A stretch of 64,000 bases of DNA, from positions 7,068,001 through 7,132,000 of the forward strand of contig NC_135260.1 in NCBI RefSeq assembly GCF_964204865.1. Reading direction: 5' to 3'. Shown one piece after another: positions 1 to 64,000 of the stretch (positions within the stretch are counted from its first letter, which is position 1; each line of letters opens with the position of its first letter). The DNA comes from Styela clava (Eukaryota; Chordata; Ascidiacea; Stolidobranchia; Styelidae). Both the position numbers and the translations under genes were made by a program. The notes under the pieces are model-generated. The model did no database searches. It was given only the letters and a program-made list of their open reading frames with translations, and was not told the origin of the DNA.

Positions 1-156
1 AAAATCTAAAAACAAAAAAAGTTGAAATATGTTACTGTGAACAATTAAATTAACGTAGCTAATAGTATAGTAATTAGTAGTTTAGTTAAATTTGATCAAC
101 CTGAACTCTTTTAATATTCATGCAAGAAGGTAGGTGATTTGAAATTTTGAAACATG

Positions 157-450
157 GTTGGTGATATGGCGTATCGTGCTAAGCGTTAAGAAGGCGCTAA
201 GCCACCGCACCTCTGATTACCACATGGGTTCACAGGTTCCAATCCTGTGGGGATGGTTATGTGCAAGGGGATTGCTGCACTCCTCACCACCGTAGGGTGG
301 TCCACGTAACCGCTGGTCAGTTATGGCTTCATCTACCATCAAGTCCATGCATCTGAAACAAATATTTAGCTACCTAATCCCCTACCCGACATGGACTGGT
401 AATCGAACAGGAAGCCGTGGTTTGCCATATGATTAAACCATCCTATTTTT
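157..450 (+). mobile_element. tRNA-derived SINE, fullest copy
   Basis: The head resembles a tRNA promoter. An A-box-like stretch (TGGCGTATCGTG) starts near 167. At 231-249 there is a perfect T-arm hairpin (CACAG stem, GTTCCAATC loop, CTGTG stem) containing the B box. A non-tRNA body follows and ends with a tail containing ATGGACTGGTAATCG and CCATATGATTAA. The same tail recurs at 9,455-9,640, 11,776-11,939 and 18,928-19,090, and inverted near 832-862 and 3,226-3,339. The tRNA-like head plus a recurring tail marks a SINE family. I do not recognise its named family. Confidence 0.75.
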
Positions 451-926
451 AGGATCGTTAATTCTTAAAAAGATCGTTAATTCATCATACACAAACCTGA
501 AAGGATCAAAAACAGATTCTCTTGATAACCTGTTCATTGAATATCCAGTCAACCAATCTTTTTCTGTCTTCTTCAATCCAGCATAAAAATAAACAATAAA
601 TACCTGGAAAAGGAATGAAAAGTCAGAACAAAAATTCATTGTAAACAACAGAATTTACACTAAATATCTGAAACTTACGTACTTGAAATCGAAGAAGTGC
701 ATAATTCCACTGAGGGACATCTGTGTTCAATTTGGTCCTGTCTAGAAATCCATCAACAGACCTAAGTTTGAAATATCGAGAATATAAACTCAATGATTCA
801 GGTGAGTAAATGATAGACTCCGATCAGGGATTTACATATTTATCCAGGGGGAGAGGAAAGCCGATGGGTGGGAAATCGATAATTAAGAGCAAAAGTCATC
901 AAATTCTTACAATACAAAAGACAGGT
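451..926. other. Non-coding stretch with an inverted SINE tail
   Basis: No supportable gene. Around 832-862 the plus strand reads as the reverse complement of the SINE 3' end (TCTCCCCCTGGATAAATAT), so a minus-strand SINE fragment lies here, directly before the foldback element. Confidence 0.4.
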
Positions 927-928
927 TT

Positions 929-1362
929 GGTATAGTTTAGTACTAAAGGTACTTCTAGTGGGCTGTGGCATAACAATTTTAGCATGCATTATTCCAAACC
1001 CCCACCTGACTATGTCATACAAAATTACATGTCGCAATCGCAATCATAGAGCTTGTAAAAGTGTAGCTATGACCGCTCGAAATGGCGTCTGCGCAATGAT
1101 AACAAACTCACTAAAACCAGCATTATCTCATATCGAGATTGTTGCGACATGAAAATAAGAGAGTGAATGACTTTGTATACAACGTTGTTTGCTCGCCTTC
1201 GGGTGATCGTTTGCGCCTTCAAACGACAGTGCGTATATTCTCGCAAGCCTTATTACATTACTGTGACATCCTTTTTGGATGACGTAGTCAGATGGGGGTT
1301 AGGAATGAGACATCCAAAAATTGTTGAGCCATGCCCACTAGAAGTAGTTGTGATACTATACT
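929..1362. mobile_element. Foldback element with nested hairpins
   Basis: The sequence from 929 to about 1,024 (starting GGTATAG, containing TACTTCTAGTGGGC) is the imperfect reverse complement of about 1,270-1,362 (GCCCACTAGAAGTA, ending ACTATAC). A second, inner inverted pair lies at about 1,029-1,051 and 1,127-1,151 (CATGTCGCAA against TTGCGACATG). It has no transposase and I see no clear target-site duplication. It is probably a non-autonomous foldback or MITE-type transposon. Confidence 0.6.
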
Positions 1363-1368
1363 AGACCC

Positions 1369-3225
1369 CAGAGGACAACAACCCTGACTTTACTCCGACA
1401 GTACAATCTATCAACTGTCACAGAATTATTATTTTCTATAAGTCAGAATATGAATTATGTGCTATTAAAATCACCTCAGAATCTTCAATAATAATAAAAA
1501 CTCACATGAAGTTTTCAGCATTGGAAACAGAGAGAAGAAGTGCAATGAGACCGTACAAATAAGAATGATTGTTCCACGTACTTTTATCAAGAATAAAAAA
1601 ATACCAATATATGACTGTGAACGATATGATGTTGATTCGATATAGAAATCCGATCATGATGAAGAAAGCATCTAGAAAGAATTGATAAATGGTAAATGCC
1701 CAGGTTTTGAAAAGGCGGACTTAACCATGTTTGTGAGACAGGCTAAGGATGTCAGATACGAACCCTCTATCTTTTAGACCCTCACAAAGTTAATAGCTCT
1801 TTACATGGGGCTGCTTGTACAAAACCTTGTTTAGAGTGGTAATGCGAAAATGCATCAAAAATAGAAATATATTCGAACGAAATAATGGGACATCATTTTA
1901 GCTATCATCAGCTAAATCACTGTCAAAACAAATCTTATCTTATCTATACTTATGCAGTCAGGCGAACAGTTCAGGTAACTATGATATGACACAAGGTCTG
2001 CAAGAATATAGGTTTATACTATTCTACTCAACAGGCGTCAACTAAAATTAGAAAAAGATCTTTGAAATAGGATGGCGTGCATTAAAGAACATAATATATC
2101 ATTGAGCTACAGACAAATACTAAAAGTGGAATGAATAATGAAACACATTATACATACTTAAAAATAAAATGGCGTATAAAATGATCATAACATCTTGACT
2201 AAAAGGTTTCATCCCATGAATTAAAGGAAAAGTACAATATTTATCAGGAATTTCATCATAAGTGGCATCAGCACGAGACATCCCCCTTTCTTGCGGAATA
2301 TCGATCATCATCAAAAATCCTGGCAAATTAAAGAAAAGCAGTTAATTTATATCCAATAGTTTATTTATCATACATAAAAGTATGACCATTTAGTTTTGAC
2401 TGTTATATATTCATTTATCATTTTGTAAAACACTCATGCAAGCCATTCTTAATTACAGTAAGTTTTCTATTCAAAAATTTAATTGATCTTCAATTCGTCA
2501 GAAATTTTCTAATAGGTTGGAGATTTTAGCTAAAGCTTTTAATTACATAAACTTGAATTAAATATTTTTTAAACATCGACATAATGGAATATTGGTTACG
2601 TCTGCTGACCGGCTGACAGCAATAACATGCTTTTCTATTGTAAACCGAGCAAAATGCTACTATACATACCGAAACATATTCTGAAGCAAGCAAGAAGAGA
2701 TGGATCACACGGTTGATATAATTTTGTGATGAATGCATCTAAATATCTTCTCATTATTTTACAATATAGAATCAACTATAAAGATAAACATATTACTGGT
2801 GATATATGTATTGCCCAACAGGAATATAAAAAAAATACCTAACCCAACATCAGTATGTTGGTCACAATATTTTAATTAAGAAAGCATGATCTCTCAACAA
2901 AAACTCTGAAATATGTTTCATGAGCAAATAATATTGACTAATTCTAATTAGTGTATCCATGGATCAGTAATCATTTCCCAATTTTAAATTGCCACATATA
3001 CTATCATAAATAAATTTTTGAAGATTAACCAAAATCCATGATCATAGTATATCTAACATTTGTAAGTTTCACGTGAAATGATCCAGAATAAAGAAGAAGC
3101 TTCCTAGTCATGTGAGAATGTATTGGCAAAATATAACTATAGAAATAAAATATGAATATAAAGGCACCAAAAAAATAAAGAATACTTGAAATCACAAATT
3201 TAGGAATAGGAGGACTTTGGATAAG
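1369..3225. other. Intergenic stretch, nothing supportable
   Basis: AT-rich DNA. All open frames are short and lack splice or protein-family support on either strand. No RNA gene is recognisable. Confidence 0.5.
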
Positions 3226-3339
3226 ATTTTCATATTTCTCCCGCGGGAGAGAAAATTTGGTGACACAGCTTAACCATATGACGTAGTACCAAGGCCTCTC
3301 ATCCGATTACCAGACCATGTAGGGCTTGATGATGTAGAC
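3226..3339 (-). mobile_element. SINE fragment, minus strand, split by a hAT insertion
   Basis: The plus strand here is the reverse complement of the SINE tail (TCCGATTACCAGACCATG is the counterpart of CATGGACTGGTAATCGGA). The fragment is interrupted at 3,340 by the hAT element, and a few bases of the host continue after 3,732. Confidence 0.55.
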
Positions 3340-3731
3340 CGGGGGTCACCAAACTTTTTTGACCGCGGGCCAGGTATGACTTAAACTGTGTTGAAACGGG
3401 CCGGACAAATATTTTTGTCAATGCAATACGATAAATTCTCAAAAGTTGGAAAATCCATTCAATTTATTCAACAATATAAATTCCACATTTATGGAGTCTT
3501 GGATATTAAATTCTATATCGCAGAATATAGATCAAGAATGCGAAAGGGTCTATTGTTACATCACTTTTTGCATCTTGCTGATTGGCCAATGTCACAAAAT
3601 TAACAAGGAAATCGATGCTCAGAGAAACATACCTTGGAAAAAATTTTGCTATTTTTTCGTGTTATCGCGGGCCAGATGAAAGGACATCGCGGGCCGGATC
3701 TGGACTGCCGGCCGTAGTTTGGTGACCCATG
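3340..3731. mobile_element. Non-autonomous hAT element (392 bp), 8-bp TSD
   Basis: The left end CGGGGGTCACCAAAC and the right end GTTTGGTGACCCATG form an inverted repeat matching at 13 of 15 positions. The element is flanked by the perfect 8-bp duplication ATGTAGAC (3,332-3,339 and 3,732-3,739). GC-rich subterminal motifs (CGCGGGCC) are typical of hAT MITEs. There is no transposase. It is nested in a SINE fragment. Confidence 0.85.
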
Positions 3732-3859
3732 ATGTAGACAAAGGAGTTATGGTCACGTTGAATCTGCTACAACTTCATGAAAGTTATATTCATTTTACAT
3801 TTTTCAATTTATGATTGAGAAAACAAAATTCATATCTCTATTACTGTGATACATTAAAA

Positions 3860-4675
3860 TCACTGTTGAATGAGCAAATCTTTTTCTTTCGCTTTGAAAA
3901 TTGTTTCAGCTTCTTTCAGATTAGCATCAACATAAATGTGGATTTGCTTTTTAATTACAATGCCTATCGTCTCTGGCAAATGTTCAACTTTTGAAAGTTT
4001 TTTTTCATGAAATTTTTGTATTTTTCTAGTTTCATCTTTGGATTCATTCATTCTAAATTTCGCAGCTTTGACTAACGCTTTTCTGTGTTCTGCTGTGACC
4101 ACAGGAATCAGCACTTCAAGTTTGGTACCCTTGACTTTTGGATTCAAGTTCATACCACTGCATTCAATTGCTGATTGTGCAGAAGCAAGTGCTTCGGGAA
4201 AATTCACAAAATCAACTTCTAATAATTTGGGCGATTTCTTTGTGATAGTTGCAACCTCTCTCAGTTGAAATTCATCACCTTGCAGCAAAACTTTGATGTT
4301 GTCTAAGATTTTCATGTTGGCACCGATCCTAAACTGGTGCACAAAATCATGTTTCAACTTTTCGATAACTTCTAACATTTCATCATGAACCAAATTAAGA
4401 TCAATAAACTCTTCAGCATCTTCTGCACGAATAAGAACTTCTTGCTTTTTTGTTTTCTTTGGTTTACCCTTATCTTTATTAAATATCACAGATGTATGAA
4501 AATTTACAGCAGTATATGGTTGCCACATCCGCGTACACAATATAACATCATTTGACAAAGTATTTTTCGCTCTGACAATATGTAAAGCTGGCCTGAAACT
4601 TTTGTTAGGTAAATAGCCCAAACTCTTCGGCCCAATCAATCTCCTACAGCACGGAATTACAGCATTTGCAGACAT
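3860..4675 (-). CDS. MRRF: Mitochondrial ribosome-recycling factor
   Basis: Encodes a 271-residue protein in one uninterrupted frame. Known role of the family: RRF, with the mitochondrial elongation factor G2, splits the post-termination mitoribosome and releases mRNA. Residues 1 to about 77 are rich in Arg, Lys and Ser and poor in acidic residues, as expected for a matrix-targeting peptide. The RRF domain follows (about 80-271). The strongest signature is SGMNLNPKVKGTKLEVLIP at 173-191, followed by VTAEHRKALVKAAK, the family's hallmark hinge region. The length is close to the vertebrate protein (about 262). The chosen Met is the first in the frame and gives the targeting peptide. No intron is needed, so this could be a naturally intronless gene or an old retrocopy. 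A second, broken copy lies at 9,738-11,391. Confidence 0.9.
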   Translation of the reverse strand: MSANAVIPCCRRLIGPKSLGYLPNKSFRPALHIVRAKNTLSNDVILCTRMWQPYTAVNFHTSVIFNKDKGKPKKTKKQEVLIRAEDAEEFIDLNLVHDEMLEVIEKLKHDFVHQFRIGANMKILDNIKVLLQGDEFQLREVATITKKSPKLLEVDFVNFPEALASAQSAIECSGMNLNPKVKGTKLEVLIPVVTAEHRKALVKAAKFRMNESKDETRKIQKFHEKKLSKVEHLPETIGIVIKKQIHIYVDANLKEAETIFKAKEKDLLIQQ

Positions 4676-6435
4676 ATTTAGGTTTTATCCCGTGGCCAAA
4701 GAGTAGAACAAACGCACTTGGTGCAAACGTTAATTAATAGACCTGCCTTTTATTGCAGGACTTGATTGCCCACTTTCCAGATGCCCAGCAATCGGCACAT
4801 GGATCATAGGTGATTCCCCTATTTTCATTTGTTCACGTGATCCACGGTACACACCAAGCTGTTTTTGAACACGAAATGGGCCCGTGGATCGTTCCTTAAT
4901 TTTGTATTTTTTTTTCTTTTTTGGGGTTGTGTTTCTTTACTACTGGTTTCTTTTTTAGGTTAAATCAAATGAATTGCCATTGAATTTCAAATTGAATATT
5001 CCCAAAACAACTTGGTCTACTGGGCATACCGAATTGGCTTCCTATCCTATCCCATAACCAAATTTGGCTTCTCGTGGCCCCGCTCACCCTGAAATGTATT
5101 TTAAATATTCATTGCAATTTGTACAGCATATATATCAAGTGTGCTTTCAGTATGGTGAGAAAATAAACTACTGATTACTGAACTACTGGTGATCTCTGGA
5201 GCGATAGTCCGCTTACATCAGAGTTATTTTACAATGATACTATGGTTACACGCACGCACGGACATCGGGACACGGCTATTAATTTCGCTCCAAACAAGGC
5301 CAAGTAGAAAATACAAACCGCCACTGAAATCTAAGCATATTGAAGCTCTTCACCCACTTACTTTGCTGTCAAACTTATCTAAGTTATACAAGCGAACCGC
5401 GCACTAATTAGCATAGTAGCTATTTAAAGCTACGCAAGTTGAAATATTGGCAGAAGCTTTGGAAATACAATTTTGATATCTACCAATAAATATTATCAAT
5501 GTATTTGTGAGCAACAAAAACCCTATCGCCTGATGCTCCTATTGTAAGATCCCTAATAACGTTCCGGTACTAAAAAAAAAATTACAAGCTTGTTGCAGCA
5601 ATATTGCTATCACCAATGTAAATGTTGTTCAATTTATGACTTTTGACCATCCTATACCATGTTTTGTCAAAGGTAAAACAAGGTCTTATTTCAATTTTCT
5701 TCTAAAAAATGAGACTGTGGCTTATTTTGGAGGGGTGTCTTTTATTTTCATTTATCAAAAACTAAATTACAAAGTAGAAAATTACGATATTTTCGAAGAA
5801 ACAAAATATGAAACCCGATATCCATTTACTTTTAAATAACCCTTTCTCTCTCACACGTTTAGGACTAATCATTTAAAACGTGAAGGAGAGATTTCATACT
5901 ATAGACTGGGTCAAAATAATTCGCGCAATCGACTAGGTCGTATTTTAAGGGAAGGACTTTTATCGAGGAAACACGGTAGTTATATTTCTCAAATATTGTT
6001 GGTTTAACATCGGGCTTGTTAACATACGGCCAGTGCTATTCGAAATGTGTAACTTTGACTAGGGTCATCAGCGACTTGACTTATTACTTGTTCACTTGAG
6101 TTAATCTGACTCGGCATTTAGGGACTGTTACCCATAAGCACTAACATCTTTAAAACGAAACTATTATTACGCCATGTTTATTTTATGTGCCCTTTGAACA
6201 AGTCGAGTAGGCTATCACGCAGTTATTTCTTTGTCATTGTATTTATTTAGCGTGACCTCTGCATCAAATATCAATCAACGCACCTTGCCCACACGAACAT
6301 AATACACATATGTAATGTTTGATAAACATCAATCGTAATTATAAATCGATACTGCAATTTCAGTTTTCAATTGCGAAAAGCTGACGAAATTTTGAATAAG
6401 CAAAAACACAACCATTTTACCCTTTTGACTGATGC
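4676..6435. repeat. Duplicated non-coding blocks upstream of MRRF
   Basis: No gene. The part 5,041-5,860 recurs at 11,940-12,740 and partly at 13,896-14,145. The part 5,860-6,430 recurs at 12,740-12,971 plus 13,401-13,670, and again at 14,150-14,610. A 72-codon open frame at 5,189-5,407 is kept at 12,088-12,306, but this follows from recent duplication and gives no evidence of coding. Confidence 0.6.
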
Positions 6436-7777
6436 AGCGTTTCCCAACCTTTTTTGGTCGCGGACTATTTTCTCATCAGTGAAAACGTTTGCAGACCCAA
6501 GGTGCGTTTAATGCAACCGTATTCTGTGTGAAAAAGCAATAAAACCAAACACAACAGAATTTTAACGAATTTCAACAAGGGCCTTTTCTGTCGCACAATA
6601 TTCAATCCATGATAACGACCAGACTTTAAAATGTCTTTTCAATTTAATTGTGTTCGGCATGGTAACTTGCGGTTGCGTCGACTTACGACAAGATGAACGA
6701 CTTACGACAAGATTACTTCTTTAAAATGCCGCGGCAATCTGCGAACATATTAATGTGAGAAAATATTGCCCGATTATAATTAGTTTGATACATATTTTTT
6801 GCGATCTTGCGAATTTGTTATCGCCGTTAGAAAAATCCCACTACCTGCTATAAATTTCCAGAACTTGATTTAGTACTTATTAAAATCTATTTAAAGTATA
6901 TTGGTAAATCAAAAATACATATTCATCGCCTTGCTTTATTACTAATTTAATTCTGATCATTTCAATCTGCGGTTGTGTTGACGAAACAAAAGCAATACTA
7001 CTTAGAAAATATCATGGCAATTTGTGGACACAAAAATGCGTGGTGAAGTGCCCGATTATGTTTTGTTTTGTTAGTATTTTTGTGAATTCGACAAATCTGA
7101 ACTGTTCGTATAACACCTACGGCAGTACTGTACGTACCAATGTGGAGGCAGTAAAGCAAAAAATCCTAGGGGAAAATGCCCTGGTACGTATACCCGGTAG
7201 CACCCGGAATTTGGCGATTGGGAATGTCTAAGAAAGCTTTTCCAATCGATCGCGGACCATCATAAAACAAAACTTATGGTGTTCTCCGTTTTATTTTTAG
7301 TATTTTGTATTGCCGCTTTTCAATTTAGAAAATTTGGGTTGCCACAATTGACACCCACCAGAAAAGAAAATATTCCTCGTTAATAGAAACTCGCGAGAAA
7401 CGCCACTTAGGTATCTTTCGACGCGTGTGCAGACTCGTGTTTTCGTCGGAAATCCGCAAGTGAGTTGTGAAATCCCATCGTTTGATTAAGTGACACGCAA
7501 GTCACCCGTCGCGTCACCTGTTACCAAATTTTCGAATAGTAAATTGCTATTCTAATAGTTGAATATTCGATATATGCCCAGCCCTACTCAGTAACCAGTA
7601 ATTATTGACTCGATTAATGTTACGTGAATAAACTTGCTTTTTTGTTTTATGGAAATTCCAACGTAAATCGTAACTTGGCTGATGGTTAAGTTTCACAAAA
7701 ACGTTTGCGGCCTCGCAGTGAATTTCTGGCTCGTTGTGGACTCATTTGACACCGCGGACTCGGGTTGGGGAACACTG
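6436..7777. mobile_element. hAT-type element, unit 1 copy (1,342 bp)
   Basis: Begins CAGCGTTTCCCAACC and ends GGTTGGGGAACACTG, an imperfect terminal inverted repeat with the hAT-typical CAG/CTG ends. The flanks GACTGATG (6,428-6,435) and GACTAACG (7,778-7,785) are an 8-bp duplication with two later changes. No intact transposase is visible. The copy at 14,617-15,928 has the same flanks, so the insertion predates the segmental duplication. Confidence 0.75.
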
Positions 7778-8366
7778 GACTAACGTATTGCATTCTCGAT
7801 TCTGAATTACATAATATAAATATATTCTTGATAAAACCTGTTATGTGTACTCGACGGAAGCAGACTTTTTCGTGTCTTATATTCTTAGTTTTATTACCCA
7901 CACCGACATTTTATTCGCTTCCATTTTCATTATCTTCTAAAAGGATTTCCAACTCTGACAGACAAGTGCGACAAACCTGATTACAATTTTGGTATTAACA
8001 TTTCTTTAAAGTTTTGTTTCGTGAATATTTATTAACGGAAAATATTAGCACGCTTCAATATAGAAATAATAAAAGCAAAATCAAATGTAATTATATTCAA
8101 AATAGTTTTATAACTATATATATATGATAAATAAAATGCATGTGTGCACTAAGTTTTCTGGGATAAATTGCATTGTTTTAGAAAATTTAATCAGTCAATG
8201 TAATTTGTTATTCGTAATAAAATCATTTGGTGCATTTATGCTTGGTGAATACAATTTCTAGAACACTCATATTGAAATATATATACATGTATATATGCAT
8301 GAAAGGGTGGTTGCAGGAAAGAGTGATAAACATCTAGCTTTTTGCTTTTTAGTGATATTATACAAG
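7778..8366. other. Non-coding spacer between hAT element and ubiquitin-like gene
   Basis: AT-rich with short TA-rich runs. It is conserved in the second unit (15,929-16,518) as part of the duplication. No gene is supported. Confidence 0.5.
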
Positions 8367-8372
8367 TTTATT
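8367..8372 (-). terminator. Poly(A) signal AATAAA of ubiquitin-like gene 1
   Basis: The plus strand reads TTTATT, so AATAAA lies on the minus strand about 50 nt past the stop codon of the upstream open frame. Confidence 0.4.
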
Positions 8373-8421
8373 TGTTTTAATTTCAAGAATAATCGTATGA
8401 AATAATATATTGCTCAAGAAT

Positions 8422-9138
8422 TTAAGTTTTAATACGAGGATAAGGACATAACGTTTGAATGTATCCGCCACGAATACGCATTACTAAGTTCACTGTTGAA
8501 TTTGGCTTGATATCGTAGTCTTGTAGTAGTTTCCCTTCACACAACTCTTTTCCTCTATAAATCAGTCTCACGTGACTTGCCCCAAGTTCCCTTTTCTCAG
8601 CGACTTGACCTTTGAATTTGAGAACTTTGTCGGCAAGGTGGACGTCGAACCTGTCTTTTTTCCCTGTCATATCCTCAACAAAAATTTGCACCTTCTTAAA
8701 ACACAAACTCAAAATAGAACCTTGTTCGACCCCGTTATGATTCAACCTCCCGTTGATTTCCTGTCCTTTAAACATAATAACTTGTTTATCAACGGCAAAC
8801 CCTTTTCTTTTTTTAATTCTTTCTTTTACATATTCGACCAGCTCGCTTTCCTCAACGTCAAGAGTGATTCTGCCATCTTCGTGCTTCACAGTTATTCGAA
8901 TAAATTTCCGTTGCTTTGCAACAACATTTACTGTATCCCCTGGTTGTATGCCACAATCTCTTACCCACACGCCGCTAATTTCCCGTTCTTTGAGATATAA
9001 GTAGATTTGATCAAAAGTAAGCTCTTTGTTTCTCAGCTCACGGACTACGGTATCTTTAAGATGAGCAACTGTCTCAGAATTTTCGTTAACGACGATTTCT
9101 TTCCTCCAACCATCTAACATTTGCACAAAAATTTTCAT
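8422..9138 (-). CDS. Triple ubiquitin-like-domain protein, copy 1 (with C-terminal tail)
   Basis: A 238-residue single-exon protein made of three ubiquitin-like domains (about 1-76, 77-149, 150-225). Each opens with a beta-strand of the ubiquitin type (MKIFVQMLDGW; KFIRITVKHEDG; VQIFVEDMTGK). The third ends NLVMRIRGG, matching ubiquitin's C-terminal LRLRGG, so conjugation through the diglycine is plausible. In this copy the frame runs on for 13 residues after the Gly-Gly (YIQTLCPYPRIKT), so a peptidase would have to expose the diglycine, as with ubiquitin precursors. It differs from polyubiquitin in that the domains are very divergent from one another and from ubiquitin, and no Gly-Gly separates them. 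The architecture recalls ISG15 or FAT10 with one extra domain. Its substrate and role are unknown. A sister copy is at 16,610-17,287. Confidence 0.85.
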   Translation of the reverse strand: MKIFVQMLDGWRKEIVVNENSETVAHLKDTVVRELRNKELTFDQIYLYLKEREISGVWVRDCGIQPGDTVNVVAKQRKFIRITVKHEDGRITLDVEESELVEYVKERIKKRKGFAVDKQVIMFKGQEINGRLNHNGVEQGSILSLCFKKVQIFVEDMTGKKDRFDVHLADKVLKFKGQVAEKRELGASHVRLIYRGKELCEGKLLQDYDIKPNSTVNLVMRIRGGYIQTLCPYPRIKT

Positions 9139-9169
9139 GTTGGTTGTACCTTAGTTTCAATGTAGAAAT

Positions 9170-9400
9170 TTGTAATGTAGGTGTAGAACCCTTTGCCCAG
9201 TAATACAAAGTGTAGTAAAACGATAAGTACGCCTGATTGTATCTTACTTTCCTAATGCCAATTGTCATGTTTGTTCTGTGCACCAGGTATTTCTATGGTG
9301 GAACCCCAGTATCGATACGGGTATATTTATCGAGTATTCTATGACAAAGGTGCACAATATTGACCTTTGGCACCACTGTTGTCTGGGAGAGGTTTGACAC
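9170..9400. repeat. Block upstream of the ubiquitin-like gene, also present inverted
   Basis: This block (GTAATGTAGGTGTAGAAC through CCTTTGGCACC) recurs in direct orientation at about 17,320-17,540 and as a reverse complement at about 13,672-13,886. It may hold the 5' leader and promoter of the ubiquitin-like gene, which is an inference from position only. Confidence 0.65.
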
Positions 9401-9454
9401 GCGACCCTGTGTACAATATCAAACAAACATGAGAACGCTACGTCATCGGCTCGG

Positions 9455-9640
9455 CGATGTGGCACATCGTGCTAAGCGTTAGGAATACGCTCGCTATAGG
9501 AATACGTTACGGCTTTCTCTATCATCAAGTCCATGCTTCCAAAAACAAATAATTGGCTAACAAATCCCAAACCCGACATGGACTGGTAATCGGACGAGAG
9601 GCCGTGGTTCATCACCATATGATTAAGTCGTCTTATTGAT
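9455..9640 (+). mobile_element. SINE copy at the unit 1/unit 2 junction
   Basis: Carries the family's GTGCTAAGCGTTAGG and ATGGACTGGTAATCGG segments. It holds the uninterrupted site GTGCTAAGCG at which the unit 2 sister copy received a 1.3-kb hAT element. The duplication boundary falls in its tail. Confidence 0.7.
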
Positions 9641-9737
9641 TATCGTTGCATTTTTCAATGTATGATTGAGAAAACAAAATTCATATCTCTATTCCAATAA
9701 AATCATTGTTGAAGTAACAAATCTTTTTCTTTTGCTT

Positions 9738-11391
9738 TAAAAATTTTCTCAGCTTCTTTCAAATTAGCATCAACATAAATGTGGATTTGCTTTTTAATTA
9801 CAATGCCCTCGTCTCTGGCAAATGTTCAACTTTAGAAAGTTTTTTTTCATGAAATTTTTGAATTTTTCTTGTTTCATCTTTGGATTCATTCATTCTGGAT
9901 TTCGCAGCTTTGACTAACGCTTTTTTGTGTTCTGCTGTGACCACAGGAATCGGCACTTTAAGTTTGGTACCCTTGACTTTTGGATTCGAGTTCATACCAC
10001 TGCATTCAATTGCTGATTGTGCAGAAGCAAGTGATTCGGGAAAATTCACAAAATCAACTTCTAATATCAATCAATCAATCATTTATTCGTCGTCACAAAA
10101 ACATCAAATGCACAAAAAATTGGTACAATAAATAAATATAATAATAATGATATTTGTGCGACAGGAGTCGCGAGGGACCATATTAGGTCTTCAAGCAGCG
10201 ACACCTAAAGCGCTGTTACTGATTCAGTGTAAAAAAATAACTACATTTGCTACAAACATTGACTATATCATTGAAAAAATTCGCAGCAAACGCAACTTTA
10301 CTAAAATCATATAATAGAGAAAAAAAAAGAAAAACAACTCAACTATAAATTTATAAAAAAGGCATATTTGAATAAATGTATATAAGTTACATAAAAGACA
10401 AACGACAAGCGAGGGGAAAATGGTTAGACCAAAGACAAAATTGTAAGTGATTAATTGAATAGAAGTTGGTAAGCTCTAATAAATCATAAAACGTTGATAT
10501 GTATATATATATATACAATACGCTCCACAGTAAGTGGGCATAAAATTTTGGCATTGGTGTAGAGGTTGCACCAAGGTTGGTAAAGTTAAAGTACCGGGTA
10601 CTTTAGAAATAGACTCCTTACACCTATAGTTCCTCCGGCTTTTTGGGCAGCCATGGCGACAGTCTACAAATGCGACTACTGGGCTATGGACAGAAGATGG
10701 CGAATCATACTGAATACTCCAATCAATGGCTGATGGAAGAGAGATAATAACTAATATATTTACTTTTTAGATATAATTTGAAACCGTAATAGCCTAAAGA
10801 TTTAATGGTACTTGGTAAGGCATTCCACAGTTTCACACCCGTGTATTTTATGGATTTCTGTGTCCTGCTTGATGAATATCTTGGGACATAATATGAACTT
10901 GACGAAGCTGATCTAGTAGAGTATGAATGGATATTACTCTGCTTGGGCGATTTCTTTGTGATAGTTGCAACCTCTCTCAGTTGAAATTCATCACCTTGCA
11001 GCAAAACTTTGATGTTGTCTAAGATTTTCATGTTGGCACCGATCCTAAACTGGTGCACAAAATCATGTTTCAACTTTTCGATAACTTCTAACATTTCATC
11101 ATGAACCAAATTAAGATCAATAAACTCTTCAGCATCTTCTGCACGAATAAGAACTTCTTGCTTTTTTGTTTTCTTAGGTTTACCTTTATCTTCATTAAAT
11201 ATCACAGATGTATGGAAATTTACAGCAGTATATGGTTGCCACATCCGCGTACACAACATAACATCATTTGACAAAGTATTTTTTGCTCTGACAATATGTA
11301 AAGCTGGCCTGAAACTTTTGTTAGGTAAATAGCCCAAACTCTTCGGCCTAATCAATCTCCTACAGCACGAAATTACAGCATTTGCAGACAT
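9738..11391 (-). pseudogene. MRRF copy 2, broken by a LINE insertion and a frameshift
   Basis: Reading down the minus strand, residues 1-150 match MRRF copy 1 almost perfectly (10,943-11,391, MSANAVISCCRRL to TKKSPK). The gene is then interrupted by 876 bp of LINE sequence. The second half resumes at about 10,066 and matches to LPET near 9,808. There one base is missing relative to copy 1 (GCCCTCGTC against GCCTATCGTC on the plus strand), which shifts the frame and destroys the C-terminal helix. Two target bases were lost at the insertion. An open frame of 222 codons (10,723-11,391) fuses the MRRF N-terminal half to LINE-encoded residues. The full RRF fold cannot be made, so I call this a pseudogene. 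Confidence 0.9.
10067..10942 (-). mobile_element. 5'-truncated non-LTR retrotransposon (LINE) insertion
   Basis: Inserted in MRRF copy 2 in the same orientation. The upstream end encodes the C-terminal tail typical of LINE ORF2 proteins: an N/Y-T-R segment, YYVPRYSS, then KYTGVKLWNALPSTIKSL (compare the family pattern G-x-K-x-WN-x-LP-x-x-I-K-S). About 650 bp of 3' UTR follows, ending in a short TGAT tandem repeat at 10,067-10,080 (minus strand). CR1/L2-like elements commonly end in such repeats. The rest of the element is missing, as expected from incomplete reverse transcription. Comparison with unit 1 shows a 2-bp target loss and no target duplication. Confidence 0.8.
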
Positions 11392-12971
11392 ATTTAGGTT
11401 TTATTCCGTGGCCCAAGAGTAGAACAAACGCACTTGGTGCAAACGTTAATTAATAGACCGCAAGTTCCTGCCTTTTATTGCAGGACTTAATTGCCCACTT
11501 TCCAGATGCCCAGCAATCGGCACATGGATCATAGGTGATTCCCCTATTTTCAGTTGTTCACGTGATCCACGGTCCACACCAATGACAAACAAGCTGTTTT
11601 TGAACACGAAATGGGCCCGTGGATCGTTCCTTAATTTTGCATTTTTTTTTCTTTTTTGGGGTTGTGTTTCTTTACTACTGGTTTCTTTTTTAGGTTAAAT
11701 CAAGTGAATTGCCATTGAATTTCAAATTGAATATCCCCAAAACAACTTGGTCTACTGGGCATACCGAATTGGCTTGCCTTGACGTATTTTTTTTTTTACA
11801 AATAACATATACAGGTCGACTTTTTGTTATTATTTTCTTGTTAGACTCTTACGGGTGCCACTGCTCGATAGAGGCCGTGGTCCGCCATATGGTTAAGCCG
11901 TCTTATCGATTTTCCTCTCCCCGGGATAAATGTGTAAATCCTATCCTATCCCATAACCAAATTTGGCTTCTCGTGGCCCCGCTCACCCTGAAATGTTTTT
12001 TAAATGTTCATTGCAATTTGTACAGCATATATATCAAGTGTGCTTTCAGTATGGTGAGAAAATAAACTACTGATTACTGAACTACTGGTGATCTCTGGAG
12101 CGATAATTCGCTTACATCAGAGTTATCTTACAATGATACTATGGTTACACGCACGCACGGACATCGGGACACGGCTATTAATTTCGCTCCAAACAAGGCC
12201 AAGTAGAAAATACAAACCGCCACTGAAATCTAAGCATATTGAAGCTCTTCACCCACTTACTTTGCTGTCAAACTTATCTAAGTTATACAAGCGAACCGCG
12301 CACTAATTAGCATAGTAGCTATTTAAAGCTACGCAAGTTGAAATATTGGCAGAAGCTTTGGAAATACAATCTACCAATAAATATTATCAATGTATTTGTG
12401 AGCAACAAAAACCCTATCGCCTGATGCTCCTATTGTAAGATCCCTAATAACGTTCCGGTACTAAAAAAAAAATTACAAGCTTGTTGCAGCAATATTGCTA
12501 TCACCAATGTAAATGTTGTTCAATATATGACTTTTGACCATCCTATACCGCGTTTTGTCAAAGGTAAAACAAGGCCTATTTCAATTTTCTTCTGAAAAAT
12601 AAGACTGTGGCTTATTTTGGAGTGGTATGTTTTATTTTCATTTATCAAAAACTAAATTACAAAGTAGAAAATTACGATATTTTCAAAAAAACAAAATATG
12701 AAACCCGATATTCATTTACTTATAAATAACCCTTTCTCTCTCACACGTTTAAGACTAATCAAGGGGAGAAGAGATTTCATACTATAGACTAGGTCAAAAA
12801 AAAATTGCGCAATCGTCTAGGTCGTATTTAAAGGGAAGGGCTTATCTTCAGGGAAACACAGTAGTTATATTCTCAAACATTGTTGGCTTAACATTGGGCC
12901 TGTTAACATACGATCTGGGCTCTTTGAAATTTGTAGCTTCGACTCGGGACATCAGCATCTTGATTTATTAC
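11392..12971. repeat. Second copies of the noncoding blocks, with SINE tail insert
   Basis: Matches 4,676-6,080 of unit 1. At 11,776-11,939 about 160 bp absent from unit 1 is present. It contains the SINE tail (GAGGCCGTGGTCCGCCATAT and CTCCCCGGGATAAATGTG). No gene is supported. Confidence 0.65.
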
Positions 12972-13392
12972 CAAGCTTGTCCATGGTAATGGGGATCCCT
13001 ATGGGATGGAACAACACACATTTGTATTTGCGTATTTGCCATGGAGATAATGTGAGACACGAAGCATCGTATGATTTTCGGGGAAATGATTGTAAAACAT
13101 TTTGTTATGGATTTCGTGTTCATATATTTGAGCATATCTCTCTTGTTAGTTATAAAGAGCAAATTACAGTATCTTCTACATTAACTACTTTGTGATAGGC
13201 ACATGTATAATAGTTATGGATCTAAAGTTAACAAAGTCAATATATTTTGTTGCTTGCGTGTCTCTTCGTGCACGTAGTCCGTACGTGTACGTAGTAGGAC
13301 TCTTTATTCAAATTTTATTCTAATGGGAATCCCATGAGATGGGGCAGGCATAAATTGCTATGGGATGGGACAGAAAAATATGGACAAGCCTG
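12972..13392. mobile_element. hAT-type element (421 bp), 8-bp TSD, with empty site in unit 1
   Basis: The ends CAAGCTTGTCCATG and TATGGACAAGCCTG are inverted repeats (12 of 14). The flanks TTTATTAC (12,964-12,971) and CTTATTAC (13,393-13,400) are the target duplication; unit 1 has a single CTTATTAC at the matching place. There is no transposase. An inner segment (GTATGATTTTCGG, ATATTTGAGCATA) resembles sequence near 23,232-23,300. Confidence 0.8.
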
Positions 13393-13400
13393 CTTATTAC

Positions 13401-14616
13401 TCGACTAGATAAGACTCTGCGTTTAGGGACTATTACCCAACACTAACAATGAGAACCAACATATTAAAAACAAAAAGTTGTTACGCCATGTCTATTTTAG
13501 GTGTCGAGTCGAGTATCACGCAGTTATTTCTTTGTCATTGTATTCCTTGTCACTGTATTTATGTTCAGCGTGACCTCTGCATCAAATATCAATCAACGCA
13601 CCCGCCCACACAAACATAATACACTTATGGAATGTTTGATAAACATCAATCATAATTATAAGTCGATTCGCAGACAACATTGGTGTCGAAGGTGTATTGT
13701 GCACCTATGTCATATAATACTCGATAAATCCACCCGTATCGATACTGGGGTTCCCCCATGGAAATACCTGATGCACAGAATAAATATGACAATATGACGT
13801 CAGAGAAGTAAGATAAAATGAAGCGTACTTGTCCTTTTGCTTCATTTTGGGTTCCTGGGCGGAGAATTCTTCACCTACATTACATCATTACATCAGACAA
13901 CGAATTAGCATAATAGCTGTTAAAAGCTATGCAAGTTAAGATATCGACAGAAATACAATTATGAGATACTTATAGATAATGATAACTATACCAATAAATC
14001 CTATAAATGTATTTGTACGAAGCGAAAACCATATCGCCTGATGTTCTTATTTTAAAATTTTTAGTAAGGTACTGAAAAACTAAAAATTACAAGCTTGTTG
14101 CAGCAATACTGCTTTCACCATTGTAAATGTTGTCAAGTTTATGCTTGAATTATACACCGGTAGTTATATTTCTCAAATAATGTTGGCTTGTTAACTTTTC
14201 AACATACGGCCAGCGATATTTGAAGTTTGTAACTTTGACTCGGGTCATCAGCGACTTGACTTATTACTTGATCACTTGAGTTGATCTGACTCGGCATTTA
14301 GGGACTGTTACCCATAAGCACTAACATCTTTAAAACGAAACTATTATTACGCCATGTTTATTTTATGTGCCCTTTGAACAAGTCGAGTAGGCTATATCAC
14401 GCAGTTATTTCTTTGTCATTGTATTTATTCAGCGTGACCTCTGCATCAAATATCAATCAACGCACCTTGCCCACACAAACATAATACACATATGTAATGT
14501 TTGATAAACATCAATCGTAATTATAAATCGATACTGCAATTTCAGTTTTCACTTGCGAAGAGCTGACGAAATCCTGAATAAGCAAAAACACAACCTTTTT
14601 ACCTTTTTGACTAATG
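13401..14616. repeat. Rearranged internal copies and inverted fragment
   Basis: Three pieces: 13,401-13,670 continues the block broken by the hAT element; 13,672-13,886 is the inverted copy of the 9,170-9,400 block; 13,896-14,610 repeats 5,405-6,430 again. So part of the unit exists in three copies in the window. Confidence 0.65.
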
Positions 14617-15928
14617 CAGTGTTTCCCAACATTTTTTGGTCGCGGACTATTTTCTCATCAGCGAAAACGTTTGCAGACTCAAGGTGCGTTTAATGCAACC
14701 GTATTCTGTGTGAAGAAGCAATAAAACCAAACACAACAGAATTTTAACGAATTTCAATAATGGCCTTTTCTGTCGCACAATATTCAATCCATGATAACGA
14801 CGAGAATTTAAAAGTCTTTTTATTTTAATTTAATTGTGTTCAGCATGGTAACTCGCGGTTGCGCCGACTTACGACAAGATGAACGACTTACGACAAGATT
14901 ACTTCTTTAAAATGTCGCGGCAATCTGCGAACATAATAATGTGAGAAAATATTGTCCGATTATATTTAGTTTTGATACATATTTTTTGCGATCTTGCGAA
15001 TTTGTTATCGCCGTTAGAAAAATCCCACTATCTGCTATAAAATTCCAGAACTTGATTTAGTACTTATTAGAATCTATTTAAAGTATATTAGTAAATCAAA
15101 AATACATATTCATCGCCTTGCTTTATTACTAATTTAATTCTGATCATTTCAATCTGCGGTTGTGCTGACGAAATAAAAGCAATACTACTTAGAAAATATC
15201 ATGGCAATTTGTGGACACAAAAATGCGTGGTGAAGTGCCCGATTATATTTTGTTTTGATTAGTATTTTTGTGAATTCAACAAATCTGAGCTGTTCGTACA
15301 ACACCTACGGCAGTACTGTACGTACCAATGTGGAGGCAGTAAAGCAAAAAATCCTAAGGGAAAATGCCCTGGTACGTATACCACGGTAGTACCCGGAATT
15401 TGGGGATTAGGAATGTCTAAAAAAGCTTTTTCAATCGATCGCGGACCATCATAAAACAAAACTTATGGTGTTCTCCGTTTTATATTTAGTATTTTGTATT
15501 GCCGCTTTTCAATTCGGAAAATTTGGGTTGCCACCATTGACACCTACCAGATACCACTTAGGTATCTATCGACGAGTGTGCAGACTCGTGTTTTCGTCGG
15601 GATTCCGCAAGTCAGTTGTGAAATCCCATCGTTTGATTAAGCGACACGCAAGTCACCCGTCGCGTCACCTGTTACCAAATTTTCGAATAGTAAATTGCTA
15701 TTCTAATAGCTGAATATTTGAATATATGCTCAGCCCTACTCAGTAACCAGTGATTATTGACTCGATTAATGTTATGTGAATAAACTTTCTTTTTTGTTTT
15801 ATGTAAATTCTAACGTAAATCGTAACTTGGCTGATAGAAAAGTTTCGCAAAAACGTTTGGGGCCCGCAGTCAATTTCTGGCTCGTTGTGGATTCATTTGA
15901 CACCGCGGACTCGGGTTGAGGAACACTG
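14617..15928. mobile_element. hAT-type element, unit 2 copy (1,312 bp)
   Basis: Sister of the element at 6,436-7,777, with the same terminal sequences (CAGTGTTTCCCAAC and GGAACACTG). Flanks GACTAATG (14,609-14,616) and GACTAACG (15,929-15,936) match at 7 of 8 bases. It was duplicated with the unit and did not insert independently. Confidence 0.75.
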
Positions 15929-16518
15929 GACTAACGTATTGCATTCTCGATTCTGAATCACATAATATAAATAAATTTTTGATAAAACCTGTTGTATTGT
16001 TGTACTCGATGGAAGCAGACTTTTTTCGTGTCATATATTCCTATTTGTATTACCCACACCGACATTTTATTCGCTTCCATTTTCATTATCTTACAAAAGG
16101 ATTTCCAACTCTGACAGACAAGTGCGACAAAACCCAAATACAATTTTGGTATTCACACTTCTTTTAGGTTTTGTTTTATTATTATTTTTACGAAATTAAT
16201 AGCACGCTTCAATATAGAAATAATAAAAGCAAAATCAAAGGTAATTATATTTAAAATAATAATATACGTATATATAATAAACAAAATGTAGGTGTGCACT
16301 GGGTTTTCTGGGATAAATTGCGTTTTTTTACAAAAATCAATCAATCAATGCTATTTGTTAATCGTAATGAAATTATTTGGTGCATGTATGCTTAGTGAAA
16401 ACAATTTCTCGAAGACTAATATTGAAATATATACATGTATATATGAATGAAAGTATGGTTGCAGGAAAGAGTGATGAACGTCTAGCTTTTTGCTTCTTAG
16501 TGATATTATACAAGTGTA

Positions 16519-16524
16519 TTTATT
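16519..16524 (-). terminator. Poly(A) signal AATAAA of ubiquitin-like gene 2
   Basis: TTTATT on the plus strand, about 86 nt past the stop codon of the gene upstream on the minus strand. Confidence 0.4.
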
Positions 16525-16609
16525 TTAATTTCGAGAATAATCGTCTGAAATAATATATTGCTCGAGAATTTTAAGTTTTAATACGAGGATACGGACATAA
16601 CGTTTGAAT

Positions 16610-17287
16610 TTATCCGCCACGATTTCGAATTACTAAGTTCACTGTTGAATTTGGCTTGATATCGTAGTCTTGTAGTAGTTTCCCTTTACACAACTCTTTT
16701 CCTTTATACATCAGTTTTATCTGAGTTGCCTCAAGTCCCTTTACCTCAGCGACTTTTACTTTGAATTCATGAACTTCGTCGGCAAGATGGACGTCAAACT
16801 CGTCTTTTTTTCCTCTCATATCCTCAACAAAAATTTGCACTTCCTCAAAAAACAAGTTCAAAGTTGACCCTTGTTCAACCCCGTTATGATTCAACCTTCC
16901 GTTGATTTCTTGTCCGTTGAACATGATAACTTGTTGATCAACGGCAAACCCTTTTCTTTTTTTAATTCTTACTTTTACGTCTTCGACCAGCTCGCTTTCT
17001 TCAACGTCAAGAGTGATTCTGTCATCTCCGTGCTCCACTGTTATTCGAATGAACTTTCGTTGCTTGACAACAACATTTACTGTATCCCCTGGTCGTATGC
17101 CACAATCTCTTACCCACACGCCGCTAATTTCCCGGTCTTTGAGATATAAGTAGATTTGATCAATAGTAAGCTCTTTGTTTCTCAGCTCACGGACTACGGT
17201 ATCTTTAAGATGAGCAACTGTCTCAGAATTTTCGTTAACGACGATTTCTTTCCTCCAACCATCTAACATTTGCACAAAGATTTTCAT
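16610..17287 (-). CDS. Triple ubiquitin-like-domain protein, copy 2 (ends at Gly-Gly)
   Basis: A 225-residue single-exon protein, paralogous to the one at 8,422-9,138. It has three ubiquitin-like domains (1-76, 77-149, 150-225) and ends NLVIRNRGG followed at once by a TAA stop, so the diglycine is the true C-terminus and no processing is needed. In copy 1 the same codon is TAC. By direct comparison the copies differ at 4 residues in domain 1, 12 in domain 2 and 20 in domain 3. Many of the domain 3 changes alter charge (for example R163E, K171E, K174E). The frame is fully open despite the divergence, which suggests it still functions. The target of any conjugation is unknown. Confidence 0.85.
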   Translation of the reverse strand: MKIFVQMLDGWRKEIVVNENSETVAHLKDTVVRELRNKELTIDQIYLYLKDREISGVWVRDCGIRPGDTVNVVVKQRKFIRITVEHGDDRITLDVEESELVEDVKVRIKKRKGFAVDQQVIMFNGQEINGRLNHNGVEQGSTLNLFFEEVQIFVEDMRGKKDEFDVHLADEVHEFKVKVAEVKGLEATQIKLMYKGKELCKGKLLQDYDIKPNSTVNLVIRNRGG

Positions 17288-17604
17288 GTTGGCTGTACCT
17301 TATTTTTAATGTAGAAATTTGTAATGTAGGTGTAGAACCTTCTGCCCAGTAATACAAAATGTAGCAAAACGATGAGTACGCCTGATTTTATTTTACTTTC
17401 CTAATGCCAATTGTCATGTTTGTTCTGTGCACCAGGTATTTCTATGGTGGAACCCCAGTATTGATACGGGTATATTTATCGAGTATTCTATGACACAGGT
17501 GCACAATATTGACCTTTGGCACCACTGTTGTCTGAGAGAGGTTTGGCACGCGACCCTGTGTACAATATCAAACCAACATGAGAACGCTACGTCTTCGGCT
17601 CGGC

Positions 17605-19090
17605 GATGTGGCACATCGTGCTAAGACAGTCCTGGGCAAGTTGCGGCCCGCGGGCCACATCCGGCCCGCGGCAACGTTTTATCCGGCCCGTGAGCAAGTT
17701 TCTAGATTTAAACACTTTTTTCATTTACATATAAAATATACTTTGATTGCGAACAAAAGAATTTTTAGGACAAAGAAAAAGTCGATAATACATTCGACTA
17801 AATTTCCCTTAATTAAATCGCCGATTGTTTTCATCATCTCGAGGTGTTATTTACGTCATGGATTATTCTCCTCGAATCACAAATTTTTCTGAACATATAT
17901 ATGTCTTGTATACGGAACTGTGAAACCATTAAAAAAATCGAGTTATTATATAATCATCGGCGACGAGATGCTAAAGATAAATAAAGAAGTGAATCTGCAA
18001 GCAACCTAAATCTAGATTTAGAGCGGCAATATAAAATGCTAAAAATTGAACAGAAACAAGTTATGATTCAAACGGCTCGCGACAGATTAAAAACGCTTTT
18101 GTGAAAATGGAAACTAAAAAATTTCTGTCAGATTTTTAATTGCGTAGCTTTCGTGGGCGCGATGTACCTTTTGGTCAATTGTATAACTACCGACGGGGCC
18201 TGATTTATAAGATAATTAATGTAAGGTAAACTCAATCGTTTTTCAAGTAATAATCTGGCACGTTACCTCACATTTTATTGTCCGCGGAATGCGGTGGTAT
18301 TTCAGAATTGTAAGGCTTATATTTTATCAAAGCAGCCGCGGGCTAGGTTGAAAACAACAAGACATTTCAATGTGCCCGTATCAATGCATTTTAAATATAT
18401 CCGTATCGCAAAAATAGATATAGTATATAAAGTATATCGCACAATTTTAAATCCACAGATAGCCGTGGTATATAGAGCAGACTTTTGAGCTCGCAACGCC
18501 TTCCAATGCATTAAAATTACCGCGAACCTTGTTCACCTTAAAAATGCTATGATGACAGCAAAGTTATATGAATCACGATGTTTGGCCACCAAAGGCATGG
18601 TCCTAGTTCTGCATTGTTACTCACTTTCCACCATTAATGACAGGATTCGGCATTGTTATGCAAGCGTTCCGTTTCTCTGATCCAATGTATTGTCTCGAAA
18701 TCGCCAGATTTATGTTTTAAACTAATTTTATTAAATGCGCTTTGAATAAAATTTCTAACAAAGTACAATAGATATACTACTTATTTATATACTTACTTAT
18801 ATATAGTACGTATTTAAATGTGTAATATAATACAATAAAAACGCGCAACTGACTCTACTTAGTCCGGCCCGCCACTGCATTTTGAATATTCAATGTGGCC
18901 CGATACCAAAAATAATTGCCCAGCCAGGTGCTAAGCGTTAGGAATACGCTCGCTATAGGAATACGTTATGGCTTCCACCATCATCAAGTCTATGCTTCCG
19001 AAAACAAACAACTGGCTAACAAATCCCATACCCGACATGGACTGGTAATCGGACGAGAGGCCGTGGTTCATCACCTTAAGTCGTCTAGAA
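17605..19090 (+). mobile_element. SINE copy split by a 1.3-kb hAT insertion
   Basis: The 5' part ends at 17,625 (CATCGTGCTAAG) and the body resumes at 18,928 (GTGCTAAGCGTTAGG) through ATGGACTGGTAATCGG. It is the sister of the intact SINE at 9,455-9,640. Confidence 0.7.
17626..18927. mobile_element. Non-autonomous hAT element (1,302 bp), perfect 8-bp TSD
   Basis: Flanked by GTGCTAAG at 17,618-17,625 and 18,928-18,935. The inner edges are inverted (CCTGGGCAA and TTGCCCAG), with GC-rich subterminal motifs on both sides (CGGCCCGCGGGCC; GGCCCGCC). The unit 1 SINE shows the empty site with a single GTGCTAAG. The interior has no intact transposase. Confidence 0.85.
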
Positions 19091-19695
19091 TTACGTTTAA
19101 AAATGCAAAATCTAGAAGCAGACATTAAACTGGAATATTTTCTAGTAATTTACCGAGAGGGTGATTTCTTGTAAGACATGTGCATTGGGGCGCTTATCGA
19201 GTCAAATAAAGTCAAGATTTTTCAAAACATAATACGTTTTCTTTTTATTCAAAATTACATAAGGACAGTTATATTGAATCTACACTCTATCAATTACAAT
19301 ATACCACGTATAAGTCACCTCGAAAAACGTGATCCTACTTATTTGACAAGCAAGTAGCAATCGTTATCAGAGGGAACATTATGTGCGTACATCCCGTTTC
19401 GACTTCGGGTAGTAATATCATGCTTTCCAAACTTTTAGTCAACCAAATAATAACCGATCATACGACTAAACAATTAGCGCAGGTATCCAGTTTCGACTCG
19501 CGATAGTAATATCATGATTTCCAACTTTATATTTTCGAGTCACAAAATCAGCGCTGTTTATACATGACACCCTCTGTACGGTATCGACATTATATTATTA
19601 CCATTATAGTTCATAGTGCAGAGGCAAATTTAACCAACGAATATCTCTGTAAGTTTAGTTTTGCGATATTTAACTGCTGAAATATTCTTCAAGCA
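19091..19695. other. Upstream region of the lectin-like gene
   Basis: About 600 bp without an open gene. It presumably holds the promoter of the gene starting at 19,696, but I cannot point to a convincing TATA box or leader intron. Confidence 0.35.
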
Positions 19696-22600
19696 ATGGG
19701 AATGCTTATCATATACTTAACTTTCTATGCCCATACAGTGTTGAGTGCGGCAGGTAAATTTATATTAGTTTTACGTATTTCAACACTATTGTATATTTTC
19801 AATATATTTTTCAAGGTATATTTCATGTGTTCGCTATATATTGGAAGTTTATTTGAGAATAGATAATATATATTATGATAACCGCATGCAGAGAGATGCA
19901 GACTAATAATATTAGACTTGAAGTAGTATTTGCGACGAAAAATGTATTGTGAACACCTTGAAATAATATAGCAAATTAACATAAGTTTAGTACAACTTAA
20001 CTAACTGAAAATAAATTGCGGAAAAAAATAAAACAGAAAAGCGAATGTTTTCGATAATGCCAAGATTTCCATTAGCAAATCGCAACGCAAATCTAACCGA
20101 TAATTATTAAACAATATCACGCTTTTCTTTCACAAATTTCAGCATCAGAAAGCTGCTGGATATCAGCAGTATGCGATGGAACCCCAACATGGATGAAACT
20201 TCCTTCGTTTGCTTCTTGTGTAAGTTACAATGCTTGTTCATATCTGCGATCATCTTTGTGTTATGTTTATGTATTACGTATTTTTGTAATCATTAAAATT
20301 GAAAAATCTATACTAATGGCTAGAGTCAATTTATGAATACAGATGATCTTGAATTTCTTTGGTCAGTGTTCATGTCAAAATAATGAACTAATATGTTATT
20401 TGTATTTATTTTTGTATGGGCGTGATCCTAGTTATAGACAAATACTTTCTATATACTTATAGTGTCGGATTCTTGCGATGCATTTGCGTTATACAAATAC
20501 GATATGTAAATATTTGAGTTCAGCCGGAGTGCAAACATTGCCTATCACTAATTTATTTTTCTTTGTTTCGAATATACTCGCTGTGTTACTCACGATACAA
20601 CTCATGAAAAAAAGGTCCTAAATCCTAATTATATCCCTACATTTCATCTTAATTATTTCTATTGTTTCAAGTGAAATACTCAAAATAACCTTTCCCTTTT
20701 CAATATATGCCCTCAAGTTGACAACACTTCTAATATTTTAGAAAGACTCATCGAATTATAACCTCAAAGAAAAAGTGCAGGAACTCGGTAGTAAGTAACA
20801 GTTGATCTACATCTCACTAAAATCGAGCGATATATACTCACGCGGCCATATTGGATAATGATATTCATATTGAATAAAAAGAGTCGTTCAATGTTATACT
20901 TAATTTTCGACGTCTTGGAGAACTACGGATCCAGAGGGTGGCGTATATTATGGTATTGACTCTTATTTGGTGTAGTTTTTAAAGCACTATCCGAAAATTG
21001 TTTCATGTCGGTGAAAATGCGAAATTGCGAATTTGAAATGTTTTTTATACGTTGATTGCTATACGACACATATTTTAACAGGCGAAGTAGCTACATTGAG
21101 GACTCAAATTCTTGACTTCGAAAATCGATTGAAAGATTTTATGGCAAACCCCTCAACAACGGACAATATGAGGACCTCGACCACGACAGGATTAAAAACA
21201 ACTCCTACCACCACAGCGACCCCAACTCAAGGTTTGAGAAACCGTATATGAGGCTGGCAAACATGATATCATCAGACGAAATGATTTTTATTCATTTGTT
21301 GGACAAGATGAATCAATTTTTATATTTTTGCAAGTGTTGGTCCATGGAAATGGAATATAAATTAAAATGTTTTACCCGAAATTAACCACCTCGATATTTG
21401 CGGGCCAATTTCGGCGCCTTTTCTTGCGAGTATTTTATAATGAATTCACAAACGGGACTTAAGATTACTCAACGGAACTTTTCTTAAACTTCATTAAACT
21501 GGATAAAATAAATGTGAATGTCCCTCTTATGATAATAATCGAATATTATTAACTAATATTATTGGAATTAAATTAATTAGGCATTTTACAAACGACCGGC
21601 GTTTACAATAATGTTGACATATAGTACTTGAATCGTGAATATATATATTCCAAATTTTGATATTTGGGAATTCTAAGCATGAAGTGAACTAGTAGAATTG
21701 TTTGCTCAAAAATAAATAAATTAATTCGTTCCGGTGCTTAAATGGTCCTAGGAAAATTCGCGGCAGGAAATTTTGCCGCGTAGGAAAAACTCGCCGCAGG
21801 AAATTTCGCCGCGTAGGAAAAATCGACTAATGAAAAATCGCCGCAGGAGCATTTTGCTGTAAACCAAGTATTTGTGATAAAAACAGTTTGGTTTTTCAAA
21901 TACTTTTTTATTTAATAAAAATTCATTATATAAGAGCATAGCTTAGCCCTAACTCTATAAATCAAACAGTTTTTATCGCAAATACTTGTTTTACAGCAAA
22001 ATCCTCTTGTGGCGATTTTTACGCGCGAATTTTCTTATGCGTCGAAATATCCTGTGGCGAGATTTTCCACAGTGAAATTTCCTGCGGCCAATTTTTCGGA
22101 CACGGCTTGAATTACTCGCTTAATGAGCCAGTTTGTTTTATTAATTCAATCTCATTTGTGTTTTAGGATATGACTGTTTTTATAACGATCGCCAGCACTG
22201 CTATGAACTGTTTACAAATGGTTCTAAAAGAACTCAGAGTGAATACAAAAAAGAATGCACAAAACGGCCAGGAGGGGATTTTGCTGATTACGAAAAAATC
22301 AAAAATATTCCAGATTTCGGAAAAATGTTATCTGATAGAAGAGATACTTCTCTACCTAATGCCTTGCTGATGAAATCTTCGATAACCAATGTTAGTCTGC
22401 TCAAATATATATTTTTATTTCTAATTAATGCAAAGAAGTAGCTTGAGTAGCTTTTGAAAATGAAACTGAACTGACTGAAACAAAAATCACAGTGCTACAG
22501 TCTAGCTTTGACACTTTATATGTCTAATGACTATAATATGTCTATGTAATGTAATAACAAACTGTAATGTAATAACATTGCCTTTTTAAAACTATTGCTG

Positions 22601-22871
22601 GAAATTTGATCTTTGTGCTTTCAAGTTTTCAGCAATAAAGTTTTATAAACTTCATCTAGTTTACATATTAACTTTTCGACTTCGTTTTTCTAAAAAGAAA
22701 ATGTGATCGAATTTTTTTTTTTATCTAATGCAGGTTGGTAACGCGCTTATGTGGGGATATTCAATTGTTTTCACAACAGACGATGAATATGAAGCATATT
22801 TTGCTTTGTGCCGTTCAGACTTTCCTGACAACCCGGTATACTCTGGAGAGTATGAATATAATGTAGCTTAA
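19696..22871 (+). CDS. Secreted C-type-lectin-like domain protein
   Basis: Six exons: 19,696-19,753; 20,143-20,219; 20,742-20,790; 21,082-21,231; 22,167-22,390; 22,734-22,871. All use GT-AG introns and the phases fit, giving 231 residues. Exon 1 is a textbook signal peptide (MGMLIIYLTFYAHTVLSAA). Exon 2 has a short Cys-containing segment (SESCWISAVCDG). Exons 3-4 give a predicted coiled coil (KEKVQEL, LRTQILDFENRLKDFM) and a Thr-rich linker likely to be O-glycosylated. Exons 5-6 give the lectin-like domain (about 112-231): CFYNDRQHCYELF, ECTKRPGGDFADYEKI, FALCR. The EPN/QPD and WND calcium-sugar motifs are absent, so classic sugar binding is doubtful. The exon 3 donor could instead be at 20,787, which also keeps frame and removes one residue. 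The exon 1 assignment rests on splice phase and the signal peptide. Confidence 0.75.
21741..22106. mobile_element. Foldback element in intron 4 of the lectin-like gene
   Basis: The left arm has tandem GCCGCAGGAAATTTCGCCGC-type units followed by TTTTGCTGTAAACCAAGTATTTG. The right arm is its reverse complement (CAAATACTTGTTTTACAGCAAAA, then CCTGTGGCGA and CCTGCGGCC units). Each arm is about 160 bp around a loop of about 60 bp near 21,896-21,960. No coding capacity. Confidence 0.75.
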
Positions 22872-23322
22872 CAAGAAAAGACTTTCGACTGATTACTTTA
22901 TCTTTAAACAGACAATTTTATTCGTCTTTATTGGACACGTTAGTGGACATAACGATCGTTTTGCATTATTTTTGGAAAACTTAAAAAGTCGCTTTTCTCT
23001 TTAAATACTAGACGAATTTCTTCAAAATTTTCAGCGGTTAAAAAAAGAATTTTCTTCTAGAAGGCTATTTATTACTTTTATTTATTTCAAATATTTCTGT
23101 TAGCTTTGTGGGGTTCGCTTTTTTGTTTGCTATGACGTCACCGACCGTCAGCTGATTTCGTGCTCGGCGTTTGCCGATGAATCTAGTGCTTAGCAATAGT
23201 AGGAAGTTTATTATGCCAAACGGTGGACTGTGGTATGATTTTCGGAAATTGGCAAAATGCTCTACGTGTCCAAATATTTGAGCATAGCTTTCTTGTTTTG
23301 TCAAAGTGATGGGTGATCGGGT
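22872..23322. repeat. Repeat-like stretch downstream of the lectin-like gene
   Basis: Contains TTATTGGACACGTTAG near 22,928 and the roughly inverted CTACGTGTCCAAATATTTG near 23,260. Related fragments (TTTTCAG.GGTT..AGA...T.TT.TAGAAGGC) appear near 55,630-55,810. Probably a mobile-element remnant; no gene is supported. Confidence 0.4.
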
Positions 23323-24133
23323 GATCATACCAAGTGTAGAAAAATGTTTATTAAAATATCTACAATGTAAATGTATAAGCGAAAAAAATTATTTTGCAGA
23401 AAATAGCATAATAAAGATAAAAAAAAATAGAATTCATTGTTATTTTCCATATATCCTTCCTTTGCCTTGACTACACGCCTCGATCTGTTTGGAACTTGAC
23501 TGCACGAGGCACGTGTGGTTTCTTTTGACATTTTGTCCCAACAAGTCATTATTCTATGCTTTAGAGCAGTTGTTCTCAAATTAAGGTCACTAGTGGTAGA
23601 CGAGCAGCTTTGAATTATTGCAACAATTAACTTTTGTATTCGCTAAACAGCGTTTATAGCGCTACCAATCCTTGTCTTTAGAGATCGCCCTCATCCGTTA
23701 CTGTATACCAAAAACGGAACAGGCATGTTTTCGCCGTTTTGCGTTTTACGTCACAATGTGGCGGCATTAAACCGCTATCAACGACGTTTAGCGAATGGTT
23801 AGTTGTTGCAATAATTCAAAGCTGCTTCCGCACCACTTGAAAAACTTCCGTGTATCACTAGTGGTGGGCGCAACTCAGATTGAAAACAACTGCTCTAAGG
23901 CGTAGAATGATGACTTGTTAGAACAAAATTTCAGAAGAAACCATACCCCGTGCAGTCAAGTTTCAATCAGATCGAGGCGTGTAGTGAAGGCAAATGGAAT
24001 ATATATATATCATAAAATAACAATGAATTCTATTATTTATCTTTATAGGGTTATTTTCTGCCAAATCCTTTTTTCTCTCTTACATTCATATTTTAGATAT
24101 TTTAATAAACATTTGTCTACACTTGTTCTGATC
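23323..24133. repeat. 811-bp palindrome (arms about 340-360 bp)
   Basis: Starts GATCATACCAAGTGTAG and ends CTACACTTGTTCTGATC. The arms (about 23,323-23,661 and 23,772-24,133) pair through blocks such as AACAAGTCATTATTCTATGC with GCGTAGAATGATGACTTGTT. Each arm carries hAT-like ends (CAGTTGTTCTCAAA; TTGAAAACAACTG). The loop is about 110 bp. Open frames inside are by-products of the repeat. Confidence 0.8.
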
Positions 24134-27100
24134 ATCCTGTATATAATAGTATCTGTCCAGCAATCTGTGAATTAAATCTAGATCAAGTTGTTTTTATTAC
24201 AAAAATTAATATTAGATGTGAGCTATGCAAATTGGTCATAAATATTACTAGAGCTATACACGACTACAAGTTTTCAAATACTAACGCCCGGCAGAACATC
24301 TCACCTCTTCAAATGTGTATATACGCCATTGCAACACTTTTATTTTTGGCCGAACAATTTTAATGGCTAGTATTCAGATTTTCTGTAGTTTTATGTAACT
24401 TTATTACAATAAAAGTTGTACTGAGAAGCTTGCCTCAATCTATGATTTCTAGACTGTGATATAGGATAGGGTATATATTATGGTCATTCAAAATGCACCA
24501 TATGTGCAGGTAAAAAATTAAAGATCGCGATAGGTCTCGACAAAATTATTCGAGCTATTTAGCAGTCGACAATCCTAGTGTATATTACATACCATAGAAT
24601 TATGAATAGAATATATTTAATTGAAATAATCTTATTATTGCAAACAATTGTGAAAGCGGTCTACTCTGACAACAGCATATGCGGAGCTTCCTCATTGCTA
24701 ATATGAGACAATGATTTATTAAGCAGTCAATGCAGAAATTCAATTAATTGACTCTTGAATCAAATTCAAATGCGTTCCAATTCATTCTATTGTGTCTCCT
24801 GGATTTACTATCAAATTCAACTATTCATATTACCATAGCTGAAGACAATATAGTATTGAAATTGAGGATTGAATTACCATATTGTCAGTTTATATACACC
24901 GTTGAATCTTCCGATGATCTATCTATTTAATTGGGTAATTTTTTTGCTAGTTACTCTAAACTACAGAATGGTTGGCTCGTGTTGACTGCTAATTTATCAG
25001 TATAGGCAATACAATGGAGAAGCTATTTTATCATAAAATATTGCAGATTATAATTCATTCAGAAAAATTTTATATTTATAACGACAAACTATTATCAAAA
25101 TCAACTCAATCCAAGCAACAGTTCAAGCTGAACGAGCATAGACGAAATGCATTACACTAACTGTTACTTAAATTAGAGAGCAACAGAAATATAATTAAAA
25201 GGTTAATTACAGCACATACTCTAGTATTTTATTGATGAATAGCACCTAACATGTTTAACAGTTTTTATACTTATTACTTAACCACGATATACGCAGATAA
25301 TGATGTTGAGTTAATAAGCTCTAGCTAAAACGATATGAACATATGTACTCATGGTTAGAGCTTTCTAGGAACACTGCTACCTTATTTTTGTGATACGTTT
25401 TTTACGTAAAACCCTGCAGTGCTTCTGGAATACTGAAATGTCGACGAAAACTTGAAACGCATGGCTTATTTGCAGCCTTGCTACAGGACACATAAGTGAA
25501 TGACATCTCGCTACTTGCATAACACCACGTAGGCTTGCATTTCACATCTTTCCTTTTGATAAAATTTAATTTTTTACTCTTTTACCTTGTGAATTAGTAC
25601 AAATTATTATCAAGGAAAAAATGATTCTTAAAAAAAATTCACAAACGGGAAAAATTGTTCTATTATTTTGAGACCGTATAAACGGCCAGAAAACTCAAAT
25701 TTGTACTGGCCTTGGAAAAGCTGCGTAGTAATACCAGTCTGATCGAAACTGTGATATAATTTGTATTTTCTACGGACAGAATTATTTAGAATCAATTACT
25801 CATTATAATTTATTTATTTCGATTTATTTGCAAATATTATTCACATGGTTATGGTTATGTAGAATTACATTCTGCAATCGCAATGGCACAAAAGAACCCT
25901 GATGTGTGGACGCCATAAAACATGCTAACGACAAGAACAATATCCATCGTGGATTGGGTCTGAGTATAAAATTAGAAAAGCACAATTATTTGTTAGTGTC
26001 ATCGTTTTTGTATTACAATTACTATTTCATTAAATTTGGTTATTTAGTTCATTTCAACTTTTATTATTTTTCTGTTCTTTAAATGAATACTTTACTAGGA
26101 TAGGTCATATTTTGTTGCACAAAAGGTTTCAAGCGTATTGAGCCTGATTACAGCGATTTATTTATATATATATGGATAGACAAATATAAATGGCATTTAC
26201 AACATATCATAGGCGTAGAAACGCTCAGAGGTTGCTAATACATAAGAATTGTTTAGAAGCCATATGGTATCAATTCAATGCAACAATTGTAATACAACTC
26301 TTAGATATCCGGCGCCCGTATTTGCAATCTGTTGTTTGAAACAGTACTTTTAAGTTTATCATATTTATTTGTCTGTAACCTATTCTATTGTATATATATA
26401 TATATTAGTGGTTTATAATTATCAGAATATAAGGTACGGTATATTATAGGCAGCTTTAGTTGTTAAAAATACTGAAAGCAATAGCTCTGTATTAGTCGAG
26501 GATTTGGTAAAATGAATTCTCTGGTATTTCATTTTAGTCGTTGATGGGTCTTTTGATCCCGTCTAAAAACAAGTTAATTAGAATTTCAGTTTTAAAGCAT
26601 AAAACCGACAAATCAAGCTTGCTCATATCGGCAATTGTGCAACATTGGATAACGTGCGTACTCTCTATGTTGGCGTTGTTATTGCGATGCTTAACAGGGT
26701 TGACTTCCCTTTCCCAATGACTTAATAAAATATGGAAAACATCCGGCAATTTCTAAATTTCTATTGTTCCTAGCCTGACGCATTCATCAGCCATACTTCC
26801 TAATGACAACGACACGTGTGATATTCCTTAAGAGCTCTTCATCAAATTTACTTTAAACGGCTGCGTGGCGCACGGTGAATAACGTTGAGCTTCGTTTGGA
26901 TATTGCAGTTGTATGCGGAAAGTCAACTGCGATTATTCTTTATTTCGGCGTTATTCATACGTATACGATTGCTCACAATCAGGATTAGACAGTAAATAAG
27001 AGTGAGTGAGGGGTATGGGTATACAATAATTTTTATACCTGTACTGTACTGATAAAATGACAGTAACGATTTCCATGAAGAGCGTGACGCCGTAAAAAAA

Positions 27101-27437
27101 AATTTATAATTTTTTTTTACTCACGGTAAAACCTAAAGCAATAGATAACGATACCAAATTTAAAATATACCGTATGCACGTTCTCATAGAATTGGAAAGT
27201 GTGATTAAATTCTTTTTATTCAAGTAGTATACAATTTTACTGTGAAACAAAACGCTTGCTTCATGAACACTTAAATGGTTACACATATCATAGCATAAAT
27301 GAATTTGTGAATTTGTCATTTCGTTTAACTTTTAGCTACTTCCCAGATTGAATCGATATCTTATCCTATTCATAATTTTATTCGCGAGCTATTTTTTTAA
27401 TAATTTGTAGAAATTTAGTACCAAATAGCAATAAAAT
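24134..27437. other. Intergenic stretch, nothing supportable
   Basis: 3.3 kb of AT-rich DNA. A short TA microsatellite lies at 26,391-26,406. No open frame on either strand has splice or family support. Confidence 0.5.
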
Positions 27438-28519
27438 ATGAATTCAAAAGTTCTTCTATTGACAATGATGTTGATGACATTCTGCGTTGCGGACGGATGG
27501 CTTTTCGGTCATCATCATCATTATCATCATCATCACTATTATTATGGATGTGATATGGAGTAAGTAGAACCGTGTTTACAAACTTGTTTACATTTCAATT
27601 TTTATTTTGTTTTTTCATACTTCGCTTATTATTATTTTGTGGCAAAATTGACGCTCGACATGACTAATATTCATCCGCTTCAGATTTGACGGTTGTGGTG
27701 TACGGTTACGTACTATACTGGTAACGAACTTCATACATTTGACAACATTTTGAATAGAAGGTTAATCATTCCATGCTATATATGTATTCCTACTTACTCT
27801 ACTTTGTTATCATATATATTACGCGTTAAAAAATTATTATTTTCTTAACAGTGATAACGAACAAAATGCAGAAAGGCGAATTGATTCAGGTAAAACGCTT
27901 TGTATTACTACTTTATATTTGCGTAATATGATATATATGAACTGGGAGATACTCGAACTTTTAAGGGCCTTGTATACAAATGCCTTACTATGTTATCAAC
28001 ATTGCAAATGGTATGCATCCCTGTGAAAATAGTATGTGAACCAAGATGGCGGACACCGAAACGTAGAATGTGTACCCTGTTAGGCCATAATTGCAGGTAC
28101 AAATACTACGGGAGTCATTTGGCTGGACTCCGAACTTGTAATAGAACTAAAATAAGAAAAATTGGAATAAAATTAGGGGGCAACCCTAACCTGGTACACA
28201 TACTACGTTTCGGTGTCCGTCATCTTGGTTCATGTGTTTTGGGAGTACCTTTTTTTGTAGTTGCAGACACTTGCAGTAAGATTATGTTTGTTCACTGAAC
28301 GGGAAATCGATTTTCAGATTGCCCAAGTATTTGTGTTACTTTTAATAATGCAAGTAAATGTTAATTTTGAAACATCAATAGACAACAATACATATAAAAA
28401 AAAATGTCTAAATTGTGATCATATCCCACATTTTTGAATGCTATTTTTCAATTTCAGCTGAAAACGAAGATGCACTTTTCCATCCAGTAGAAGACGTTGA
28501 TATGAAGATGAACCAGTGA
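27438..28519 (+). CDS. Secreted His/Tyr-rich peptide precursor (73 aa)
   Basis: Three exons: 27,438-27,559; 27,852-27,889; 28,458-28,519, with consensus splice sites and matching phases (2, then 1). Residues 1-20 are a clear signal peptide (MNSKVLLLTMMLMTFCVADG). Residues 21-37 read WLFGHHHHYHHHHYYYG: eight His and four Tyr in 13 residues between two glycines. A single Cys (38) follows. The rest is acidic (DDNEQNAE, ENEDALFHPVEDVD) with a dibasic RR at 49-50 that could be a cleavage site. Signal peptide, basic or aromatic core and acidic tail is the layout of many invertebrate defence-peptide precursors. The core could also bind Zn or Cu, or have its Tyr residues oxidised to DOPA. I recognise no named family; function is inference. 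Confidence 0.75.
27941..28248 (-). mobile_element. Inverted-repeat element in intron 2 of the peptide gene
   Basis: GAACCAAGATGGCGGACACC (28,038 on) pairs with GGTGTCCGTCATCTTGGTTC (about 28,216 on). Its interior on the minus strand (AATTTTATTCCAATTTTTC, TTTTAGTTCTATTAC) matches 62,180-62,220 and 63,395-63,435, so this is one copy of a dispersed family. Outer limits are approximate. Confidence 0.55.
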
Positions 28520-31251
28520 TAAGAGGAGCGCAATTCATGAAAACATATATATTCAGTCTCTTTTAAGTAATCAAGAAAAATATATAAAATTTAGAATAAC
28601 ATGAAAATTATTATGGCCCAAGACGATATGAACTATATACCTAGTACTTTATGAGTAAAACTGATATTGTTATTTGATTGGTGGTGAATATAAATTGAAA
28701 TATGATACAATGTGTTTCATAATGCCAGTTGACTGAGAAATAGCAGAAGATGTTTTGTTGATGATCGAAAAGCCTCAGAAAAGATACACTCAAAGGAAAG
28801 TTTATAATGGCGGTATACACTAGCTAGTTATTGGTGAATTAGTGGTATCATACGTTCGGTGGCAACGTAGCATAGAGGTTGCTAGTGCTTAACTCCCGCC
28901 TGCCGCTTCCTCCACTATAACTGTTTCGAATGTGGTTTAAGTTTATCGCAGTTCGAGTATTTTGTAAAAAATCAATTGAACCTTGTCGAACCATAAATAT
29001 AGATTTTCCTTGAAGTTGAATTGAAAATTGATAAATAGCATGAAGTTTAACTGAGAACATGAGACGTACGAATCAGTTTGTGAACCATCTTTACAATAAG
29101 AAATTGGATGAATGAGCGGAAATCTACATTGATTTCGAACAACACAAAATGCAACTTTCGGTGGCAATTACATTCTACATTCATTACATTTGGTTGATAG
29201 TTTGTTCAATTCTCGGCGTAATGCCGCCATGAAACTGACTGTATGCGCTATTAATTAAACTGAGACAAATTCCAGGGTCTTCTTGTTTGCCACCTGTAGT
29301 CGCTGTGAGGTAGAACTATTCAGCGCTACCAGAACGGTTATATCTCTTCGACCGTACGCTGTGCGCGTCGACTGACCGAGTTTGTTTCTTGTCCTTAGTA
29401 ATCTATGCGGAATGCGCTTGATAGGTGTAATAAGATGAAAACAGAAGTGATTTTGCACAATTTTTAGACTTTATTTCAATATGGACCTGATTCATGAATA
29501 AAATTATAAAAAAAATCAAAATCAATCAAAATTTGAAATATTTTAAGTTTCGAAAATCCCTTTTCTTGTATCTAGAAACCTTAATCTTTAGAAACTTTGT
29601 TTATTTCCTCCCCAGTCCATTCATAATATGCCGCAATGGGGATGGGCGTCACGTTTGACTTTGACAATTCTGTTTCATTTGATTTCATTTATTGGACACA
29701 AAATGAAGCATGGATTGTTTTGTAAATTTTTTTAGTTATTGTTGTTTCATATAAAAAAAATCTATTTTCTCAGCAAGTAATGCACAAATCGTTTTAAAAA
29801 ATGTCAGCACAAGATGAAAGGATTCTATAGAATGCTATTACCTCTTTCCAAATATACTCTGAATCCCACGGGACCAGTTATTTCGCCAAATATTTTGCTG
29901 TTTTTTTTTTCAGTCAACCGCCTATCAGGCTATATTTTCAGCAAGTTCGATGCTGTCATGCCCTAACTTCGTGTGCACTTATTTGATCGTTGGTCTTTTG
30001 TTTATTATTATAACGCGATGCAAATCGGTTAAATATACACACTAGCAGGAACTTACTAGAGAGGAATGAAACAATTTTAAACTGACCGATGCTCGAAAAT
30101 ACTGTGTTTTGATGACATTGAGTAATTCAAATGATTTTACGACATGGACTACAAGTATGCTGGGTTTCCACAATCTCCAACCTTGAGTTGGAAAAAAATG
30201 AATGTAATTTCTTATACAAGCATTCTGCGAGTCGATTTTGCTGCGATGTTGGTTTCGCATACCCTGCAGTGTATTAGATGTCAGATTCAAGACACAGACA
30301 ATTCAGGTTGTCATTTCGCAATTTGGACATTGTTGAAATATTAATTATAAAGCGTTAAGTAATAACAAATAATTAGATGAGATTTTGGAGTACAATTTTC
30401 ATGTGAAAAAAAAATGAGAAACTTTTTGATAAACCCTGTGTTAAATAAATATATATGGCGTCTTGCAGAGAACTCTATGATTCTAGCTAAGGTTCTGATG
30501 TAAACTTAGTGTTTAAACAAACCCGAAGTTGCCAATATTTTGTACAACCACGTAAGGGCGTTAGATATTTTTGCTTTGTTTATTAGGTTTTCTACTCATC
30601 TGGTTATTAACAAAATAGGTTAAACATTATGATATCGTTATTTATAACTTCAAACAATTATTGAAAAGGATCCACACATATATATAACCAAGCTTTAGGA
30701 AAAACATGACTCGTATAAGTTATTTTTGAATAAAATGATTGTCGTCTTTGAATGTATTTATGTATAGTTATTGGAAGGGAGAAAGTAAATTAACTGCTAC
30801 TTTACATTGTCTGTTAGGTGTGCAGAAGGGAAGATTATCACTCCATCTTAAACATTTATATTTAGTTACAGAGACCACCACCGTACCGTAGCATCATTAT
30901 ATGCTGATAAATCAAGATTTGTCGCATGTGGTCGAGATGTTTTGTCTGGTTGAGCTTTGGAATTCCAATTTATCACAATTGACTCTAACGTGCCGCCTAA
31001 AATACTGGAAAAAATTAGTAGGGATTATGCATGTTTGCTGAATGGAACCAGATGTTGAAATACGTTTACCTATAAAGTATAAAAAATTAGAAGCAAATCG
31101 TTAACTGCTATTCTCATACTATACATGGCATCCTATCAATATACCAATTAAATTGAAATAGTGCGGACGAGCAACGATGCCATATTTTGAGGCATGGTTG
31201 ATTTTCTATATATTGTATTGTGTGTATTATATTCTTAGAAATCAAATTGTA
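28520..31251. other. Intergenic stretch, one doubtful tRNA-like remnant
   Basis: No gene is supported. Near 28,857-28,945 there are weak A-box-like (TAGCATAGAGG) and B-box-like (GTTTCGAATG) segments that could be an old tRNA-derived SINE head; this is tentative. Confidence 0.35.
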
Positions 31252-31255
31252 GACA

Positions 31256-33726
31256 TATAGCAACTAACCCCCAAATGTACCCCATTTCATGTTGAAATCA
31301 TCATGACAAAGTTAATTTTTCCCAAAATTCGAACAAAGACTTTCGTAGGAATCAAATTACACCAGTTTTAGGAACATTACATGTTCCACCCAGTCATTAT
31401 CAAATTAAAATTAATATTCTCAAGACCTTTGGCACTGATTGAAATATTTATCTCTAAGTTCACATCCGTACGATGTACCTAATTACCCTTGTTGAGATAA
31501 TAGGAATTTCTGTTTATAACGTGAATCACGAGCTCACGTTTACAGCATTTAATAAGATTTATGATGGACGTATAAATACGACTCCGATATCTTTCGATAG
31601 GGAGATGGAAGACGATGTAAACCATTCTAAGCTAGTCTGGATAAATGTTATAAGATTTATATTCTGTGTGTTGTGGAAATTTACGAATAAAAACATATAG
31701 AGATTTTTAACGCATCTTCATTTACGTGGGCGTTGAAGCTGAAGGGTGAACGGGTAACTTGCAAGTCGGAGACAATCTACGAAATAGCAATATATGGTAA
31801 CATCACATTCATTTACCAAATATATATGCCATAAATGGTGACAAAACCGACTTGAATTAACCTTCTGAAACGGACCAGATCAACGGGCAACAATCAGGAC
31901 AGGCAACAATTTGACGGAATCAACCAAAAAGCTGACCAAGCGAAAGCTTTCAACAATTGCCGAGAAACCGTCTCTACAAAACGTGCAAAAATCAAATTCG
32001 ACCAACTTACGAACGTCGGGGAGATTCAAATTGCCTGGAACAACGATTGAAGTAGCAAATTGTTGACAAGCCGATATAATCAGAAACATTATGAAAAGAC
32101 AATAATCTCAATTGAAAACAGTTGAACTATGGTAACGGACTCTGGAAACGTTAAAATCATGAATATGGACTGTATTGAACATCGATCGAAATGAACTTTT
32201 TTAGAAAATGATATATGTTCGAGATGAAAAACCTAATCAAAAACAAACTGTTGAAAACAATGAACTATATGGACTGTTTTACGGTAAATCACGCGCTCTA
32301 TTCCGAACAATAGAGAAATTGTCGCGCTTACCTAATGGATATACAGATCAGGAGCATGTCATCCTACAATTTGTTTCATGATTTGCAGGTTTTTCTTCTC
32401 ATTGAGACAGACATTTTTCATTCTTCCACTAATACTAAGGTAAAGTACTTTTTTTTCTTCTTATATATACATGGCGTTTCATTCGGCTTTCAATTTTTAT
32501 AAATTAATTAATGGTAAAACTTTGAATATTCTAATTTCAAATACCTTTAAAGAGATTTATATTATTGAATATTTGTGGTTAGCATTCCTTTTCGATTGAA
32601 TAGATTTCGTTATTATTAAAATGCTTTCTAAAAGTAGATTCGAGCGAGTCATACTTTTAATTATTTACAAAGCCGTCATATAGAACGGTGAAATAATAAG
32701 CTCGTTAAACAAAAATTGTATCAAAAGCGTTATTTTTTCAAAAAAGCCCTGAGATGGCATAAACTTAAAAATGCGTTTTTTCTTCCCGACATGGGACAAG
32801 CATATATTGACCAACTAGGTCTACAAAATCGTAACAATGCGATTAAGCGAGTATAAGTATTTTAACTTAGCGAAATACATTAAATTGAAAATATGTTTTA
32901 ACCGACCAAACCAAAATTTTTAAAATAAAAATACGCCATCCTTCTGTAATTCTACTTTACAACCTTTACTCTTTCTATAAACTCTTCTTTATTTCAATGT
33001 CGTGTCTCATTATAGATCATATACATTTAAATATTTTTTTTGACCTATATCATTAATTTTAGCATTGTGTATTGTATTTTTCTATATATTTTCAATTTAT
33101 TAGAGTTGCCAAATCTTTAAACTTCCAGTTAGTAAGATGGGGAGATAATATAGCAACTAACCCCCAAATGTACCCCATTTCATGTTGAAATCATCATGAC
33201 AAAGTTAATTTTTCCCAAAATTCGAACAAAGACTTTCGTAGGAATCAAATTACACCAGTTTTAGGAACATTACATGTTCCACCCAGTCATTATCAAATTA
33301 AAATTAATATTCTCAAGACCTTTGGCACTGATTGAAATATTTATCTCTAAGTTCACATCCGTACGATGTACCTAATTACCCTTGTTGAGATAATAGGAAT
33401 TTCTGTTTATAACGTGAATCACGAGCTCACGTTTACAGCATTTAATAAGATTTATGATGGACGTATAAATACGACTCCGATATCTTTCGATAGGGAGATG
33501 GAAGACGATGTAAACCATTCTAAGCTAGTCTGGATAAATGTTATAAGATTTATATTCTGTGTGTTGTGGAAATTTACGAATAAAAACATATAGAGATTTT
33601 TAACGCATCTTCATTTACGTGGGCGTTGAAGCTGAAGGGTGAACGGATAACTTGCAAGTCGGAGACAATCTACGAAATAGCAATATATGGTAACATCACA
33701 TCCATTTACAAATAATACATGCTATA
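31256..33726. mobile_element. LTR-like element with no recognisable coding interior
   Basis: Two direct repeats of 578 bp (31,256-31,833 and 33,149-33,726) are nearly identical and separated by 1.3 kb. Each begins TATAGC and the second ends GCTATA (the first GCCATA). The outer flanks are both GACA (31,252-31,255 and 33,727-33,730), a possible 4-bp target duplication. TGG at 31,836 could begin a primer site, and a purine-rich AAGATGGGGAGA lies just before the second repeat. No gag or pol is visible. The termini are not the usual TG...CA, so a plain duplication remains possible. Confidence 0.5.
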
Positions 33727-33730
33727 GACA

Positions 33731-34865
33731 TAATAAACCAAGGCTGTGGGTTGTCCCAAATACCTACCTCCTTTTAGAACGAAAGAAAATATTAATAAGC
33801 ACATTCAATTCCCATCCATGAACCGGTTGTTGGCTATAAATGTATATGGCCATAAGTGTAGAGTGTTGTCCATTGAGAGAAAGTGCTATCAATAAAGGTA
33901 CCACGCATGGAAATACGTAACTAAAACGATTTTACTTCGTGTTTCAAGCAATGGATTGTTATCTGCAAATGGGTGGTCAGCATGCATTCCAACCATTTTT
34001 ATTCATTTTCCACTGTGATCAATATTCCTAATGCATGACAACACCTACTTAGCGTAGCTTCGATAAAATCGAACTGAATATACGCTGGCGGTAAAAGGCT
34101 TAGCAAATATCGCTCTATCATCGTAAATTGCTCAAAAAAGGACTGCGCCGCGGTCAACCAATGTCTCGAAGGCGGCGAGTAAACATTACGTAGGCGAAGT
34201 ATATTCAGTTCCATTCGCGTCTTATAGTCGACGGATCTCGCCGTCGTTCTGCCGTAATAAAGTTTAATCAATTTAAGTGAAGATGATATTATACAGATTC
34301 AATGTAGATAGTCTCGACAGTGTCATAAAAATAACAGTTCCTTCAGGCGAGTGTGCGACTAATCTATTTCGTTTTTTTTTCGTAACTTTAAGAGGTAAAG
34401 GTAATATAAATATATAGAACATAAAAGTTTATGGTCAAACCTAATAACATCTGGGATTAGCAGGTCAGATGGTCCAAACACTGTTACAGAAACAGTTCGG
34501 TCTTTGTGTCGTTGACCAGGTACTGTATAAGGATGGGAGTGAGTAATCGTTTAAACATTTACAGCAGGAATTTTAATCTTACTGACGACTACAACCTATA
34601 AGCAGTCTCAAGCATGTAGTAACTTAAAGTTTATAGTAAGTAATAAGGATGATACAGTATCAGTAGCATTTTGAATATATGGATACTGTGCTTCCATGTA
34701 GGATATGTGCTTCCATATGCCCTCAATTACATTTGCGTAATATATTTTCTTTTTCTGCTCTAAAGAGCACAATATATTATTTCATAAAGTTAAATTTAAG
34801 TTTATGGTTATATTATTTGAAAGTCATCAACAGCTGGTTTTAGAATAAGAGGCAAGGTAAAGGAT
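33731..34865. other. Upstream region of the SPARC gene
   Basis: No gene is supported. It presumably contains the SPARC promoter; no convincing core element was found. Confidence 0.35.
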
Positions 34866-37800
34866 ATGGAGATGAGACGATGGATATTTCTCCTGATCGT
34901 AATATTCTGTTTTGCCATCGTGTCTGCGGTGAGTTTTATTTTGTTTTTCCGAAATATTGCATCAGCGAATTTCTAACGTGACAAGGCGGGAGTGGCTCAT
35001 TTGAAATGGAGCACATAAGAATTACACAACTATATAGATTAAATGGAGAGCATAAGATAGTAAATCTTTAGATCAAGTTTGTCACAATAAATCTGAAATA
35101 GTGAAACGCCGTTCCGGCAAACAATCACACCGCAATCTGCGCATTTTTGCAGTTGTTAATTAGATTCAGTTTACGTATTTTGATTAATAAATATAATGTA
35201 TACAGATCTGTAGCCTTAAGGTTATTGTTTCAGAATGCCCCATGTTTGCAAGTTACTATTCAATCTTTACATTCTAACGTAATCGCTAGATTAAAGCAAT
35301 AAATTTTATGAATACATTGTTAGGGCGTTTCTTTCCAAAATAGTCAGTTATTTTGATATGTCTCATTCTCAGAAACGAAATAGTGGGGATCATGAATCCG
35401 ACAGAGAGCGTCACGTCAGAGCTCATCTAGAAGAGGCAAGTAATTTTTATTCAAATAAATTCATGACATGAGTCGAACGATTATACCATCCAATACGATT
35501 CATCTAGTTATTAACTGAATGAATTTGAGCATAATAATATTGGTATATATCACTTCAAACAAATATTATAAAATATTCCCTCATATATGACCAACCTTTT
35601 TACAAATCTTCAATTTGATACACTACTGTTAGGCGTGTTTGAAGGCCAATCCGGATCTCGCCCAATGGAACAAAATACAAAAACAAAGTTAAAGTGTTTG
35701 ATCAAGAAATTGAGACAAGATGATATCGATCATAGAAATAAAAACAGATCGACAATTTATGTTAAATATTGAATTTCCTTGACAGAAAAACAATCGATCA
35801 TCGAAAATTAAAGAAGCCGATGACCGAAGAGAAAATCGAGTCAATAGGGACGGAACACCGTTATTGAAAAGTATGAAAGGAAATACTATTTACCTTGTTA
35901 CTTAGCGTAACCCGGCCACGGCATGCCACTGTTGGTATGTGGCTTTGAGCTTGGATACACATACTTGAAGTTGTTAACAATCTCCTAGTTGCTCAGAATT
36001 TAACATTTAGAAATTCGAAACATATAAGTTAGTTTACGAAATATTTGATCATCAGTACCGTACCGCTAATTTATGTAATGCTCATAGATGGATGAATTCC
36101 TAGAATAGAACGACAAAGAACAAGCTTTCCATCCGTCAAAGTTCATTGTAAGGCTGTCATAACCATGTGCCATATAAACATAATCTTGGGTACTCTTGCA
36201 TGGTGAAGTCATTTCGACGCAAATCAAAGAATATGCTGTTGGGCCATTTCATTATACCCAGAATATTGGAGTTTAATTTCAGTCTGTAATACAGTTGTTG
36301 AAATCTAATCTGTAAATGCGTCGCCAACCATATTCTGGTAATGAATATGTTTATATGGTATTTTGGAGGTATGTGTAATATGTAATTAAACATATGAATA
36401 GTGTTAAATACTCCCTTCATGTATCATAGACTGATGAAACTGGTTAACAGTACCGTTAGAAGTAAAATTGCATTTATACTGTTTACAAAATACTGATAAA
36501 AACTTCGATTCCTCGCGCGCGATCACGAACTATATTATCCAACATATTTGAACTAAGCGTAACCTCCTAATTCCTTTCATGCTATTCGCCGACTACAAAA
36601 CTTTGGTATGTTGGTATGAAAATGGTGTTTATTGAATTAAAATTTTTCATATTTTAAGCCTCATTGAAGCATTGCAAAATTTCTGATAAAAGTTAATTTT
36701 AGTACGTCTCGCTTGCAATAAACTTACCTTCTGAACATTAGATTTTCCCTTCTTAATGCAATCTTATTTATGTTACATTACAATATTCATAAACAGTTTA
36801 ACAATATATCAATCAATCCCGAAACCTGTTTCTAATATTATAAGTTCCCATTATTGGTCTATTTGGTTTTTATTTTCAACATTGCATCATTGTGTATTTT
36901 CAGACCCGTGTGCCAAAGTAAGATGCAAAAAAGGTAAAGAGTGTTCATTGGACAAAAACAACTCTCCAAAATGTGTTTGTATTCAAGAATGTTCGACTAT
37001 GGTTACGATTGACGACAAGTGAGTTAAAAATCCAATTGTTTAGCAAGAAATTATTGAGCAGAGTAATGGCTATATCGAGGCAACTACGATATAAAATCAC
37101 AATAATCCTTTAGAATAGAAATTTGATGATAAGTTGAAAACGAAAGAATATAAAGGAGTACTTCGATTTAACGTTTCCTGAGAGCAAAATGTCGATTAAA
37201 TGCAAATTTTAGTGTTTCATAAACTGTGCTTACTTGGACTTGTGAAAACCGTCAAATCAAAACTATATTAGTATTCAGAAATTTGGCTTGTTCAAATCAA
37301 TAGGGTAAACCATTTGCAATCTTTTTGATAGGAATTCTTTTCTACCAAACAAAAATATAAATATTTTTTTTATATTTAGGGTCTGTGGAACCGACAACAA
37401 AACATATGAAAGTGAATGTGTTTTACGTCGTTTGAAATGCCTTGGAAGTAATGATAGAAATATTAAGAAGACTTTAAGAAAGTTAAAAGTCAATTATCTG
37501 GGAGAATGTAAAAGTAAGTCAATTTCTGTACATATCAGTGAACGCAAACTTATTTATCTATTTTATAACCATCGATGAGCAAATAATTTTAAGATTAACG
37601 CGTTTACTCTTCTCACAACTGACAGTGAGCTTTTACGATTTCTTAGCTTCTTGTAGGCCTGTGCCAAGACATGACCTTACAAAATAATTGAGATTGGGAA
37701 TTCTTGATATTGTGATGAAGTTGAAGACTTGACGCACTCTCGAATTGTGAAAATCTTGGTGGTCGATACATTGGACATATTAGTTATTAATGCGTATGGT

Positions 37801-40800
37801 TGTTAAAATATGAATATTCGTTGGAATGGGTCAATCTCCAATTTCAATTAGGCTATTTAGCACACAGCGCAATACCTTTACAAGGAGATGACGACATTTA
37901 ATACTGACACGAAGTTTTTAAATATTACCTTCCAAATCCGTGTAGTATATCAAAGCTGTATACAGTTTCGATTTCCGATTGTTTTCGCAAATTATCAGCT
38001 ACAGATAAATTTTCCCGCAAGAAACATGTCTCAGAATACTCTATACTTGGTGTCGAGAGATGAACGACTAATTTCCTTCTAATTACAGCTTTCAATCCAC
38101 TTTATTTTGAACTGGCCTTTAATTTTCAATGAAATCGATTATAATCTAAGAGTTTCCACATTTCAAAAGCAATTAAACGAATAAATTAAAGTGATATATT
38201 GAGAAACCGCCATTTAATTATACGTTCTTAAGAGATATTGTGAAAATAGTGGTGACGTATGACTTCAGTCAAATGGTGATATCTGCTGAGGTAAATGTCA
38301 GATTTGATCTCTCTTTTCCCGACATGTAGCATGTGACACTTTTAAACTCATGTCATGACGATTACACATGTAATGAGTATCGGAAACCGGATAAGGACAT
38401 GGTTTCACACGATATTCTTACGAAAAAACGACTTAGTGAAAAGGTGAATTCGTGTATATCCAAGTTTAAAAGATTATTGAGGAACTGTCAGCTATTAGTC
38501 GATATCTTTACACTTGATTTTTCGTTTTTACAGTGCTCACGTCATGCAAAAAATCTGAAATGAAGGAATATCCCACACGAATGAGATCTTGGTTGAAAAA
38601 CGTATTTTTAGAAATGTACGACACTCCGGAGGAAGAAGGTGGACTAAGTCCGAAGCAGAGATATCATGTGAGTCATACGCAATACTATAAAACTAAAAAT
38701 ATATAATAATAATAATAATAAAACTATATTATTCAATGTAGAGTGTTTTTCTCTTTTATTATCTGTCAAATATCAATTGACAGATAATTAACTGTAACAC
38801 GCTAGTGAAGTTGCAAAGTATTGCAAGAACAGCATCTCTGATAATCGTTACATTGGTTTACAGCTTAGGTAAACACAGTCGAATATTCGAATCCTATTGG
38901 ACTTTCAAGAAACAAAGCTAAATAAACTTTTGGTAAAATGTCTTATCTACTGATAACTAAACAAACATTGATACCTAATAGATTTTGAAGATGCATTTAA
39001 TTCAAACTGAAGTTGTAAGATACATTGTCAGTCAATTTTTTTTTATTATAAACCGGGTTTTTGACCCGTAAAGATGAAAGTTATGACGTTATTTAAATAT
39101 TATTTTGTCAACATAGCGTGGCGATTTCAAGTATACACCTACGTATGCGATCACGTTTTCACTCGTATATTTACTAAGTCATGACTACAAGACTTTCGCT
39201 CGGTGAATACTAATGAACCTTGGATTTCCGAATAAATCTGTGTCATGTTTATGTATGAGCCGAAAGACTAATCCACTGCTCATCTGTGGCGTCGTCCATA
39301 CTATGTTATCGTACGTACAGATTTGTTTTAGTTGCATTCTGATGAAAAATGTCAACACTAAATATTAAATTCACCTGTGATGTGTTTTAAATGTAGTATT
39401 TAAATGTATTTAAATGTTTGAAATGTAGTATTTAAAAACAAGACATGATGGAAAAATAGTTCACCTTGCTTTATTGTAGTAAATAGTAATTTTATGTCAA
39501 TATGCATTTTCTGGAGCACATCCAGTGAAAAAATATAGTGGTAATGCGTAATGGTATTTAATGTAACCTAATAATTTTGTTATTTTTCTTTACAAAATTA
39601 GTTCCAAACTTGGTCTAATGGACTAAATACGTAAAGTATATTTCCTATACTATTACAGTGTCATAAAATATAGGTTCCTATATGCGTGTCATTCATCTGT
39701 TGCAAACGTTTTGGTTTCCACTGTGCATGCAATATTCCAATACAAAACGTTTGTGAAAATTAAGTTATAATCGCAAAGACTGAGCAATAACTGAATCACA
39801 CTAAGCCGTATAAAAATCGTTTTTCGGTTTGGAAATTTATGCGTGGGATGCACTTTTTTAGTTATATCATTTAAGCGAATTTCAATCTATATTCGATTTC
39901 GATTTAAAATAAGACAAATCTGAATTTTATTTGCCAAGCATCGTCCATAAAAAAGCAGAACGCTGCGGAGATGCGCAGTGTCTCTGGATCATGCATGAAA
40001 TCATGAAACAGATAACATATTTTTAAAGTGTTTATCTTGACGACAAGTGACGTCATTTATCTTTGCGAATTTCAATCACAGGTGTGTTTTCTTATATTCA
40101 GTTACGGTGGTTTTTCTTAATGTGGGTATTGATTGCATTCTTGAGGTAATATAAATTTGAAGAAAACGCAAAAAAATTGTGCTTAAAACCGAAAAAGTAA
40201 ATGTTTTACTTTTCCTAAAATCTGATAAATTTTGGTATCAGAAGATTTATATAATATATGCAATGGCTGATAGTAAAATAAACATGTCAGGTAATATGAT
40301 CGTAATAATTTTCATTTTTCAAATGAAATTTTCGAAAGTCAATGTCAGATTGCTAACAGAGTAATTGCTAAAAATCGATCGGGGTTGTCAAAACATCACT
40401 TCAATCGACGTCAAAACGAGTTTTATTACGGATGAAATATTCGCCATGTCAAAGTGGTCGAGAATTGATAAACGATTTTGGAGCCCATTAGACGACCTCT
40501 GACCTCAGATTATTTCACTCGTTTTATGTTTTCTCAAATATTAACCTAATTATCAGTTGATCTCTAGCAATTGTGGGCAACAGGTTGAAGCGTGAACGCT
40601 TTGAACGGATGTCAACGTTATACGTGCTGAAATTGAATTGTTTGTTTTATCAGCTTACACCTTACAGTAATAAAAAAAATCGCAATAATTTGTGAAATTT
40701 GAGTCTGAGATTAGCGATGAAATAAGAGTAGTTTTGTTATGAATCGTGATTTCATGAAATTGTAGTTTGTATCAGAGTTTCTAGCTGGGCTAAATTGTTA

Positions 40801-43800
40801 ATTAATGTACTGAAATTATCAATAATCTCGAATAAATATTGTGTTTCCCATTTTTAAATCAGAATTTAATGGGTACTGCAAAATAAAAAGTATTAGTAAG
40901 TTCTGCAAATGCAGTAACGTTTTTCATATGCAATACAAACCTAAATCTAAAATTTATCTAATAGTAGTCAAATGTGGTAAAATGCACAATTAAGTTCGAT
41001 CTGCCACATGATAGTTTAATGAAATTGATCCATTCCACAAATTTAAACTATACAATAACAATAAAAATATAATTAAATGTTGAATCAAATATAAGGTATA
41101 CTTAATATTTTGGTGAGGAGAAAAAGATTTGCTGTATAATATTATTTGTAGTTTACTAAAATCAAATAAAACTGAGCATCTAAAATTGGTTATATCTCAA
41201 GTGCTCCGACCTCTAGATCATACCAATAGTTTGTTTTATACCGACAAACCAAAATCCTTCATAATAGGTAACTCGATATAAGTGAACAATTGTCTACTAT
41301 CATTCAACCATCAAACGACTTCAAGGAAGGTACTTATTATTGAGAGCAAATTGTTGCCGATCAAAGAGAAATTTGGTCAAAATCAGATAATTCGCTTTTG
41401 TCAATTCCAGACGACATGACTTTTCTCTTAACTAAACTATGAAAATGTATTTCGAAAATTTACCAACCAAGCGTGATTCATTGATAAAAAGAGTATAAAT
41501 AGTAAACTAACCAACTGGCCGGGAGTGACAAGAAGGGGATGGGAAATCCAATATACGACATACCGGTAATTTAACTCTATCTAAAAAGATTTCACAATAC
41601 CGCCAATCGACGCAACTTTAGATTGCTTGAAAATAAAGTAGAAGAAAAAAAGTGACATTACGTTACAAGTACAATGTACGACATCAATCTGTGGCATCCA
41701 AGCATTTATATGACATGAAAATGTCAACACGCGGAGACCAACGTAAATACATGTAATGACATTTGACCCGGCACCAGAAAGCTTGAAAAAAAACAGGTAT
41801 TTTATTCTGTAAATGCCAGTAATTTTGTTGTGAAATTTCAGTAAATAGTAAAAATCATTCCGGGAATAAGACGATACGTAATACTGAACAGATTTCACAT
41901 GTAAAATACACGTAAAATTACTAATACTTTACCAGTGATAATTAATTGCTTTGACTTGGTTTCCCCGATGAGCGCGATATTCGTCGTGGAAATGTAAACA
42001 GGAATGTATTTGTTTAGAATTCCTAATTTACGCCCGATTTTTAAAATATGTATTACGCGCCGTTTTTATTAACAATTAAGCATTTTCGGGATAATTCTTC
42101 ATCCTAATTAAATGAAACTTTGCGTGCATTTTGCATGTATAGCTGTGCTAGCCATTTTCATGAAACATAAAAATAACTGCTTATCGCTTTGATTTTCATT
42201 TATTTTCCCATCCTGCCTTAAAAAGCAAAAGTAACTTGATAAAACTTATTATTCCTACATAATATAAACAACGATTTTAAAATTAAGATTGAACTAGGGC
42301 GATGTCTATTATGACATAATAGTTTATGTATTTCTTGGTCTACTGGAGGTTTGGCATCGCTCGCTTATTACATACACGCCTTGGCGTAACGACAAAAATG
42401 GCCAAATAATTCGATAATAAACTGTCCGCACCCACATTAACATTTCAAGGTAATCTGACACTCGTAAATTCAAATTCTATCAGAAACTTACCCGACGATT
42501 CAGGATTACCATTTTAACAAGGTAAAACAACCACCCGTGCTGACGACATAACGGACGGTGTCCACTTTAAACGTTTCTTTACCGCAGATAAACGGGCGAT
42601 TAGTTTAGAAACAGTGAATGAAGGACATGTATGTACTAAAGCTGTGTGACATAAATTAAAAATTCTACTTTTCCAAATGTAACAAGCGGTCTATTTCTTT
42701 AAATAAGCCTGCTACATGATCAATTTACTTGACGGATTTAATACGGCGAATGTATATATCATAACCCAGTTACACAGGAAACCGCTCGTTATCTTGGTTT
42801 TAAGTGCGGCTTTTCTAAGTAGGAATACTGTGTCGTGATAACAATCCTTGTTCGGACCAGTGATATAACCCACAGTTTAATATACACCATGTCTATCATA
42901 CACCATGAAATATTTTATAAAAGGACAAATGGTTGTGTGGTAACAGATTTATATGTATGTCTAAGGGCCCATATATGGTTCAGAAAGCAGAACATACTTT
43001 CGCCTATTTGAAGTCCCAGCAGAATGTCGCGTTTGTGAGTACCTGCATTTCACAATATTTCGAGTCACTGTGATGTGTTCTGGAATTTTCATAGACTTCT
43101 GATTCCGAAACTATCTATGGAATATTGACCAATACTTATTATGCTACATAAAGTAAGCACGTCGTTTCAAGCAAGAGGTACATCTGCAGGTACATTTTAC
43201 TAGACATCGATCTATTAGTCATCGATCTCATATCTTTCACTTCTGTTTGCAAATCTGACTTATCTCTATTTAATCCATTCGACCACTTCATCTGAAGCTA
43301 AGTAATTTAGTATTTATTTTGCACCGCATCTCATCAAGTATTATCAATAAATAATATGCTGGTAAACTAAGCGAATTCGACCGTGGCTTTGCGGTAGGAG
43401 TCGAGCTTTATTTCACAACGAAGGGGTTGGAAAAATACAAGCATTGCTTCGAAGCCTTAACCCCCTCCTTGGTCGCATTTGAGAGGAAGGTATATATTTG
43501 TAAAGTCATTTAAAGTAGTCAGGTTTGGATGGAGTCTAACGAATACAGCTGGTTTTGAATTTTTCGGTGTGAATTCCTTATCATATTGAACTATTATTGA
43601 TTCGTATTTAGGTTTTTCAAAGTTGACACGTATGCCGGTGAAAGCTTGTCTATTTGCTAGGATTAAACAAAATATATTGAAAATAGACTTTGGGTAAATA
43701 GTGAATCACGTTATAGCCTGATGTTTTTATTGTTACGCCCCAGTTAGCACGAATCGTCAATTTTCAAAATTTGAAAGCAAAGCATGAATCCCAACCCTAG

Positions 43801-46549
43801 ATTAGTTTAAGCCAGATGAAAGCTGTTGCAAATACCAAACTGATCCAAAGATTTAAAACAAAAATCAGAAGGTAGCCTCAACAAAAATTTAATTTTAAAA
43901 ATTGATATGGAAATGATTCTAAAATGCGCTTGCTTCATTCTACTAAAACAATCATTCTAATAACGGGCTAAAAAACATAAAACAGTTATTACTGGAGTTG
44001 TACAGTGTGACTGCTGCGTTATATCCCACGATCAAACTATTGGTGTTCATACCTACGTCAAACAACACCTTTACCCTGACCACAACGGATTGAAATTATT
44101 TCAAGCGTAAATACGTAATAATCCGGGAAAATTTATAAACTAATAAGTTCGCCTTTATGAAAACAATGCCTATATGTGAGTGCATTTTAGAATCGGCAAA
44201 TATTGATTATTGTTTTAGCTAATGAATAAAACAATTGTCGAGAGCTGCTGTGAAATATTTTAGGCGAAGGATAATCTGGGAAGTTTTCCTAGGTGTGAAT
44301 TTTAAATGAAAGTTGGATTATTCCACCCAGTCATTGTAACTTGGTTTACATGGCTCTAAGATTTCCATGTAGCTAAGTCGTAAGTGTTGGCGAATTTTTC
44401 GTGCCACATTTGAGTTTGGATTTCAGTTTGCAAGTAGCTAATGAAATTTTCGTTGGTAGTCGAAACTGCCATCCTTAGCTTGCACAGAATATATATATAT
44501 ATATATATAGTCTAACACTGACATGGGCAAACTAAGGCCCGCGGGCCAAATCCGGCCCGCTGGGTAATTCAATCTGACCCGCTAGATGATGCCATAACCA
44601 AACTAAAACCAAATTTTGATGTTTTAGCAAAAATATAACTCAAGAAATTTGTTGAAATTGCGTTTAAATTTAGTTTGGGCACGAGGCTTATTGTTTTCCA
44701 GTTTTGCTTTTGTATCACTGCAGCAAATATTCTTGATAAAAAGGTATTTACGTCACACTTAAATGGCCCGCAAAATTTTTGGCCCCTGCACCAAAAACTT
44801 TTCCGAATGTCGAATGTCGAATCTTTCCTTGAGGAATACAGCTGCGTTGTTATATATAACATTTGCAAAGATATTGAGAACTAAATAGGAAAGAGAGGTT
44901 TGAATCTGAGTCATAGAAACACATTTTTCTTCCATAACAAAACGCCATAATATGTTACACATACTTGTGAAAATTATTACTCTTTTTTAATAATTTAATA
45001 TCACATTACAGGGTCGTAAAGTTTTCTACGAAAAAGACCGATTACAGGATTTTGAAGAAACTGAACCTCATGACATCGTTGAAAGGGAATTCAAAAAGTT
45101 TTATCCGTTGTATAAATATCCAATTCACTGGAAATTTGCGGAATTAGACAAGAAACCAAAAGACATGTAAGATGAATTCTTAATATTTATTAATCGACTT
45201 TTGCTTTTAACTCCTATCATTTACTACTCGTTATGGATATATCTATGGTAGGGGTTCTCAAACGTTATTTGGCCTCTATCAAAACCGAATAATTTTCGAG
45301 GTATTACTGGAATTTTCTGTAAATTCAGTTGCATCATAGATGAATACCTTTTTGTCAGCGCTTACTAATTCTACATGAGCAAGATTATTATGATGTGTCT
45401 GTTTAAGGACCAGGCATTCAAGCGCACATGACATGTCAATTCCTCATCTACGGTGTAAAAAATACTTACAGGCTAAGCTGAGCCATGAAGATTTATGTTT
45501 TTCAAAACATATGGCCCCATTTTTCCAATGTGTAACCAAATCCTTATTCGGCGATAAGACGGTAAAATATCACATAGTTTTCCTTATTTTTTGTTATCAA
45601 ATCATATTTTAAGGAAATTATCTAAAAGAGAATTGGAGCCATTACGTGCACCTTTGATTCCAATGGAGCACTGCACAAAATCTTTCTTCAAACGAGCTGA
45701 CAAAAATAAAGACAAGAAAATATCATTGCAAGAATGGGGGCATGCACTTGGATTAGAAGAAGGTATTTTATTGATAAATATAAATATACGAATCTAGATT
45801 CTAGAGCAGGGTGGGCACGGTTTTTGAACCAGGGGCAAAAATCAATATTTGATTTCAGTTCGATTTTAGCAGCATCAGGCGGGCCAGATAAAATTACCCA
45901 ACGGGTCTGTTCTAGAGGAACGAAAAGTAGTTTAGCAGATTTGTTTGTATTGTCGTTGTAATTGTGGCTCTAAAAGGTTAAAGCTTTGATCGATGATGGA
46001 AGGTTGCTTTGTTCCACTCATCTTGCTAACAACGAAGTTGAGGTATACTTGAAATTATATTTAACCCAAAGTTGACGTTTATTATGTTTCCGTCAATACC
46101 AAAGTCCTGGGTTAAGCACACCTTATAATCAGTCACTGGTAGATGTTAGCCTTCAATAATTCCACAAACCTACAGGCACAAAGGTGGGTAGCATTTTCAT
46201 GGGGTGAGAACATAATTCAAGTTCCGTTAAGATGTGCGAGGGTTGTGCATGTGGTTACTCATTCGAGTGAAACCGTTGAGCAAAATTGATGCACAGGGTT
46301 TTATCACATAAGACTTTTATCTCAAGTGGGTCGCTTTGATTTTATTATACCTTTTCTATATATATAAACCTAACAAATCGAACTGCTAGCTGAAATAAAG
46401 CAGCCACACTTTAATGAGATGAAGACGACTTGAATCAGTCAATGCGATAAGGGTTGTTGTAATCCTGCCAATGCATAGGTAATCCTTGACGTAATCAACA
46501 TCCGACGTTTTCCATTTCAGGTGACATCGATTCGAAGTTGATAGTTTAA
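34866..46549 (+). CDS. SPARC: SPARC (osteonectin) matricellular protein
   Basis: Nine exons: 34,866-34,928; 35,373-35,435; 35,786-35,870; 36,904-37,018; 37,380-37,513; 38,534-38,667; 45,012-45,166; 45,614-45,762; 46,521-46,549. Phases fit throughout, giving 308 residues. Signal peptide 1-21 (MEMRRWIFLLIVIFCFAIVS). Residues 22-70 are highly charged and net basic. The follistatin/Kazal domain spans about 71-154 (NPCAKVRCKKGKEC, VCGTDNKTYESECVL). The extracellular calcium-binding domain spans about 155-308 and contains MRSWLKNVF and LRAPLIPMEHC, conserved in collagen-binding SPARCs. EF-hand 2 (D279-E290, DKNKDKKISLQE) is canonical. The EF-hand 1 loop (DKKPKDMKLSKRE) has Met where vertebrates have Gly. 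Known family role: secreted collagen chaperone and regulator of basement membrane. Intron 2 uses a GC donor (GAG|GCAAGT). Intron 6 is 6.3 kb. Confidence 0.93.
38668..45011. other. SPARC intron 6 (6.3 kb)
   Basis: No nested gene is supported. It contains an AAT microsatellite at 38,703-38,722, a TA microsatellite at 44,489-44,509 and a hAT-like fragment from about 44,517. Confidence 0.6.
44517..44800. mobile_element. Degenerate hAT-like fragment in SPARC intron 6
   Basis: Starts near CTGACATGGGCAAACTAAGG with GGCCCGCGGGCC just inside, the typical end of hAT MITEs. A weak counterpart (GGCCCCTGCACCAAAAAC) lies near 44,780. No target duplication was found, so the right limit is approximate. Confidence 0.4.
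45807..45909. mobile_element. Miniature hAT-like insertion (103 bp), 8-bp TSD
   Basis: Flanked by a perfect TTCTAGAG duplication (45,799-45,806 and 45,910-45,917). Begins CAGGGTGGGCACGG and ends GGGTCTG, with GCGGGCC inside. It lies just 3' of SPARC exon 8, in intron 8. Confidence 0.6.
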
Positions 46550-47503
46550 AGAGACTAAGAGCATGTAGAAATCGTCCAACACAACATTTCATGCAACGAC
46601 CTTCATCAGCATATCATTTGTTTTACCTTTGCTACCAATCGATAGAAAGGAATTATTCTTCACTTAACAATCACCGCTTTGCATTATGTTTAGATATAAG
46701 GTTGTTCAACTGGTTTAATTTTCTGCCATTTGGAAGAAGAAAATCCATTGTAATATATTTTCTATGAATGAACTTTTTTAAAACCAGTTTGCAAGTTAAA
46801 TATAACTTCACTGTTTATATCTAATAGGCAACAATGCTATATTTGTGTATTTTTGTTTGTTTTGGATATATATTGTTTATTTTGTTCAGTGTTGTGTAAT
46901 TATGATATATTTTATATCTATTCAGAAGTCTCACACTTTTAAGTCTAATGCTAATGTGTTACTAAACCTGAGGTAAGGTTATTTTTTACATCCTATTGAT
47001 TGGTGTTGTCTGTAGATAAATAGTTTTTTATTCCGAATATTTTTACGAAGATTTCTCATTCAGATTATTCAAATCTTAATCAACTTCGAAAGAACTAATA
47101 AGCAAAAAACAGATATATTCTCAAGAAAACATAATTCACTGTTTCATCATTTGTAAAAATTGGTCATACTATTTTCATGATATCATATTGAAAATACTTG
47201 AGACTATTGTGATATCGATATTTTGTATACTCATGCTTCGCATGGTTCAAAGTTGAAAAAACAAATAGATAGTAATTCTGAAAATCGCTCTTCCTGGTTT
47301 CATCGAGTTTAGGACTTGCTCAATTGTTTGCATATATTCATTTTAAATACATGTTTACTACGACATAACTCTATTTATCCTAATAAAATTTGTTAATGTT
47401 GTCTCAGTTTGTACCATTATGATACCATTGTATCATTACCCTTCTACCATTACAGCCAACATCTTGAATACTATTTGCTAGTAAGCAACCTGTGGGCTGT
47501 AGG
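46550..47503. other. SPARC 3' flank
   Basis: No gene is supported and no AATAAA lies close to the SPARC stop codon; the nearest is near 47,380. The 3' UTR extent is therefore unknown. Confidence 0.35.
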
Positions 47504-47682
47504 CAGTGGTGGGATTTTATTTTTTTGCCAGCCGGTCCTATCACAAAAGTCATATTTTTCACCCGGTTCTGTTACAAAAAGTCATTGACAGTAACCAGTA
47601 ATGCTAACCGGTTCGCTGATCTCATAAAATTCCGTGAGACGGTTCTATAGAACCGGTGCGGACCGGCTGAATCCCACCACTG
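47504..47682. mobile_element. hAT MITE (179 bp), 8-bp TSD
   Basis: The ends CAGTGGTGGGATT and AATCCCACCACTG are an inverted repeat with subterminal GCCAGCCGGTCC and GGACCGGCTG. The flanks GCTGTAGG and GCTGCAGG match at 7 of 8 bases. No coding capacity. Confidence 0.85.
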
Positions 47683-50063
47683 GCTGCAGGTGGATATTCC
47701 TGATCGTGTGCACTTAACAACATTATTTTTTTGACTTAGTAGAACTAAGATGGTTTACAACATAACCTAAGATGGTTACTAACGTTTTTTCGATACATTC
47801 CTACATTCGCCTATTTTAAAAAAACTTTATTACTGTCTCACTATACATTGGAGTTAATAATATCTAATACTTCTTCAGTCTAACGTTAGCCTCGATCCTT
47901 CTTGTAATGCTAAGGGCAACGAGTTCGGACATTTTACATTGACATATCAAGGTAACTTTCTAAAGTTTTAGCTATTGCATTCCCAAGTTTTCATTTATGC
48001 AAGCAATTTATTGTCATCCAAATTTTTGCATGTGAGTTAGTCCTAGTTTTTATCCGGACACATTCGAACAGCACAAGTTCAAGAAACAACAATTTATTTT
48101 CAGACAGTCTTGTTGCTTGTGGAATGTAATTTTCGAGGCATCGACCGGCAGAAGCCCATCGAAAATTTTTGGAATCTTCACCAATAGTAAATATTGCAAT
48201 AACTGTTTCGTTACTCAATTGCTATCTACTCAGCATAAAAAATCGCATACAACTGAACTCGTTTATTGAGAACAGCGGCACAACTTTACAAAACAACCTA
48301 AGCAGAAACAATAACAAATAAACAAAACATGCTAACACGATTGTGCAACAGCTGGACTGGTGCGTCAGACGGACGCGATGCGCCGCAACAATTAAGAGGT
48401 GTCGCTCTCCTCGTCAATTGAGCAATCACATGCGACGGCCCAAAACTTGTTTTCAAGAAATTAGGTTAGAAAGTTAAGAAAAACAGAGTCATTTATAATA
48501 TCTGTAAAATATACACTATGGGGCAACAAATCGTGAATGGAAGAGAGTTTGCATTCCGGTAACAAATTGTGGCCCAACAATATTTTATATTCTTCTATGA
48601 TTAGGCCTATCAAAACTAGTTTGTGTTACAGGATCATTGGGAATATTGTGACAGAAACAAATCATAGAATGACGCATCAATGATTTGCACTTCACTCGCG
48701 GGACAAATATTGCCAAACACTGTGGAAGATCCAACTTTCATTACCGTAATTCAATCCACGAATCATGTAAACGTTCCAAGTCAAATTGTGAAAGATGGTT
48801 CAGTTGATTCATTCATTATTTCCTCCGAGTTCAGGGGAAACCAGTACCGCCAATAAGAGTCTCGAGACCTATTTTCTATCTCTAAAAATCCGTATCCTAG
48901 TCGTGCGGTCAGGGAATGTCACTCCTGCACTATTTCATGCGCCATTCTACAATAACCCAACTGTTTTCAGTCTGGTATGATTTCAAATAAAATAAACATC
49001 ACACAGAATGTTTGAAACAACTTGTTCCCACTAAAATCGTATTTTATATATATATAGGATTAAAAATAAAATGATAGATGATAAATAAGAAATAAATAAA
49101 AAAAAGTCCTAATTATTATAAATTATTTTGATTTGCTCTCGCTACAAATATGATAAACAGCTTTTTTGGAAACCAATTTGATTTTGAAAAAATTTGGTAA
49201 TCAGTTCGTAAATCTATCATGAGAACGTAAATCACTTACTAATAAAAATAAGAAAATAAGGGACTGTATACCAGTAGGGTAGGATAATATCAGGTCGATA
49301 GAAAACAATATCAGATTACAATATTTTTCAAGTTCAAATGATTAAACACACCCAACGAAGATAAATACATAATGAAAAAGTATAAAAAAAAAATACAGTA
49401 ATAAACATTGATTGTGTTGTACCGTAAAATAATACAATACACGCAAATTTGGCAAAAATTCGAGACAAACTATCTCTCGTTAGAACGGTGAATCAGGTTA
49501 CTTGTATTTTCACGAAAATATTCAAGTAAAATTTGAAGTTAAATCCCCAGAAAGGAAGTATTAATAAAATAATTATTCGTCATATTTCATTCAGAACAAT
49601 TATTACCACTAATTAAATTACAATTCAATGGTTCGCAGAAAGAAAAGAGAGAAAATGAATTAGATAAATTTAACTTGACTTCAAATTCAAAACTCGCACA
49701 ATATTGTTTGAAATAAAGTTCGTCAAATTACGATTAGAGGATGAACAGAGGTTTATTGCATCAAATATTATCGAATGCAATATAGCAGAATGCGTGGGCA
49801 AAATCATTATATTTTAGTTTAAATATTTTTCTTTTGTGTTATGGTGAATATACAAGATATAAAATATTGTAAACAAAATATTCATGAAAGATTTACTACC
49901 GCATCGACTTCTTGCTAATGGTCCACGAGATTGACTTATGTCTTTCATACAATATAAACATAAATACAAACAAAATTCGTTCATATAGTACGGCTTTTTA
50001 GGAAAGAGAAAGAGGTATATAAACATGAACAGTATTAAGTACAAAATTCCATTTTATCAGTTT
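47683..50063. other. Intergenic stretch, nothing supportable
   Basis: 2.4 kb of AT-rich DNA between the convergent SPARC and 4E-BP-like genes. A more GC-rich patch at 48,350-48,440 may be an old element remnant, but I cannot define its ends. Confidence 0.4.
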
Positions 50064-50069
50064 TTTATT
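50064..50069 (-). terminator. Poly(A) signal AATAAA of the 4E-BP-like gene
   Basis: TTTATT on the plus strand; the AATAAA lies about 60 nt past the stop codon on the minus strand. Confidence 0.55.
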
Positions 50070-50129
50070 GTACCACAAACACAATTCCCTCTCCTCAGAT
50101 CAAATATTAACAAATATACAACATTTCTT

Positions 50130-52571
50130 TCAATCAATCTTTTTTTCATCCGAATCCGATGGTATTTTAACTTCAGAATCTGAAGATGTTGATATTTCAG
50201 AGCAATTCGACAATCCGGATAAAGTTTTGCCTGAAAAAGTAATATTGATGGGACTTACGAATTGAATCCAACTTCACTTGAAATTTAATGTTCACGCATA
50301 AGTAAACCATAAAATTTACTTTTTCTTTGCTAATGTTTATTGCGAAACACACGCTGCTGAGTTATCGCTGGTAGTATCTCGCATCATTTATTGTTATGTA
50401 GGATGTGATAAGATTTTTATAATTATCAGGAAATGAGATAAGTCGTTTTAAACATATAGCGAACTACATATGCCGCGTATTGGAATAGTTAACCACTTAT
50501 TTCTATTGGATGCGTGAACTCTATATCGAGAAACTCGTAACCCATTAGCGCAGATATGAAACACCTTGGGCCGGTAAGGGGTACATATGTCATTTTGCAC
50601 CATTACTATGCCGCAGACGTGTGGAACTCGCTCGAGATAATTAGAGGTGTGATGATAAACACATAGTGCACTAGCCGTCTAGCCTGAAGTACAAATATAA
50701 GTGAGTTTTCCTATTTTTTTTTATTAGAATTTTTACCATCATTGTATGAGTAACAGCGAGTTACACTCACCTAGTTTCTTTCTTCTGGATCTTTTGCTGG
50801 CGGGTTTAATTGCTTCCAAGATTTCAGGCAGATCCTTTGGTGGAGTCATGGAGTGGGGAGAGAATCTATAACTCAACAAAGCTTCTCTGTCGTATATTAA
50901 TCTGTTTGACACTGAAATAACATGAAATGGGTAACAAACTGAATATTTCAAAAGTTTTACGATAAAAAAAGAACCTAAGATGATTAGTTGATTTTATTGA
51001 AAATATTTAAACAAATATTCGGCATCTTCGGTTTCCTGTGCTGAAAATATTGGTTTATTGTTTTGATAGGCTTATGCCAACCTCTCAAGTTGTATGAAAT
51101 GGGTTGGTTTGACTACGCAGAGCAGACCAAATGTTATCATGCCTAAAATATGAATATGCAAGAAAAACAGCATATCACATGACACTGCATATACGATGAC
51201 GTTTAAAAAACGTCATTGTTGCATTTGTTGTTCAAGCACTCTTATCTTGTACCAACAAACTTTTAGGATTGCATCAGCTTTCACACTAGGGTTGAAGGGT
51301 TCTCGACACCTCCCATTTGGTTGATATATTTATAGGAGAAATTGTGACGAGGAATAAGCATGTTAAGGTTGATAAAATATAATCGACTGGTAACATCCGC
51401 AAATGAATTAACTGGAGTCGAACTGGAGCCTGGTACTCCTGAAGTATGCGCACCAAGATGTCGCATAACCTGAATCCCAACCTGGTACACAACCTGAGTT
51501 CAGGTTGTGCGCCATCTTGGTGCGCACACTTCAGGAGGTCCATAAATCTTATATATTTTCTTCATATCGGTGTTTAGCATTAAAATAGCAAAATTACTCC
51601 AGTTTATTCGTGAATTTGTGCCCTCATCGCAGTAGTAACAATTATATTTTCTTTTCCTGTTATTTAGAAACTTATTTCTCATAACACACCCCAAGGTCAT
51701 TGATGTCCGACATTTTACCCTCGGTGTGATAAAATTTATAATTCAGTAGCACGTTACCCACTAGTAGTAGCTTGTCTTTTTTTCGAGAGGGAGTATGAAA
51801 TTAATCATAAAAAATTAATGAAAATATTTGACCTACTAATAAAGCACTCCAGCAATTATGTGACCAATTGTAACCTGTGGCGAACCTCGCACAAACATGA
51901 TAGATAAAATTTGTAGAATATTTCAATAATAAAAATATTTTGGTTATAATTACCTGATGGACTATTACTCAAACTGCTTGCAAGAGGTTTTTGAACATTT
52001 TTTCTAGCTGGCATTTTTACGGGTGCAGACGCCGTTCTTGCCAACGCCTGCTTTCTGACATGAGAATGAGGCATAACTGTTTTCCATCCTGTCAACATAA
52101 AACCGAATAATTTCAAAAGTGCACAATTCTGATTTTCCGTAAAAATAGTGTGGTCACAAATTCTTCATATACATAATTCATGTTATACTAAATTAGTTTA
52201 AAATATTTGAGTTTGCCAATCTTAACGAAAGTTATTTACACAAAATATGGAAACACACAATTTTGATTTCTCGTGAAAATAGTATTGTAGTATCTTCAGA
52301 TAAAGAAGGTTGTATTAAATTAACCTAAAAATAGGAATAACCTTTTCCTATGTGTATGGTACTCTAAAACGATAACACTTGTTTTATATGATTAAAAAAT
52401 AATAATGAAGATACCTTTCAGACCATCATCTCCTTCATTCACAACTTTTCCATGGTGATATTTCTGTTCTTCTTTAAAATCATGATTTTTATTTTCAACT
52501 TTTTTCTTATATGTGCCTTTAGTTTGAGACATAGGCAAAATGTCACGAAGACTTTCGTTTGTGTCTTTCAT
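50130..52571 (-). CDS. 4E-BP-like eIF4E-binding protein (177 aa)
   Basis: Four exons on the minus strand: 52,415-52,571; 51,954-52,088; 50,771-50,911; 50,130-50,230. All introns are phase 1 with good GT-AG sites. The key segment is in exon 3: LIYDREALLSYRFSP (residues 102-116) then TPPKDLPEI. This contains the eIF4E-binding consensus YxxxxL-phi (Y104, L109, L110) and follows the 4E-BP pattern R-x-SP-xxx-TPP-x-DLP, including the positions of two known phosphorylation sites (S115, T120). Known family role: 4E-BPs compete with eIF4G for eIF4E and repress cap-dependent translation. The N-terminal half (basic; RTASAPVKMPARK) and the Ser/Asp-rich C-terminus (SDSEVKIPSDSDEKKID) are unlike classic 4E-BPs. 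The protein is longer (177 against about 118), and I see no RAIP or FEMDI TOR-signalling motif. It may be a divergent 4E-BP or another eIF4E partner. Confidence 0.75.
51432..51541. mobile_element. 110-bp foldback MITE in intron 2 of the 4E-BP-like gene
   Basis: CTCCTGAAGTATGCGCACC pairs with GGTGCGCACACTTCAGGAG. It is the reverse-oriented sister of the 110-bp element at 57,712-57,821. No clear target duplication is seen at this copy. Confidence 0.75.
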
Positions 52572-52664
52572 TGCTTCAGTTTAGATTGAAGATTTAGATC
52601 TGAAACCCTCTCGTTTACTTTCGCTTTGCAATTATGCGAAACACCACATAAAGTTCTGAACGAT

Positions 52665-52672
52665 CTTATATA
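52665..52672 (-). promoter_or_regulatory. TATA box of the 4E-BP-like gene
   Basis: The minus strand reads TATATAAG about 95-100 nt before the start codon at 52,571, which leaves room for a 5' UTR of roughly 65-70 nt. Confidence 0.5.
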
Positions 52673-55600
52673 GACCCTGTGCCAATTTTGCCCTTGTTGT
52701 TTTTGTATGAAGCCACAATTCTCCCAGAGACAGCTCATCGTTGCACGTCAGCTTCATACGCTTGAAGCAACAACTGTTAATGCAACAAAAGCGTGTTCCA
52801 TACTTAACCTCTCCCTAATTTATAGTCTTATCTATAGTTCATTCTTGGTGTTGGATGAATGTGCGTATATGCATTCAGTTATGACATAATAATATCATTG
52901 TGAGAACAATCCACATGTTCATTGTTTTTATTTGTTTTTCATCACGAGAAAATTCCTATTTTAAATTGTTGTTATACGCGAGAGTGTAGTCGATGATATA
53001 AGTTGTGAATCGTTACATCATGCCAGTCTGTGAAAACAAAACTTCCATTGCTTATTCATTACGATATGAAAATTATCCATTAATTCATCAGGTCTGCTTT
53101 GAGCGGTGCGTTATGCATACGTGTCTTATTACATGCTTATAAGTGGAAGAAAATGTTCATTCGATGGCACTTTTTGTGTACATAAACACTGTATTACCTT
53201 CTCACGTTTTGATTATATCCTTCATTTCGTGCAGTAACATAATTCGTCACGCTAATAACCGAATTGCGTAAGTCATTTTAAGCAGTTTTGAGAAAAACGT
53301 GAAAAACTTCCTAATGTTATTGTTATGCCATTGCGAGTCAATAATTTGCCATGGTTCAATTTTTTGATCGTAGCCGAATTTAGGTTAATTTGTATGACGC
53401 AGTTATGTGTTATGTGTCATAATGGCGCACTGTGACTTAGGCAGAAATGTGTCTATGACTTGGGGACATACGCAATTTTGCTACTTTACTATATGCACCA
53501 GTCCTAAAAACTAAACATTCAAAAAACGAATGTTATTCTCAGTATCTACAATGCTTAATCCCCAAAATAGCTAATCAGTTTCAATTACATTATTTTTTAC
53601 GTTTAAAAATATATATATTTCATCAATATAACACGTTCTGCACACCCACCGAAATAAAACTAAGATTAAATATAAAGAATAAAACAGCAATGCACCTAAT
53701 ATAAAAGCCAACCAAGGTGAATTGAACTCGGACAGTGAATATCACAAGTGCACGCCTTCCTAAACTGTAGTATAAATTTAAATTAATACGCGCTAAGCTA
53801 GAATCCGAGATGCAAAAACTCGAAAATACTTCGACGAGGTTATTTTGCCCTTGTGAGGTCACAATAGTCCTAGTCTTGCGGTAACAATGATTAATCATTA
53901 TGACGAAACAATTGCACAAATGTGCATGTCATACTAAATCTCCAATTTTATGGGTTTCCGAATTCCTAAAATAAAATCTGAGTTAACAGACAGGTGCGCA
54001 GCATTACATAAATACCTATTTTATAAAAAAAAACTAAAAATCGCCAAAAATGCCACGCAATTCGGTTATTTGCGTGACGATATCCTTCCACAAAAGTTCC
54101 TACAAATCCATATATATATATTCTCCTGCAAATCCATGCATTTGAATCGATCATTTTGGTAAGTAAATAGCTTAGAAATTCATGAATTTCGAATGTTCAA
54201 TGTACTGGCGTGTGGCAGCAGTTTTGTTACGTTATAAACTATCATATCAGCTATATTGGGCCATGGAATCTAAATAATACACATAGTCCATTCAAACATA
54301 GTATGCAATGTATAGTTAAGGTCTAAGAGCAAATTTTCTAATTTGAAGTCAGTATCAGTGTATCTATTTACCTTGTTGGCAGTCGTCCAATGGCAAGGCT
54401 GACAAACTAAACGTTTTATTGCATCATCTGTTACATCATCGTTGGCTGTTTCAAATAACAAGCATGAACACTTTTGATATAAAAGTTACAGACAATATGA
54501 ATGTATTAAAACAAATGTCACAAGTAGTTTGTCTTGATCTGTGGACAAGTGGTATACATCTGTCTATAAGGGCGGAATATGTTTAAAATGATATGGTACA
54601 TGTCGCACATTGATACAGGTGCGGCAAGGCCCTAGAGCAGGGATGTGCAACTCTTGTTACAGGAGAAGGCCAGATACAAGTAACTAGATGAAGCCGCAGG
54701 CCGCACTTAGAAACTTCTCTGGGTACGAAAAAATCGTAGTTTTTATTCGGTATTTCTCTGTTCTATCTTCTTTCCATGTGTACGTTTTCTATATATTATA
54801 CAGTAATCTAATTCTAACATGTATTTGTTACGGGTTTTACCTAATATTCTTATTTATAATAATTTATACAAATATTATGTCCTAGTTTTGTTGGGACTCA
54901 GAACGGATTAGGGCATTTACCTCAAAATACGTCCGTACTTACGGAATTTTCTACTTACGAATGGGTTTTCGGAACGAAGTGCTGAGTGCTGCGTTTGGCC
55001 CGAGAGCACCGAATTTGCTTTGCTGAAAATATTGGCGGACAGGCGTACCGGATGCGGTTAAGCACGATCAAATAAATAAGTGTGAACGGTGGTATGAAAA
55101 ATGCTTTTCTTATTGAAAAAAAAAAAAAAAAATGTTGTTGGTAAAAGACCGGGTCTCAAGGTATTTGGGAAAAAATATGAGTGAAATCCGTCTATTGGCT
55201 TCAGCCATTAATATATAAGTATATAAGTACAGAAAACTCTAAAATGATCTAGACTGGTCTATTAGTTGTAGAGAAAAGAGATTTGTTTCTCAACAACAAC
55301 AAGACCTGGAACAATAACGATAGGTTCATTTCGTGTCCAATAATGATGTTTTAAATTGACATTATGTTAGTCATGTAACATTCTTCCGAAGAGTTAGATC
55401 ACAATGATTTTTTGAAGCATCTTATCATTACGGAATTAAAGCAATAACTGAAATCGTGTGAAAATTAGTATATTATAATATCAGATTACTTCAATATTTC
55501 GAAAATTGTGTATCGTTGACTCCCACGTTCCAATGCTCAATTAAGATAGTAATAACATGAGAGCGCTTGTGATAAAAAGTCAATGATATTGTGCGGGTGT

Positions 55601-57711
55601 GTTTCATTATCGGTAGTCTATTTCCCTTATTGGACACGAAATGGACCTATTTTATTATTATTTTTTTGTTCTTGTTGATAATTTTTTTCCTGTTGGTAAT
55701 TTTTTTCTTGTTGTCACCGTATGAAAAAAATCGCTACTTCATTAACTACTGGATCAAATTCTTGAAATTTTCAGTGGTTGAAGATTGTATTTTTGCTAGA
55801 AGGCGTTTAAACGTTTTGAATCACGTTCGGCGGCAACATAATTCAGGATATGTATGTGCAATTGTGTTTTCGTGACATGATTTATATTAATACGTATTAA
55901 TATAGGTCTATACATGTCATGAACTAATGAGGGAACCTGAAAACGATGCGCTTTACTGCACGAGAGCTAGGCTTATATTCCATATCCTAGTCCAGAAGAG
56001 TGCAATCAGCTGCGTTGATAGATAAGATTTGTCTGCTGCAAATATAGTTCTAGGCTGTAATTAGGAATAATAAAATATGAAATATTAAAAGGAGTTAGAC
56101 AGGTATGTGAGTAAATATGCATAAATATTATAATTCTCTCTAGCAAAATTATTTCTACAGCGTAATTTTAAAAAGAGCTCAGACAACGCGATTGCGAATG
56201 AGTCAGTAGAGTCAAAATTCATTTATGTCGTAAAATAAAATAAAACTGACACCAAAGCAATGAAAAGGCTCTGATTAATTGAACAAAAGCATTGCGTTTT
56301 TTAAATAGCAGACCGGAAATAGTGTTTCTAACATAGCACAACAGTCACCAAATCAATTTTGTTTCGGCGCTTACTACCGGTAGATCAAAAATGTCAACTG
56401 CAATGAATTTGAATTGCGTTCTGGTGATAAAAAGAACTTATTTTGTTTTTTGGAACACCAATGTCGCTGTGTAAGTAATAATGAGTCCGTTTGCATGGTA
56501 TTTAGGAGTTGTCGGAATGAGGTATGATAGCTGGCAATTTGTAATATTTTTGATTCTGGCAGTTGATATGAAACTTTGTTGTCACCACATCTCACGAAAT
56601 GTTAAAAAATTTATTTCCTAAATCACAGTTATGAACCTCTTTTAAAAGATTTGTTATTTTCAATTTTGTCCTTTCCATACATCGAACATTGAAGCAAAAT
56701 AACATTCAATGATCGCTTGTTTTTCAGAAAGCTCTGGTGGCTAGACGAGTCTAACCACCCAGTCACGTACCTTAAATTGTGACGTGATAAAGTAAACTCT
56801 ACGGCTATATACGGTAGAGTAATTCACGGCGTTCGAAGTCGTTCAAAATACGGAAGTTATGATCCAATACAAGCAAATGTTTGAATTGTGATAGCTGTTA
56901 TTGCACGCAGTTCTAGTTAATTAACTTGGATTAACGGATAGTTGAAGTTTCTGAATGATGAATTCTCATGTATATAGTGTAATAAGTTTTAGTGACAGTT
57001 TCAAGTATCATAAAGCCAGACTTTTAGCAATGCCATTTACAATCATTGGACACAGGGATCAATGGATTGTTTTGCGTAAAGATACCGACCGACAAGCGAT
57101 TTATGTGTACATGTATTTGAGCCTTTTTTTCAAGAATATTGATAAGATAAGTTTTGAGAAATACGTAATACTACTCGCTACAATTATTGTAGATGAAATG
57201 AGCAAATGTATACGTCACATCAGCAAGCGGCGAATTCATTTATGTTGTTTCATATCACTATCGACCGACGAGGCGTTTTTTGAATAAAGCTTGAGCTTTG
57301 AATATGAGTTTCTAAGTTATCAACGGATATCAATTAAGTCAAATTTGTAATTCTCCAGATTTGGTGTAATTTCTGCGCTAATGTTACACAATTACCTACA
57401 CCACATACAGTATTTAAAAATTATGCATCGAATTAAACCTGCATAAGAACGTTTGTCGATTTTGAAGGTTTCAAGCAGATAAATCATAAATGATTTATGT
57501 TTCACATTTAAACTTCTATCCCTGCTCTTTCTAAAATGATCTGAACTGTTCACAAATCTGACGGATTGCCCTCCCATTCTGGATGTGGATAAAACGCCTA
57601 AACCATGCTAAATGATTATTGCTGTTGTGAAAAAAATCGATTTTTATCTGCATTTAGTGGGTCAATTGAATTTCAAATTCTAATTCCTGCTGGAGCTGAT
57701 ATTTTAAATTT
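52673..57711. other. Intergenic stretch with repeat remnants
   Basis: No gene is supported; the longest frames (94 codons at 55,591, 110 at 56,955) lack family or splice support. A tRNA-like segment on the minus strand near 53,695-53,815 (TAGCTTAGCGCG, GAGTTCAATTC) may be a SINE remnant. A hAT-like end (CAGGGATGTGCAACTC) lies at 54,649. A segment at 55,630-55,810 is related to 22,928-23,070. Confidence 0.4.
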
Positions 57712-57821
57712 GGACCTTCTGAAGTATGCGCACCAAGATGGCGCACAATCTGAACTCAGGTTGTGTACAAAGTCAGGGTTCAGGTTGTGCGACATCTTGG
57801 TGCGCATACTTCAGGAGTACC
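57712..57821. mobile_element. 110-bp foldback MITE, 8-bp TSD
   Basis: Starts GGACCTTCTGAAGTATGCGC and ends GCGCATACTTCAGGAGTACC, a near-perfect hairpin. Flanked by TTAAATTT on both sides (57,704-57,711 and 57,822-57,829), an 8-bp duplication of the hAT type. Confidence 0.8.
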
Positions 57822-57829
57822 TTAAATTT

Positions 57830-58656
57830 TCCTTGATTTCATAACTAACATATCTTCATATGATATTCGGCACAATTCCTTTGACATTAAGCCAGGGGTG
57901 CACAACTCAAATGAGGAAATGTGCCATATTTTTTAAAATAATCTTGTCGCATGCCACGCACAATCATTGGTATTGTAAACGAACTCCCGTAAAACGCACA
58001 TCAAACAAATTTTAATAAAATTACATAATCCTGAATGACTGTTGATTTGAAGACGTTTTTGTAATCTAAGTGCAAAATGAATATAATATAGTCGAGTCAT
58101 ACGGTATGTTAGTCGTTGAGTCATACGGTAGTCGCTTTGGTGTGAATGAATATGCCGATTTAGATTATTACGACATAAACACACCTTATTACCATCAACT
58201 ATATGTGGAAAATCACGTTTCACCTACCGGCACTTAACTGCTCGCTACTGTAGGCTAGCCCAGCTATTTATTTTCAGCTACCGCTTGTTCGTGCCCCGTG
58301 TAAGCGTTGAGCTGTAATTTTGCTGACATATCGTTGGCCATACTAATAATCTGACTTTCGTGTCCGTATATTTGAACATTACACTGTTTTAATTAATTCA
58401 CACATTTCAAAAGAATCTCGTCACTCGTATGTTCTCTGGTAAATATTGATTATAATAACTGCAGATTTGTGAAGTGTTGTTTGCCTGCTTCTTCGAAAAC
58501 CAGACTTTTCTATAATTATATTAACTTGAACTAATCTATAACCATTCTTTACGCATTTGTAAACTACGTTTTTACTAAATACATGAATATTTTGTTCAGT
58601 AATTAAAAACACTGGAAACCTTTTTTGACAAACTTTCGTAGTTTTGAATATTTAAT
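57830..58656. other. Upstream region of the DDAH gene
   Basis: No gene is supported. A hAT-like end (CAGGGGTGCACAACTC) lies at 57,893. No clear promoter motif was found near the DDAH start. Confidence 0.35.
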
Positions 58657-61713
<3,057 letters not shown>

Positions 61714-62129
61714 AATCATGATCAAGAAGTGTATTATAAGGGCAATGGTACAATGGCATTCGTAAAACTAATGTGGTTTACGTGACATTCAATTCAACGT
61801 TGGAATGAGAAATATATTGTCTTTTTGATTGTTATTTGCAATTGATAGTTACTACTGGGAAAATATCTTTTTTTTCCATAACTTACATATTTTCAGCCGG
61901 TTAGTAAATATTGCCATGTTATAGTTGATAGTTTCATTCGTGATTTTTTAGTTGTTTTCCTCATAAAATAACTGTCCGTTTGTATGTCACTAACTGCCAG
62001 ATTTTCTGTTATAAACGAATAATATTTTCGAAAAAGCAGAGGTCAAGTTGGAATATGCTAGAATCAGATGTCAGTTTATATATATATTATAACAAATGTC
62101 ATTTTGTGTTAGAAATTTCGGTACTTTAA

Positions 62130-62358
62130 AATTTCAGAGGGTACTCCCGTAGTGTGTGTATACCAGGTTAGGGTTAGGCCATAATTTTATTTTGATTTTA
62201 CTTATTTTAGTTCTATTACGAGTTCGGGAACTGTCTGTGTTAGGTGAGTGAATACACGTCCTATCCATAGGTTTCAGTCCTTTCACACAACTTGATGTAA
62301 AATAGGCGAACAAAACTAGTTACCTCTATATTAGTACACACACTTCTGGAGCGCCCAA
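62130..62358 (+). repeat. Dispersed repeat, copy 2
   Basis: Begins GGTACTCCCGTAGTGTGTG and ends near CACACACTTCTGGAGCGCCC. It shares long segments with 63,375-63,560 and, inverted, with 28,120-28,250. Confidence 0.6.
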
Positions 62359-63374
62359 TTGAAAGTAGTGTGGTGCAAGTGGGATAGAACATATTGAGGG
62401 CAACCAGGTCAATTAGCTTAGCCCTATCCTTCTGATGATTTGCATGGAACTTGTGGTTTTGCCAGAACAAAAAACAAGCAATGTCAAACGCGTAATGAAA
62501 CTTAAAATTTTCTTTGAGATGAATAAAACCATTCATTAACGTGATAACATTGTGTTACTCCGTAGCCTGGTTCAGGAAGAATGCTCTTGATTTGATTTCT
62601 TACGCGAGCTAGTGACAAGCACTATAACAAGTAGTTTTATTTTGTTTTCATGTTATGCATTCAAAACTATATAATAAACCCTCAATTGGGTATCACATAG
62701 CACAAATCTGCATTGAACAATAATTACTTTGCATTCTATTTTTACAATTTTCCTTCACTAATAAGATACGTTTCTTATCCTAATATGGTTCTGTTTTGGG
62801 CTTGTCAGCCGTAATGAGTTTTCAATCGCTTCTCCTATGCGAGTTTTGCAGATTTTCTCTAGAGGTAAAAATAACTTAAAATAAGCCCCGACGGAAATAA
62901 TTCGTCCTAATTGTGGTGCCTTGTTGTCTTTAATATGAAAATCAATTATTAAAATTCAGCCTTTGTTCGATACATTACATATATTTAGCAATTTTTCAGA
63001 AGTCCGCATTATGAGCATATTTATTCAAATCATTTAATATCTTCTGACATATTTGCGCCTTCGAATCATTTACCATCTATTGAGATCCCGAAGCTGTCGA
63101 AACTATCAGTACCTTCCCCCACAAAAGTGGTATGAAGGATTGTACGAATTCCAGTCAAAAGAAGGTAAAAAGATTGAAGACAAGACGAATTGGATAAAGG
63201 TTTAAACATAAATCTTTTTCTACTTGTTTTAAATTAAACGCGATGGCGCACCATTTACACAGATTTGAGCAGTTGGTGGCATGCGTAGAATGTTAAGTTT
63301 GTGTACGATATATATGCTAACAGAACATAAAAATGATCGACGTTTTTAAGATGTTGTGTCGTTCTTATCCATAA

Positions 63375-63560
63375 TTAGGCCATCGGGTTAGGCCATAATT
63401 TTATTCCAATTTTCTTTATTTTAGTTCTATAACGAGGGGACTGTTTGTGTTAGCCAAGTGAATAACCTGGCCCAAAGGTTTCAGTTCCTTTACACAACTT
63501 GATGTGAAGTGGGTGAATAAAATTAGTTACCTCCATATTTATACACACTGCCGGAGCGCA
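63375..63560 (+). repeat. Dispersed repeat, copy 3
   Basis: Shares GGTTAGGCCATAATTTTATT, TTTTAGTTCTATAACGAG and ACACAACTTGATGTGAAG with copy 2. Ends near TACACACTGCCGGAGCGC. Confidence 0.6.
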
Positions 63561-63794
63561 GGTTAGTCTACGTTAACATGTTGTTGATCATACAGGACGT
63601 TCACATGTGAAACCAATTATATCGATATGATGACTAGCAGAATAATTTGGTGCATCCATGTTTCTACTGGTCACAAATGGCAATGTTTAACCTTACTAGA
63701 AATCCGCTTTTCGTCACATTACATCGTAGGGACGCACATTCGTCCGAAATTGGCCTTGTTACAACTTATACCGTATTCTTTATTGTCCTTGCAG

Positions 63795-63853
63795 ACTGTT
63801 GTGAACACTGGAAATGTGGTATGAAAAAATCCAATTGCTTTAAATCACTCGAG
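63795..63853 (+). CDS. Possible Cys-rich exon of an unidentified secreted protein
   Basis: Between an acceptor (TATTGTCCTTGCAG) and a donor (CTCGAG|GTATAT), one frame reads CCEHWKCGMKKSNCFKSLE: four Cys in 14 residues, as in small disulphide-rich secreted peptides. The upstream frame (TVFFIVLAD) is hydrophobic, so the exon may instead start further left. The signal-peptide exon was not located and the gene is incomplete here. Confidence 0.35.
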
Positions 63854-63885
63854 GTATATTATGTTCTCTAAAATTTTGCTCAACA

Positions 63886-63922
63886 ATGGCTATGAAACTG
63901 ATATTGTTTGTTGCTGTAACAG
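63886..63922 (+). CDS. Possible first exon (signal peptide) of a gene leaving the window
   Basis: ATG at 63,886 opens MAMKLILFVAVT followed by a GTAACC donor in phase 1, the same phase as the signal-peptide exon of the lectin-like gene at 19,696. It is partial: any further exons are beyond 64,000. Coding status is inferred only from the hydrophobic start and donor. Confidence 0.3.
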
Positions 63923-64000
63923 GTAACCGCCCAATCGTAAAAAGCTATGTATAATTATGTTTTTGAAAACGATTCCTAATTCGAACTGCCTTCATACCGA

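Follow-up and report, generated by a model that had tools for sequence, protein, structure and literature searches.

A 64,000-nucleotide stretch of Styela clava DNA (the window) carries a three-exon gene, very probably a real one, that encodes a small precursor with an unusual His/Tyr core. We give about even weight to the reading that this single-copy gene encodes a prepropeptide of the type used in tunicate haemocyte defence, with a core switched by pH and/or metal. In short, the gene is an orphan with an unusual core in a precursor of known type.

Gene model and chance controls

The coordinates of the gene model proved exact, with an ATG at position 27438 and a TGA stop ending at position 28519 of the + strand. 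Three exons of 122, 38 and 62 nt, separated by GT-AG introns, join into a 222-nt in-frame CDS for a 73-residue precursor, MNSKVLLLTMMLMTFCVADGWLFGHHHHYHHHHYYYGCDMDDNEQNAERRIDSAENEDALFHPVEDVDMKMNQ, and the gene has no frame-breaking lesion. An earlier note on this DNA had described three exons with correct splice phases, and that description holds. The precursor parts follow each other in the order MNSKVLLLTMMLMTFCVA-DGWLFGHHHHYHHHHYYYGC-DMDDNEQNAERRIDSAENEDALFHPVEDVDMKMNQ, which reads as a signal peptide, then (DG)WLFG-HHHHYHHHHYYY-G-C, and lastly an acidic tail containing a single RR. Outside the signal peptide there is a single Cys, C38, and the single dibasic site, R49-R50, sits within the acidic tail rather than where the core ends. 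The signal peptide was called from its hydrophobic N-terminus and, by eye, from the (-3,-1) rule, that is, by simple rules. With that call, the signal peptide, His/Tyr core, lone Cys and acidic tail with a dibasic site listed in the earlier note can all be read in the precursor. The features are as follows.

27438..27559, + strand: exon 1, encoding the signal peptide, the His/Tyr core and G-C-D-M; it ends in phase 2, with an in-frame splice and a GTAAGT donor
27438..27491, + strand: predicted signal peptide, covering residues 1-18 with cleavage at VA/DGW (extending to 27497 with cleavage at ADG/W)
27492..27551, + strand: candidate mature peptide DGWLFGHHHHYHHHHYYYGC (or WLFG...YYY-amide), from the sequence, with cleavage placed by analogy with styelins and clavanins (PMC7387483)
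27510..27545, + strand: His/Tyr block, 12 codons CAT/CAC/TAT, from run and codon counts, the repeat listing and the genome-wide pattern
27560..27851, + strand: intron 1, GT-AG, phase 2, donor GGA/GTAAGT
27852..27889, + strand: exon 2, 38 nt, acidic tail with the RR site; ends in phase 1
27890..28457, + strand: intron 2, GT-AG, phase 1, donor CAG/GTAAAA
28037..28232, no strand assigned: MITE-like element in intron 2, outside the coding gene, with 48-nt inverted ends and arms 92% complementary
28458..28519, + strand: exon 3, end of the tail and stop, backed by the tail codon score of residues 37-73

Chance is a poor explanation of the three-exon gene. Its His/Tyr run of 12 residues, eight His and four Tyr, exceeds every other in the window's six frames (the next longest is 6), and the longest such run over 100 dinucleotide shuffles was 5. 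A degenerate HHHHYHHHH pattern matched once in the 376.6-Mb genome, at the candidate gene, and the reversed-pattern control matched nowhere. The tail has 11 D+E, an excess of 8 over K+R. The window has 17,668 overlapping stop-free stretches of 33 codons; only four of them reached 11 or more D+E together with an excess over K+R of 7 or more, and these four belong to two sites, a ribosome recycling factor ORF recognized by Pfam and its duplicate. Codon use was scored as log-odds after training on 1,087 codons from window genes plus the CesA/GH6 exons; the score of residues 37-73 was matched by 2 of 2,914 background stretches (fraction 0.00069). Ten signal-peptide-like ATGs in the window (nine on the + strand, one on the - strand) gave 46 three-exon models, one of which, the candidate gene, had an acidic tail; the splice thresholds were chosen with the gene's own sites in view, and donor 1 lies exactly at the cut. 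No three-exon model with an acidic tail arose in 100 shuffles (one strand each), which offer fewer trials, with means of 3.7 signal-like ATGs and 6.9 models each versus 46 models in the window.

We consider it very unlikely that the locus is non-functional, either as a chance chain of splice sites around a CAT/TAT microsatellite or as a decayed gene. The His/Tyr block is indeed an imperfect trinucleotide repeat, listed by a tandem-repeat finder at 27509-27539 with a period of 15, and its codons are disfavoured by the coding-use score, at -0.70 bits per codon. Moreover, canonical polyadenylation signals are lacking within 735 nt of the stop: over the 1.2 kb checked, ATTAAA/AATAAA first appears at 29254, 735 nt past it. 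The shuffles that failed to reproduce the model, the uniqueness of the pattern in the genome, the codon use and acidity of the tail, and the intact frame argue against this explanation. As the block scores as a tandem repeat, its length may be unstable, and it could be a drifting, length-variable microsatellite. The acidic tail is the better gene evidence of the two.

Other features of the window were recorded alongside the gene. The MITE-like element in intron 2 has 4,480 candidate places in the genome, of which 40 were scored, and the other scored copies are 86-90% identical; a literature text search found no report of it. Segmental duplications occupy 3795-17625, where 5974-9476 resembles 14158-17625 (91%), 4227-5040 resembles 10943-11775 (96%) and 5040-6087 resembles 11939-12971 (93%). 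Within them lie two ubiquitin-like tandem genes, each a single ORF (8422-9150 and 16610-17299, - strand), as well as the ribosome recycling factor ORF and a split second copy of it. Long self-inverted matches at 23319-24137 (70%) and 21753-22095 (73%) are possibly remnants of palindromic transposons. Downstream of the candidate gene lie a 579-bp direct duplication (31255-31833 and 33148-33726, 98.8% identical), exons of a follistatin/Kazal-domain protein at 36735-37578, and exons of a dimethylarginine dimethylaminohydrolase at 60668-60967.

Searches for relatives and comparison with resident clavanins and styelins

In Pfam, no family scored above its cut-off for the precursor, and the matches were sub-threshold DUFs. 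The Clavanin model (PF05452) left the precursor unmatched with E up to 10 and recognized the control clavanin C precursor at E 7.3e-52. Likewise, the Styelin model (PF17562) left it unmatched with E up to 10, and two styelin controls scored E 2.5e-35 and 7e-41. A second Styelin search used a query lacking the signal and most of the block; HMMER filters discard most weak matches. None of the four core or signal strings looked for had a match in the openly licensed literature, in agreement with the earlier note, whose author knew of no family with this sequence. The titles and abstract openings listed from the same literature, covering S. clava antimicrobial peptides and genome, precursors and proteomics, ribosomal tunichrome precursors, and His-rich ascidian haemocyte peptides, held no report of the gene.

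Genome searches with the whole precursor, its N-terminal part or its tail found no paralogue among the few candidates that they score. They also overlook short exons (the gene's own exon 2 gave no row), so a diverged paralogue could be missed. One weak candidate, at C2:15653669 (E 0.158), was read as chance since its open frame has no signal peptide. The proposal of a new peptide family keeps its backing from Pfam; among the candidates scored, the genome supplied only the gene itself. Among PDB sequences, 294 distinct ones matched with E up to 10, and the best 60 of the 294 look, from their names and the matched region, like poly-His tags of expression constructs. Prokaryote and virus collections held 353 and 171 stretches that fit the peptide pattern and no confirmed relative, a result expected of an animal gene and of little weight.

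The genome also has a cellulose synthase ORF adjoining a GH6 domain, an arrangement that is a tunicate hallmark. It has two clavanin genes, each encoding a complete 80-residue precursor in three exons, with an exon 2 of 20 nt and introns in phases 2 and 1. It encodes VFHLLGKIIHHVGNFVYGFSHVF, which is letter for letter the S. clava clavanin C published in PMC8719109. Taken with the styelin genes and the cellulose synthase-GH6 locus, this makes the genome very probably that of S. clava, or of a very close relative. The clavanin gene L014 (G000:C1:10573222-10576290) codes for LFKLLGRIIHHVGNFVHGFSHVF, which differs from all of clavanins A-D given in PMC8719109, the set compared. Styelin exons were located on C10 by the Pfam model, with nine rows, eight of them above the cut-off, and 2 of 14 control genomes matched below the cut-off; a genome query by a styelin peptide with X at modified residues found no match. 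In the styelin genes, exon 1 (113 nt, phase 2) encodes the signal and a GW.. start, exon 2 ends G-D-M in phase 0, and exon 3 is acidic (TDEEFQ...), to which the copy L026 adds a short candidate exon 4, LQSRQ. L026 (G000:C10:16312200-16314100) encodes a styelin-like precursor whose middle is rich in Tyr (GWLRKAAKSVGKFYYKHKYYIKAAWKIGRHALG), unlike the N-termini of styelins A and B in PMC8719109. The copy L027 was excluded from alignments because it gave no complete exon 1-2 model under the pattern used. The candidate gene, on C14, lies apart from the clavanin loci on C1 and the styelin loci on C10.

All three kinds of gene have a phase-2 first intron, after 47 nt in clavanin, 113 nt in styelin and 122 nt in the candidate gene. 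The phase pair 2 and 1 is common to the clavanin genes and the candidate gene, a two-phase agreement that is expected by chance about once in nine. Like the clavanins of the same genome, the candidate has a small secreted precursor with a His-rich core, an acidic tail and three exons. The clavanin core, however, is in exon 3 behind a pro-segment, whereas that of the candidate is in exon 1 directly after the signal, and the 23-residue Phe/His core followed by G-D-D is absent from the candidate precursor. In alignments of clavanin with the precursor, similarity was not above chance under shuffles.

The styelins come closer in layout. Their core also directly follows the signal, starts GW(F/L) and precedes a phase-2 first intron, and a D-M lies near an intron between core and acidic tail. 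Styelins have a Tyr/His/Lys-rich middle and contain DOPA (PMC3039461). They differ from the candidate in having four coding exons (in the L026 model) and a cationic Lys/Arg core; the candidate core is without Lys or Arg and, by eye, without an amphipathic helix, unlike both clavanins and styelins. In addition, the styelin intron after D-M is in phase 0, whereas the candidate has D-M plus two bases, in phase 2.

A divergent styelin, of the same lineage but with an expanded His/Tyr repeat in place of the middle part of its mature peptide, would account for the GW(L)FG start, the D-M near the intron ahead of the acidic tail and the phase-2 first intron, and the L026 styelin itself contains FYYKHKYY. 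Plain shuffles reached the whole-precursor alignment score in 6 of 5,000 cases against L026 and in 74 of 5,000 against the L028 styelin, in favour of this explanation. Segment-wise shuffles were far less favourable: the L026 score was reached in 234 of 10,000 when its own segments were shuffled and in 416 of 10,000 with those of the candidate, and the L028 score in 1,262 and 1,252 of 10,000, respectively. A profile built from the two styelins (L026 and L028) scored the precursor at -0.6 bits (E 0.098 versus one sequence), below inclusion, and the Pfam Styelin model matched both controls and not the precursor. With the discordant phase at D-M also against it, we regard a divergent styelin as unlikely. 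Under segment-wise shuffles, neither clavanin nor styelin shows significant homology to the precursor, the best result being 234 of 10,000. The likenesses in exons and motifs suggest a styelin-like ancestry that sequence statistics do not establish. Because the shuffle statistics are non-significant and neither a Pfam match nor, in searches of limited power, a paralogue was found, we would file the gene, as judged from its sequence, under the precursor type and under neither the clavanin nor the styelin family.

Other tunicate haemocyte peptides

The precursor has the layout of tunicate haemocyte prepropeptides given in section 5 of PMC7387483, namely a signal, a core and an anionic C-terminal propiece in 50-100 residues. 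The acidic propiece that the earlier note had likened to those of defence peptides is one that the gene shares with tunicate haemocyte defence precursors. The same section reports an anionic helix for 17 of 22 Ciona candidates. Ci-MAM and other Ciona LCAMP precursors resemble the candidate in their signal, basic/aromatic core and acidic tail, and the Ci-MAM-D segment starts DGW (PMC7387483), as does the candidate core. They differ in that several have Arg blocks where the candidate has His. Alignments with the Ciona precursors were unconvincing, the best score being reached by 28 of 1,000 shuffles among the 16 tested of 22 tabulated; left out of this set were five rows without an anionic segment, one near-duplicate and the second anionic line of KH.S655.3. 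With DG added, scores were reached by 62, 79 and 82 of 2,000 shuffles for three precursors and by 607 of 2,000 for KH.C1.640. The published Ciona screen discarded Cys-containing sequences (PMC7387483) and would therefore have missed a peptide of the candidate's type.

Halocidin and dicynthaurin of Halocynthia are disulfide-dimer peptides (PMC2866484, PMC8719109), and the two sources disagree on the species from which halocidin comes. Like the candidate, they have one Cys per chain, and the halocidin 18-mer begins W-L and contains H-H (PMC8719109), two pairs that also occur in the candidate core. Their Cys, however, is inside the peptide, whereas that of the candidate is at the end of the core, and their alignments with it were not significant (score reached by 212 and 1,548 of 2,000 shuffles, respectively).

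Plicatamide (8 residues), the halocyamines (4 residues) and the tunichromes (about 3 residues) are far shorter than the candidate core and bear dehydro or bromo groups, and the core appears to spell none of them. These compounds resemble the candidate in that they are tunicate haemocyte peptides with His and/or Tyr-derived (DOPA) residues (PMC3039461, PMC8719109). Plicatamide, from another Styela species, is FFHLHFH-dehydrodopamine (PMC3039461); its sequence is absent from the core, and a pattern coding for FFHLHFHY has no match in the S. clava genome. The link to halocyamines, plicatamide and tunichromes drawn in the earlier note is therefore compositional only.

The gene could, by this likeness, be the ribosomal precursor of a DOPA/His peptide that cross-links or holds metal in tunic hardening or wound sealing and does not itself kill, a role that we find distinctly unlikely. 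Several points would suit it: the block is made up entirely of His and Tyr, tunicate haemocytes contain His/DOPA peptides in plicatamide and halocyamine (PMC3039461, PMC10817596, PMC8719109), and little is said to be known of how such dehydro compounds are made (PMC3039461). Against it speaks the lack of an FFHLHFHY-coding string in the genome and, apparently, of any known compound within the core. That the peptide signals, as a neuropeptide, hormone or haemocyte messenger, and does not kill is most improbable. A signal peptide, small size and one dibasic site are consistent with signalling, and the Ciona haemocyte peptide CiEMa seems to act as a signal and left the tested antimicrobial genes uninduced (PMC10888236). 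On the other hand, the sole dibasic site of the candidate is inside the tail, and a homopolymer-like His/Tyr core is, in our judgement, unlike a receptor ligand.

Computed charge and a proposed mode of action

Net charges were computed with generic pKa values. The 20-residue core has -0.4 at pH 7.4 and +6.3 at pH 5.5, clavanin C has +1.2 and +4.6, and the tail has -9.1 and -7.7. The swing between the two pH values is 6.7 units for the core versus 3.4 for clavanin C, so the core would be the stronger pH switch. Clavanin is more potent at mildly acidic pH (PMC2866484). The activity at low pH that had been proposed for the peptide fits the computed change in core charge. However, botryllin, a styelin-like Botryllus peptide, is weaker at lower pH (PMC9966394), and acid activation is thus not general in the group.

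A defence peptide switched by pH and/or metal, the reading to which we give about half of our belief, would work as follows. The signal peptide would route the precursor to secretory granules, where the acidic tail (about -8 to -9) may hold the core soluble and inactive in storage. A protease would then cut before D39, or at G37 with amidation. Ascidian precursors of a similar sort, those of styelins and clavanins, may be cut before acidic residues and have no basic motifs at the boundary, according to PMC7387483, and section 4 of PMC10888236 infers cleavage between Gly and Asp plus amidation for CiEMa of Ciona. In CiEMa, Gly directly precedes Asp, whereas in the candidate Gly is followed by Cys and then Asp.

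In acidic granules, phagosomes or inflamed tissue, the eight His would be protonated, and the core, now at about +6, would act on microbes at the membrane or inside the cell. The His cluster could also take up Zn(II) or Cu(II). Clavanins bind Zn and Cu through their imidazoles, and Zn(II) increases the activity of clavanin C (PMC8424629); by analogy, eight clustered His make metal binding likely in the core. The ATCUN position (His at residue 3) is absent from it. Metal enhancement is not general among clavanins, for which an intracellular rather than membrane-disrupting action has been suggested (PMC8424629). Two cores may be joined through the lone C-terminal Cys of each, in the manner of halocidin and dicynthaurin. 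Some of the core Tyr may be oxidised to DOPA, which is conceivable because styelins contain DOPA (PMC3039461).

A more specific possibility is that the gene encodes the ribosomal precursor of a His/DOPA metallopeptide, in which YYY and the remaining Y would become DOPA and the eight His would hold Zn or Cu, giving an antimicrobial or cross-linker triggered by pH and oxidation. We put this forward as a speculative and improbable reading. If true, the gene would give the chemistry of plicatamide, halocyamines and tunichromes a genetically encoded route. To our knowledge, such His/DOPA chemistry has so far come only from these small tunicate products.

S. clava ranks among the classic sources of antimicrobial peptides, and yet this gene is unmatched by the Clavanin and Styelin Pfam models. 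If expressed, its product would have an extreme His/Tyr core without Lys or Arg, that is, a clean switch for pH and metal. The gene also offers a direct test of a ribosomal origin for His/DOPA chemistry in tunicate blood cells.
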